In this document: positions 1 to 64,000 of the stretch, in pieces
How positions within the stretch are numbered: the first letter of the stretch is position 1
How the letters are laid out: every line of letters starts with the position of its first letter
Assembly (NCBI RefSeq): GCF_008831285.2
Contig: NC_045146.1
Coordinates: forward strand, 21,033,289 to 21,097,288
DNA: 64,000 nt
From: Nymphaea colorata
Lineage: Eukaryota > Streptophyta > Magnoliopsida > Nymphaeales > Nymphaeaceae
Direction: 5' to 3'
The notes under the pieces: model-generated
The model's database searches: none
The model's input: only the letters and a program-made list of their open reading frames with translations
Told to the model about the DNA's origin: nothing
Position numbers and translations under genes: made by a program

Positions 1-831
1 GGCTTCATTGGTGGTGACTTGCTAAATTAAAAGGAAAAAAAGAAGATATTTTTTTTCATATTTTAATTTTAGCACACATAATTGTCAAACAACTTTAGTT
101 TATAGTGTAGTTTGCTTGAGCAAAATAGAGGAAAAGAAAGCTGAGCCATTAATGTTCATGTACTTACTTTTAGTCTAAAAATTTTGAGTGAAAAGAACGA
201 AGTTTTTGGGAAGAAATTAGAAATCCTTGTTCTCTTTTTTCATTTTTTATTTTTAAAGTCAAGATAAATTTTATTTTGCATTTTTTTTTTGGAAGTTGGG
301 GGTGAGTGGCTAGTTGGAGAATTAATAGATGCACTGTTATTATTCAGATTTTCTCAAGCAAGGGCTATTAAATTTGTTTTACATTTCCCTTGTTTGTACA
401 CTAGTCAAAAAGAGAAAACGAGTGTACATGTACATTGTATCGAGTGGTGTGTTGAGGACGAAAGATTTTCAGTCTAAACTTAGATTGGAGAAATCTGTCA
501 ATTCTATATATAAAAATGATTTTCAATCTATATATATATATACCGCCTCATTAACACAACCCAAACAAAAAAAAAATACATTGAATTGCATGTGTGAGAG
601 GGATTCTTCTCACAGCTGGAGGAATGCATGTTATTTATATAATAGAAAGAGAGACTGCGAGTGTGTGGGTGAGAGTTCGTGCCATGTGCTTGAATCTGCC
701 TGTGCCTGAGCTAGAACCGATAGAAGTCCTTGGAATGGGATGGACCGGTTCAATGGCAGACACTGGTGGTCCGTCAGCTTGATTCATGGGTTGTGTTGTA
801 GAAAGGTAGCTACTTTTTTGGAATGGTTCGG
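1..831. other. AT-rich sequence without a recognised gene
   Basis: This stretch holds short open frames on both strands but none resembles a known protein. It contains A/T homopolymer runs near 36-60 and 270-290 and a short TA run near 528-541. If the DUF620-like fragment at 832-1200 (minus strand) were a live gene, its later exons would have to lie here; I could not recognise any of them. Confidence 0.5.
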
Positions 832-1200
832 TCATGTATCATTCCGAACAGGTAGCGGGATCAACGGCGCACCAACAACATTGAGGAGAAGTGGGAGCTC
901 GGAGTTGCCGCCACCACCAACACCAGGTAGAGGTGCTGCCGGTCTAACCGCAGAGACTTGTGAACATTTCATCCACGTCTTGACGTTGCTCCATGAATTT
1001 GATTTCGTGGACCCGTCCATTGGGTTGAATATCTCCTCTGGAATGGGAACCTCAAGTACCGTGTCAAGTCCATCTTCTTTGTCGAGGTTCGGGAGTAGTT
1101 TCCTCATCGAAACGTCCCGCACCGTCACCGGCAACACCACCTCCTTCCTCTCCCCTCCGTTGTTCGCCTTCCAAGATGGAAAGGCAGGGGAAGAAGACAC
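832..1200 (-). pseudogene. DUF620 family protein, N-terminal exon only
   Basis: The 122-codon frame carries the N-terminal signature I associate with the plant DUF620 family: MRKLLPNLDKEDGLDTVLEV, then PIPEEIF, a Trp/Lys-rich WSNVKTWMK stretch, and LLLNVVGAPLIPLPV near the end. In family members this region precedes the large conserved DUF620 domain, whose biochemical role is unknown to me. Here the frame stops just after LPV, and no later exon is recognisable in the roughly 830 bases downstream on the minus strand. The piece therefore looks like a gene fragment, or a first exon whose partner exons lie off the window. The start Met at base 1200 precedes a short Ser/Pro leader. The opposite-strand frame at 740-1243 is its shadow. 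Confidence 0.55.
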
Positions 1201-1728
1201 TTCTTCATACCTATGCGGCTCCCCTTATTTTACGGTCCTATGAGATTGAATGGGTGGAGGAGAGTCGAATGGATCCATTCCATGGTTTTTGGGGGACATT
1301 TAAACGTGTCCACGTTTCCAAGTTGCAGGGAGACACCCGATTATAACAAAATATATAAATAATATTTATAAATGTATAAAATTATAATAAAATATTGCTA
1401 TTTATAAATATATCTCAATTTGTTTTTCCCTGTGATTTTGACTTGTACAGGGGCTTATGTTGCATATATTTTTTTGGTTTGGACTGCATATACGTTAATT
1501 TCGACTTTTGCTTATATGATAACAATGAAACAGATTTAGTCAGTTGAAAATTAATTCTCTTTTCAGTTAATGGTATGTGGTTGTCTGCACTTTCGAGTCA
1601 TCTTCCACATTGAGACGGCTTTCATGGAGCACTGAAACAAAGACTTCATTAAAATCAAAGCTTCCAAGCTCCTTTTTGTAACTGAAGCACTTAGTGGCGA
1701 AAAACTCACAAAATGGAACAAATTTAAT
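1201..1728. other. Non-coding, AT-rich
   Basis: No gene recognised. It contains an AT-rich patch (about 1340-1420) and unremarkable unique sequence. Confidence 0.4.
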
Positions 1729-1915
1729 TACTTTTGTCTTCTATTCTATGAGAGGGCATTGTTTTACCCTAGTATATATATGTACATATACATGTATATA
1801 TACAATATTACATATGCGTGCAAAAGTCCCAAGCCTCTAGTTAATTACTTTTTTCTTCTATTCTATGAGAGGGCATTGTTTTACCCTAGTATATATATGT
1901 ACATATATATGTATG
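1729..1915. repeat. Imperfect tandem duplication, period about 115 bp
   Basis: Two copies, beginning near 1729 and 1844, share a block that runs from attactttt through the ctattctatgagagggcatt stretch into a TA-rich tail with gtacata. The second copy runs directly into the palindrome at 1908-2045. This looks like local slippage or duplication and no gene is involved. Confidence 0.75.
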
Positions 1916-2045
1916 ATAATGTGTGTGCGCACACATATTGATATAGGAATTTATTTATATATATATGAATATATATATATATATTCATATATATATAAAT
2001 AAATTCCTATATCAATATGTGTGCGCACACACATTATCATACATA
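1908..2045. repeat. 138-bp perfect palindrome
   Basis: Bases 1908-1976 are the reverse complement of 1977-2045 with essentially no spacer. Each arm holds, from outside in, tatgtatgataatgtg, the self-complementary tgtgcgcaca, gatataggaatttattta and a TA-rich core at the centre. Single strands would fold into a long hairpin and double strands could form a cruciform. It may be a tiny palindromic element or an inverted duplication. Palindromes this perfect are unstable in cloning, so its presence argues for direct sequencing, but an assembly artefact cannot be excluded. Confidence 0.85.
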
Positions 2046-2162
2046 GGCAGAACCTGTCAGTTGAAATGCCGGTCGTGTAAACTGAGTATATGAACGTTGT
2101 GCTCGTGTTCCTCCACATTTAATTTAATGAAGTCCTTAAGGGCTATTACTTGAGCTGCACTC

Positions 2163-2168
2163 TATAAA
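2163..2168 (+). promoter_or_regulatory. TATA box of the LTP-like gene
   Basis: TATAAA lies 95 bases before the start codon at 2258. It is correctly spaced for a transcript start near 2195 and a leader of about 60 bases that includes a short GA run. Confidence 0.5.
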
Positions 2169-2257
2169 GAGACGGATCCCTTGCTCTCATGCACAGGGCC
2201 AACGGCACGGTGTAGCAAGGGAAGGGAACGGGGCGAGGCAGAGAGAGAGAGAGCGGC

Positions 2258-2563
2258 ATGGAGTCCTCTCTGTTCTACAGAGTGGGCATGGTAGTGTTGG
2301 GCCTGTTGCTGGCCGGGCTGGTGCTGGAGAATTTGCCAGGCTTTAGTGACCAAGACCTGGCAACTCTGGGTGCCCGGTGCACACCGTTTGTGGTCAGGGA
2401 GCTGCCGCCGGTGCCTCCTTCCGAGGACTGCAGCAATGCGGTCAGGGGCGCCGACCTCGTCCATGTCTGCGGCCGCATCACCCCTGAAATTGAAAGAATG
2501 ATCAGCATGCAAAAGGTGGTCGACGTCGCCAATAGGTGCGGCAAGCCCCAGATGCGGCTGTAA
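2258..2563 (+). CDS. Small secreted protein related to 8-cysteine LTP / prolamin-fold family, cysteines partly lost
   Basis: The product has 101 residues. Residues 1-28 form a hydrophobic signal peptide (VGMVVLGLLLAGLVLENL core). The rest follows the plant lipid-transfer / bifunctional-inhibitor pattern: LATLGARC, PPVPPSEDC, AVRGADL, VCGRITPEIE, MISMQKVV and VANRCGKP. The family normally has eight cysteines (C, C, CC, CxC, C, C). Only four are present here: the second, third, sixth and seventh. The CC pair reads CS, CxC reads HVC, and the first and last are absent. By family knowledge the C2-C3 disulfide could still form while the others cannot. A TATA box sits 95 bases upstream and an AATAAA lies a few bases after the stop. 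It may be a live but divergent gene or a decaying one. Ligand and function are unknown. The single long frame and signal peptide favour a gene. Confidence 0.6.
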   Translation: MESSLFYRVGMVVLGLLLAGLVLENLPGFSDQDLATLGARCTPFVVRELPPVPPSEDCSNAVRGADLVHVCGRITPEIERMISMQKVVDVANRCGKPQMRL

Positions 2564-2679
2564 GAATAAACCATTCTCTTCACCTATTTATGATGCACTA
2601 GTTTCAAAATTGTTGCCAAAAATTTTCTAAGTTTAAAATGAGAGAACATCTTTTATGAATAGAATGCAAATATATATTA

Positions 2680-2704
2680 ATGGTTTATATGCCTTACATT
2701 TTTT
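2680..2704. repeat. 25-bp direct repeat, copy 1, beside the fold-back
   Basis: The motif atggtttatatgccttac followed by six or more T occurs here, just outside the left arm of the fold-back. It occurs again at about 2912-2936, just inside that arm, so the two copies bracket the left arm as direct repeats. Confidence 0.7.
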
Positions 2705-3297
2705 AGCTACCTCTTTAGTTTAGGTTCCTGTAAACTACTTGAATTCCTATGTGGTTCAAACACCTGATCTGATTACATCTGAACCATGGCATTCCTAATT
2801 TTAACAGGGACACCATGCTGGGTTTATTCATTTTTTTTCAAAAAACAATGGCAACAAATCGAACATAGCTACACACATAAAAGATAAAACAGCAAGAAAT
2901 TGCTTTATTTATGGTTTATATGCCTTACATTTTTTCTATGTGGCGGAAGAACGAGCAGATGAAGCACTGTTTTCCTTATAGAAGCACTGTTTTCCTTATA
3001 GAGTTACACATATAGTTATGAGTTATGAACCACGTCTTGTATCAGCTATGTACTTCAGAAAGAAGAAACATTAAAAGTATGCACTAGTAATAAATAAAAC
3101 AATTTCTTGCTGTTTTATCTTTTATGTGTGTAGCTATGTTCGATTTGTTGCCATTGTTTTTTGAAAAAAATGAATAAACCCAGCATGGTGTCCCTGTTAA
3201 AATTAGGAATGCCATGGTTCAGATGTAATCAGATCAGGTGTTTGAACCACATAGGAATTCAAGTAGTTTACAGGAACCTAAACTAAAGAGGTAGCTA
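2704..3297. repeat. Fold-back: 208-bp inverted repeat with 177-bp loop
   Basis: Bases 2704-2912 are the reverse complement of 3090-3297, matching almost perfectly with only about one single-base indel in a T/A run and one or two mismatches. The loop (2913-3089) starts with a second copy of the 25-bp motif found just outside the left arm and holds a tandem pair of gaagcactgttttccttata (2959-2998). The right arm ends 140 bases before the CHLD-like start codon and so replaces any original promoter there. A read-through transcript would be a long near-perfect hairpin of the type that feeds Dicer-like enzymes. No coding capacity is seen. It could be a foldback transposon, a young inverted duplication or an assembly fold. 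Confidence 0.85.
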
Positions 3298-3436
3298 CAA
3301 CGCGCCACCCAATCTCATCGATGACGTGTGTCTGCTCGCGCGCATGAATATGGAGAATGCTGACGGCAAGCGCGTGTCCTGGAAGGGATAAGAAAAAGAA
3401 GAGGAAGCGAACCCGCTTCTCTCTGACAGCAGGAGC

Positions 3437-4846
3437 ATGGCTTCCGCTCCGTCCGCCCTCTCCCTCAGTAGCTTCCTTCAGCACCACCGCCACCACCAGA
3501 GTCCTTCGTCCTCGTCCACCTCCGCTTTCCTCCGCGGCACCAATGCCCTCATCCTCCCTCCGTCCAGGCCTCTCAGATGGGGTGCTCGGTCGTCCCGCAT
3601 TCGCGCCGTCTCCGCCGAGTCCACTGTCAAAGCGTCTCCCAATGGAGCGGCCTTGCCACCAAACGAAGGCCTCGATCCCACTCTTTTATGGCCGACAATT
3701 CTTTCCTCTCGCCGCCGTCGTCGGCCAGGTGCTCGACTCTTTCCTTACTCTTCTTTCCCTGCCTCCTCTGGTGTCGAGTTTCTCTATATGTGAACTGATG
3801 GATGTTTTCCTTCCGTCAATGATCGCCGGCAGGATGCGATAAAGACCGCTTTGCTGCTTGGTGCTATCGATGGCGAAATTGGCGGAATTGCAATCTCCGG
3901 GAAGCGAGGGACGGCAAAGACAGTGATGGCCAGAGGGTTGCACGCCATACTCCCGCCCATCGAGGTGGTCAAAAAAAATTGAAAAGAAAAAAAAAAAAAA
4001 ACCTGTGTGGTTGATCAACCTACGGAGTTAGCTTTTCTTCTTTTTTGTCATAATATTTGCATTCTCTAGGTGGGAAGATGGTTTAGCCAGCAGACTACAG
4101 TATGATGCTGATGGCAACATTAAAACTCAAGTAGTTAGATCTCCTTTCATTCAGGTAGCAGCTGAACAGAAACGTTTTTTTTTCCTTCCTATTTTTCTGA
4201 ATACCTGACTGAAAGTATGTTTTCCTAGATCCCGCTGGGTGTAACAGAAGACAGACTTATTGGTTCTGTTGATGTTGAAGAATCTGTTAAGACAGGAACG
4301 ACTGTTTTCCAGCCAGGACTACTCGCTGAAGCTCACAGAGGTGTCCTATATGTTGATGAGATAAATCTATTGGATGAAGGGATTAGCAATTTGCTGTTGA
4401 ATGTGTTGACAGAAGAAGTTAATATTGTGGAACGTGAAGGTATAAGTTTCCGCCATCCATGCAAACCACTTCTAATTGCTACCTACAACCCAGAGGAAGG
4501 TGCTGTACGAGAACATTTACTGGACAGAATTGCAATCAATTTAAGGTTTGGAGTCATTTCCTCAAAAGTTGTCAGTCAATCTCTTAATAGTCCTATCTTG
4601 CATTATTTGTTTATCATTCACTCATTGAAGTGCCATGTTGGCTGCTCAAATTAACAAAAAATTTCTTCATATGCTTGCCAAAAACACTAGAAAATCTAAA
4701 ATTTCCCTTTTTACTTTTTCAGTGCAGATCTTCCAATGAGTTTTGATGATCGTATTGCAGCTGTCGATGTAGCAACCAAATTTCAGGAGTCCAGTGAGGG
4801 TGTCTTCCAAATGGTTCAGGAAGAAACAGAGTTTATCTGGAGATAA
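3437..4846 (+). pseudogene. Magnesium chelatase subunit D, 5' half only
   Basis: ChlD is the AAA+ / von Willebrand-type subunit of Mg-chelatase, which inserts Mg2+ into protoporphyrin IX in chloroplasts. Five exon-like blocks are recognisable: 3437-3728 (Ser/Pro-rich transit peptide, then YGRQFFPLAAVVGQ), 3833 to about 3970 ([20 protein letters not shown], Walker [21 protein letters not shown]), 4070-4154 ([15 protein letters not shown] ... RSPFIQ), 4229-4545 ([20 protein letters not shown], Walker [31 protein letters not shown]) and 4723-4846 ([16 protein letters not shown]). GT-AG borders fit around most introns. It is broken: the transit peptide and the YGRQFF block lie in different frames; the short piece that normally links EVV to WED (VGSI...PEE) is absent, with an A-rich tract in its place; and the last block runs to a stop at ETEFIWR. 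The C-terminal half with the integrin-I domain is missing. It is a partial copy; the working gene must lie elsewhere. Confidence 0.85.
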
Positions 4847-7800
4847 TTATTCTTTTCCTTTACTTGAGTAGTTGATAAATGATAATGGAAATATAGTTCT
4901 TTCCAAAGATAGATTACACGAAAGAATGGTCTGTCCATTTCCTAATTGTTTTAGGGAGAATAAGTGACAAGAAAAGGCATTTTCTGAGCAGTCATTTATC
5001 ATATATGTGAATTTCATGGTGAAAATATTTTAATATTTGTATGGTTGTCCCTTGTTGAATGATAGACTGCTGTGATGACATATATTTGAAAAGGCCTTTG
5101 AAACCTATGCTTCTGCTACCGTAACCAAATAGATGTCCAACTAACTTGATATCGGCAGACCTGTGATCATGGTGGTTTTAAATCTTAAACTTGTTTTGAC
5201 CATGCAAAATTTGTAAGTGTACTGGTCACTGACCCAAACCCAAGGTTTATGCATATCTATATATGTTTTATACTGGACACATTTCTGAAACCTGTTTTAG
5301 TATCTGAGCCAATGAATTCTGTAAAATTTATGGCTGAACTGACTTGGACTATCTGAACATTCTGTATGCAAATGAGTTAATATTTGAACTTCCTTGAAAC
5401 AAACCCATTTAATCCCAATATAGAATACTTTTAGAGCTGATGTCATCTGAATCTCAAATCAGTTACAACTTACAACAGCTAAACTGTCACAACAGAATTA
5501 TGAAAAAATGTGCCAGATTTTGGCATGTTTTTGCTTTAAGTTTGTGATTCTGATAAGTTGTTATAAGCATAGTGTTTGTTGACATAACCTTAGCAAAAGA
5601 ACATAAACCATGTCCAGAAAAGACCCATAAGAATACTGACTTTTTTATGTTCACTTTTTCTGTTCTTGAATGTGTCAAATTATCAATTGCCATCTCAGTT
5701 GTTGAATGTGATTTTGAACCTATATAGGTCTGAAATTTTCAGTTACGCTTGACCAGCCTGAATGAGACCACAAGAGCCCTTCCTAGACATTGAAATCACT
5801 TTCACCTCCTTTCCCTTCACCCTTCCTCTTTCCCCACTTTTCCTTTTTTTTTTTTTTTGAGTTCATTCCCTCTCTCGCTTTATAATATGTATATTACAGG
5901 AAAACAATTTTGTTGCTGGTTTTGCTGTGCATCCTCACATCCCCACTACCCTAAGAACGATTAGCATTAATTCCTTAAATGACACAGAAACAAAGAAAAA
6001 ATAATAGACACAAAAACTAATCTCAACTGACTGACCAAGGCATATACAGGGACCTGAACTGAATGGAAAGAACGCCGGATGCACTGAGTCATTTGAAACT
6101 TCTATTAAGAAGCTCTCTGGTTTGAATTCAGCTACATCATCACCCCAAATCAGTTATACCATCCGATCAGACAGCAGCACCTTCACAAATCCGGCACAGA
6201 AAATGAAAAAAGAAACTTGGCTAACCTAGACGTGGAAAACAGAAAATAAAAGGCAGCGAGAAAAGCTTTTTCCAGTTGAAACCACTTTTACATTACAATG
6301 AGTTAGAATATGGAGGGGAATAGGAATATGCAAAACGCCAAAAATCAACCACCACTGGTGATACATAATCTAATTATCTAAACCAATAAACAGGCGGCAC
6401 TAGGAAACAGTTTTGGAAAAAAAGAAATAGACACAAAACAGAGAAAGAAAGCTCAAAAATCATAATTACCATGTATGTTTGCCATGTTTTTTTGTCTCAT
6501 AACTAAATGTTGAACCATCCAACGTCAACGAAGCTCTAGGTCCAAAAATCAGAACAACATTAGTCAGGACTGCCCCTGGTACACGCAAACTGTTCCCTAT
6601 TTCCTTGATTACATGTAAACATGTTCTCGGTAACTTGAATGAAGCCAATTGAGCAGCATTCCGTCGTTTGCAGACGGATGTAGTCAACGCAGGCTTGATG
6701 GACACCATCACTGCAAATATGTGGCGAATGATCAATAGATAGCAGAATGAATTATCAGCTCAGCATAACTGTTAGGTACTATTCATAATGAAATGATAAC
6801 AGTTATCATTCTCAATGATCAATCTAAGCACTAAAATAAAATACAACAAAAACTCAATTCAGCTGCTATAGCTGGATACTAAATTGCGGCCTTGCAACAA
6901 GAAATTTTTATAGAAAATATTGGTCCTAACTCCAGGCCTCACGTTAGGCCCCAGGTCCTTTTGTACAGGTACGATATAGGCCTATGACCAAAAAAGAAAA
7001 AATGGTGTTTTCCCTACCAAGGTAAGTCATTATTTTTTCTTTTTTGTTGCTTAAACCATAATTAGAGACTCAAGAAAATGAGTCCGTCAAAATACTTACA
7101 TGTGACTTCATCTACATTGAATTTATTTCCTATTAAGGATTACTATGCTATTCAGCTGAAAGAAAACCAGAGTGTCCTCGATCTGGGACTTACAACTCTG
7201 AAGTCAAGCAGGCCAAGAGTTCAATTTTCAAGTGTACCCAAATGTAGTTCTTGGCATAAATGACAGAGATCTGCCTAACCACAGGTTGCCTAATAAAAAG
7301 ACGATCAATTAAAACAAAATTTCACACCAAGCATGAATTTGGACCATCGAAACAACAGATGAGCCTTGAAATTTCAATAGCAATTATGGTCAATATGAGT
7401 ATCAACTCCCTGTATGTCGGTGATGAAATTCAGCAACAACCCAACACGCAATAAGGCACAATCCACAAAAAAGTCCACTAACTTTCTAAATAAAGAAAAC
7501 AGACAATATGAGTAACTCGCAACCACAAACAGTCTCCACAAACTTCCCAAAACAAAGTTTTTGTTATCGATTTTCCACCAATATTTCCATAAAAAAGCAG
7601 GAAAAAACTACAATATACTTTATTCACATATCATACTGGAAACAAATTCAGAACACAGACAGAGAGAGACAGAGACATATGCAGTAAACAAATTCACATA
7701 TCCAAAATTTTCCTTTAGGACAAATAGCAATGGTAAATGGAATGCAAGAGAATGCGCTGTCATAACACTGGACTCATAATTTAGGATATAGACTTTCAAA

Positions 7801-8556
7801 AAGAATGAAATCCTAGAATTATTTCATCGCATCCATGTCCTGCATTTAGACACGAACCATTACTAAACAATAAATTTTGTTGTAACATGTAAGGCATCTG
7901 AATTGGTATGAGTTGAAGGGTCACAAATAAAAGGACTATTCATACTGCAATCCTCCTCCAATGATTTGCTCGGCGGTTTGCTGGATGTTCACGCGTCCTC
8001 GTCTTCATAAGGTGCAAAAACAGGTCAAGGCGGAAATTACACAGGTAAAGTAATCAGAAGAAACAACGATGAGAAAGAGCAGGGCACTATCTTCTGCTGT
8101 TCTTTCTTTCTTTCATTCTTCCAAAGAAGCTAATTAATGCAGAATTTAGTGCACGCCATGAGAGGCCAGACTATACACCGTTTTTATTTTTCCTTTTTGG
8201 GTGTGAATGTCGTTTATGGGGCATTTTGATACATAAGAAAAGGGGATCAGGCCCACTCAGCCCTCGTTCCCTGCCCTTGCATATGAATTATGAACTTTTC
8301 TTCATCAATTTGCTTACCGACGGTATTTTGATGAACTAAAAATTGATGCCGAGACATGCACAGACATTCAAGGGGCCGGCTAGCTGAGAAGGCTGGGGAT
8401 GAATTTTTGATAAATCTTACATGTGTTGGCGCAGGCACTAGTACAGTTCTGCAACAATATCTGAAGAGTGGCTTGCAAGAAAAAAAAGAGTTTACTGTGC
8501 ACCCCGGCGAAGACATGTAGAATAGAGACAAAAGAAATAAAAAGGAAGAAAAAAAA
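4847..8556. other. Long stretch without a recognised gene
   Basis: No later CHLD exons (C-terminal integrin-I half) could be found here. Short frames occur, the longest being 89 codons on the minus strand at 6466-6735 (contains SLRVPGAVLTNVVLIFGP), but I recognise none of them. A pyrimidine-rich tract lies at 5805-5880. The DNA is otherwise AT-rich and unremarkable. Confidence 0.5.
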
Positions 8557-9063
8557 TTACCGTGCAGATTCGGAACTAGCAACATTACTAGGGGAATAGG
8601 CAACAGATCGAGAGGAAGCTTGCAAGGAGGAGGAGAAGGAAAAATCGATGACCTCGGCATCGCCAGCAAGAGGAAAGGCGCAGATAAAAAAACTAGGGAC
8701 GCACAGCTTCTCCTCCTCGGTAGGCTTTGACGAGGCATTTTCGAGGGCGACCGATGGCGACCAGGAAGAAGACGTCTCTAGAAACGACGATCGATTGCAG
8801 GATTTCCAGAGTTGGAGCGTTGAGCCTGAAAATGACACCCGTGGATCAACGGCCACCAGAAGAAGGGCAAGGGATGCCGCGATGGCCCCCTTCTCTCTTT
8901 CTCGCTGGTGTTGGACCGACGCCCGAAACAGACGACCGACGGGTGAATGGAGAGACCGGCGGCAGGTGGCGATTGGAGCAACGGCCATGGGGTTTGGACA
9001 ACGAGGGGCGCGGGAAGAAATTCTAGACGATTTGAGAAAGGAACATGAATCATTTATAAACAA
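8557..9063 (-). CDS. Possible first exon of an unrecognised minus-strand gene
   Basis: A GC-richer island stands out from AT-rich surroundings. On the minus strand a 168-codon frame is open. An internal Met at base 8988 starts MAVAPIATCRRSLHSPVGRL, an Arg/Ser-rich, acid-poor leader resembling a plastid or mitochondrial transit peptide, followed by the hydrophobic AIAASLALLLVAV. The block ends ...SSESAR exactly at a good donor (CG|GTAATT at 8560). A second exon is not obvious; a short VFAPYEDEDA frame ending in TGA near 7996 is a weak candidate. The plus strand is also open over 8648-9100 (150 codons), so strand choice is uncertain. No family recognised. Confidence 0.25.
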   Translation of the reverse strand: MFINDSCSFLKSSRISSRAPRCPNPMAVAPIATCRRSLHSPVGRLFRASVQHQREREKGAIAASLALLLVAVDPRVSFSGSTLQLWKSCNRSSFLETSSSWSPSVALENASSKPTEEEKLCVPSFFICAFPLAGDAEVIDFSFSSSLQASSRSVAYSPSNVASSESAR

Positions 9064-9738
9064 ATTGAAATCGAGTTCAAATGTATGGTTGAAATGTTAA
9101 ACGATGCGAGCTCGAGTTTATAAACCCTGGGTGATTGTTTTATCTTTTCTTCTATGTTATTCTTTCATCTCCCTCTCTCATAAACATAACTTAAAAAAAA
9201 AAAAAAAAGGAAAGGAAAGGAAAAGTTAATATTTACAATAATACTCCTAACAGTCAAAATGTTTAAAAAATTAAGAACGTGAAAAAAGGGGTATTGTGGG
9301 CAGTCAACACTTTTGCTTCTCCCTTCCTTTCTTTTCTTTCTTAATCCGTCCGGTTTGAGAGGGATTTCATTTACACTACACAATTCTTTCCTTTCCCTCT
9401 CTTCCATTTCCCTCCCCTCCCAACCAAACACACTTTACCCATTTCCCTCTCTTTCCCTCCTTTTTAGTTAGCCAACCAAACAAAGGAGGGATTGCTCAAT
9501 CCCTCCCTTTCCTTCCCTTTCCCTTCAACCAAACAGGCGAGTAGAATGAAATTAGAGTGGGGGAATTGGGGTTTTAATTTCATCAACAATCTATATCGAT
9601 AACGGAAGACACTGGAATAAACTATACAAGTTATTATAATCACCGGTATGTATTTGCGGCCACCGAAGACGCAAATCATTCCCGGTAATGGCACTTCGTG
9701 GGAAGGTTTCTTTTTATGGTAAGAGCCAGGTTTGTTTT
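9064..9738. other. Non-coding; pyrimidine-rich tract
   Basis: No gene recognised. Bases 9310-9530 are strongly C/T-rich on this strand, with repeated ccctctcttccctt-like words and three copies of aaccaaaca. Confidence 0.5.
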
Positions 9739-9959
9739 AGAATAACATAGTTTGATTTCTTCACTCCTTTTTTTTTTGTTATTTCTGCCATGTGTGCTTG
9801 AGTGTTGGTTGCAACAAGCATAATAGAGGAGAAATATTTATGTTCTGACATAGTTAGTAATTAGTGTACATAAGAGTCACTTGTATTTTATTAAAGACTC
9901 ATTTCTCTATCTTTTCTTGCATTTGCATTGGTGGGGAGTGGGCAATGGAGAGAAAGGTA

Positions 9960-10382
9960 TGCCTTAGAAAAGTTAGAGATATGGTTGTCGATCCAACGTC
10001 CTTACCAATCTTACAAGGTAAATCAAATTTTGAATTTCAAGCCAAATATAGAAGAAATGCAATTGATGCTGAAAAGAGGAAAACAACAAATGCTCCAACA
10101 CATGAAGATGCCAAAATCTATTCCAAAGAAAAAGAAATTCAAATTGTAATCAAGATCTAAGATTTTTGGATCTTGACAGACCAGCCTAAAATTTTTATTT
10201 AGTATTCTTTCCTCTCTCAAAATTTAGTGGTTGTAAGAAAGTATTCCTTTTTTTAGAATTGTAGAGAAGGAAAGGCTTCGTGGACGTAGGTCGAGTTTGA
10301 CCGAACCACGTAATTTCTTATGTGCTCTCTCTCTCTCTCTCTCTCTCCCTCTTTGTCTCTCTCTCTCTTTCTAATTTTTACA
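9960..10382 (+). repeat. 5' LTR of the old copia element
   Basis: It pairs with 14458-14891. Shared landmarks are gatccaacgtccttaccaat, ttggatcttgacagaccagc, cttcgtggacgtaggtcgag and a terminal CT microsatellite (10326-10375). The exact left end is uncertain. Confidence 0.8.
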
Positions 10383-13300
10383 TGGTATCAGGAGCAAAGG
10401 GAGAAGTCGGCATTTTCAAAGGTCGACCAAGGGCTCGTTGAAATCGTTTATAGCTGAGGATCATTCCTACCAATTTTCAAATTTTTTGGAGTATCTGTTG
10501 TTGAGATATTATTTTTACAAGTGCCGTCGGTTTTCAACAATTTACCAAGACAACCGTCAATCATCAATGGAATGCTATTGCAAGCCTCGTATCTGTCAAG
10601 TTGGACGAAAACAATTACCTTCTCTGGAAATCGCAACTTCATAGTGCCATGTATAGCCAGGACTTATTGAGGTATGTTGACGGCTCTTCTACTCCTCCAC
10701 TGGAAAAACTGAATGCTAATTCCACAGAAATTAATCTGGAGTACATCAAATGGAAACGCTCCGACCAGCTTGCGTTAAGCTGGATATTGTCTACTGTTAG
10801 TGAGTCTATACTCACTCAAATTATTTCTTATGACACGGCTCGGGAAGCCTGGGTAGCCCTAGCTAACGCCCATGCATTTCAATCAAATATTCATATTCTT
10901 CAGTTAAAGGGGGATTTGTAAAATGCCAAAAAGAATAACAAAAGTATGTTAAAATATCTCAACCACTTGAGGTTTTTGGTTGATTCTCTTTGAGTTGTGA
11001 ATGAAATTGTTTCTGATTCAAATCTGATTTTGCATACTCTCAACGGTCTATCAAGTGAGTATGAAAGTTTTATTACTATAGTCACCATGTCCAAAATACT
11101 ACCCATCTTTTCTGAGTTACATGATCTCTTACTTAATCAAGAGCATCGACTTCAATTGCTTGCTCCTAAAATCCCCGCCCAAGTTGAGTCTTTAGCAACA
11201 ACCTTTTTCACTCAACGAGGAGGCTATGGTGGTTGATAAAACTATGGCAGTCGTGGGGCTAATAGTGACAGAAATGGTCGTGGTGGTCGTAGCCGCAGAA
11301 GGAACTCTTACCCTAATGGACGAAGCACTCCAGGGCAAAAGACTTCTGAAAATCAGCAGGTTATATGTCAATTTTGTGGGCATCAAAATCATACTGCACG
11401 GACATGTTCTGACATACCAAAGGCTTTTATGGCCATGGCCTTGAATGGTGGCCGCGACAATGTTTGGTACCCTGATAGCGGTGCAACCCATCATGTGACT
11501 CATAGTGATGATTCCATGGAAGACAAAGTCGATTACCAAGGTAAAGAAGGTGTTCTTGTGCTAAGGCTTCGATTTCTCATATTGGTAACATATTTCTCAA
11601 TTCAATCTCATTCTTTTCGGTTAAAGAATGCTATGCATGTACTAAGAATCAGTCAAAATCTTATATCTATCTCTCGTTTTACAAATGACAACAATTGCTC
11701 GATAGAGTTTGATGCTAATGGGTTTGTTGTTAGAGACTTGCAGACAAGGGCAACTCTTCACAAAAGGAAAACTAAGGATGGTCTATACGTATGGGCTGAT
11801 GAAGACAACAAGGAATCTAAACGTACTCTTATTGCGCAACATTCGAGAAGTCTTCCAGCCAATCTTTGGCACCAACTGCTGGGTTACTCTCACTTGAAGA
11901 CATTGAATTTGCTTAAGAAAAATAATGTGCCTTTGAATGATAGTAAATTTGATTTATGCTCTAGTTGTGTTTTGGCTAAGATGCATCGACTGCCATTTGA
12001 TTTCAGTTTAAGTAATAGCACTTATCCTCTTCAGTTACTTCATGCGGATCTTTGGGGGCCTGTCCCAACGTGTTCTAGAGAAAGTTACAAATATTATCTC
12101 TTGATTGTGGATGATTTCTCTCGTTTTAGTTTGATTTTTCCACTTGTTAGAAAATATGACACGTTATCATGCTTCCAAAATTTCAAGATACTTGTGGAAA
12201 AATAATGGGGATATAAGATAAAAAAATTTCATAACGATTCTGGTGGGGAGTTTTTAAGCAATGATTTCTCAAATTTTCTCACTACAAATGGGATAAAAAG
12301 ATGGCTTTCTTGCCCCCACACGCTTCAACAAAATGACATTGTGGAAAGAAAACATCGCCATGTTGTTGAAACAGGATTAAGTATGACGATCCACGCCTCT
12401 CTCCCTCAACGTTTGTGTTGATTCATTTAGGACAGTCGTTCACGTCATCAACCGATTGCCTAGTCCAGAACTCGGAAATAAATCTCCATTTGAAATTATT
12501 TTCAACGCTACCCCTCAATATGATTATTTTCGAGTTCTTGGATGTACATGCTATCTTTTTCTTGTGCCATATAGAGAGTCCAAACTCTCTCCAAAATCCA
12601 AAGCATGTGTCTTCCTTGGATATGGGACATGTCATAAGGGATATATATGTTTAGATCCAATTATTAACATGGTCTTTATTAGCAGACATGTTGTTTCCAA
12701 CGAGACAAGTTTCTTATTTTAAGGATCTGGTTCTCCAACCACTAAAGGGGACGTTGAAAAATGGATTTCCAATCATCTTGACATACTTCCAGCTGAGACA
12801 CAAAAAGAAAACAACTCCAAGCAAACCAGATCTGGTTCAAATCGATCTCAATATGTATTATTACCCAGTCCTCATTCATCGGAAAAAGATCCAACTCCAA
12901 ACAGTCATTCATTCTATTCAGTTAATGCAAGTCCTAATCGTGGGGTTCAAGAAAATGTTATTGATCAATATCCTCATTCTCTCACCATTGAAACTTCAAG
13001 CAAGACTCATCCCATGATCACGAGGTCTCAAGATGGAACTAGGCGACCCAAGACTTATATGGCTGCTACATCTCTGGAAGAAAGAGAACCAGAAAATCTT
13101 AAGGAGGCTTTAAAAGACCCACGATGGATCGAGGCCATGCAAAGTGAAATGGATGCACTTTACAAAAACCAAACGTAGGACTTTGTCACACCACCTAAGG
13201 GAGTTAATATAGTCGGATGTAAGTGGATTTTCAAAATCAAACAATGCTCAGATAGGACTATCGCTCGTTATAAGGCCAAACTTGTGGCCAAAGGTTATAG

Positions 13301-14457
13301 CCAGAGGGAAAGAATTGATTATTCTGACACATATAGTCCAGTGATAAAACTCATCACTATACGAGCAGTCATGGCTATCGTTGTGTCCAAGGGTTGTAAT
13401 ATTCACCAATTGGATGTCAACAATGCCTTTCTTCATGGGATTTTAAAGGAAGAAGTTTTCATAACTCAACCACCAACATTTGAGAATACAGCAAAACCTC
13501 ACCAAGTGTGTCATCTCAAGAAAGCACTTTATGGCTTAAAGCAAGCGCCCCGAGCCTAGTTTGAAAGACTCAAAGGATATCTTCTCCAAAATGGGTTCAG
13601 GGAGTCATTAGTTGACACCCCACTCTTTGTTGGGAAAACCCAAGATACAATCATCTTTCTACTTATATATGTAGATGATATAATTATTACAGGCAATAAT
13701 CCTCAGGAGATTCAAAGGATTATACATAGCTTTGGACAAGCGTTCTCCATAAAAGATCTTGGAAAATTACATTTCTTCTTGGGCATTGAAGTGTCACTTC
13801 AAAAAGACAAAATTGTACTCTCATAGGGAAAATATATCAGAGATATTTTGAGGCGAGCAAACATGGAGAATGCAAAATCTTGTGTCATGCCTGCTGTTCC
13901 AAATGTCCCCGTATCCAAATTCGACAGGAAAAAATTGGAAAATGAAACTCAGTATCGTCAAATCATAGGAGCACTAGTGGCTATACTGATGCCGATTGGG
14001 CTGGGTGCCCGGATAATCAAAGATCCACTAGTGGCTATGTTACAAAAATTGATCACAATATCATATCTTGGAAATCCACCAAACAACAAACAGTGGCAAA
14101 ATCTAACACAGAAGCAGAGTACAAGGCCATTGCAGGAGCTCTCTCAGAAGTCATATGGTAAAATAACTTGATGAAGGATCTGAGAATTCAGACTGAACAA
14201 AAACCAATTTTGTGGTGCGACAACATTGGAGCAACATATTTGACGGCAAATCCAATTTTTCATGCACGAACAAGACAAATAGAAATTGACTATGATTTTG
14301 TCAGAGAGAAGGTGACAGACAATGCAATTGAGATTAAATATGTTCAATCAGAAAAGCAATTAACTGATATTTTCACTAAACCGTTACCAGGGCCAAGATT
14401 TCATTATCTTAAGGAAATGTTAAACGTCCTTGAAATTAAGGTTGGATAGAAGGGGCA

Positions 14458-14845
14458 TGTTAGAAATAAGGTTGCCGATCTAACGCCCTTACCAATTAGA
14501 GATAAGGTTGCCGATCCAACGTCCTTACCAATCTTGCAAGGTAAATCAAATTTTGAATTTCAAGCCAAATATGGAAGAAATGCAATTGACGCTGAAAAGA
14601 AGAAAGCAACAAATGCTCCAACACATGAAAAACGCCAAAACTTATTCCAAATGGAAAGAAATCCAAATTTGTAATCAAGATCCAAGATTTTTGGATCTTG
14701 ACAGACCAGCCTGAAATTTCTATTTAGTATTCTTTCATCTCTCAAGATTTAGTGGTTGTAAAAGAGTATCCCTTTTTCAAAATTGTAGAGAAGGAAAGGC
14801 TTCGTGGACGTAGGTCGAGTTTGACCGAACCGCGTAATCTCTTGT

Positions 14846-14883
<38 letters not shown>

Positions 14884-14891
14884 GTTTTACA
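14458..14891 (+). repeat. 3' LTR of the old copia element
   Basis: It starts TGTTAG after a purine tract and ends TTTTACA. Its first 50 bases hold a short internal duplication of ataaggttgccgatc that the 5' copy lacks. The CT microsatellite lies at 14847-14880. Confidence 0.85.
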
Positions 14892-16135
14892 AGAAGAACA
14901 TAGTTTGATTTCTTCACTAAGGTACTTTACATTTGTCTTTCTTATCACTTTTGTTATTTCTGTCATGTGCCCTTCGATCGTTAAAAAATCCAGCCACGAC
15001 TCAAAGTTGGCCGAACTCATCCGTGATTTGGTCCTGACTTGCTCAATTCAACTGCAATGATCTACAATATAGTTATTTTAAAATTCAACCGAGTTACCGA
15101 GTCAACTCACTAACCCAATGACTCGGTCATCTACCCATGGAGGCTGGGTCACCAGTTTGCTAACTATAACCATGTGTGCTTGAGGGCTTGACCTTGATTG
15201 CAAGCATAATAGAGTAGAAATATTTGTGTTCTTATCAATTTGCATTTCAGTATAGCTTTCTGATGTTTTCACGATTTTTACAAATTTTTAGGATCTTAAT
15301 TTCATGAGGAAAAGTTGTATTCGAGGACCACTATTCTCTAGTACCAAATTATTCAAAATTTTCTGATTTTTAGTTTTTCAAAATCCTTTACTTTTGTAGA
15401 TTCAAACAACACTTTCTTTTGGTATAGCTCTTTACAAAAACAGGTCCTTTGGTATTAACTCTTTACAAAAACAGGTCCTTTTAATCAAACTTGTCAAGAC
15501 TATAAAAGTCTTTTATGACTTTTTATTTCTAGAATAAAATTGAATTTGGGTTTGGTTCTTGGTTTAGAGTTTCTTTTGTGAAAATTAGCCCAAAAAATTT
15601 CAGAATTTTTTATCTTTCGGTGTTTTTTTGATAGATTTTTAAACTATTCCCTGTCTTTGTTTCTCAGGAATCAAAATTCTGAAAACAGAGCTCAGTTCTG
15701 GTTTTTTAGTTCTATCTTTAAACAGATTTTTGCATTCAGCAGGTGCTCTCCTCTTTCGATTTCCCTCGATTCTTGCATTCTCAGTCTTCTTTTTCACCGT
15801 CCTTCGATTCTCGCATTCGAGGGTGATCGCTCTCCCTCGATTCTTGCATTCTCGAGTCTTCTTTTTCACCGTCCATCGATTCTTGCATTCTAGGGTGATC
15901 TTTCTTTCAAGTTCTTCTGATTGCTGTGTATAAGTTTCCATCGAGTTATACGTGATTATATGTTTCTTTTGGACGGTCTAATTGGAAAAGATCTGGGCCA
16001 TGAATTTGTGAATCTTGAGAAAAGGCGAACTCTCTCTCTATAGGTGGTTGTTTCTGCATGGCACATTATGATCGGGTTTGTGTTCTGTCTTTTCTTATTA
16101 CCTAAGAACCTGATTGACAGACTCTTGTAGGAAAG
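14892..16135. other. Repeat-bearing non-coding stretch
   Basis: Just outside the 3' LTR, aacatagtttgatttcttcact (14897-14918) repeats a motif found left of the element at about 9744-9765, and the tgtgcttgag...caagcataatagag block (15174-15212) repeats 9790-9826. Local tandem repeats are present: ctctttacaaaaacaggtcc twice (15428-15480) and a roughly 70-bp unit with gattcttgcattct and ctttttcaccgtcc twice (15765-15900). No gene is recognised. Confidence 0.6.
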
Positions 16136-16246
16136 ATGAACGAAGCCAACGAGGAAGGCGAACGAGGTACCGATCTCCAACTTCTTAAGAAAAAGCTGGC
16201 TGGTTATATGCACCGTCAGGTGCATAAAAAAATGCACACTCTATAG
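16136..16246 (+). CDS. Short open frame, 36 codons, unrecognised
   Basis: It follows a plausible acceptor (ctcttgtag|gaaag), so it might be the last exon of a gene rather than a whole one. The peptide begins MNEANEEGERGTDLQLLKKK and is Glu/Lys-rich and probably helical. I recognise no family and see no convincing upstream exon. Confidence 0.15.
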   Translation: MNEANEEGERGTDLQLLKKKLAGYMHRQVHKKMHTL

Positions 16247-16641
16247 AATGACGGAAATACCTATGTTCATAAAAAAAGATATTTTTTCTACAAGGGTAAA
16301 ACAGGTAGTAACATTTTTAAAAGTCAAGAAAAGACATTCCTTCCAGCACGTCACAACTTATTGACCAGCAGTGCTGAAATCTAAGAATGGCGAATTATTG
16401 CGTGCGCCTGCATAACTTGCCACAAGTTTTGAACACAAAACCTGGTTATATGCACAGAACATACTTTGAACATGTTGTGAACTGGCCTACTCGTAGAAAA
16501 TAAAAATAATAATAAATGAAATGTTGTTTTATTGCATGACGATTCACGCCACTAGCACCGTTGCCCTATATGCTTTAGACGTTCCAACCACTATCTGGTA
16601 TCATTTGACTAAGTAATTAAACATGATCAACCCTCTCGCTG

Positions 16642-16649
16642 TATAAATA
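16642..16649 (+). promoter_or_regulatory. TATA box of the lone MiAMP1-like gene
   Basis: TATAAATA lies 115 bases before the start codon, predicting a leader of about 80 bases. A W-box core (TTTGACT, near 16605) lies 35-40 bases further upstream. Confidence 0.65.
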
Positions 16650-16756
16650 GATGAAGAAGAAGGTCGTAGATACCATCGATTTCCATCAACACCCAGCTAG
16701 CGAGATACTCCTTTATCTCAAGCTATTTAGCTAGTTTCTTCGATCTTCCACCATCC

Positions 16757-17089
16757 ATGGCGAGATCTTTGGGTTTGATCGCAGCCCTGGTGGCAATGCT
16801 TATGGTAGTTGAATTTGCGAGCATTGCGGATGCAAAGTACAAGAGCTACCTGAGGGTGTATGAGGAGGCAGGGTGCCGCCATCGCTCCGAGTTGTACAAC
16901 AGCTGCGGCTGCCACAACCTCAAGTACAGTGGCGGATTCAAGTATGATTACAACGAGAAGCATGACAAGGACTCAAAGATGACAGTGTACAAGCATCCCA
17001 ACTGCCATGGAGTTGGGTTTGTGTTGCCACATGAGGACAAGAATCACTGCAGGCCGTTCCCCTTCAAGAGCGTCCACATCAAGTGTTGA
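16757..17089 (+). CDS. MiAMP1-like secreted antimicrobial peptide (copy A)
   Basis: The intronless 110-residue precursor belongs to the MiAMP1 family, compact beta-barrel (Greek key / crystallin-like) antimicrobial peptides secreted by plants. Residues 1-26 are a signal peptide ending SIADA, and the mature part starts KYKSYLRVY. The six cysteines (40, 50, 52, 83, 98, 110) follow the family spacing: GC, CGC, NC, C and a C-terminal C preceded by PFKSVHI. GG at 59-60 and the F/Y-rich strand match family positions. By my count the mature part is basic (15 Lys/Arg against 9 Asp/Glu). A TATA box and an AATAAA (17127-17132) frame the gene. It lies 29 kb from the main array and on the opposite strand. 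Function in defence is known for the family; the target organism here is inferred only. Confidence 0.9.
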   Translation: MARSLGLIAALVAMLMVVEFASIADAKYKSYLRVYEEAGCRHRSELYNSCGCHNLKYSGGFKYDYNEKHDKDSKMTVYKHPNCHGVGFVLPHEDKNHCRPFPFKSVHIKC

Positions 17090-17126
17090 TCGCCTGGTCA
17101 TGTATATGGTCGTATATGGCTAATTA

Positions 17127-17132
17127 AATAAA
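17127..17132 (+). terminator. Polyadenylation signal of copy A
   Basis: AATAAA lies 38 bases after the stop codon. Confidence 0.45.
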
Positions 17133-18921
17133 GAAAGAGACCAAGTTGGTCTCCTTCGTTTGTTGCTTTGTCGTGTGTGTGCAGTTCATGAGTCTCTTGA
17201 GCCCTCTACGGGACTCGTGGAACTAGCAAATTACATTTCGAGCTTTAAGTGTTTTTGTGCGTGTTGCGCAGATGCACACTATCTGCATGTTTACTACGTT
17301 TCATGGAAATAAATGTATTACCTACATAACATGGTATTAATAAAGACTGATTTCTTTTATATGTTGTGGGTTGGACCATGTTTTCTGTGTTTTTTCATTG
17401 ATAATTTCATTAGCGATCAAAGTTTGACATGCGATTGAGCCTAAATTCGAATCGGGCGATTGAACACTGGAGGCAAGAGTACTATTGAGTTTAGTCGGAA
17501 TGCTCTTCCCAGAAAGGAAGATGATCATCAGATCCATCGTAAGAAATCTCGGGTCAAACTGTGTACACCAGACGGAAGACGGAGCAAGCCAGCCTGCTCC
17601 TATACATATATACTTAGCCAATTGGGTATGACTTCCTTGTCTCTCCTCCAAATATTTTTCTCTGCACACACACACACATAGAGCAGTTGCATGTATCATG
17701 TCTGGTCTCACAGGTGCGAAGATGGTCATTCCTTTGAATATAACTTTATCTTTTTGTAAAGCTAATTAGATTCTAAACCCGTTGCGTGCACCACCTTAGA
17801 GCGCAGACACACAAAATGGACATCTTGGGGATTCTATATTTTCTATTTTCTATCTTTTTGTTCTTAAAGTGGTGTTTGGTGGGATTGAAATCCCATACTG
17901 CTTTAAAAGGTGTGCATTGTAAGAGCATCAGCTTTGACTAAAGAAGGATCTTAAATCTATATTAGAAGTAAAAAACAATGAACTTAAAGTAGAATAAGGG
18001 GAAGGTGTTTGATCTTAAATCCCTGGACTCGTGATGTCAGATCACTGTGAATTTCATGTTCCAGTGTGAAACAAACACACCCTAAAGGGGAGAAGGGTTT
18101 CCTATTTGGATCATTTGGCACACATAACCATCTTTGCTTAGCTTCTTTAAATCCGGTTATGTTATCCAAGTGGATTATGCAAGTGGGTGTTAGGTACTCA
18201 AACGATGAAAATACTCTTGATCGAAAAATAAAAAAGAATGAATCCTCTTTTAGAAGGACAAAGATGAACACCCATAGCCCTCTCCGTGTTCTTAGCTTTG
18301 GTCCTAGTTACTGTTGGGCTTAATAAGGAGGCTGTGATCAGGTGAATCTTTTTAACAAATAGCCAACTTTTATGAAAAGAATATCTCTTTTTTCGTCACA
18401 CAAAAAACTTAAATATTTTGTTCTATAAATATAAATTGATATTTGAATTTATAGATCCCTGTTTTATTAGTAAAGTAATTAAATAAGTATTAATGAACTA
18501 GACAATGTTCTTAATTGTATATTTATGTGATCGCAATCACTTCAAGTACTACATATTTTTTTGACGATGATAAAATAGTAGAACCATGATAATCAGTTTG
18601 ATATTTATATTATTTTTCTTTGCTTTAATGAAGAAGAACCATTAGAATAAAGACCTTTTCGTTGTTAGCCGTTAACATAAAGATTTGACAACTTAATTTT
18701 TTCACTTGCTAAAACAAAGATCTACTCGTTTTTACTTTTGTTATTTTCATATATATGCCACAAAGCACTTCTTAGGGTTTAAAGTCCACAGCATAAAAGT
18801 GCAGTTCATTTCTTCTTTATGTAAGAGACAGAAGGAAAAGATTGATCTGATTTCAACAACTGTTAGACATTGAGGACATGCAGAGCCTGAGGAGATTATA
18901 GGGAGAAGTGGATTCTTAGAC
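17133..18921. other. Non-coding stretch
   Basis: No gene recognised. Short frames occur on both strands near 17337-17729 and 17984-18323 but lack family resemblance. The last kilobase is very AT-rich. Confidence 0.5.
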
Positions 18922-19241
18922 TGTCAAGGGTTGAGCATTACACAACATGACATTGTGACCATTGGCATGAGAGACATGTGATCTCCTCTCCATCAACACA
19001 TTAAACAACTCATGGCAATCCTTGATAATGGAAATATATGATTGTGGAAAGAAATGATTGCCAAGAAATGGTTGCACGTTAAATGGTTGCCATTCTCAAC
19101 CTTAGGTTAACCTTTTTAAAGGTTAAAAATTCAAGTGTATATATTGTTTTGTTATGTATTTCAAATTAGTTAACAAATAAAGAAGATCTAGTATTTTTTC
19201 TATCGCAACTTTCGTTCCCTCGTGATGCTCGACTTGTAACA
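18922..19241 (+). repeat. 5' LTR of the short copia element
   Basis: TGTCAAGG...TGTAACA, 320 bp. It pairs with 21805-22109 and is preceded by the target duplication tagac. Confidence 0.92.
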
Positions 19242-21804
19242 TGGTATCAGAGCTTTGAAGCATGGACAACGAAGGAGCAAAAATGAATGATGCACTCCAT
19301 GGCGACTCCACTGGTTCAGATCCATACTAGGTGATGTCTAATCCTTTTTACATTTACCATTTAGATAATCCTGGAAATATGTTGGTGTCGCAACCTTTCA
19401 TTGAGGATAACTATGGTACATGGAGTGGGGCCATGTCCATGGCTATTTCAGCAGAAAACAAGACTGGTTTCATCGATGGTTCAATTATTGGACCTATGAA
19501 AAAAAACCCATTGTATCTTCCATGGGTTCGACGTAAACATCATGTGTTATCATGGATTTTGAATTCAATTAGCAAAGATATTGCAAGTAGCGTTATTTAT
19601 GCAACTACAACTAAAAAAGTTTGGTAAGATTTAAAGGAAATATTTACTCCAAGTCTTGCCACTAGGATATACCAAATCCAAAGTTCTGTCTCTCGTTTAC
19701 AGCAAGAGACTATGTCGGTGACCTCATATTTCACAAAAATGAAGACTTTGTGGGATGAATTGGGCTCATATTCCCCTCTTTTTGAATGCTTGTGTGGGGC
19801 AATGAGAGCCTATGCAGACCAGATTTAAAAGGAAAAAGTCATTCAATTTTTGATGGGGTTGAGTAACTCATACAATGCCATTAAAGGGCAAATTCTTCTT
19901 TTAGATCCCTTGTCAAATGTGATGAAAGTTTATGTGTTAATTCTACAAGAAGAAAAACAATGAGCAACTAGGATCTTTACCAGACCAAATGAAGGGACTG
20001 CTGCATTAGCCGTCTCACAAGGAAACCATGACAAGGTTGCCAACCGTGACACAACCAATTTCAAATTTCAAAAAGGTCGAGGAAGTCAGTAATCTAAACC
20101 TATATGCAGTCATTGTCGTGGCATAGGACATGTCAAATAAAGGTGCCTTAAGATCATCAGATATCCACCAAGACATCGGTTCTATGATCCAAATTTTAAA
20201 TCTGTTGTGGCAGCCAACGTGACATCAAAACCAGCCACATACATCAAGTCTCTAAGTGACATCCAATGGCAACATACATGGCCCTAACAACAATGGACAA
20301 AATCCTAACGATGCAGTCCTAGCTTCACGATGGAGGAATACCACAAACTGCTCACTTGTCAAAGATCAGGCAATAAATGTCTGCTCTCAAAGACATAAGG
20401 CCATGTGATACACCGGTGATGCTGCCAACCGGTAAGGTGGTTTGTGTTTGCCATATCGATAAAATGTCGCTACCTAACTTTGATATTAATAATGTGATAA
20501 ATATTCCATCATTCAAAGTGAATCTTCTATCTGTCAGTGAGCTAACTAAAACCATGAATTGCTCCATCACTTTTTTTCCTAATTACTGTATTATGCAGGA
20601 CCTGACATTGAAGACGATGATTGATAGAGGTGATGTAAGTGGAGAATTATATGTGCTTTGGCCAGAGACCATAGTAGAATAAAATCACTATTTAACTGTT
20701 TCCAGCTATGAGCTTTGGCACAAAAGGTTAGGACATCCCTCTCTCACGCGTTTAAAATCTGTTAGTGATCATCTAGATTTGAATCTTGAGTTGAATGAAC
20801 ATTTTTTGTGTGATGCATGTCATCGTGCTAAACAAACCCGTTTAAATTTTGATTTAAGTGGGACATCGTCTACTCACTCTTTTGATTTAATTCATTGTGA
20901 TATATGGGGGTTGTATGCCCAAACTTCTCTATCCGGTGCATATTATTTTTTAACCATTATAGCTGATTTCTCTCGTGCGACATTGACTTTTTTTATAAGA
21001 CATAAATATGAAACTTTGCATGTCCTTAAAAAAATTTTTACCATGATCAAAACTCAATTGTCAAATCAAAATTTTGCGTTTCGATAATGAAACTAATTTT
21101 TTTCTCAAGAAATGAAGGAATTTCTATGTTAATAAGGAACCATTCACCAACATAGTTGTGTGGGGACACCACAACAAAATGGCGTTGTAGAACGTAAACA
21201 CCGACATTTACTTGAGGTAGCTAGGGCATTACGGTTTGAATCAAATCTACCACTTCGTTTTTTGGGGGAATGCGTTTTGACTGCAACTTATTTAATTAAT
21301 CGTATTCCAACACCAAACACAAACTGAAAAACACCTTTTGAAATACTTTTTAAAAGAAAACCTTCTATCAAACACCTTCGTACTTTTGGCTTTTTATGTT
21401 ATGCTACCAAAATAAGTCCCAACAAAGATAAATTTGAGACAAGAGCATATAAATGTATTTTTATCGGTTATTCAGATGGACAAAAGACTTACAAAGTGTA
21501 TGATTTAGAATCTCACAAAACTTTTACTAGTAGAGATGTTGTATTCTATGAAAATATATTTTCATTTCAAAAAGAAAAGGAATGTGGGTGTAAAATGGTC
21601 GTTCTTAGGCCTTGTGATTTAAAAGAAGATACATATGACCATTTTTCAAACTTAAAAAACTTTTATAAGGCACAATCAACAAGTTATGTTAGAAGCAAAG
21701 ATCAGTTGACAGATTTGTTCACTAAAGCTCTAACATGAGAGACATTTCAACATTTCCTAAGCAAACTAGGCATAAAAATCTTTAGGCTCCAGTTTGAGGG
21801 GGAG

Positions 21805-22109
21805 TGTCAAGAGCTGAGCATTACACGTAATGACATTATAACCATTGGCATGAGAGACGTGATTTCCTCTCCATCAACACATTGCACAACGCTTGGATAT
21901 CCTTGATAATGGAAAGAAATGATTGCCAAGAAATGGTTGCCCCTTATATGGTTGTCACTCTCAACCTTGTAGACGTTAACCTTGTAGACTTTAAAAATTC
22001 AAGTGTATATATTGTTTTGTTTTATATTTCAAATTAGTTAACAAATAAAGAAGATCTAGTATTTTTTCCATCACAACTTTCGTTCCCTCGTGATGCTTGA
22101 CTTGTAACA
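21805..22109 (+). repeat. 3' LTR of the short copia element
   Basis: 305 bp, preceded by a purine tract and followed by the second copy of tagac. Confidence 0.92.
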
Positions 22110-22114
22110 TAGAC

Positions 22115-22762
22115 CATGCCCTGCTCGAAGAATAACTTCCATTAAAACAGAAATCCAAGGTATCGTGTTTCTGTTTAGCCGATAAGGCTACCAAAAGAGG
22201 CCTACTCCACATGACCACCATGGGAAAAGCTCAAAGGAATTTGTAAGTATGCAAAACTTTAGCTAGAACGTTCGTCTATAGCTCTAAACTCGTAACTCGA
22301 TCGTTGAAATGATTTATTTTCCAGTGAAGAATTGGTCAAACGATCCAATCCTTTCACGAGACTTTTGTCTACAATAATTAACAATACAATATTGAGTGCA
22401 TATCTACAATAGTTCAATCTAACCTCTCTATCTCTATCTTTCTCATCCTTGGAAGAAGGACATTTCCTCTCCCTCTGTGTAACTTTCACCTCTTCCACCT
22501 AATGCCGACCCTGTCACCTTCGACCTTGCTGTAACTTGGTTCCCTTAAGAGGGCACTTTGGTTATGAGGTCCTTCTTCCTTTACCACAGCGAGTGATCGC
22601 CTGTCTCCTTCTTGCAGGCCAAATTGAAAATTTGACGATCTGCAGCACTTTAGGATTGGATCGACTTGATAACTGCTGTCTGCTTTGTCTGTCAACAATG
22701 GAGTCTTACCAGCACTTGTTTGGCTTCTTGTTTCTTCTTTCCTACGGACATCCACCTGAGTC
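22115..22762. other. Non-coding stretch
   Basis: Mixed-composition sequence with short frames on both strands (for example 22486-22776). No family recognised. Confidence 0.4.
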
Positions 22763-23456
22763 CTAGGGCTGCACACGAGCCGAGTCGAGCTCGAGTTCGG
22801 CCGGCTCGAGCTCGGCTCGACTCACATTTAGTTAGCTCGAAGTCGACACGAGCCATCAGCTCGAGTTCGATCGGCTCGAGCTCGGCTTGACTCATATTTA
22901 GTTAGCTCAAACTAGCTCGACACGAGCTTCAAAACATCAGCTCGAACTCGACTCGAGCTTTTGCTTTTGAACTCGAGCTCGGCTCGCTCGATTATCCAGC
23001 GTGCTCGGCACGCTACCTTCGTTCTTCCTTTTCGTTTTTGGCTTCCGTGTTTTTTTGGTTTTCGTGGCATGGAGAGAAGGAAGTGGCACGTCATTATGAC
23101 ATTGGGAAGAGCAATGCAATGAGTGTTGTGTGAAAAGAGAAAATGGATGAAAAATGAAGTAAAAAAAATGTTTTGCAATGACGTGGCGTGTGGCGCGGTG
23201 AAGAGACGGACAATAAAAAAATATAAAACAAAAAATGAGATTAAGCGGGTTAAACGAAAAAAAAAGGTGAAAAACTTTAAAATCAAAATAAAATCAAGCC
23301 GAGCTGAGTTTAGTCGAGTTCGAGTCAGACTGACTCGAACTCGACTCATTAACATATTCCAGCTTATATTTAAATAAAAAACGAGTCCAGTTTGAGTTCG
23401 AGTTGAGTTTATCGAGTGAGTTCGAGTTGGCTCGACTCGTTGTGCAGTCCACCCTT
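22763..23456. mobile_element. Non-autonomous hAT-like element with GAGCTCGA-rich ends
   Basis: The left end reads agggctgcacacgagccgag and the right end, on the other strand, reads agggtggactgcacaacgag followed by tcgagcc. These are imperfect terminal inverted repeats of the AGGGCTG...CGAGCC type common in plant hAT-derived MITEs. The left subterminal part holds two copies of a roughly 70-bp unit (22790-22908) dense in ctcgagctcggct and ending atttagttagctc. Right subterminal cgagttcgag words lie at 23300-23440. The core is A-rich. No transposase is present. An 8-bp target duplication was not found, so the exact ends are uncertain. Confidence 0.5.
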
Positions 23457-24599
23457 ACCCGTCTATACCCATAAGCACCATTTTCTGTTAATTGCTTCTT
23501 TTTACGTTTCTCTCTTGAAAGTTTTGGCTTACCGTTGAGTGCACTGTATGCAGTGTAAACAGTAAAGAAAGGAATGATATTTTAATAATTTGTTAAAGAA
23601 TATATATTTTATAATTTTTTTAAATTTTTAATTTCTATTTTTGTTTTAAAAAAGTTTTCTTTTTCAGTGTAAACAAAAGTTATTTTAGTAAAATCAATAT
23701 GACACCACCAACAAAGATCTAGGATCTAGCTGTGTATTGGGTACTGAGCGTACAACCGCAACAAATATACACTAAGCTAAAGTAAAGAGGAAAAGGGTTT
23801 ATTTTTTTTGGGTAAAAAAATGCATTTTAAACATTTTAATGGCATTTTGATCATTACACACTCTTGTGCACATTATTTTATCACATTGTTTTTTTTGTCC
23901 CCTTTAATTAACTCGCTTGTGCATATAGGGGGTGTGCAGGTTTTGGTTAATATCTAATGTGCCTTTTGTCTCTTTTTCTTTTTTTCTTTAATAATATCTC
24001 TCTTTCTTTTTCTCTCTCTCTCACATTGCTGCCTTGATGTGGGCCCCACACCAAATTGATGGGAACCCCCGTTTTATTGTTTTCATCTAGGCTGCTCGCT
24101 CTCTCCTCACTGTTTCAAGTTTTTTAACTTTTTTTCATCCTTCTTCAAACAGTGGATTTTAAATTCAGCGTTTTAAGACTTCAATTCTTTGGCCTCTAAA
24201 AAAGAGCAACTAAACGAAAGAAGGGGAAAGCTGGAGTATTTTAGGGGATTCTGTGAAAGAAATATTTTTCAAAAAAAGAAAACTTTTAACGTTTTCTCTA
24301 CCTTTTGGGGCTCCCCTTTTTACTAACGAACGTATTCCCCTCACTATACCATCTCGTTCTCGTGTACATGTACAAACTGTCCATGCAACCAGCTTTTCAA
24401 AACAACACTTTAAAAAAGAGAACATGGCTACGGATGGCCGTCCATGTTGGACGACCAAATTCACTGATGCTCCTCGTGCGATTCATTCATCAACAGCATC
24501 TAAGGGATGAAAAGGCAGAAAAGAATATCACCTTTAGTGGAAAAGCTCCGTAGATATTCTATCCACACTTTGAAGGTTCCGTCCGATATTTTAGTGGAA
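23457..24599. other. Non-coding stretch
   Basis: AT-rich with poly-T and CT runs (24000-24030). An 85-codon frame at 24253-24510 is unrecognised. Nothing else can be supported. Confidence 0.4.
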
Positions 24600-24605
24600 C
24601 TGTTA

Positions 24606-24890
24606 TCCGACACCCTTTAGGTTTTGTTTGGATGAAGGGAAAGGGAAGAAAAAAAAGGAGAGATTAAAAAGAAAAAGAAAATAAAGAGAAAACAAAGAAG
24701 AAGAAATGAAAAAGCTTGTTTAAATATAAAGAAAAAGAAACTGAAAGGAATGGAGCAACTTTTTTTCTTTCCATTGCATTGCAACTAAACATGTTTTTTT
24801 TTTTTTCTTTTCTTTCATTCTTATTTAACTAACCAAACACATGATTGACTACCATTTTCTTTCCCTTCATCCCAACAAGTTGTAAATCGC
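24606..24890. repeat. MITE-like imperfect inverted repeat, purine arm / pyrimidine arm
   Basis: The left end tttggatgaagggaaaggg matches the reverse complement of the right end (ttgggatgaagggaaagaaa). The left half (24620-24745) is almost pure A/G and the right half (24755-24880) is rich in C/T, so the whole can fold back. The arms are imperfect and the size is about 285 bp. A short non-autonomous DNA element is the likeliest reading. Confidence 0.35.
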
Positions 24891-26944
24891 TATTTCTTGT
24901 TAATACATTTGCACCATCTCGACCAAACAAGAGGGTATCTTCTCCTCCCTCCCATCTCGAAGCAACAACCCTGTATATTTATTCAAAGGCCAGATTCTTT
25001 TTGGAATGTGGAGAAAGTAGAATTTCTTTGCGGCAGAAAGATGCAAAAGGAGCAGATTCTCTCCAACATCTTCTGTCTGTAAACTTTTCTCCCAGAAGCA
25101 TCTGACTTGTGAAGAATGCACGATATCCCTTGATATATATTCCATCTGACCTTAGAAAAGGGAGGGTAGGGTGTGACATTAGACCCACGGATCTCAAATC
25201 CTAGCTTAATAGCAATTTTTTGCGGGTCACAAAATCAATAATTGTGCTTCGAATGGTCTTCCTGACCAAGTGGGGCGGCCCAGTAAATGATTATACGGTA
25301 AATTAGTGATGAATGGGTGAACGTCCCGGTAGCGGGACAAATATGCAAATAAAACAAAATATGATGGCAAATATTGACTTAGGGCGCTCCACAAAATCTG
25401 AAGATGGGGCCCGCGCTAGATCTGTACACACCCCAAGTCATGTCAATTGTTCGGGTTTGGGTTAAACTAAATCTAGAAAAGGTTGACTAGTCTACGGGGG
25501 GACTTAGACCCCCATCTATCTTGCTGACGTCAATTTATCTTCACCTTAAATTTCGACTAAGCATGTCCAAACAAGTAAAAAATGCAACATAATTTGGATT
25601 TGATAAGTTTTTGGGGTGGTAGAATGAACCATTATTCTTAGAAAAAATAAAAAAAGAAGAAGTTCGTGTCGCAGCTAATAGGTCTTGCGGCCCATGGTGA
25701 GATAAATACCTTTTAAAAAAAAAACAGAAAGGAAAGAAAAAGATAAAGGACAAAATGAGAAGATGAAAAGTAATCTTTCCATTTACCTATTTACCTGCCA
25801 GTAACTATACATATAATGTTATGTTATGTGGGAACTGCAGGTCAACATACGAGTGGGGCCATTAACATGCATCAAACCAGGGACAGAGTCGCAGAGATGG
25901 GAAGAGAGTGTTCTTATGTTCTTTTACCGCATGTTCTGGCCAAAATAAAATGTGTTTTTTATTTTCTCTTTTATTCTTCTTGATATCATTTTTTAAAATT
26001 TCTTTATTTTTATATTAATAAATATAATATTTTAAATTATATATATATATATATATATATAGGCGTCCCTTCAAATATAAATGCTTTTACTATGGTCAGA
26101 ACTAAAAAAACTTTGAATAAGAGTTTTTGGTTTCGCTACTGGTCAGGACTTATCACGAGGGCGTGTAAAACCCAGTTATTATGTCTTTTCAGTACATTTT
26201 TAAACCTGGTTTTGAAGAAAAAAAATGGGATTTTACCTTTTAAACTTAGTTTTAGCTGTCATCCAACCGATGTGAAGAAAATGGATACTCTCCCAAAATT
26301 GCATGGAGTGTGATAGGCGTTTCGGGTGGAACACACTGTTCATATTCATATGCGTACAGCCTCTCAAATCACAAAAGTTACCTTTTGAGCCCGAAGACAT
26401 AAGAAAGTCATCTCTACCAATGTCATAGTAAAAATATAAAAAATGACTAGGCCTGCGAAGTTAGAAGCGCCTTTATTTGTCACTGTAAGCTGCACCGTAT
26501 CCACCCAAAAAATCAAATAGATGGCCCACAAACTGTACTGTGAGCCAATTAGTGCTGCTGCTTATGTAATCAATCCATCCCCCCGTCATCGCTATCACCT
26601 AGCGTTAAAATGACTTTTGCTCCGCCAATTTGAAGACTATCGTTAATCTTACGAGTAGTTGATCTTAAGTAACGATTGCTTTCCGGATCAGAGTCACATG
26701 TTGCAAATGCTTACAAGACAGAAAGTAATTCCATTCATGAGATTAAATTATTCCACCAAGCATGAAAGTTACAGGACTCCACGGAGATGGTGAATCCGAC
26801 TCTAACATGTGCGGGAATAAGGCGATGGGGACCATGCTCAGTATTCCTGCTAGGTTTACAAATGGATATGGAACCCCAAACTGTGAATCGTATTAAAGTT
26901 CAGACCACGATCAGATTTGGTACATTAGAAATAAGCAAAATTCC
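24891..26944. other. Non-coding stretch downstream of the DMR6-like gene
   Basis: No gene recognised. A TA microsatellite lies at 26037-26061. Short frames occur at 24845-25105, 26092-26313 and 26787-27050; the last is a shadow of the oxygenase end. Confidence 0.45.
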
Positions 26945-28417
26945 TCAGGCCAGATTCCCACGATTCAAACGCCAAGTAGAGTTCGGTCTTCTCTTGAAGA
27001 ACTCCAAACAATGGTCATCATCCAAACTGCGGCTCCAGAATTGCTTGTAGTACTCGTCGTAGGTGAAGCTTCTGTAAACAAGTCCACCCTCTCCCTCTCC
27101 GGCAAGCTCTTCCGCTGCCTCTATCATGGCGTCGGAGCCCGGGCACATGAACGTCGCGATCGACATTCGCTCCTGCTTCGAGTTGACGACGGCTCGGTGC
27201 CACACGCTCCGGTACCTGGCATTGCTTAGTGCCTGCATTAGCAGTCGTTGCTCTTTAAATTATTCACGCTCGACCAGTCAAGTGTACCAATCTCACGGTA
27301 GTTAATTTGTACCTGAATTTGATCGCCTATATTGACGACGAAGGCGCCCGGCACGGGATCCACGGCGAGCCACTGCTGGTCTATCATAACCTGCAGTCCG
27401 GCGATCCCATCTTGGAGAAGGATGGTGAGGGCGTTGGGGTCAGTGTGTCCGGGCAAGCCGTAGGTGAGCTCGGGCTCGGGACAAACCGGGTAGTAATTGA
27501 TAGCCATGTGCTGGGCCTGTGATCCCAAACGCCTTCGTAAGTAGTCTTCGCCGAGCCCTAAGCTCAGAGAGATGAGTTCCATCACTCGCTGGGCAAGCTC
27601 CCTTGCTTCTTTGCTGTACTCACCGACCACATCTCTGCAGCCAAAAAAGGTCCACCCAGACCCTTGGTGTCATAAAACGGGATCGAGCGACAGAAACTGG
27701 CAATAAATCAGAAGACCGATCGACGGTACAGCCAGGCCAACAAATCTTTGAGAAAGGACAAGATGCATGTGACAAAGGGAGAAAGCCGCCAGTGGCCAGT
27801 GGGTGAAGAATGAAATGGTTTTCTACTTTTTTTTTTTTCCTTTTTTTTCTTTCTTTTCCCAGGCTCACCTGAAATCGGGAGGGTTAGTGGGCCACTCGTG
27901 GATGAATTCCTCGAGGGGGTGGCAGTGGAGACGGAGGTAGTCCCTCCAGTTGTTGACGGTCTCCTTCTTGACGTTAAAGCTGGTGGAGAGCCTGAGCTTC
28001 TTGGAGGGGTCGTCGGAGTAAAGCTTCATCTTCTCCTCGATGGGCAGCCTGAAGAAGTTGCGGGCGATGCGCAGCATGTTCTCAACCAGTGCTCCAGGCA
28101 TGCCATGGTTCACAATCTGGAAGCCGGTGTCACAGTAATTTTGCAACTCTTCATTTTAAGTAAAGATCAAAAGAAGGAAGCGGCCGGCTTAGGTAGGAGA
28201 GAAGAGGATGCAGCACCTGAAAGAAGCCGTAAGACGCGCAGGCGTGGCGGACTTGACGGACGACGTCGGAGCGGTCGGGGGAGGCGAGGTCGATGATGGG
28301 GATGGCGCGGAAGGGGAGGACCTCGGAGAGCCTGGGACGCTCGGATGGTGGGCGGACGTAGGAGTCGGGGAGGGAGGAGAAGGGGATGCCTCTCGAAAGA
28401 AGCGTTTCGTGCGTCAT
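26945..28417 (-). CDS. DMR6 / DLO-type 2-oxoglutarate, Fe(II) dioxygenase (salicylate hydroxylase-like)
   Basis: Four exons with GT-AG borders give 352 residues: 28417-28217, 28116-27869, 27634-27313 and 27232-26945 (Arabidopsis DMR6 has 349, as I recall). Signature blocks are LPDSYVRPPSERPRLSEV (16-33), IPIIDLAS (39-46), YGFFQIVNHG (63-72), EEKMKLYSDDPSK (94-106), LSTSFNVKKETVNNWRDYLR (109-128) and NYYPVCPEPELTYGLPGHTD (196-215). The Fe(II) ligands are His213, Asp215 and His269, and the 2-oxoglutarate site is Arg279-x-Ser281. DMR6 and DLO proteins hydroxylate salicylic acid (to 2,5- or 2,3-dihydroxybenzoate) and so damp immunity; flavone synthase activity is also reported in the family. The reading frame has no flaw, so it is probably functional. 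The C-terminal tail after EFFKRR is longer and differs from DMR6. The alternative, another flavanone 3-hydroxylase-like oxygenase, is less likely given the DMR6-type EEKMKLYSDDP and NNWRDYLR blocks. Confidence 0.93.
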
Positions 28418-28447
28418 ACTTTTCCGTAGTCACGTTTCTCTGGGGGC

Positions 28448-28456
28448 ATATATATA
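28448..28456 (-). promoter_or_regulatory. Possible TATA box of the DMR6-like gene
   Basis: TATATATA lies 31-39 bases upstream of the start codon on the minus strand. At normal TATA spacing the transcript would start almost at the ATG, so the leader would be very short or another start site is used. Confidence 0.35.
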
Positions 28457-30960
28457 CGTTGTACATGAAAGAAAAACAAAACAAGTTGAAGTATTTTCGA
28501 AATTTGTTATAAAAAAATATTTAACTTTTTTTTTATATATATAATTTTTTCTCCTTAAAAAAAATGGAATTTTATTTCTTAACAGAGTGTAAGTTGAAGT
28601 TTCCAGGAAAGAGAGGGGAGACGCGATTGGAGGGGACGCACCCTGTCCGCCATTTAATCTGAAAGTGGTGGTTTCTGTCGGTTCCGGTCATTAAAATGGT
28701 ACAGGTGTTTTCCTTTCGGTGCTCCTGGATGTGACCTCCAAGCAGTCACCACCATACCTTATCAGCATATAATTAAGATGTCATTTCTATGAAACACATA
28801 TTTTCAGTGTTCAAAACAAAATCTTACCTTTTATTTATTAGTAAAAAGTAGCCGAATGGTCCAACCCCACGTATCATGTCGCATGTATGCTTAGACATAA
28901 AAGAATGTACAAGTAAGATTGTGCCTATATACAATACCGTCTATACACATTTAAATACTTTAAAATGTAATTAAACTGTATACACATTTAAATACATACA
29001 TCAACTGGAACACTTGATAGTTTTTCTCATGTATTTATGGATGGTGGTAGGCTCAAGCATGGGTAGATACCAAACCAAAAGTAAGAGTGAGTGTAGAAAC
29101 ATTTTTTGGCGTGTATGTCACTCGAGTCTTCACTTTTCCACCCAAAACGCTGTGTCATTGGTGCATGCCCCAAAAGGTAGGGAAAAAAAAAAAAAAATTT
29201 GGGGTCCACTTGTCGCTGTTGATCGCAAGGCGTTGAATGTTCGACGCTCGAAGATAAATCTTTTGGAATATTTCACCTCCTTCACCCATTGAAAATCACC
29301 GAAGCGAGTCATTGGAAAGCAGATGGGGATGGGGGAGCCAGGGTCGGGTTTGGATTCACACTCAGATTTAATCATGAAATCAGATCCAGATTAGACAGGG
29401 AAAAATCCAACATAATTTTTGCAAAATTGAATGGAAAAGCCAGCATTCTTGCATGTAGAAGAAGAGAAGTAGTTGAAGGCAGCCAGCTCTAACCGGACGC
29501 ATGGCTGGAAATGGAGCAGCTCTGTAATCATTTATCTGCGAACCATGGATGATCATGTCAGTTAATTAAGCGGATCTACCAAGCAATCCTGAGGACGTAA
29601 ACTTTGCAGACGAGCGTCCTGTCCAATCCCTTTCTCGTATCGTATCGCTGGATTATTCACTCTCAGACGCAGTCAGGGCTGATTTTGAAATCGAAATGTG
29701 TGTGTCAATTTCTCACAAGATTCAAAAGATATTTTCTGGTTCTTGGACATGGATACGAACTCACTTGCAAATCCCACTTTGATATTGCTAAACATAAACC
29801 GACCATATATAAATCCGGCCCATTGGCGACACTGCCGATGCTTGCAGGATCGCACCACCAACAGCCCGCATTTAGAAGATGGTTAAGGTCAAGTTGCACG
29901 TTAGCGAACCTGTCAGGTCTTAAAATCTGGCCGCTCGCCTCTCTAGCCTGGGTCCATCTGGCTTGCCTTGTGACAAGCAATTTACCGGCTTGGCATCCAA
30001 AGCAATCATGTCGGACCCATTCCCTATCAGGTTGAGGCTGGCCCAAAACCCTTGCCGGCTGCCCAAGCCTGGCCCGTTTAGTTATTGAATTGGGCCCCTC
30101 CATCAATTTTATTACTCTCTTTGGTACCTATCTATACTTGAAACTTTTAATATTTTATACTTTAATATATAAAAAACCCTTAACAACGTGTCAAGAGTTT
30201 CTAATAGTGCTGTCGGTAACATATAAAGAGTTTTTAATGAGGTCAATGGCAATGCATAAAAAGTTTCTAACTGAGCCGAGAAAGAGAGAGAGAGATGACA
30301 GCTTAGCTGGTGAATTTTTTTAATCGGGCCGATGCAAGTGTCGAAGAACCAACCCAAGCTTAGCTTATCACATATCAGGTACCCCAACTACCCATCAGGT
30401 ACCCAACTCGTTGTACCTACAATTTACAACCTCTCTCTATTTGAAGAATTGAGTGACTTGAGTAGGGAAGAGAGTATTATAGGTCTTTCTCTCCCTTCTC
30501 TTTCCAGTCACTCCCAAACTTACTCCCTGTATCGGGTGTCTCATTTGAGCAGTGCCCGCACCCTGATCCAGACCCATCCCTTGTCCTCCCTCACCGAGTG
30601 CTGCCTTTGGAAAGGGGAGGATAAATTTTTACTTTGGACACAATGTCACCCCAATGTTTAAGGATAACCTATTCTGCTAATTGAACGTGAATCAGAGAAG
30701 TGAAGGGCCCATGTCCACCTTCAAAATATGGACAAGTTGTGCAGATGAAACTCGTCAGGCATAGATGAGTGCACACAAGTTCTTGTATATACTTACATGT
30801 GCCAGTATGCTATAGAAGACATGAATGACCCATCTGTTACTTAATTCTTTCCTGCAAATTGAGAAACAGGTGGGCCTTCCCTGCAGCGCTAGCAATAAGG
30901 GATAACAAGTCATCTAGAAGCCAATCACGCGGTGTGTCCTGCCAAACGAAGCAGCTACAA
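28457..30960. other. Non-coding stretch; GGCCC-rich patch at 29800-30090
   Basis: No gene recognised. Bases 29800-30090 are richer in GC and contain repeated cggccc / ggcccg words (aatccggcccattggcg, agcctggcccg, ttgggcccctcc), as in the ends of several plant MITEs, but I could not fix borders. Confidence 0.35.
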
Positions 30961-30979
30961 AGACACGCTCACTTAAAGA

Positions 30980-31540
30980 AGGTAAACAAATATAAATCAG
31001 GAAGGAGTTGCTGCACCTTGCGCTGCCAATATGGCTGAGATAAAGAGGCGCTCATCTGAAGATTCCCGAGAAAACTGTTAGCAATGAGAAAAGCCGAACG
31101 GCCCCTAGGTTCTTCATTAATGGCAAAGTACTTGAGTGGTAGCAAATGATCCAAAACTGAGAAGAAAAAGCGGCCATAAGTATCTGATAACATGAGCAGC
31201 AGGATAGATGGACAAGAACAAAAAACATCCCGATTTGATCACTGAATAACAAGTGTAGTCTTCATTTATTTGGTTGTCTCAGACCAATGTGGTTGTTATA
31301 CATCCAGATGCCTTTTCCTTCCTTAAAATATTTAAAATGGCATGAATGGTTGCAATCGTGACACGAATTGGCCTGATCCTCGTGAGTCACCAGAGCTAAA
31401 AGTTGTGGTAGAACTATGAGGCGGATTTCGACTGTCAGATGAGTAGTCTCATAAAATGTCATGAGAAAGGATACATAGGAGCGCACTTTAGAAGTATTAA
31501 CCCCCATCCCCAACGTGTCCCATAGAGGTCTAAATTTCAT
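30980..31540 (-). pseudogene. Exon-like fragments of an unrecognised, helix-rich protein
   Basis: Two minus-strand frames read like real protein exons. At 31262-31540: FRPLWDTLGMGVNTSKVRSY and HLTVEIRLIVLPQLLALV. At 30969-31193: YGRFFFSVLDHLLPLKYFAI, RGRSAFLIANSFLGNLQMSA and SQPYWQRKVQQLL. Both are rich in Leu, Ile and aromatic residues, as in helical-repeat (HEAT/ARM-like) proteins. I could not identify the family or link them through clear splice sites. They may be relics of one gene. Confidence 0.25.
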
Positions 31541-34500
31541 TTGCCTTGTTAAAGGTTAGGAACTAAAAGAGCCGTGCTCTTGTATATATGGAATTGGTCA
31601 GCGAAAAAATTCAGTACAAATCGAGTGAATTGAATCAGAAGTGGAGTTGCTTGTGACTGAAACTAACAACAAATGAAATCCCGTAGAATCGGTTGGAAAC
31701 CAGCAGATTCAACCACGATTCACCCAATTCGAGTGAAAACAGGCTCATCTCTTGAGACTTGTGAGTCGGGGCCTTCTGTTACTGCTAATGCGACTCGAAG
31801 TATTGGCCATTATTAGCCTAACACCTTAATTCTCGCACGTAAGCACTTATTTTTCTAAGTAACTGGAAAAAATTCGTTTAGTATGGTCCACTTTATCAGT
31901 GTTAAATCTACATATTTCGATATCGGGTTGAACTATGTTTAAAGGAAGTTCTGTGGGTACATTTTTATATATCTATGAGCTAAATTGTCCTGTCCTATCA
32001 ACTTGGTTACTTTGCTTCCCATATGAATGAGGACATGATGACCTGCCTCGATCGAGTGCCACAAATTTGAATAGGCAAACTTGTAGCGTGCTTTGATGAG
32101 CGTGGGAGGACTATGTTCATAGGTGGGGGAGTCCTATGTGCAAGTTGAAGCATGTGACGATCTCGCCAACCCTGTCAGCAGGAAAGGAAGGGGCTTTAGC
32201 TCTCTCTTGAACGGATCTTCCCGCAAATTAACTACGTATTCCACCCTAAAGTTGGTCTATATATACATATATAGTCCATGAATAAGCCTTAAACTATAGC
32301 AGAAAACTTAGACAACGTATAATCAGATCTTACCAGGACGTACAACTTTTAATTAAAAAAAAATCTGAACAACTTTCAAGATGGGGCTACTCATCATGTA
32401 ATTAAAAAACTCCACTGCCTGAAATCCAAATACTTCAAGGGCACTTGAATTTTCCCGATCTTTCTAAGAGCATGATGCAGGCTTCTTCTCTCCCACCGTT
32501 TTCACCAAAAGAGAAGCGCGGCTCATCTTTTTCTCTGTTCTTTTTGATCGATTGGCATCCTCATTTAATGGTGTAATAGCGACTGATCATCACATTAAAA
32601 CAGAGGAAGTTACAAGGTGGCGCTTCATGGAAGAGAGAAGGCGGAGGACCATGATAGGGATTTGTTCAGAACCTCATCTTTAATGCTTGGCGTGAAGTAG
32701 CTGCCTACTGACTTGGTCAGCCCATCCAAGTTTCCACCGCGTATGCTCTGCAACTACCTCCTTTTTCAAAAAGCGGGCCATCACTTTTTTTGTTCTGTCT
32801 TCGACATGAAGGTGCTTTATCGTGGACTTGAAGCCGGAGACTTGTCTCATGGTGGTGGTAAGGGGGACGGCCATCCCCTTGTTTTCAAACCGTGATCACT
32901 ACGGCGAGAGCAGCCATCAGACTAAGTAGCCAGAAGGAGGTGTTGGATAGGAGAGATTAGAGAAAAGAGCAGTCGATTGTTATGAACAACACACAAAACA
33001 ACACCTTGTCGCACACTCAAGAGGAGGTTACAAGCAATAAGAAAGAAGACAATGATTTACGTGGTTCGAAGCAAATAATCTCCTACGTCCATGATCGCAC
33101 ATATCTCTTGTATTCTCTCTCTTATGAACACAGACACTCCACACAAAAGCGGCGGTCATCCTCTAAACATAAGGATTAGGGCAAACCCGCATTTATACAA
33201 AATAACATATATGCCCTTACATAAGAAAATTTTCCACCGTATTGCATATGAGTGTCCAGTATAAATCAAGTCCGGTGCCGATGCTTTCACGTGGATTTTA
33301 TTCCTTACATTATTCGTTACAGCAACTTGTCGCCATGCCACTGCATTGCTTACGGAAGACTCATGGCGTCACCACGCAGACGCACGCAGGGACGAAGGAG
33401 CTCAGAGCAAAATCACATGCATCACAGTGCAAAATCACATACATCACTATTCCTCGTACAATAAACACGACCGTGAATCGTCCCACCGCATCTCCCCAAA
33501 ACCAGCAACAAAATCTTCAACATCCTCTATCGTACGTTAAGCTCCTACATAAACAAACAACTAGTTAATAGAGGGTTCCTCGTCTTAGAACAACTTGTGC
33601 ACGTTTGCCCTCCACATTTGATGTCAGTTGTGCGTTCTACCAAAGAATACGCCGTAAAATTCCTGTAGCTGATCTGACCGCAAAAAAAATTTACAAACGC
33701 ACGAGCTAAAGCGGCACGCCTCGTACGCTGGAGTACGATCCTTGAATAATTGTGGAAAAAGTTGAAAGTTTACACGCGTTTGGTCGATCGACGCCCAACT
33801 GATATTTGTATAATGATTTGAATAATCAGCATTAGAATTTGTCAGCTTACGCAGTCCTAGAGATAAGTACAACTCCTTCAAAATGCACTTGAGTAACACA
33901 GGAACATGCTTTACAAAATGTATGTGGCCCGTTCTCTTGTGAGTCCTATTGCTCAGCTTCAGTTTTGCTCAAACCCTAGTAGTTCGAGCTAGCACGGGAA
34001 GCATGTCACAATTAATCTGATGAGATGCGTTACAGGAAATCCATTATTTGCAACCTCTCACTAACATGAAGATCGCATCAAAGTTTTCACCACGAAAATG
34101 CACGGAGTGACTAGTTTTCTTTTTTGCTAACTCAGCGCTGTGTTGGTAAGGTACTTCAATCACATGGGAACTCGCACTACAAATACACTTCGACAATGCA
34201 AAAGCACATGCACTTCAGTTCAATGACAATGGCATCCTGTTACAAATTCTTTAATATTTTATTCATAATACACCTAACCAATTCATTATAAATAATTGCC
34301 CCCAATCGAGGGGATTGGCTCAATAGAAAAGGCAGGACCTCATAGGTGGCTAGTCTTCGTTTCTAACTCATGAGATGTCACCTCCTTGTACAGCGAAAGA
34401 AGAACAATAATATACAAGTTGAAGCACAGAGGGGCCACCACTTCAATGCGCCTAAAGCAGGTTGGACACCCTAAAAAGAATGAGGGTAAGATAAGACATG

Positions 34501-34740
34501 CATAAATGAACGTAAACCACCCATGAACTCAAACACTTTCTAGTAAAAGTGAACAAGCAACACATCAAACCCATTAGCATTTAAGAGCTTGAGAGAAGTG
34601 ATCGATCATACAAAACGTAACAGGCATGCCATAAAAAGCAAATAGCCAGACTGATTACATAAAAATAGAAAGAACCACAAAAAGCAAAATGTTTTCTATG
34701 ACAACATTGACAGGAAAATGCTCCTGTTAATCGGCAAATT
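31541..34740. other. Mostly non-coding; repeat-like block at 32940-33560
   Basis: No gene recognised. Bases 32944-33340 contain the phrases gatttacgtggttcgaagca and ctcctacgtccatgatcgca, typical of the ends of some plant LTR-type repeats that lack coding capacity, but I could not find a partner copy in the window. Short frames elsewhere (for example 32680-32874) are unrecognised. Confidence 0.35.
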
Positions 34741-34944
34741 TCATACAGATTCGATAGTGGAATCTACAAGAGAAAAAACAATATATTTAGAATCATGACC
34801 AACTGTAACCACAAGGGCAGTGAAGCCAAGAAGAGAAGCGACAATATATTTAGAATCATGACTAACTGCAACCACAAGGGCGTCCTGGTTCATTTTCAAA
34901 TTCTTGGCGTTATGCTTTATTAATTGCTGAAACTGAAAACAAAA
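34741..34944 (-). pseudogene. Fragment of a WDR3/UTP12-like WD-repeat protein with an internal 21-codon duplication
   Basis: The minus-strand frame after an acceptor (tttcag at about 34940) reads NLKMNQDALVVAVSHDSKYI, resembling the plant WDR3 (UTP12/Dip2) segment as I recall it (KMNDDVLVVAVSPDAKYIAV followed by ALLDSTVK). WDR3 is a scaffold WD40 protein of the small-subunit processome in the nucleolus. Here the strand is present twice in frame, LVVAVSHDSKYIVASLLGFT and LVVTVGHDSKYIVFSLVDST, from a tandem DNA duplication of about 60 bp (34775-34900). The frame then stops. No flanking WDR3 exon (GHKLPVLCMDISSDG and so on) was found on either side, so this is a gene relic. Confidence 0.45.
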
Positions 34945-36348
34945 AGAAAGCAAAAATAAAAGGTGGACTAAGGGTATTCGTATGAGACTGAAAAAGGCTA
35001 CAAGAATGACTATTTCAATTGAATCACTGGCTTTGGCATCAACACAGGACTTATATAACATATAATTTTTTTTTAAAAAAAAACACAAAGCTAAGGTAAC
35101 TGTCAACTGATATGAATATTAACAAACAAAACAAGGTGGCAGACGCTTGGTGCAAGGATAGGAAGTTACAAACGATAACCTGTTCGAGGAAAAGAACTTC
35201 CATACGAATCAGATAAGGTTGCTCTTTATCAAGTTTGCCTCCTATCCAATGTAGGAGCAGAATTCTGTGTACAAACAAAGAAATGCAGCAGAACAAAACA
35301 GAGAAACCTGGATGACAAAATATACCAGAAAAATGTAGAATCAATACTGGAATGAAACGCGAGTCCCTGAAAGCAATACTTCAAGCAAACAAGAAACCTG
35401 TACCTGCCCCATGAAAGCAAGCCCTTAAACTAAAACTTCCACATGTGACAAATCAATCAGGAAGCAGGGTTTGAAAAAACAGGTCAACCTAGTCACTCGA
35501 CTAGGTCATTGACTTCATATCTAGAAGGTGTACAGCTGATATCATGTGCCACCTTTGTTCTGCATGAAAACCAATGCTTGAAACTAAATAATTTAGTCAA
35601 TCTAACAGTACTTAATTCGCTAGAAAATGAGAGCCTCCTGAACAGAGGTTTTAACACAAGCATATTTTTCTTTTCATAAGCTTCATCACCTACAAGAACC
35701 ATACATGTAGCAGTAGATCACACAATAAACGTCCTAAAATCTACAAATGTTACCACATATTCGGGCTCATACTTCTGCATCAATTCGGGACTGCATCTTT
35801 GAATGTGGGCAGTCTTTAAAGTATACCATCTCATTGCATCACTCATACCACAACTTGATCCCTAAAGAGTGAAGAAGAGATAGCCATACAGCCACCAAGA
35901 CAAAATCAATAGAGTCATGCAGGATGCAGCAAATAAGACAGAATTTGTGCATGTTTTTCTAGACAATAGCATTTTGGCTCCACAATGCACTGCAATGGGA
36001 AGCCACTTATAAATGCCAATACTGCTATACATTGTACAAATTAATGAATGAGGCTTCAACATGCCAATTAATATAAAAATGGTCACATCTCCTTCCTCGC
36101 TTTGGCTGTGGTCTAAAGAGGGGGAGAGAGATATGCTCATATCTCATCTCCTTTGCCTGAGGTTCTCTAATATGTCTATTTCATCTAAAATAAGCATCAC
36201 AAGGAAGAGTTTACAAAACATTGAATGCACATTGAACCACAAGAAAGAGTTTGGAAAACGTATATATAGTTCAGCTCTGATAAAAGTAAGCAAGACCTAA
36301 CCATATGACAATTTCTGAAATACATGACGAATAGCAGTAAACTATATG

Positions 36349-36380
<32 letters not shown>

Positions 36381-38599
36381 CAAGAGAGAGAGAGAGAGAT
36401 TATTAAAAAACTGTTCCACAGATCCAACATTAGTGCTAGAAGTATCGCTGCAGGCGATGCATCAGTACCTGCTCAAAACAGGCTCTACGAGTCATTTGGT
36501 TTCTCATCTAATATGTCAAAATACAAAAAAGAGTGTCTTAGTGCAGGTAACAATTGGGGATGATGAAAACACCTAAAATTTTTGCTTAGAGAATAGTCTA
36601 CTGAAAAGTTCCGTATTTTCTAAATAATGGAATTTTCTTTCTCAAATGCACTGCTACTCCTGCGGAAATCAGGATGGTCCCTGAATTTGCATCTGCAGCA
36701 GCAGTACAGTCCCTCTCCTGTTCTTGGTTTGAACACAAGCAACACCTTCGTTTGGAGTACCTTCCCAAACCCATTCTTGGATTACATGGACGTATAGGAA
36801 AACATGCAAACAAGAACTTGGCAACAAAGAGGATGATGGACTTCATAATCATACTTGCTAATGTTCAATTTTCCCCGAATTCAAACAAGCGAAGTTAAAG
36901 CATTTCAAAATAGCAGACATGAAAGCAAAACAGAAAATTGCAATCATATGGTGGAGACGAATACATTATTTCTTCAAAAGAACATGCAAGTAGAACTGGT
37001 GAACAGAGCATGTCTTTTATACTCATCCTAGACACAGAAGAAATTTATACTCGTCAAACTCCAGCCATACTTAATATTTTTGAATGGAGTGAAACCATTG
37101 AGTCGAGATAACAAGCACTTAACAAGGTTGGGAACTAAAGCCCCAAAAGTGATGAGGGGCAAGGACACATTGACCTGCTTCATCAATTTTTTTTTGCACC
37201 ATGTTCTGGGTCTCTTCATGGACAACATATCAATAAGGATCGTACTGAATAAAGAAAACAGAACATCAGACAGCACCAGGACCTCTCATATGCTACTCTT
37301 AGAGCCTTAGAACCAAATAAAGATAAAACAAATTTCATTTGCAATTAGGAATTTCTTGCGTGACATATTTAATTTCCATCTAAGAACTTACTTGGATTCA
37401 TTTCCATCTAAAATGAAGCTAATTTATCCTAGCCTTTATGGATGTCCTTTAAAACCTTCCAAAAAATATCCTTGTAAAAGTGACCAGAATACAAGTAGAC
37501 GTAATTCTAGAGTGTAAGCCTCTAAAGCAAAAACTAACACAAGCCCAGAAACTGAACTTCTGTCTCATAAGATGAGGGAGCCACACAATCACTTACATCA
37601 ACAAACAGCTCCAGAAAAGGGCCTTTAAGTGTCTTCACTAATCACAATCACCTGAATAGGTGAGCTTTTACATAAACTGATAAACCTCCAGGGCATTTGA
37701 TTGGTCAACCGTAACCATGATTTTGATGGGCATATACCAACAATAGATCCAGGAAAGAAAAATCGAACAAAGCTCGAACAAATTGATTAAGGCACGAATT
37801 TTGAGGGAAACCTGAATTCACAGATTTGTTGACGATAAGAAGTTGACGTTAGAAGTGAATAGGAATATATTGGGGAAAGATTAATGTGCTCCTCACAAGA
37901 AAGGAGCAAGAAAGAAAAATGAAAATTCGATATGCTTTGTTAAAAGCTATTTAAGGCTTAATTATGACACAAAATAAATCAAGGATTGGTTGGGAAAAGG
38001 AAAAACCACTTTGACCAACACAATGAATAAACATGAAGCATCAAGACCAGTTTGAACAATCTGAAAGTACACATATGTAAACATCTTATTACAATAAACT
38101 TATGTGGCTGTCATTTGTTAAAGCAAAGAAAAAAACAAATTTCATCTTTTAACTTGGGGAAAAGGGATAAACTGCAACAAGCTAACGGTTAATTGTCGTT
38201 ACGTAATATTCTTTCACCACACAGGCGAACTCTAGAACCCAAAATAAAAGTAAAAACAACATGTAGACGTGCACACATGAGGAAAGCCAAGCAGCCAACC
38301 ATCAAGGTAGTGATATGTCAAACTATAAAGATCACACCACGGTTTAATAGTCCTTTCATCAAGAAGACCATCCAAAACCTAACAAAGTAAGTATAAAAAC
38401 TTTAGTTATTTGGGCATAAAACAAAAGCCACTTCACTACGGGACATGCTCCAGACATTGACTAAAGTAAATTTCCACAATCAAATAGGAACATTTTAGTG
38501 TTTAATGAAAAAAAGACCCACTTTATGTACAGACTCACGCCCATGAGCTAATTTGGGTGCAGCATTCTATACGTACAGCATTCTTTATATACAGAGTTC
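34945..38599. other. Non-coding stretch
   Basis: No gene recognised on either strand. A plus-strand frame at 36674-36898 contains EHKQHLRLEYLP, faintly like a WD-repeat processome protein, but this is too weak to call. A TA run (36347-36380) followed by a GA run (36384-36399) forms a compound microsatellite. Confidence 0.4.
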
Positions 38600-38820
38600 A
38601 AGATCCACAGCAAGCTGATGCGCAGCATCGCCAGGGCCTTGAGATCGATCTGGTCTGCTGATCTAGATAGACTACGATTCAACTTTAGATTCACTATCTC
38701 TAAGTCTGTGCTTTATATCTCCAGCAATGTTAAAGAAAACCTGTACTACGTTGAAGTTGGTCTTAGCTCTAGTTTTCAAAGAACTTGACGCCATACTCAT
38801 CAGCTAGAGCCTGACCACGT
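38600..38820 (-). pseudogene. Rab8/RABE-type GTPase retropseudogene, C-terminal part
   Basis: On the minus strand, downstream of the copia insertion, the sequence resumes with [15 protein letters not shown], then SKTNFNVVQVFFNIAGDIKH, matching the G5 region and C-terminal half of plant RABE1/Rab8 ([20 protein letters not shown] and so on). The SAK motif region carries a stop and the tail after SKVES is degraded; the prenylated Cys end is not preserved. There is no intron, although RABE genes have several, so it is a processed copy. It continues the part at 43583-44005. Confidence 0.85.
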
Positions 38821-39077
38821 TGTTAGCACACAAGACAACTTTAGTGGTGAGACAGTTGCAACAAGCATGACAGCTCACATTCTAACAGACTGTACAGCTG
38901 TAACATAACGAAAGTGTATCATGAATGTATAAATAGATTAAAGTAAAGAGAGAGAGAGATACTTGAAGAGATGAATAAAATTGAGTGAGAGCTTCTTACT
39001 CTGTTTTTCCTGCCGACTTCTCTTTCCCCTGTTTTCTGCAGAGTTCTGCAATTCTCCACAAGAACTCAAGTTTGACA
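38821..39077 (+). repeat. 5' LTR of the young copia element
   Basis: TGTTAGCACAC...TTTGACA, 257 bp. It includes a TATA-like tataaataga (38929-38938), a GA run and a tttcccctgttttctgcag segment near its end. Confidence 0.96.
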
Positions 39078-39096
39078 TGGTATCAGAGCTATCAAG

Positions 39097-42000
39097 ATGA
39101 GTGCACAAGGGAATGAAACCAGCAATCGACAGGCGATGAATCAACACAAAACCGTAGTTCAAGATCCTAATCCCTCCTTGAAGATCACGACAACTCCCTT
39201 GAATGGATCAAATTACATCATCTGGTCCAAGTCTGCCAGCCTATTTCTCTGCGGCAAATCAAAGATGGGCTACGTTACAGGTAAAATTCCACAACCTGAA
39301 AAAACAGATCCTGCATTTGATGAATGGGAGGCAAACGACAGACTCGTTATGGCATGGTTGCTCAACTCTATGGAGCCAAATATAGCTGAGGGGTTCTTGT
39401 TCCTTGACTCCTCAAAAGAAATCTGGGATACTCTACATGAGATTTACGGTGAAACACACAATCTCGCTCGTGTGTATCAATTGCAACAAGAAGTTGCAAG
39501 AACAGTCAAAGGTAACAAACCATTCCATTTATATCTGAATGGTCTTAAGGGTATGTGGGATGAACTCTCCCAATACCGACCAATTACAGCAAATCTAGAT
39601 ATTCTGAGGCAACGTCAAGAGGAAGACAAAACTTTCAAGATCTTGGCTGGACTAGGCCAAGACTTTGATAACCTACGAAGCCAGGTGCTGATGAGTGACC
39701 CACTACCATCATTAAACACCGTATGTGCCATGATACAACGAGAGGAAACTCGTCGCAAAGTGATGAATTCTGACGATACAAGAGGCATTGAAGAAAGGCA
39801 AGAACTGATGGCATTCAAGAGTCTAAGACAAGAAGATGCTGAGCCTCCTCCCTTGAATAGACTTCGATCAAAATTCAAATGCACATACTGTAAGAAGAAT
39901 GGCCATACAAGGGATAAGTGTTGGCACCTGCACGGAAAGCCACAAATAAGCAGAAATCCAGGACAAGCTTCAAGAAATCCAGGACAAGCTTCAAGAAACC
40001 CAAACCTCTCTCAAGCACACTTATCCGACCTTGCTCGTCTGCTGCGTCAAGTAACTCAATCTAACCTTGCCACCAGCACTGCATCCTCTACACCTGAAGA
40101 ATCCTCTGCTGTACTAGGTAAGTCTCTTGCCTTCACAGTTAAATTAAATTCTGATTCTTGGGTAGTAGACAGCGGCGCAACTGAGCATATTACTGGCGAT
40201 CTAAACAAAATAACAGATGTTACACATATCAGTAACACAAAGTTACAGATGGCAGATGGGTCTATGACATCAGTCAACGGAATCGGCCATCTGTCGTTTA
40301 AAAAACAATCCAGTTCTGCTTTATATGCTCAAAAGTTCCCTAATAACCTTCTATCAGTTAGCAAGCTGACCAGGGACCTTAACTGTGATGTTATTTTTTC
40401 CAAGAAGAAAGTAACTCTGCTGGACCCAACATCCCAGATGAAGATTGGTGAAGGCTACGAGAAAGATGGACTATATTTTCTGGATTTACAGCAGCCTAAA
40501 GTTTTCCTTACAGCAAAGAACAGTAAATCACTCCACCTTTGGCACTGCAGATTAGGACATCCATCAAATGGAATACTTAAAACAATGTTTCCAAACTTTG
40601 TGTGTGATTTCTCTGTTTGTGAAGCATGCGAGTTTGCTAAGATGTCAAGATTACCTTTCCCTCAGTCTGAAACAAACAGTGAAGGGATTTTTGATTTGAT
40701 TCATGCCGATGTATGGGGACCGGCTCCCACACTTTCCAAACTTCAATTCAAATACTTTCTGTTACTAATCGATGATAAGTCACGCATGAGTTGGATATAC
40801 TTTCTAAAGAAAAAGGATGAGGTATTTGATTGTTTCAGAAAATTTCACAAGATGATTGAGACACAGTTTGATAAACGGATAAAAACAGTAAGATCAGACA
40901 ATGGTGGAGAGTTTGTTAATGTGCAGTTTGACAATTTCTTTAAAGCACATGGAATCCTTCCACAACTGACGTGCTCAGGGACCCCGCAGCAGAATGGCAT
41001 CTGCGAGAGGAAGAACAGACACTTGCTAAATATTACAAGAGCCATACTGTTTCACATGAATGTCCCTGACAGTTTTTGGCCCGAAGCAGTTGCTACTTCC
41101 TGCTATTTGATCAATAGAACAGCAAGCCACCAACTTGAAAACAAAAGTCCATTTGAAATATTATATAATAGACAACCATCTCTTGCTCATCTGCGTGTAT
41201 TTGGTGCCACCTGTTTTGTGCATGTACAAGATCATTACAGAAACAAATTCCAAAAACGTGCTATCAAGTGCGTATTTCTTGGTTACTCCTCCTCAAAGAA
41301 GGGATACAAGTGCTTCGATTCAAACTCTGGAAAATTCTACATTTCAAGAGATGTCAAGGTAGTAGAAGATCTGCCATACTTTACTGACGTGCAGAGTTTA
41401 AATCAGGGGGAGTGGATAAAGAGATGGGTGGCTCCTCGAATGTCACCATCTCTGCCATCGCCATCATTACCGTTACCTGCCTTGTCACCAATGACAGATA
41501 CAGGAACTTATACAGAAACTGATGTATCAATGAGTGAATCCACAAGCAACGAGAATGGTATTGAAAACAATAACAGTAACAGCGACACTAGTTCTCATGA
41601 ATCTCAACAACAACAGGTCAGAAGATCTACAAGAATAAGGAGGCCACCTGTAAAGTTTAATGATTTTTTCAGCTACTATGCGCAAGGGAAAAATCAATAC
41701 TCAGTGCTAAATGATGTGAGATTAGAAAATTACTCTGAGCTGTATCAAAGCTACCTGACCAAAATATATGCACAAAAGGAGCCCACAAACTTCACTGAAG
41801 CGTGTCAATCTCCAAGTTGGCGTGCAGCAATCCAGGAAGAATTGAGCGCACTACAAAAAAACAGAACATGGGATATAGTAACCTTACCAAATGGGAAAAA
41901 AACTGTGGGATGCAAGTGGACATTCAAAATCAAATATAAAAGCAGTGGAGAGATAGAAAGATTCAAAGCAAGACTAGTAGCGAAGGGCTATACTCAGAAG

Positions 42001-43320
42001 GAAGGAATTGACTATCATGAAACGTTCGCACCCGTTGCGAAAATGAACACCATAAGAGTGGTGTTATCAGTGGCGGCAGTAAAGAAGTGGAGCTTACATC
42101 AACTTGATGTAAAAAATGCGTTCCTCAATGGCGATCTAGACGAGGAAATATATATGGATCTGCCACAAGGTGTTGAATGTAGCTCAGTTCCTAAGGCAGT
42201 GTGCAAATTAAGAAGATCTCTCTATGGACTGAAACAATCCCCTAGAGCATGGAATGCCAAGTTCAGTCAGAAATTAAAAGAACTGAAGTATATACAAAGT
42301 GCTTCAGATCACTCATTGTTTACTCACATTTCTAACCAAGGGAAAACTAGTGTGGTTATAGTCTACGTCGATGACATATTACTAGCAGGCGATGATGACA
42401 GATTTATGGAACTCACAAAGAAGACTCTCAACAGTCAGTTTGAGATCAAAGACTTGGGAAGCCTACGCTACTTTCTAGGAATAGAAGTAGCACAATCATC
42501 TAAAGGAATTTTTATGTGTCAACGAAAGTATCTACTTGATTTACTAAAAGAAACAGGTATGCTAAATGCAAAAAAGGCAGAGACACCAATGGAAGCAAAC
42601 ATAAAACTTCTCAAGGATGAAGGAGAGTTAGTTAAAGACACAGGGAGCTTTCAGCGACTTATTGGAAAGATCATCTACTTGACAGCCACAAGGCCTGACA
42701 TTCTCTATGCTATAAACAGATTAAGCCAGTTCATGCACTGTCCAAGAAAACAACATCTAGAGGCTCTACTTAGAATAGTGAGATTTCTCAAAGGAACACC
42801 GAATAGGGGAATTCTTATGAGAAGAGAAGGAGGTCTAAATGTTACAAGCTATTCAGACGCTGACTGGGCCAGAGATCCCAATGACAGAAAATCAATCGCT
42901 GGATATTGCAGTTTTATAGGAAAAAACTTAGTAACCTGGAAAAGTAAAAAACAACTAGTCGTAGCTAGATCAAGTGCGGAAGCCGAGTACAGGGCCATGT
43001 CATTAGCTACATGTGAAGTGTTGTGGATCAAGTATGTCCTCACCGATCTTGGCGTCAAAGTGGACGAAGCAATGGAACTCAAGTGCGACAACAAAGCTGC
43101 AATGTACATCTGTGCTAACCCAGTGTTTCACGAAAGAACAAAACACATAGAGGTAGACTGCCATTTCATTAGAGAGAAAATTCAGAAAAACGAGATAAAA
43201 CCTGTGTTTGTCAGAAGTGAGGAGCAGCTAGCTGACGTATTTACAAAACCACTATGTAAGGATAGTTTCAACAGAATTATAAACAAGTTGGGAGTTCTAG
43301 ACTTAGAACCTTCAACTTGA
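39097..43320 (+). CDS. Copia gag-pol polyprotein, 1407 residues
   Basis: A single frame starts 20 bases after the LTR/primer site. Domains in order: gag (about 1-250, GSNYIIWS and the UBN2-type helical region), a CCHC zinc knuckle (CTYCKKNGHTRDKCWH, about residues 264-279), aspartic protease (WVVDSGATEH, about 350), GAG-pre-integrase (LWHCRLGHPS, about 480), integrase core with its D, D and E positions (HADVWGP, SDNGGEF, QQNGICERKNRH), reverse transcriptase (KWTFKIKYKSSGEIERFKAR to YVDDILLAGDD) and RNase H (SDADWARDPNDRKSIAGY, CDNKAAMYICANPVFHERTK). The family order places integrase before RT. The length is normal for copia. As a retroelement polyprotein it has no host role. Confidence 0.96.
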   Translation: MSAQGNETSNRQAMNQHKTVVQDPNPSLKITTTPLNGSNYIIWSKSASLFLCGKSKMGYVTGKIPQPEKTDPAFDEWEANDRLVMAWLLNSMEPNIAEGFLFLDSSKEIWDTLHEIYGETHNLARVYQLQQEVARTVKGNKPFHLYLNGLKGMWDELSQYRPITANLDILRQRQEEDKTFKILAGLGQDFDNLRSQVLMSDPLPSLNTVCAMIQREETRRKVMNSDDTRGIEERQELMAFKSLRQEDAEPPPLNRLRSKFKCTYCKKNGHTRDKCWHLHGKPQISRNPGQASRNPGQASRNPNLSQAHLSDLARLLRQVTQSNLATSTASSTPEESSAVLGKSLAFTVKLNSDSWVVDSGATEHITGDLNKITDVTHISNTKLQMADGSMTSVNGIGHLSFKKQSSSALYAQKFPNNLLSVSKLTRDLNCDVIFSKKKVTLLDPTSQMKIGEGYEKDGLYFLDLQQPKVFLTAKNSKSLHLWHCRLGHPSNGILKTMFPNFVCDFSVCEACEFAKMSRLPFPQSETNSEGIFDLIHADVWGPAPTLSKLQFKYFLLLIDDKSRMSWIYFLKKKDEVFDCFRKFHKMIETQFDKRIKTVRSDNGGEFVNVQFDNFFKAHGILPQLTCSGTPQQNGICERKNRHLLNITRAILFHMNVPDSFWPEAVATSCYLINRTASHQLENKSPFEILYNRQPSLAHLRVFGATCFVHVQDHYRNKFQKRAIKCVFLGYSSSKKGYKCFDSNSGKFYISRDVKVVEDLPYFTDVQSLNQGEWIKRWVAPRMSPSLPSPSLPLPALSPMTDTGTYTETDVSMSESTSNENGIENNNSNSDTSSHESQQQQVRRSTRIRRPPVKFNDFFSYYAQGKNQYSVLNDVRLENYSELYQSYLTKIYAQKEPTNFTEACQSPSWRAAIQEELSALQKNRTWDIVTLPNGKKTVGCKWTFKIKYKSSGEIERFKARLVAKGYTQKEGIDYHETFAPVAKMNTIRVVLSVAAVKKWSLHQLDVKNAFLNGDLDEEIYMDLPQGVECSSVPKAVCKLRRSLYGLKQSPRAWNAKFSQKLKELKYIQSASDHSLFTHISNQGKTSVVIVYVDDILLAGDDDRFMELTKKTLNSQFEIKDLGSLRYFLGIEVAQSSKGIFMCQRKYLLDLLKETGMLNAKKAETPMEANIKLLKDEGELVKDTGSFQRLIGKIIYLTATRPDILYAINRLSQFMHCPRKQHLEALLRIVRFLKGTPNRGILMRREGGLNVTSYSDADWARDPNDRKSIAGYCSFIGKNLVTWKSKKQLVVARSSAEAEYRAMSLATCEVLWIKYVLTDLGVKVDEAMELKCDNKAAMYICANPVFHERTKHIEVDCHFIREKIQKNEIKPVFVRSEEQLADVFTKPLCKDSFNRIINKLGVLDLEPST

Positions 43321-43327
43321 GGGGGAG

Positions 43328-43582
43328 TGTTAGCACACAAGACAACTTTAGTGGTGAGACAGTTGCAACAAGCATGACAGCTCACATTCTAACAGACTGT
43401 ACAGCTGTAACATAACGAAAGTGTATCATGAATGTATAAATAGATTAAAGTAAAGAGAGAGAGATACTTGAAGAGATGAATAAAATTGAGTGAGAGCTTC
43501 TTACTCTGTTTTTCCTGCCGACTTCTCTTTCCCCTGTTTTCTGCAGAGTTCTGCAATTCTCCACAAGAACTCAAGTTTGACA
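43328..43582 (+). repeat. 3' LTR of the young copia element
   Basis: 255 bp, preceded by a purine tract and followed by the target duplication cacgt. Confidence 0.96.
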
Positions 43583-44005
43583 CACGTGACGTTGGTACAG
43601 CACGTTGCTGCCTTGTTACCACTAATATCTTGTTAACATAGTCATATGCGTGCTGATATATGTTCCTCATCCAGTTACGAGTTTTGTTGAAGGAAGACTC
43701 ATCTGTGACATCATCCACGAGCAAGATACCCATGGCTCCCCCGTAAAAAGCTGTCGTGTTTGTCCCGAAGCGTTCTTGATTAGCTGTATCCCAAATCTGC
43801 AATTTGATACGTTTCATCAAGTTCAATGTTTCGAATCTTGGAGTCAATCAACTTCATTGTAGACTTGTAGTAAAGCTAGTGGTAGATGAGTACTATAAAA
43901 ACATGGAGGTGGCAACTCTTTCCAACCCCGCTATCACCGACGAGAGGGAGCTTGCTGGGTAGCTGAAGTCAGCTCGAGCTCTAGCTGCGGCGGCAGCCGT
44001 GGCTA
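43583..44005 (-). pseudogene. Rab8/RABE-type GTPase retropseudogene, N-terminal part
   Basis: Read on the minus strand, the order is AAAAARARADFSY, then in another frame KLPLVGDSGVGKSC (P-loop G1), [26 protein letters not shown] (G3, with DTAGQ changed to DTANQ), [32 protein letters not shown] and RAVPTSR. This is the plant RABE1/Rab8 order ([20 protein letters not shown] and so on). The NKxD nucleotide-binding motif is lost, the start Met is missing, and there is at least one frameshift and one stop. It has no introns, so it is a reverse-transcribed copy. Rab8/RABE directs Golgi-to-plasma-membrane traffic; this copy cannot. The remainder lies beyond the copia insertion at 38600-38820. Confidence 0.88.
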
Positions 44006-46334
44006 CGCGATCGGGAGGAGGGGATGCAGACCTCTTCCTGTCTGGTTCGAAAAGGTGGAGATAGCAGTGGCTGCACATGGCTGATTTTTCTCACCAATAG
44101 AGACTTCCAGAAAAGAGTAACGCGAAGGGGAAAGACAGCAGTGGCTGCACATGCGATGACACGGAGAGGCTTTGGGAAGAGAGGAAGGAAGACGGCAATG
44201 GAAAATGAGAGATGGCTGGTAGGCGGCGTGGGTGGGGGGGAACATCTCTTCTTAAAAGCCTTTTCTTCATTTAGCTGACAAATTGTATTTTTATTTTTAG
44301 ACCACATATTTTTATAATTTTAGATCAAAAATTGATATGTTTTTGCTAGCAGGTGGATCAAAAAACTAAAGGGGTGTCTGATATATTTAGTCATGGAATT
44401 TAGAATCCAAACGTCACCCGTCACGAAGTCACACAATATTTGGATCGATCCGAACATAGAAAAAGAGAGAAACACAAATTTGTGTCCATCGGGCCTTGTT
44501 CGTCATCCCTGTATTTTGTGATCCATGGTGTTTAGTGCCACATCCAAGGATCTCGAATCCAACCGCTGTTGCGAAAGGATACAGTGACAAATGTGAATCT
44601 GTTCCTGGACCTCGGCATTGGGCTGGGTTGGCCCGACGACCGAAACCCGATCTTGGGTCTAGCTTGATTGAAATAAAAAATATTTGTTAAATATAAATAA
44701 AAAAATTTTATTATAAAATATATTTTTAATAACAAAGTATATATTATTATTATTAAATAAAATAATAAAAAATTAATCAGACCGAATCGAGCCTCATTGA
44801 ATCGAATTAGGTCGGTTTTTTCGGCAGGGCCCCAACCCGAGCCCCATTCCATCGGACCAGCTACCGACCTGTCCTGATGGTCGTGATCATGTACCTCGAA
44901 TAACCTTAGAATATAAACTTAAGGTTGTCAATGGTACTGCAATATTTCCTTTTTATGCGGCAAGGAATTGATGATGCGATGACAGAAGCTTTATCAGATG
45001 ATCTCAGGACGGAGATATTACTTTGTCAAAAGATGTTTGGGGCATGGGGGGATGTATCGAGGTTAGAATAAGATCCTCAGATATATGGGGGATCTGGGAT
45101 TCCGCGATCAACGGAGCCGTGAATCTAAAAGTGGTCCCTGTTGTCATGGACCAAGCAGAAAAAACAAAGGAACGAAACAAGTTAGCGGAGTGCTCTGTTC
45201 TTTTTGCAGGGGTTGCCCGACATGGAAGATATACGGCAGAGATCTTAAATCAAAAGATACTGATCAACTTCATAATCGCCACTGGATTTCCCGGTCATCC
45301 CTTAAACTGCAACCGAACAATGAAAAACGCAAGCCTGGCGATGAAAGCACCTAGTCTGCTTCTGAATGCACCAAAAAGACATCCATACTATTCCAGTGGA
45401 AATTTTTGACTCTTCATCGTCTAGGATTAATATAACCAGATGTTCTTCGGAGTTGGGAAAACTGTAGAACAAATCGTTTTTGCGCTTTTCCATCATGATC
45501 TTTTCAGTGTCTCCATGGGAATCCCACGGTGATCAAGAAACAGACACACTTGTGGGTAGGTGGCATCCTGGACTTTTATGTACTGTTATAAGATAGTGCA
45601 TCAGATCACAGAGTTGCTTTGATCATTAAGATTGACTTTTTCCTTATGCCACTCCTTTATTATGCATGATTTTCAAGTCAATGGTGAAGCTATTGTTTAG
45701 AAGTAACAGTAAGATACTGTAAATGCACAGTGCAGACGGCTAGATTATGCACCTGAGAATAGCTTTAACAGATACATGGGCTTGGTGCAACACGGAAATC
45801 CACAGGCTTTGGTAAGAGTACTAATATCTGAGGCCATTATCGGCCTCAGAGTGAGAATTCGCTTGGGTAAAAGAATGAAGATCTTTACCCACTTTCTTGC
45901 ATGAGCCAATGGGTTACTGGATCATGTATAATTCTCGGGTGCTTTCAGAAGCATGGGAGTTTTGCCAATTTCCAACGGATTGAGACTACAAAGCCACACG
46001 TTTCTTGCATACTTCTAGCACAACTAGCAGAAGCTTGCCTTCTCACCTTGCTTTTTCTGGATTGGCTATGTAGGATTAGCAGACAAAATGCTACAATTTG
46101 AAAATTGATACCACACAAAATACCATGACCTCTTATTTAACACACGAAGACCCAACATAAAGGACGATATGCTAAGCTTGTGTCTAATTCGAGACCTGAA
46201 GACACAACTGCAGACAGACAGATGAAAGAGGCAAGCTCTTTCTTTATTTGGCTGACATATTATATACGCATGACTGCATTATTATTTGCTATGGGATAAG
46301 GACACCATATCCATTCATCTCCGACTCCATAAGC
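44006..46334. other. Non-coding stretch with an AT-cored repeat and a diverged duplicated block
   Basis: Bases 44590-44870 have GC-rich, CGAGCC/GGGCTGG-like ends around an AT-only core and look like a MITE. Bases 45150-45450 share diverged but clear similarity with 48560-48800 (gtgctctgttctt at the start, then atgaaagcacctagtctgct / ttctgaatg versus atgagagcacctgttcttct / ttctgaatg, then gaaattttt). A 128-codon frame at 45023-45409 lies there but matches no family I know. Confidence 0.4.
44590..44875. repeat. MITE-like repeat with GC-rich ends and AT-only core
   Basis: The left end contains cattgggctgggttggcccg and the right end ccgagccccattccatcgg. The core (44660-44775) is almost entirely A/T. 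A relative with the same architecture lies at about 49785-50095. No coding capacity; borders are approximate. Confidence 0.35.
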
Positions 46335-46646
46335 TCAGCACTTGATGTAGATACTCTTCCACTTGTCGAATTTGTAGCAATATTTCTGATGCTCATAATA
46401 TGGGTGACCATGTCCTTCGCAGTCTTCATACTTGTAGAAGAATGCTGGTTCTCCCTCGTAATAGTATTCGTAGCCACCATAGTACTCGATATTATGGCAA
46501 CCACACTCATAGTATTTCTCAGCAGGTTGTTGGCATCCTGGCCCCTCATACACTGTCAGATAACTTGCACTTGCTGTGGTAGCAAACGCCACTACCAAGA
46601 GGACGACGAGAAAGGTGGCCATGACATGAGGAAGAGCTCTTGCCAT
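46335..46646 (-). CDS. MiAMP1-like secreted peptide, acidic Tyr-rich form (copy B)
   Basis: The 103-residue precursor has a signal peptide at 1-27 (MARALPHVMATFLVVLLVVA to TASA). The mature part of 76 residues is the same length as MiAMP1 as I recall it. Mature cysteines at 11, 21, 23, 49, 63 and 76 match the archetype nearly one for one, as do GPGC, CGC, GGY at 30-32 and WKSIYIKC at the end. It is unusual in charge and composition: 17 Tyr, no Arg, and 12 Asp/Glu against 7 Lys, so it is acidic, whereas MiAMP1 is strongly basic. The first gene of the minus-strand array (lowest coordinate), it is the most divergent from its neighbours and the nearest to MiAMP1. A TATA box (46711-46720) lies upstream. 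It may be antimicrobial by another mode, or have a different role such as metal or wall binding (speculative). Confidence 0.88.
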   Translation of the reverse strand: MARALPHVMATFLVVLLVVAFATTASASYLTVYEGPGCQQPAEKYYECGCHNIEYYGGYEYYYEGEPAFFYKYEDCEGHGHPYYEHQKYCYKFDKWKSIYIKC

Positions 46647-46710
46647 GGCTGAAGTTTGGAGGTAAAACTAAGCAAGTGATGCTATGTGCTTCCTCTCCAA
46701 GTCTGTACCC

Positions 46711-46720
46711 CTATTTATAG
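46711..46720 (-). promoter_or_regulatory. TATA box of copy B
   Basis: CTATAAATAG on the minus strand, about 65 bases upstream of the start codon. Confidence 0.6.
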
Positions 46721-49232
46721 GAGGGGTTGCAAAGTGCACGGACTTTAGTTAATTAACATCTTTTACTTGGTCCATTTTGTTTGTAATTTTAAGGCATAGT
46801 CGCAAGCAGGAAGGCAGTATTTGGCTCAGAAATTCAATTTCATGCATCAGCACTCACGTGTAGGATATACCACAAGAATATGATGGCGTGATCGAACAGA
46901 TTTGTTGTGGTTTATATACAACAGGGTTAGTAAAGGATCGAGATGAAAGATTATTCAAACTGAGGATGTTCATGCTTGGTTATACATTCATTGGCCCCCT
47001 TTGGTTGTAGAAATAAGTTTTCGTTAAAATGGGTAGGATCGACGAAGCAACTGAAAAAGGCTGACAACGTGCCGTTTTCTTGACATCATTTTAAATGCTG
47101 GACTTGGGAAGAATTGAACTGGTATTCTAGCGGAAGGCCACGGGCAGGATTCAGTCATTGTGCTGTACATAAACAACGCAACCCTGCAACTGGTAGTTTC
47201 GCTGGACTGCCTTTTCCTGCCTCAGAAAGGCATGGCATGCAATTGGGTGGGGACGTCTCGTCATATCAAGATTATGTAATTTCTGATTGGTCTAAAAGAC
47301 TCGGTTTATCAAGTTTTTCTTATGATCCGTTAAAAACTGGTAGTATTTCTGCTAAACCATCTGAAAGAGAAAATAGTAGGAAAGAATTTTAATATTGTTG
47401 CCTTCATAGATAGGATGACTAAAGCCAGGGATTAGACTCGATCAAGATCCGGAAGTGTCGAGATGATCATTTTTTTTTTCCCTGAAGCGCACCTGTTGGC
47501 AAGCAAACTCAACTTGCTGTGCTCCATAGTTGGCAAACTCGCCGGTCTAACTTGTGAGTCACCTGATTCAATTATACTCATCATTTAGACCAAGGAGTTA
47601 GCTGGGATCATCAACTAATTACATGTTTTTTTAGCCTTGCATTGTTGGAAACTGAAGTTTATTATTTTGTAAATTGTTAAATGTAATTACTAACTTTACT
47701 GAGCATACATACAAACACTTATTTTACATGTCATTCAGTTTTAGATGATGAAAAAGCAAACATGAGGTCCCGACGAACTTATGTAAGTCATAAGTTTGTC
47801 AACTATGCACGCCTGCCCGGTCCTAACCTAATGAGTTTGGTGATTCAGGGAAAGGGGAAACAAAAAGTCAAACTCATGCTCGTTTGAACCAATACAAATG
47901 CATCGACAACCAGTCTTGACGAATTCATGACCAATTCAATACCAACTTTTGGCTTGCCACAAAGTCATCTAATTTGGAAGAAACTAAGCACAAAAACAGG
48001 TGTTAACTAATGTTACGTATTTGTCAGAATATATTTACTCCACGCTAATATAAAAAGCGCCTGGATACTAGTTATCCTGGCGTCAGATCTGAGAAAAGTC
48101 TCAGATCTGAAACCATTCTTGTCTACAGTCTTCGCTTCCTTGCATCGCAGGTCCAGCAATTGATAGAATAATGCAATTAGTGCCATATCATGCGATATGA
48201 GATCACGAAATTTGAGATCTGGACTACCAAATGCAATCTTAATGGTGCATTTAAGGGGACAAATTATGCCAGGTTTCGAGCCTCTGCTGACGTGCTGATT
48301 ACACTTGACATATGTGAGTCTCAGGTGCCACCCGATCAACCAAGTCCCACTTTTAATACCTCTGCCCATCTCTATGAATTTGATTTAGGCTCCTCAACAG
48401 CAGAAACCCCAAAAAATTGATCTCCAAAACCAAGGTATTTAAAAACTGAGTTGTTCAATGCAAACTTATGGGAGTTAGACTCCCACACTCCATTTTATTC
48501 CAAAAAATCAAAGAATTGGGAACAAAATAATCGTAGAAACTGAGTTGTTGATCTTCTAACAAAAAGAAAAGGGTAAGCAGGGTGCTCTGTTCTTGCAGAA
48601 GAAGCCCTAAGACAAGAAGACATACCAAATATACAGCAGTCATCACGAGGGAAAGATATTTTTCACACTAGATTTGCCAGTGAAACCATAAACTTGGCAG
48701 ACAAACAAGTCAAAAGAGAGGTTGATTCAATCTCCGTAGTCATGAGAGCACCTGTTCTTCTTCTGAATGTACAGATGGAGATTTTTCTGGATTGTTCGAA
48801 GGATTATCTTCATCAGCACCATGATTAGAATAAAAAGAAAAAGACAGCGACAAGACAGCTTAATTTTCTTACAATAGCTTAAGAGGGTGTTGGTAAACGA
48901 GCCGAACAAGTCAAACCAAGGGTGTTCATGCTTGGTTTGTCTTATAGCTCTTAAGCCGACACATTTTCAGGCGGGAGGACCGAATAAATGACGAATGGTC
49001 GGTGACTCGAAAGGCGACGAACTATTCCTGGTTCTTTGGTGCCGCGGAGGGGCATTTGAACTTCACCAGGCATGAATATTTCCAGGAAACTGGATTTACA
49101 GTTATTTATACTAATATCAGTATCAGCCTGTTTCGTGCCTTTACTTTTGACAAGTCAAAAGTTTGGGTGGTGGGGGATTCCGCTGCCGTCCTCATCGATG
49201 ACGGAAAATTAACTCCTCGCGTGCGCGGTTAG

Positions 49233-49440
49233 GGCTTTGGAAAATTATAAAAAAAGGCGTGGATGGGATCGGACAAAAGCGTGATTTCTTTGATACAGAA
49301 TTGACGGTTCATTTGAAAAATAATTTGCCCTGCCATTATCTGGTGCTTTGAAAAATGATGAAAAGAAGGTGTGCATCGGACCTGCCCAAAGCGTGATTTC
49401 TTTTGGGCCAGCATTGACGGTTCATTTGAAAGATAACGTG
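49233..49440. repeat. Two diverged tandem units, period about 111 bp
   Basis: The units start at 49233 and 49344. Shared words are gctttg(g/a)aaaat, aaagcgtgatttcttt and attgacggttcatttgaaa. Confidence 0.75.
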
Positions 49441-49456
49441 CATATATATTATCTTG

Positions 49457-49458
<2 letters not shown>

Positions 49459-49518
<60 letters not shown>
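49459..49518. repeat. AT microsatellite, about 30 units
   Basis: Uninterrupted alternating A and T. A second run of about 19 units lies at 49710-49748. Confidence 0.9.
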
Positions 49519-49522
<4 letters not shown>

Positions 49523-49708
49523 AAATGAAAAATAATAATTGAGTCATCCAGCATTTTAATCAAGACCGTCTATTTCCAGTGGTGAGAAAAAAAAATGTAA
49601 ACTAATATTAGATAGTTAAAATGACTTTCACTTTTTTTTCTTAATTGTTCACCGTGTTGGATTGAAGATGACTGAGTGACTACAAAAATTAGAGTCACCA
49701 TTCTTTTA

Positions 49709-49750
<42 letters not shown>

Positions 49751-49784
49751 GTACCAAAAACTAAAATAAGTCAACCATCATTTA

Positions 49785-50095
49785 TTGGCCTAGGTATTGG
49801 CCCGACATAGTAAGGACTTGGGGTTGGATCAGGCCGCAGCTTGTAATTGTGGCTCGGACCTGGGCCTAGCCCAACACCTGAAACCCGAGCCCGGGCACAG
49901 CCCAATGCAGACCAATTAAAATTAAAAATTATATTTTTAGTATAAAATAATATATAAATCTAATTAATAGTAGTAAAATATTATACCGAATCGAGCTTAG
50001 TCAGGTCCATCCGGATTGGTGTGACAACTTATCAGGCCAACCGAGCCAGGCACCACTTGGTACTCGTTGGTTACCTAGCCCAATGCTCAAGCTTA
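49785..50095. repeat. MITE-like repeat with GC-rich ends and AT-only core
   Basis: Words such as ggcctaggtattggcccga, gagcccgggcacagcccaat and aaccgagccaggcacc flank an AT-only core (49915-49985). The architecture matches 44590-44875. Borders are approximate. Confidence 0.35.
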
Positions 50096-50651
50096 ATCAT
50101 TTATGGTTGGATGAAATTTTTTTATTTTGTAATACTAAAAGCTATCACAAATGGCGCATTCTATGATTAAAAACTGTTGTCAACCAACTGCATATGTTGC
50201 AAAATGCACTATTCACAATGGCTTTTAGTGTCATAACCATGTCGTACTTAAACCAAATATCACCGCATGAATAATTAAGCGATACTCTACTAAATAAATC
50301 AACGGCTTGGTAGGAACCGGACCTGAATAGTGAACCTTAAGAACGAAACAACTAGAAAAACAATATGAAACAAATTCGTACGATATATGTTAAGGCAACC
50401 ATCTCAACTAGAGTCTCAGACCATAACTTTAAGGAGTACATTTATTTATTCCATAGCAGAGAAGAAGTATACAGACTTCTCGGCACCACGGACATACCCT
50501 TTACCAAACTAAACACGAGCTCAAGAGTCCAGTAAAGAAACATATAATGAAATGAACATGAACGAGACGCACTTGATGATCTCCTTCTGTATTGATTAAG
50601 CCATATGAACGTGGCAATACTTAAAAGGGCGCCTCACCGGTCACCGGAAAA

Positions 50652-50993
50652 TCAGCAGTAGATATAGACACTCCTGAACGGGAATATTGGGGTGCAGCTG
50701 GTCCGATTAACTCGACTTAGCCAGCGCGTATCCCCGTCGCAGCTGTGGTCCATGCACAATAACATGTTCTTGTCCCCGTCATGCTTCTCATTATAAACGT
50801 ATTTGTATGAACCACCGTACTTGAGGTTGTGACAACCGCAAGCTTCATACTTCTCGGACTGGCCTCGGCACCCTGGCTCCTCGTACACCCTCAGGTAGCC
50901 ATTGTATTTTGCGTCGGCAATGCTAGCAAACTCGACGGCCATAACCATTGCCACCAGAGCGGCGACTAAAGCAGCAGAAGATGCTCTGGCCAT
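50652..50993 (-). CDS. MiAMP1-like secreted peptide with a seventh cysteine (copy C0)
   Basis: The precursor has 113 residues. The signal peptide at 1-28 is two residues longer than in its neighbours (MARASSAALVAALVAM to SIADA). The mature part starts KYNGYLRVYEEPGC. The six family cysteines are at 42, 52, 54, 85, 100 and 113, with an extra Cys80 in LLCMDHSC. The loop GDTRWLSRVNRTSC differs sharply from the GYGRxLPQ...RC form of the other copies. An odd cysteine count suggests a free thiol, dimer formation or re-pairing, or relaxed selection. Only a weak TATA-like tacaaatag lies upstream (about 51099-51107). The 5' flank is shorter than in other copies and its ctctagtcaaataaggtgtg block lies unusually close. 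The frame is intact, so I call it a gene. Confidence 0.85.
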   Translation of the reverse strand: MARASSAALVAALVAMVMAVEFASIADAKYNGYLRVYEEPGCRGQSEKYEACGCHNLKYGGSYKYVYNEKHDGDKNMLLCMDHSCDGDTRWLSRVNRTSCTPIFPFRSVYIYC

Positions 50994-51009
50994 GGCGGCT
51001 TCAAAGGTT

Positions 51010-52618
51010 GAAGAGTAAAGAAGTACTAAAGATCGAATGTAGATTACAAAGGAATGGAGGACTGAGGACGTGACGGTAAGGCTGCTTCTTGGTCATCTAT
51101 TTGTATGCATTCTCAGATTTGGCCATGGCGGACGCACATTGTATGCATCCTCAGATTTCTGCTCTAGTCAAATAAGGTGTGTATGCTAACTCTGTCCAGC
51201 CGTTCCCTACGTGCATATTTGGAAGTACTATGAAAGATAAAGTTACTCTGGCCCCATGTTTTTGCCGAAGCGACACACAGATTGGGACTCTTTTTTTTCT
51301 CCTTTTCCAACCTATAACTATGGGTACTTACAGATATATATATATACATACTGTTTAAATCTTCTAACTATTTTCTGGCCCAAGAATCTGATTTCCTTAA
51401 TGTCAATTTTTAGGGATCATCACACATTTATATATTTCAAACCAACCCTTTTTGGGTATGAAAATTCTCCACTTTACCCTTACTTGATATTATTTGAACG
51501 TTTTGTACTTATAAAATGCATATTGTGTGCATAAATGCGCACATTAGAGATTGTTCGATATATAAAGAAATTACGCCTCCGGCTGGCATCAAGACCCTTT
51601 TGCAAAGAGAAAAAAGTGGCACAGTAGGTTGTCCATAGGGATGCCCCTAAAGCTAATTGGATCAGATTAACATGAGATTAAGAATTGGATCAGATTCAGA
51701 TTTAAATGAACATTGGATTTGGATTTAGTTTTAATCAAATATATCATATTTTCTGATAACCTTTAGAAGAGAAACCAATTGTAGCAGAGGCAGCTTCGAT
51801 TAAAAAATTTAGAAAAAAAAAGATATTGTCATAATACTTAAGGTGGTCACGCACTGAAAAAAATTTACAGGGTTTAGAACTGCACTAGAAAAACTTGTGC
51901 ACTCAGTTAAGACCAATTTCCATGATTTGTACACTGTTCATGGCCTAGGGCTCAGCTTGGAAGCCTTGAATTCATATGGAGATGCTGTAACTTCAGTGAA
52001 TTGGCGAAACCGGCATGAAACGTATGATGCTACCGCAATGATCATCTTGTCATCCGGCTAAAGTTTTTACCAAGGAGGAGAAATAGCATCAGACAAAGTA
52101 TTTACTGGAAAACTCTTGTCAATGAAAAAGCTCAAGGTCGTCTTCTTCACCGACAAATATCCGTGTTTAAAAGGATCGCTGTCAGTGTATCGAAGGACAA
52201 CCTTGGTGATGCTTCTTTTTACTGGCGAGAGTGTAGGAGAAATAATTGACGGTGCTTATAGTTCCGTTGATTCTGCGCCATAGATCAGATACGGTAATAT
52301 TCCAACGTATATATGTTCAATCATCAATGTGCCCAAGAAGGTGAAATCCGAAATTATGTAGAGGCAACCCATCTTTGTTAATCCCATGACGAGGAATGCT
52401 TACGAAAGCAATACATCATCCCAACAAACAAAAATACACAATAGCTAAATTAAACACGAGCTTCATGAGTCCAGTAGGAGCACTGCTCAAGGGATCACCC
52501 ATGAAACGCACATAAGAACAAACGAAGGAGCTCCCCACTTGATCTGCTTCTTTATTAAGCCATATCATTATCAAGATATGGCACTTAAAGGCGCCTCTCA
52601 CTGACGATCCCCATGAGA
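51010..52618. other. Spacer between copies C0 and C
   Basis: No gene recognised. The right-hand 250 bases are related to the 3' flanks of the other array genes (gcttctttattaagccatat, then ggcgcctc). At 51112-51136 the words gatttggccatggcggacg resemble the start-codon region of array genes and might be a tiny remnant of another copy. Confidence 0.4.
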
Positions 52619-52951
52619 TCAACACACGATATCGACACTCTTGAATGGGAATGGCCTGCATCGGTTCCCATCGATTTGAGGCAACACACGTCCAAATCCC
52701 TCGCAGTTATAGTCCACGTACCCTATCATCGTCGAGTCTGCGTCATGCTTCTCATTATAATCATATTTGTACCCACCATTGTACTCCAGGTTGTGACAAC
52801 CACAAGCTACATACTTTTCGGAACTGCCGCGGCACCCTGGCTCCTCATACACCCTCAGATAGCTGCTATATTTTGCATCCGCAATGGTCAAGAACTCGAC
52901 GGCCATAATCATTGCCACCAGAGCGGCGACTAAAGCAACAGATCTGGCCAT
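52619..52951 (-). CDS. MiAMP1-like secreted peptide (copy C)
   Basis: The product has 110 residues. The signal peptide at 1-26 is MARSVALVAALVAMIMAVEF to TIADA, and the mature part starts KYSSYLRVYEEPGC. All six cysteines lie at 40, 50, 52, 83, 98 and 110. The GGYKYDYNEKHD and PFPFKSVDIVC blocks match copy A. I chose the start at MARS because it aligns with every other copy and begins the signal peptide. An in-frame upstream ATG at 52993 would add 14 residues (MILILLHSSTFGNA) and lies downstream of the probable transcript start. The gene is head-to-tail with copies D, E and F. Confidence 0.9.
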   Translation of the reverse strand: MARSVALVAALVAMIMAVEFLTIADAKYSSYLRVYEEPGCRGSSEKYVACGCHNLEYNGGYKYDYNEKHDADSTMIGYVDYNCEGFGRVLPQIDGNRCRPFPFKSVDIVC

Positions 52952-53061
52952 GGCGTTTCCGAAAGTTGAAGAGTGAAGAAGTATTAAAATCAATCGGTAA
53001 CAAGGCTAGCAAGGGAATATTGGAGGACCAAGGCAGCGATGGTAATGCTGCTTCTTGTTCA

Positions 53062-53071
53062 TCTATTTGTA
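53062..53071 (-). promoter_or_regulatory. TATA-like element of copy C
   Basis: TACAAATAGA on the minus strand, aligned with TATAAATAGA of copies D', E and the like. One base departs from TATA. Confidence 0.45.
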
Positions 53072-53188
53072 CATCAGCGATGGAGCACTGCTAGTTCAAG
53101 GGTCTGTGGACAATGTTGTTTTGCGTCTATTTCAACGATACCAAGCGCCGGAACATAGTAGTTATGTAGTACTTGTGAATTATTTCAA

Positions 53189-53215
53189 TTGACCACAAAG
53201 TTCTGCATGAATAAA
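53189..53215. promoter_or_regulatory. Conserved upstream block of copy C with TTGACC core
   Basis: ttgaccacaaagttctgcatgaataaaac-type block, about 120 bases beyond the TATA position. It is shared with 53807 (remnant D'), 56043 (copy D) and 58504 (copy E), and in altered form with 61533 (copy F). TTGACC contains a W-box core (TTGAC), the WRKY binding site in defence promoters. Regulation is inferred. Confidence 0.4.
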
Positions 53216-53554
53216 ACAGCGGTGCAATATTAAGATATTTCAGTAAATTTGGTGAATACATTTTTTTTAGTATATTCTAGAACTTGCTTATATCTAGGGA
53301 GGCGCATATTGTAAATCCATCCATAGATTTCATGAACTCCAGTCAAATAACATGTGTGGCTGTTGAAGCGATCGGGGTTCGCTCACCTTCAAAGTTTATC
53401 AGGAACAAGTTTGGGGGAACTTCAAAGTCTTGCATGATGAAGAAAAAGATGCTTCAGTTGTCTTTTTTACTCCCTTACACAACCCGGCCTCTAAAGTTAG
53501 CAAAGTCGGAAACTGTGGTCTTCGAACACTAATTCAAAACGTTCTAGATTCTTA

Positions 53555-53594
53555 GGGCCACCAGAACGGCCACCAAAGCAAAAGATTTGGCCAT
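53555..53594 (-). pseudogene. Start remnant of a MiAMP1-like gene (copy D')
   Basis: After an intact-looking promoter and leader (TATA at about 53695-53705; leader cacctcttcactcttcaacc and so on), the minus strand encodes MAKSFALVAVLVAL, the first 14 residues of the array signal peptide, then departs to RI and a stop. The rest of the gene is missing; the DNA beyond (below 53550) is unrelated or belongs to the 5' flank of copy C. Its leader and flank are closest to those of copies E and F. This marks a deletion breakpoint within an earlier array member. Confidence 0.85.
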
Positions 53595-53694
53595 AGCGGA
53601 CGTTCGAAAGGTTGAAGAGTGAAGAGGTGTTGACTAAGATTGCGTACAAAGGGGAGAAGGACTGCGTTGGTGAGTGTAATGCTGCTTCTTGGTC

Positions 53695-53705
53695 ATCTAT
53701 TTATA
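53695..53705 (-). promoter_or_regulatory. TATA box of the remnant D'
   Basis: TCTATAAATAG on the minus strand, retained although the coding part is gone. Confidence 0.55.
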
Positions 53706-53806
53706 GATCGGCGAGATCTGCTGGTCAAAAGGATTGTGGATAATGCTGTTCTGCCTTTTGTAGCGGCGAAGCAGAGTAAGAATATAGTACGTGTGGATTA
53801 TTTGCA

Positions 53807-53835
53807 TTGACCTTGAAGTTCTGTTTGAATAAAAG
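53807..53835. promoter_or_regulatory. Conserved upstream block of remnant D'
   Basis: TTGACC core followed by ttgaagttctgtttgaataa, aligned with the blocks of copies C, D and E. Confidence 0.4.
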
Positions 53836-55480
53836 CGGCATGCAATAAGATATATACTATTTCATTATTCTCAGCTTGCTCTCATTACGAAGTCAAGAAG
53901 AATTACTTTAGTACATTTGACCAAGGCTCACCAAAAGTTAGGTGAGCGCACATTGTGTCCATCCTTGGAATTCAGGTCTAGCCAAATATAGGTCCATAAA
54001 AATGTTTATTTTCATATTGAAACTATATTAGAGCTTTTTTCATTTATACACAAGTGCCATAAAAATTTAAAATAATATTTGGTCCCAGAAACATCTGGAT
54101 CCAGATTACTAATGAGATTCAGATTTGGCATGCAGTTTTGCCACTGACCAACGGAGTCAAAATCAATGTACGATCGATCCAATAATAATTATTAGCTATG
54201 TGCCAGTTACATTACCATTCGCTGCCAACTAGAGCAAGCTAAAGATGCATGTGTCAAATATTACCATTCGCTGCCAACTTGAGCAAGCTAAAGATGCATG
54301 TGTCAAATACACCTAAGTCATGATTGATTGCGAAAATTATTAGTAGTTTCGTCATCTACACCTACAGCCTCATGTTTTAAGGGAAATGCATGGAACTGGG
54401 AGCGTTTGAATTCACGAACAAGGACAAGTCGCTTGCAAGCACAATATTTATACAAAAAAAGTTTTCGATTTGCAAAATTATCAAAGCCTCACCTCAAGCT
54501 TTTATTTGACAGTCTTTATGAAAATTGTGGCCCTTAAGAAAATTACGAAACGTAGTCTGTTTATGAAATTATCGGTGAAACGTTGGCCATGAAATCAAAA
54601 TTTCTCTTATCAGATACGAGTTCAAGGCAAACTTCAGAGCGTTGCAACATAAATCCATTACTTTATCTTATATTATCTTACACAACCCCGCCTTTCAAAA
54701 ATGTTTCTGAATAGGTAAGTTCCCACATCAGGGTTTTTATAATTTATATTCTTTTTACAAGTTGAACATACAAATTGTATCATTTTCTGTAAATTTTCTT
54801 TTGGGGATCGGATTCCCTGTGCTTGTAGACTTGATCTCTTCATTCTTTTATTCCTTTTTAATAAAGGAAGGTAGCCAACTCGAACTCAGCTTGGCTACCT
54901 TAAGCCACGCCTTGGCTCGAACTTCGACTCATCTCGAAGTTAAAAAACTTCAAACCTGGTTCGGTTAAGCTCCTCCTCTTCGGATTTGGATTTGACTCTC
55001 TTCTATCAGTTCCAAAACTTGGAAGAACACGAAATGATCTAGCATTATGGAAACTTACATATGCTCTCATTTGAACATAGCAATCATATTTGATCGCTTG
55101 ATTCATTATGTTAGATTTTGCCAAGTAAATGAATTAACAGTCTGACAAGAGTGAAAGATATCTGACCTGAAACATTGCATGTGAAAGTTAGCAGCGAAAG
55201 TAAACAATATGTCAAGGCAACCCATCTTTATTCAAATTAACCATAGGTGGTACAGCAATTTCCATGGCTGACAAGAAGTACACATACTTCTCCCCAACAC
55301 ATAAAAATACACTTAACTAAAATAAACACGATCGCATGAGTCCTGTAGGAGGGGAGCAAACCATTATTGAAATGCACATGAAAAAACCCACTTGCTCATC
55401 TGCTTCTTTATTAATTAAGCCATATCAGCGTCAAGAGGTATGGCAATACTTAAATGGGCGCCTCGCTGATCACCAGAAAA
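53836..55480. other. 5' flank of D' and 3' flank of copy D
   Basis: No gene. Bases 54211-54310 are a two-unit tandem repeat of about 50 bp (ccattcgctgccaact...gatgcatgtgtcaaata). Bases 54660-54990 are a block repeated in the flanks of copies E (59400-59560) and F (62566-62910): ctttttacaagttgaa, attgtatcattttctgtaaa, ttttcttttgggg, then a CGAGCC-rich tail. The right 270 bases are the shared 3' flank. Confidence 0.55.
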
Positions 55481-55813
55481 TCAGCACTTGATGTAGACGC
55501 TCCTGAATTGGAAGGGCCAGCAGCGATTCCTATCGACTTGAGGCAACGCGCGACCATATCCCTCGCAGTTATAGCCCTTGTACACTACCATCCTCGAGTC
55601 TGCGTCATGATTCTCGTTATAATCATACTTGTATCCACCATTGAATTCCAGGTTGTGACAACCACAAGCTTCATACTTCTCAGAACGGCCGCGACACCCT
55701 GGCTCCTCATACACCCTCAGGTAGCTGTTATATTTTGCATCCGCAATGCTTGCAAATTCGACGGCCATAACCATTGCCACTAGAGCGGCGACTAAAGCAA
55801 CAGATTTGGCCAT
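55481..55813 (-). CDS. MiAMP1-like secreted peptide (copy D)
   Basis: The product has 110 residues: signal peptide MAKSVALVAALVAMVMAVEF to SIADA (1-26), then KYNSYLRVYEEPGCRGRSEK. Six cysteines lie at 40, 50, 52, 83, 98 and 110. It ends PFQFRSVYIKC. It is closest to copy C in sequence and 5' flank, so the pair likely shares a duplication. Start chosen at MAKS by alignment; an in-frame ATG at 55855 would add MILILLHSSTFGIA, nearly the same extension as in copy C, and again falls downstream of the TATA box (55922-55933). Its distal 5' flank is broken off at about 56246 by a copia fragment. Confidence 0.9.
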   Translation of the reverse strand: MAKSVALVAALVAMVMAVEFASIADAKYNSYLRVYEEPGCRGRSEKYEACGCHNLEFNGGYKYDYNENHDADSRMVVYKGYNCEGYGRALPQVDRNRCWPFQFRSVYIKC

Positions 55814-55921
55814 GGCGATTCCGAAAGTTGAAGAGTGAAGAAGTATTAAGATCAATCGGTTGCAGCTTTGAACAAAGGAATGGAGAACCAGGGCAGCGAT
55901 GGTAATGGTGTTTCTTGTTCA

Positions 55922-55933
55922 ACTATTTATAGA
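55922..55933 (-). promoter_or_regulatory. TATA box of copy D
   Basis: CTATAAATAGTT on the minus strand, 110-120 bases upstream of the MAKS start. Confidence 0.6.
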
Positions 55934-56042
55934 GCAGCGATGGGGTAAAGGGACTGTTGACAATGCTGTTCCTGCGTCTAGTCCAACGATACCATGCGCG
56001 CCGGAACGTAGCTGGAATGTACGTGCTTGTGAATTATTTTCT

Positions 56043-56070
56043 TTGACCAAAAAGTTCGGCATGAATAAAA
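56043..56070. promoter_or_regulatory. Conserved upstream block of copy D
   Basis: TTGACC core then aaaaagttcggcatgaataa, aligned with copies C, D' and E. Confidence 0.4.
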
Positions 56071-56249
56071 CCGCGGTGAAATATTAAGATATTTTAGTTA
56101 ATTTGGTCAATATTTTTTTTTAGTATATTTGAGGACTAGCTATAAGTTAGGCAGGCGCATATTGTAAATCCATCCTTGGATTCAATGATGAATTCTTGTG
56201 AAATAAAGTGCGTGGCTGTTGACGGGATCGGATTCGCTCACCTTCTAGC

Positions 56250-57540
56250 ATCCGCCGCTTTGCACAGTCCAATAGAAACATGTGCTGGATGTCGACGTTA
56301 TCAACAATGGAATAAAGAGGCAATCACAAAACGCAAGAGAGTTAACGTACCTGGTTCGGCTATTATTGTCTACATACAGACTTATTATTATCATTTTTTT
56401 TTTGTTCACCTTATAGACATATAACGGAAGAAGACAACGGTTGAATACAATAAAGGAAGGAAACAATAAAGGAAAAATATTTTCTGCATTAGGGAAAACA
56501 ATAAATCTCTCTCTCAAGTTGGGGAGCTGATGTTGATTTGCCTCACTTGCTATTTATCCATTGATGGTGCTTCTTTCTTAGGGCTTTAGTAGATATATCT
56601 GTCAATTGATATTGGATACCATGTGAAGTATATATTGTTTTGTTTAGAATTTTTCACGAATAAAATGACAATTGATCTGGATGTGCTTATTTCGTTTATG
56701 AACGCTGAATTTGCACCAATATAAATGGCTGCCATGTTGTTGCACATAAGATTCATGGGTTTTTCAATTTTGATTCCTATATCAAAAAGAAGCGTTTTGA
56801 CCCATCATGGGTTTTCCACCACTCTCTTTTTTGTTTTTCCAAGTGAGAATGTTACTTCCCACAATACTACAAAATCTGGTGACCGATTTTCTATCACTCA
56901 GATCTCCAACCCAATCTACACTTGTGTATCCGATCACTTCAAGGTTATTATTTCTTTTCATTAAAGTTCATTTTCCTAAACTCACCTTTAAATATTTGAG
57001 AGTGCGATGAACAGTTTCCAAATGTATGGAACGATGATTGTGCATTACTTGGCTTATCATGTTGACTACGAAAGTGATATCTGACCTAGTTATGGTAAAA
57101 TAAATTAACTTTTCAAGAAGTCATTGAAAACCTTGAACATCTTGAATTGGTTTCTCATCGTCTTTTCTGATTTTCTAGTTAAGGTCAAGAGGAGTCGAAC
57201 TCGGCTTAGCTCCTCAGAATCAACATGTATTTTCTTTACATAAAAAAATGCTTTCTTCTGAATGTGTAGCTTCAATACCAAAAAGATATGTCAACTTCCC
57301 TAAATTTTTTGTTTGAAAGTTGTCGTGTAATATGGCTTTGACTTCCTTCTCTTGTTCTACAGTGCCTTATATAACAATAATGTCATCAATATACACCATT
57401 AAGATAACAATACTTTGTAGGGAGCGAAAGACAAAAATAGTGTAGTCTATAGTGCTTTGCTTAAACCAAATGTCAATAGGCACACTACTGAGTTTCGAGA
57501 ACCATGTGTAAGCTACTTAAACCCAATCTCAATAAGCACA
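56250..57540 (-). mobile_element. Ty1/copia fragment, broken
   Basis: A minus-strand relic carrying the later part of a copia polyprotein: reverse-transcriptase YIDDIIV block (about 57370-57400), the LGKLTYLFGIE block (about 57270-57300), HRTLKYLK (about 57000), RNase H words SDRKSVTRFCS and ILTWK (about 56830-56900) and CNNMAAIYIGANSAF (about 56700-56750). A possible LTR piece lies at 56250-56520. It is broken in several places and lacks its 5' part; no target duplication was found. It sits where the 5' flank of copy D departs from that of copy C, so it entered the array after those copies arose. Age: old. Confidence 0.8.
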
Positions 57541-57558
57541 CCTCCACATGCCAGAGTG

Positions 57559-57773
57559 AACAAATAGAAGGGAGCTACATGTCAACAGGCTTGATTTATT
57601 CCAACAGCAAGTAACATATGGATTTATTTTCCGTGGCTAACAAGAAGTATATATATATACTTCTCCTGAACAAATAGAAGGGAGCTACATGTCAACAGGC
57701 TTGATTTATTCGAACAACAAGTAACAAATGGATTTATTTTCCGTGGCTAACAAGAAGTATATATATATACTTC
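57559..57773. repeat. Two-unit tandem duplication, about 107 bp each
   Basis: Units 57559-57665 and 57666-57773 each run from tgaacaaatagaagggagct through caacaagtaacatatggatt to gtatatatatatacttctcc and are nearly identical. The second unit is the start of the standard 3' flank of copy E; copy F has a single unit (60720-60790). Confidence 0.85.
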
Positions 57774-57982
57774 TCCCCCACGCATAACGTGAACACTTGA
57801 TAACCAAATAAAACAGGAGCCAAATAGTCCAGTAGGCCGAGTGACTGAGGGACGCATATCGAAATCCACATGAAATTAAGGAGACCCACTAGATATTCCC
57901 CTTCCTTATTTATATGCCATATCAACGTCGAGATCATGGCATCAACTTATTTCTAAGGGCGCCTCGCTCGCCGGAAAATTAA

Positions 57983-58315
57983 TCAACAGTGGATGTAGAC
58001 ACTGTTGTATCGGATTGTCCAGCAACGTTCCCGATCAGCTTGAAGCAACGTGCGTCCATAGCCCTGGCAGTTATAGTCCTTGTACAGTGTGACGCTGGAC
58101 TCCGGATCATGCTTCTCGTTGTAATCGTATTTGTATCCGCCATCGTACTTGAGGTTGTGACAACCACAAGCCTCATACTTCTCGGAACGCCCGCGGCACA
58201 GCGGCTGCTCGTACACCCTCAGGTAGCTGTTGTATTTTGCATCGGCAATGCTTGCGAACTGGACGGCCATAACCATGGCCACCAGAACGGCCACCAGAGC
58301 AGCAGATCTCGCCAT
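57983..58315 (-). CDS. MiAMP1-like secreted peptide (copy E)
   Basis: The product has 110 residues: signal peptide MARSAALVAVLVAMVMAVQF to SIADA, mature KYNSYLRVYEQPLCRGRSEK. Six cysteines lie at 40, 50, 52, 83, 98 and 110. The usual GC at the first cysteine reads LC, and the end is RYNSVYIHC instead of PFxFKSVxIKC. The mature part is nearly identical to copy F (one difference, His versus Tyr in NEKHD), with matching 3' and 5' flanks, so this is the youngest duplication in the array. A good TATA box (58402-58414) and the TTGACC block (58504) are both present. Frames opening farther upstream start at or before the TATA box and are not used. Confidence 0.92.
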   Translation of the reverse strand: MARSAALVAVLVAMVMAVQFASIADAKYNSYLRVYEQPLCRGRSEKYEACGCHNLKYDGGYKYDYNEKHDPESSVTLYKDYNCQGYGRTLLQADRERCWTIRYNSVYIHC

Positions 58316-58401
58316 AGCAGACGTTCGAAAGGTTGAAGAGTGAAGTGGTGTTAATGAGGAGAGAAAGACTGCGTTGGTGATTGTAATGCTGCTTGTGGTC
58401 A

Positions 58402-58414
58402 TCTATTTATAGAT
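58402..58414 (-). promoter_or_regulatory. TATA box of copy E
   Basis: TCTATAAATAGAT on the minus strand, about 90 bases upstream of the start codon. Confidence 0.65.
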
Positions 58415-58503
58415 CGGGGAAATCCGCTAGTCAAAAGGACTGTGGATCATGTTGTCCAAGGACCGAAGCAGAGTAGGAATATAATAAGCTTGGATTATCT
58501 GCA

Positions 58504-58532
58504 TTGACCACAAAGTGCTGTTTGAATAAACC
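58504..58532. promoter_or_regulatory. Conserved upstream block of copy E
   Basis: TTGACC core then acaaagtgctgtttgaataa, aligned with copies C, D and D'. Confidence 0.4.
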
Positions 58533-60998
58533 TGGCATGCAAACACCTATACTATCTCATTATTCTCAGTTTGCCAACAGCTTTGGTTTTGTAGACAATA
58601 CTAGTTTTTGTTGCAGTGTAAGGTAACCACACATTGTGCCAATCCTTGGATTTCAGCTATAGTCAATTACGGCTTGTGTGGTCATGGAAAGGATAGGGGC
58701 TCTTTATCACCTTCAGCCCGTTGTTTTCTACTGGCAAGCTAGGAAGTAGGGGCGGAGTTAGGTGTGGGTAGGCAATTGCTCACATAAACCCAGAAAAGTG
58801 TTTATTTTTATATTGAAATTTTACTACAGTTTTTTCATTTATGTATTAATGTTCTTTAAAAAGTTGAAAATGTTGGATGACTGTAGTTTCCGGTGGTCAG
58901 TACGTAGTAAGTTTTGCCTAGTGTGATTTTCTTAAAGCGCACCCAGACTTGAAGCTGTTTTTCTTCACCCATGTTTTGAGACTAGTTTTCCCAAACTGGC
59001 TATCGATGATGATCATATGAATATATTTGATTTTCAAATGCAATTTTTTAATGAGACTCAGATTTGGCATGCAGCTTTGCCAACGATCGATGGAGTCAAA
59101 ATCCAAGTATGATCGATCCCATTATGATAGGATAAACGTTGGAGCGATCGAGATACGTATTAATGGGGATCCGTAATATAGATGGATCATGAATTTGGTT
59201 AAATGAGATCCAATCCAGATTCGACATAAGCTATATAATTACTATCTATGTGCCAAACAATTTTTATTTTTTGCAACACAAGGCCACCACAATTTCCCAA
59301 CAACTTTTAAATTGGCAAATTTTTATTTTCCGGCCTATTTTTTGCCATAGTTTCATAAAAGAGACCACAGCTACAGTTTTTTAAGAAATCACAATTTTCT
59401 GAACAGGCAAGTTCCCTATTAAGCACATCAGGGTCTTTATGATCTATGATCTTTTTACAAGTTGAAAGTACACATTGTATCATTTTCTGTAAATTTTCTT
59501 TTGGGGAATTCCCTGCGTTTGTATACTTGAACTGTTCATTCTTTTATATATTTGATGATGCCTTACCCTAAGTTAGGTAGGCGCATATTGTGTACCATCC
59601 TTGGATTTTAGCTCTAGTTAAATAAGGTGTGCGGCCGTGGGAAGGACAGGAGCTCCTTATCAGTTTCAACAGTCGCTTCCTACAAGCAAACTAAGAAGTA
59701 ATGAAGGACGTTAGTTTCCGGCAAATCAGTAGGAAAGGTTGCCTAACGTGAATTAAATATTTTCTTAAAGCGCACACGGAATTGGAGCAGTTCTTCTTCA
59801 CCTATTTTTTCCGAGTTTGCCTAATTTCCCACATTGGCTATCGATGATGGTCGGTGAATTTATTTGATTTTCAATGCAAACTTTTTAATTTATTCTTATT
59901 CTTACAAAAGGAGACACGATTCGTCTACTTTTTAACTATAATTTACAAAAAAAAAAGGGACTTGCATTTATGATTACAAAAAATCACACTTTTCATCAAA
60001 ACTGTCATTGTAGGAGAAGTGAATTTTTTACCTAAAACGTCCAGAACGTAATCTAGTGACCAAAGAGGTTAATGTTGAAAAAAATGGTGCAGCTAATGTT
60101 TTCTATTTTTCAAAATTAACTTAAGCTCGCTTCAAGCTCTTAATATTTGATTGCTTTTACAAAAGCTTGGTCCTGATTTAAAAAAGTCGCGTAAAAAGTT
60201 TCTTTTATTGAACTACGGGTGAAATGTAGGCGTTGAAAGTGAAAGTTCTCTTTTCTTTTCTCTCAGTTAAGGGTTCAGGGACAAACTCAATCCTTAGAAC
60301 GGATCGACTTTCCCCCGCCCATAGACAAAACCTGTTTGCAAAACAATGGTAATTGCGGGTTGCTGGGCAGCAGCGGTGAAAAGTTTCTTCCGGGCGTGCA
60401 ATATATATTTTCTGTCCAGTTTATATAACTATTCATGGATTGATTGTACAAGTCAGTTTTGAATCTTTATTTTTTGTTCACACAACAAGCACTAAATAGC
60501 ATCTCGTCGTGTAGAATTACAAACTTGTCAAGTGGGGTTAGTCTAGCTAGCATTATAGAAAAGTATGTTTTTTCTTAATTATGTCAAATTCTGCCAAGTA
60601 ATTAAATCTGATAGATGGACAGATACCCTAACAGAATTGTCATGAACGAAAAAACTTGAAGGACAAGATGAAACAATTCACCCAAAACAGGCATGTTAGA
60701 GGCAACCCAGCTTGATTTATTCGAACAACAAGTAACATATGGATTTATTTTCCGTGGCTAACAAGAAGTATATATATATATACTTCTCCCCCACGCATAA
60801 CATGAACACTTTGATAACTAAATAAAACAGGAGCTCAAGAGTCCAGTAGTTCGAGTGACTAAGGGACCCATATCGAAATCCACATGAAATTAGGGAGACC
60901 CACTAGATATTCCCCTTCTTTATTTCTATGAGCCATATCAACATCGAGATCATGGCATCAACTTATTTGTAAGGGGGCCTTGTTCGCCGGAAAATTAA
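58533..60998. other. 5' flank of copy E and 3' flank of copy F
   Basis: No gene recognised. Bases 59400-59560 carry the block also seen at 54660 and 62566. Bases 60710-60998 are the 3' flank shared with copy E (atggatttattttccgtggc, then ggcatcaacttattt). Confidence 0.55.
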
Positions 60999-61331
60999 TC
61001 AACAGTGGATGTAGACACTGTTGTATCGGATTGTCCAGCACCGTTCCCGATCAGCTTGAAGCAACGTGCGTCCATAGCCCTGGCAGTTATAGTCCTTGTA
61101 CAGTGTGACGCTGGACTCCGGATCATACTTCTCGTTGTAATCGTATTTGTATCCGCCATCGTACTTGAGGTTGTGACAACCACAAGCCTCATACTTCTCG
61201 GAACGGCCGCGGCACAGTGGCTGCTCGTACACCCTCAGGTAGCTGTTGTATTTTGCATCGGCAATGCTTGCGAACTGGACGGCCATAACCATGGCCACCA
61301 GAACGGTCACCAGAGCAAAAGATCTCGCCAT
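60999..61331 (-). CDS. MiAMP1-like secreted peptide (copy F)
   Basis: The product has 110 residues: signal peptide MARSFALVTVLVAMVMAVQF to SIADA, then a mature part that matches copy E except NEKYD for NEKHD. All six cysteines are kept. The coding part looks intact, but the promoter differs from copy E: the TATA position reads TGTAAATA (61421-61430) and the TTGACC core upstream reads TTGCCC (61533-61538). The open frame extends far upstream to base 61505, but the MARS start fits all homologues and the predicted transcript. The protein may be made at low level or under other control (inference). Last array member before the window end. Confidence 0.92.
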   Translation of the reverse strand: MARSFALVTVLVAMVMAVQFASIADAKYNSYLRVYEQPLCRGRSEKYEACGCHNLKYDGGYKYDYNEKYDPESSVTLYKDYNCQGYGRTLLQADRERCWTIRYNSVYIHC

Positions 61332-61420
61332 AGCGGGGACGTTCGAAAGGTTGAAGAGGGAAGAGATGTTAATTAGGAGACAAGAACTGAGTTGGTGGTT
61401 GTAATGCTGCTTCTTGGTCA

Positions 61421-61430
61421 TGTATTTACA
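61421..61430 (-). promoter_or_regulatory. Degenerate TATA position of copy F
   Basis: TGTAAATACA on the minus strand, where copies D', E and D have TATAAATAG. Confidence 0.5.
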
Positions 61431-61532
61431 GATCGACAAGATCCGCTGGTCAAAGGGATTGTGGATCTTTTTGTTCTGCCTTCTGTAGCGCTGAAAGCAG
61501 AGCAAGAATATAGTACGTGTGGATTATTTGCA

Positions 61533-61560
61533 TTGCCCATAAAGTTCTGGTTGAATAAAA
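61533..61560. promoter_or_regulatory. Conserved upstream block of copy F, core altered
   Basis: TTGCCC in place of TTGACC, then ataaagttctggttgaataa; the rest of the block is kept. Confidence 0.4.
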
Positions 61561-64000
61561 CTGGCATGCAAATGTGCAAGAAGATATATACTATTTCCTT
61601 ATTCATTGCTTGCTCTCATTTCAAAGTCAAGAAGAATTACTTTAGTACATTTGACCATTAAGTTAGGTAAGCGCACATTGTGTCCAACCTTGGATTTCAG
61701 CCCTACGGTTTGTGTGGCCGTGGGAAGGATAGAAGCCGGGCTCCTTATAAACCTTCAGCCGGTCGTTTCCTACAGGCAAACTACCAAGTACGTGCTGAGA
61801 GTGGGCAATTGCCCACACTGGCCCATAAAAATGGCTTATTTTCATACTGAAGCTGCATTGCGTTGCAATGTCTTTTCATTTACGAAAGTCATACTAGGCA
61901 AAACTTGGTACTGTTTTTTCTTTTCTTCACCCATTTTGTCCGGCTTTAGTTTTCCCACACTGGCTATCGATGATGATCATATGAATACATTTGCCACCGA
62001 TCAAATGGAGTCAAAATCTAAGTTCGACCGATCCAATTATCATACGATAAAAGTTGGTGTAAATGGGGAATCGTAAATTCACTTCAACAAAACAACGGCG
62101 GCCATATCTCTCACGCTGCTGGTGAAGAGAATTCTTGTAGCGTACGTTAGATGGATCATGAATTTGGTTAAATGAGATGGAATCCAGATTCGACATAAAC
62201 CAAATAATTACTAGCTCTTGAAAATGTGCCAGTTACAACTTTCGAGAAGGTTACGAATAGCGAACTTTTATTAACCCCAAAATGAAAATGTTAGCTACAC
62301 TGATGAGAATGTAATCTAGTGACAGAGCGGGCGTAATATTGAAGAAAAAATCGTAGCTGATGTTTTCTATATTTCCAAATTATCAAAAACTCACCTCAAG
62401 CTTTTGTTTGACGTTCTTTGTAAAATTGTGGCCCTTTATGAAATAATGGGTGAACGATTGGCCTTAAAATGTAAATTCCCCTTTTCTTTTTTATCAGATA
62501 CGAGTTTAAGGCCGACTTCAGAGTGTTGCAATATGAACCCTATGTTTATCTTATATTCTCATACACTGCCCGGCCTTTCAAAAAGGTTTCTGAATAGGTA
62601 GGTTCCTATTGAGCACATCATGGTGTTTATAATCTACAATCCTTTTACAAGTTGAAAATACGCATTGTATTTTTTCCTGTAAATTTTCTTCTGGGGCGCC
62701 CCCTCTATTTGTAGGTTTAGATTGTTCATTCATTTATTCTTTTTAATATATTAAAGGAAGACGGCCATCTCTTAGGGCTGAATAGAGTTTGAGCCGAGTT
62801 TAGCCAGCTTGAACTCAGCTTGGCTCAGGTTCGACTGATCAGCTCGAACTTAAAAAAGCTCTAATCCGGTTCGGTTAAGCTCCTCCTTTTTGGATTTGTA
62901 TTTGGATCTTCCACATGGAATGGAGCCTTTAATTCTTATAGACTATCATTTCCATGCTTTTGAAAGCTGGGTTTCAGATTTGGGACCAGCAAATGAAGAT
63001 ACGTTGTAAAGATATCTTGTTTCTAGCAATACAATCCTGCAAGCACGATAGAGTTGTTTTCTACACAAGGCCCACCACATTCCCTTAACATCGTTTCTTC
63101 TTTGGCCTAGGGACGAGTTCAAGGGAAACCTGGAAGTCTTGCACAAGGAATTTGGTCATTTTTTTATAACCTTAGCACAACCCTTTTTCCAAAGAATAAT
63201 CTATATGAATAGTTTCATATTAGTGTTGACATCAGACCTTCTTATAGAATTTTAGAACCGGACACTCGACTTGTTTGTTTACATCTTTTCAGAAAATAAA
63301 CGCCTAATTGACTCTCTTCTATCAGTTCCAGTAAATTAACTTGGATTGAAAAAAGGGGTCACTAAAAGTGATAAACCTATACCGGTGAAAATTTCACCGA
63401 TATACGTCTCTTGATTATTAAAAAAACAAAAAAAGAAACCTCGCGTAAGATTGTTCCCAGTAGAGGAGGTCATGGATTTTCGGCTACTTGGTAATAGGAT
63501 AAGCAAAATGAACAATAAAATTAATAACAAAGAGGAACAAGAAAACATTTAAAATATAATATAAAGGGAACGGACGGGATTTGTCATCTGATCAGAAGTA
63601 TTTGAAGAGGCTGGAGTTGTGAATCCTAAAATTAAAATTTTCATTTTTGATGAAATAGGAATTTCACTATTAGACAAAGAATCTTGATTCCAGAATTATA
63701 AGCTCATATTTTAATCAAAATTCTGAAATTGTGGGTGGAATTATGCTTTAGAATTTTACAATTTTTTCATCTCTCATTAGAATACATGTCATGATGGTTT
63801 TAATATATGCAACAATTCAAGAATTTTAATTCATGTTTTATCAAAAAAGTTATTTTTTATTATGGGATCAAAATTCGTGACTTGTAAACACAAACAGGAA
63901 TTTTCACTTCAATTGCAACTTGAGGCGGAATTTTGTTGCAAAAAAATTCAATTCTACAATCAAAATTCAAAACCATCACAGACTATTACTCTAAAATCAA
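61561..64000. other. 5' flank of copy F and non-coding end of the window
   Basis: No gene. Bases 62566-62910 repeat the block seen at 54660-54990 and 59400-59560, including a CGAGCC-rich, hAT-like tail beginning cttagggctgaat (about 62770). Beyond 63200 the DNA is AT-rich and I see nothing. Confidence 0.5.

Follow-up and report, generated by a model that had tools for sequence, protein, structure and literature searches.

MiAMP1-family peptide genes in Nymphaea colorata: a cluster probably grown by tandem duplication of genes with their flanks

A 64,000-nucleotide stretch of the Nymphaea colorata genome (contig NC_045146.1, here C9; C9:21033289-21097288; hereafter the window) carries a run of short, similar open reading frames that resemble the antimicrobial peptide MiAMP1. 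The locus raises the question of whether these frames form a genuine gene cluster, how the cluster grew and what its peptides would do. MiAMP1 has been described as a basic peptide of 76 residues with two Greek-key motifs, and its structure resembles that of a killer toxin from yeast, an inhibitor of glucan synthesis (PMC4695807). Sp-AMP was described in a review as altering fungal walls via glucan binding (PMC11313046). A pine study groups Sp-AMP/PR-19 of Scots pine with MiAMP1, and we liken it to the present family by this published grouping rather than by sequence; the same study gives the distribution of MiAMP1/PR-19 as patchy, with members in a lycophyte, conifers and Amborella and low numbers in monocots (PMC6108113). 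MiAMP1 is also named in two further papers (PMC7886984; PMC10796067). Our literature search found no report joining MiAMP1 and Nymphaea.

The preliminary description of the window, made from the letters alone, placed six MiAMP1-like genes on the minus strand between 46335 and 61331. All six were confirmed as uninterrupted ATG-to-stop frames on that strand, and all six scored above the cut-off of 26 bits in an HMM search against the Pfam MiAMP1 family (PF09117), with 43.1-68.9 bits. The array was therefore real as described, and its extent was incomplete: a seventh intact copy on the plus strand and a continuation beyond the window had been missed. The seven intact genes of the window are as follows.

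16757..17089, plus strand: C9_01, intact, 110 aa; Pfam score 62.3 bits; mature pI 9.04
46335..46646, minus strand: C9_02, 103 aa, acidic and tyrosine-rich; mature peptide 76 aa (assumed cleavage), pI 5.2, six cysteines
50652..50993, minus strand: C9_03, 113 aa; seven cysteines in the mature part
52619..52951, minus strand: C9_04, 110 aa; mature pI 5.6
55481..55813, minus strand: C9_05, 110 aa
57983..58315, minus strand: C9_06, 110 aa; mature peptide the same as that of C9_09, which lies outside the window
60999..61331, minus strand: C9_07, 110 aa; mature peptide one residue different from that of C9_06 and C9_09

PF09117 was matched at E 0.01 or better by all 11 members scanned, namely these seven and four paralogues on contig C3. 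The best solved-structure match was MiAMP1 itself (PDB 1c01), with the six cysteines aligned and an E-value of 2.3e-15 for the 11-member profile; no other solved structure gave a convincing match, the next standing at E 0.25 or worse. Furthermore, a cysteine pattern like that of MiAMP1, closed by a stop codon, occurred six times in 46335-61331 and seven times in the window, and a pattern of the same type appeared three times in total across 200 shuffles of 46335-61331 in which blocks of two bases were moved. Bacterial and archaeal contigs scanned with the family alignment yielded 22 pattern matches and no relatives, which is a weak test for so short a protein.

Each gene had also been described as intronless and as encoding a signal peptide and a six-cysteine mature part. 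The first point holds for the coding region and does not extend to the 5' UTR, where an intron is still possible. Signal-peptide-like N-termini were seen by eye, and a hydrophobic stretch and an A-x-A site were found, by eye and by pattern, in all 20 intact genes of the genome. Six cysteines are right for five of the six frames, the exception being 50652-50993 (C9_03) with its seven. Counted over the genome, six cysteines with MiAMP1 spacing are present in 15 of the 16 intact C9 genes and in all four C3 genes, C9_03 having a seventh; this odd cysteine could pair between molecules. With assumed cleavage, the mature peptides are 76-85 residues long on C9 and 88-94 on C3. The mature pI is 7.75-9.04 in 14 of the 16 intact C9 genes and 7.82-8.31 in the four C3 genes, and the mature peptides of C9_02 (pI 5.22) and C9_04 (pI 5.58) are acidic.

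The peptides share with MiAMP1 of Macadamia integrifolia the profile match, the six aligned cysteines and, in C9_02, a mature length of 76 (assumed cleavage). However, the 20 genes are only 29-42% identical to it over 72-73 aligned residues; five further residues stand between the two halves in 15 of the 16 C9 members, two members on C9 are acidic and another has seven cysteines, and the loop in the first half is longer in the C3 paralogues. C9_02 resembles MiAMP1 most (42% identity, vs 29-36% for the other 19 genes), has the highest Pfam score of the six frames (68.9 bits) and is without the five-residue insertion present in other members. We considered C9_02 as a possible sister of the C3 genes: this placement had a bootstrap value of 95 in a DNA tree, but a protein tree that included 1c01 put C9_02 outside both groups. 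An AU test rejected neither alternative (p 0.25 and 0.26); branches were long and the bootstrap had not settled.

We searched the genome (407.8 Mb, 783 contigs) by scoring the best candidates of a profile search, so that the count is a lower bound: at least 21 PF09117 matches were found, 17 in some 108 kb of C9 and four in some 28 kb of C3, and all 21 exceeded the curated cut-off. All but one (16 on C9 and four on C3) are intact with a start codon. The array extends past the edge of the window to C9:21130455, and the C9 locus of about 108 kb comprises 16 intact genes together with a frameshifted copy and a remnant made up of a promoter and a start; the copies are unevenly spaced at 1.6 to 29 kb. 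The first C9 copy (C9_00, 21021949-21022224) has no in-frame start, and immediately upstream, in a different frame, there is a start that looks like that of a signal peptide; from this out-of-frame start we call the copy frameshifted. A tblastn and blastn sweep of 184 kb of C9 and 80 kb of C3 added nothing except the known remnant. The second locus is the following.

C3:4297380-4325785: four tandem MiAMP1-family genes, all matching PF09117; much of the region is repeated together with flanks

The preliminary description had also reported a truncated gene start and growth by duplication of a gene-plus-flank unit. The features on which these two claims turn are listed here.

53544..53594, minus strand: remnant of 16 signal-peptide-region codons followed by TAG; not a working gene
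53556..53919, minus strand: remnant start with promoter-like flank; repeat families D7 and D10; most like the flank of 60999-61331
53697-53705: TATAAATAG, within the remnant's promoter-like flank (53556..53919)
53141..53227, minus strand: shared upstream element (family D3), upstream of several copies
14893..17777, plus strand: block around C9_01; inverted match to the blocks of C9_14, C9_15 and C9_16, in separate pieces of 78-94% identity

The truncated start was found as reported, with an ATG at 53594, 16 codons, a TAG ending at 53544, and a TATA box and promoter-like flank upstream. The D3 element is also present at 53759-53845, 55995-56081, 58456-58542 and 61485-61571 (64-71% identity), and the inter-copy repeats span both 5' and 3' flanks. 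Duplication of a gene-plus-flank unit is borne out for five of the six genes, and 46335-46646 (C9_02) lies outside the shared unit: when it was compared with 15 other gene-plus-flank queries at E 1e-6, only one 107-bp match was obtained, inside its coding region. The nearest relatives of C9_01 are C9_14 and C9_16, on the opposite strand about 70-80 kb away. An unannotated stretch at 7191-8837 recurs inverted beyond the window, between C9_15 and C9_16, at 83% identity, and the inverted duplication may therefore exceed the gene unit. Downstream of C9_06, at 57557-57776, a 110-bp unit stands in two tandem copies (97% alike), and a related copy of this unit (78%) lies downstream of C9_07.

Pairwise dS ranged from 0.02-0.07 (C9_14/C9_16, C9_06/C9_07 and the C3 set) to more than 0.6, and this wide spread indicates that duplication continued over a long time. 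In a global test for gene conversion, one of 105 pairs, C9_14/C9_16, was significant by a shared tract; the test left out the distant C9_02, and unequal constraint on coding and flanking sequence can mimic such a signal. Conversion between C9_14 and C9_16 is likely, judging from this tract.

The upstream regions were examined for motifs. A TATA[AT]A motif lies 73-147 bp upstream of the ATG in 13 of the 16 C9 genes and at 86-87 bp in all four C3 genes. We counted TTGAC[CT], which we take to be the W-box motif, in the 300 bp upstream of each gene: it occurred 16 times in the 16 C9 genes (shuffle mean 5.4) and six times in the four C3 genes (shuffle mean 1.2), and in neither set did any of 200 shuffles reach the count. 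At least one W-box was present in 12 of the 16 C9 genes and all four C3 genes, and none was found within 600 bp upstream of C9_02, C9_10 and C9_16 (three of the 16 C9 genes). The bare TTGAC core at 300 bp was less clear, with 14 of 200 shuffles reaching the C9 count, and the C3 excess of W-boxes was weaker at 600 bp (10 of 200 shuffles). AGCCGCC was over-represented in C3 (two copies), but it is positioned at the start codon. Six motifs were tried at two lengths and the promoters are related copies, so that the W-box counts are not independent and the enrichment is suggestive only; as a pointer to pathogen induction it gives a hint.

Selection was analysed with models M0, M1a and M2a, run with custom code rather than PAML; C9_00 was excluded from all trees and rates, and C9_02 from the C9 rates. 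For the main C9 set of 15 genes, omega was 0.30 and omega = 1 was strongly rejected (2dlnL 99.7), and a positive-selection class brought no gain (M2a over M1a, 2dlnL 0.00). For the C3 set, with four sequences only, omega was 1.54 and not different from 1 (2dlnL 0.98), and M2a against M1a gave 3.52, under the 5.99 required. Constraint was lower from alignment column 75 on (pooled pN/pS 0.40-0.58, vs 0.14-0.38 before). The members had been called diversified. This is true of the spread between a few old lineages (mature pI 5.2-9.0), and it does not apply as ongoing adaptive change in the main C9 array, for which the low omega and the lack of any M2a gain leave diversification unsupported. Selection appears mostly to have kept the peptide unchanged, which fits a gain in dose and in promoters better than an arms race over single residues.

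Taken together, we consider it probable, at roughly 0.7, that these genes encode secreted MiAMP1/PR-19 defence peptides in a cluster grown by tandem duplication of genes and flanks. How the genes are built, which family they belong to, their number, the pattern of their duplication and the selection acting on them are shown by the present analysis. By analogy with characterised relatives, the fold, secretion, induction and antimicrobial action of the peptides would most likely be as follows. The peptides would be secreted to the apoplast via the signal-like N-terminus, and the mature part would fold as a Greek-key beta-barrel pinned by disulfides; they may act against fungi and bacteria through attachment to cell-wall glucan or disruption of membranes, and their promoters would probably be infection-responsive via WRKY factors. 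The cluster itself would have grown by repeated tandem duplication of gene and flanks, with one or more copies inverted and gene conversion probably contributing. Some observations stand against the defence reading: C9_02 and C9_04 are acidic, unlike the basic MiAMP1, and the odd cysteine of C9_03 misfits a plain three-disulfide peptide.

The acidity of these two window members would also suit a cluster in which the MiAMP1 fold is kept and most copies are developmental proteins or surface, seed or signalling proteins, the copy number then setting the dosage of a conserved secreted protein. An omega of 0.30 and near-identical peptides are as compatible with such a conserved role as with defence. 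We nevertheless hold this unlikely, since the activity-tested relatives in the literature consulted are antimicrobial or glucan-binding (PMC4695807; PMC11313046; PMC9828482) and duckweed homologues respond to pathogens (PMC9828482). An arms-race locus, with members diversifying under positive selection, would account for the coexistence of several old lineages with mature pI from 5.2 to 9.0, for the relaxed stretch from column 75 on and for the omega of 1.54 in C3. Its probability seems low to us, because M2a did not improve on M1a in C9 (2dlnL 0.00), which had already weakened this reading there, and because the C3 value is not distinct from 1 (2dlnL 0.98; M2a against M1a 3.52, below 5.99).

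Near-identical copies (C9_14/C9_16, with a mature dS of 0; C9_06, C9_07 and C9_09) could, in addition, mean that some of the copies are artefacts of assembly, either a false tandem expansion or alleles placed side by side. However, the spacing of 1.6 to 29 kb is uneven, many pairwise dS values exceed 0.25, and the fetched C9 and C3 stretches are without any N, and such an artefact is very improbable.

The best-described case of MiAMP1/PR-19 expansion so far is that of the duckweeds, a group that lost EDS1. To place the cluster beside that case, the EDS1_EP domain (PF18117), which is common to EDS1 and its relatives, was searched in the genome and gave 14 matches, 12 of them covering most of the domain (best score 239.4 bits). 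Twelve of the 14 EDS1-family matches are clustered within about 430 kb at C8:21428526-21860002. EDS1-family genes are thus present, and the expansion here is not coupled to their loss, unlike that in duckweeds. Growth of the family by duplication is already known: in PMC9828482, duckweeds combine a high MiAMP1 copy number with the loss of EDS1, and their MiAMP1 genes rise after Pseudomonas treatment, although the MiAMP1 orthogroups missed the authors' criterion for conserved upregulation. The same paper gives several copies for taro, and from taro its authors make the point that expansion needs no EDS1 loss (PMC9828482). The likeness of these expansions to the present one, by description rather than by sequence, lies in a high copy number in plants, with copies being born and lost (PMC9828482); the difference is that duckweeds are without EDS1 and this genome has EDS1-family matches. 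The taro-based point gains support from a cluster of this size in a genome where EDS1-family genes have been kept.

The C3 paralogues differ in the loop between CGCHN and SYEY, which has 17, 11, 16 and 14 residues with 8, 2, 8 and 4 histidines, respectively. Every loop histidine is encoded by CAC, and the tract looks as if it had grown and shrunk by codon repeats. The mature peptides contain 13, 7, 14 and 8 histidines in the C3 genes and 8, 9 and 8 in C9_01, C9_14 and C9_16. We rejected histidine-richness as a hallmark of all four C3 copies, only two being clearly histidine-rich; the totals of 7 and 8 in the other two do not exceed those of the three C9 genes. Among the matches listed in the literature for MiAMP1 and for histidine-rich plant peptides, no histidine-rich MiAMP1 member appeared. 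Metal binding by the C3 peptides is speculation from these residues. It is quite unlikely that in the C3 branch the lengthened loop is converting an antimicrobial barrel to a defence peptide that binds metal, as part of a set of peptides tuned in charge and metal binding that includes the acidic and basic C9 members. If it were so, the C3 peptides could withdraw zinc or copper from microbes or become active at acidic apoplastic pH, and the histidine-rich paralogues offer a testable idea on metal use by plant antimicrobial peptides.

Comparison of the fetched C9 and C3 regions gave 82 ORF matches at E 1e-5. A shared neighbourhood was not found within the short flanks: besides the four MiAMP1 genes, only five C3 ORFs were hit, all matching ORFs of C9 Copia-type elements. 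Outside the peptide genes, a 283-bp DNA match (69%) joins a site near C9:21132159 to C3:4331297-4331573. Within the window, Copia-type retrotransposon sequence flanks the plus-strand gene C9_01 on either side, at 39076-43320, 10505-14449 and 19331-21738; the first of these is one long open frame, and the other two are split over several frames. Pfam also matched four other pieces of the window.

2216-2560: lipid-transfer-like protein piece
4229-4651: Mg-chelatase ChlI-type piece
27238-28152: 2OG-Fe(II) dioxygenase piece
43389-43844: Ras-family GTPase fragment
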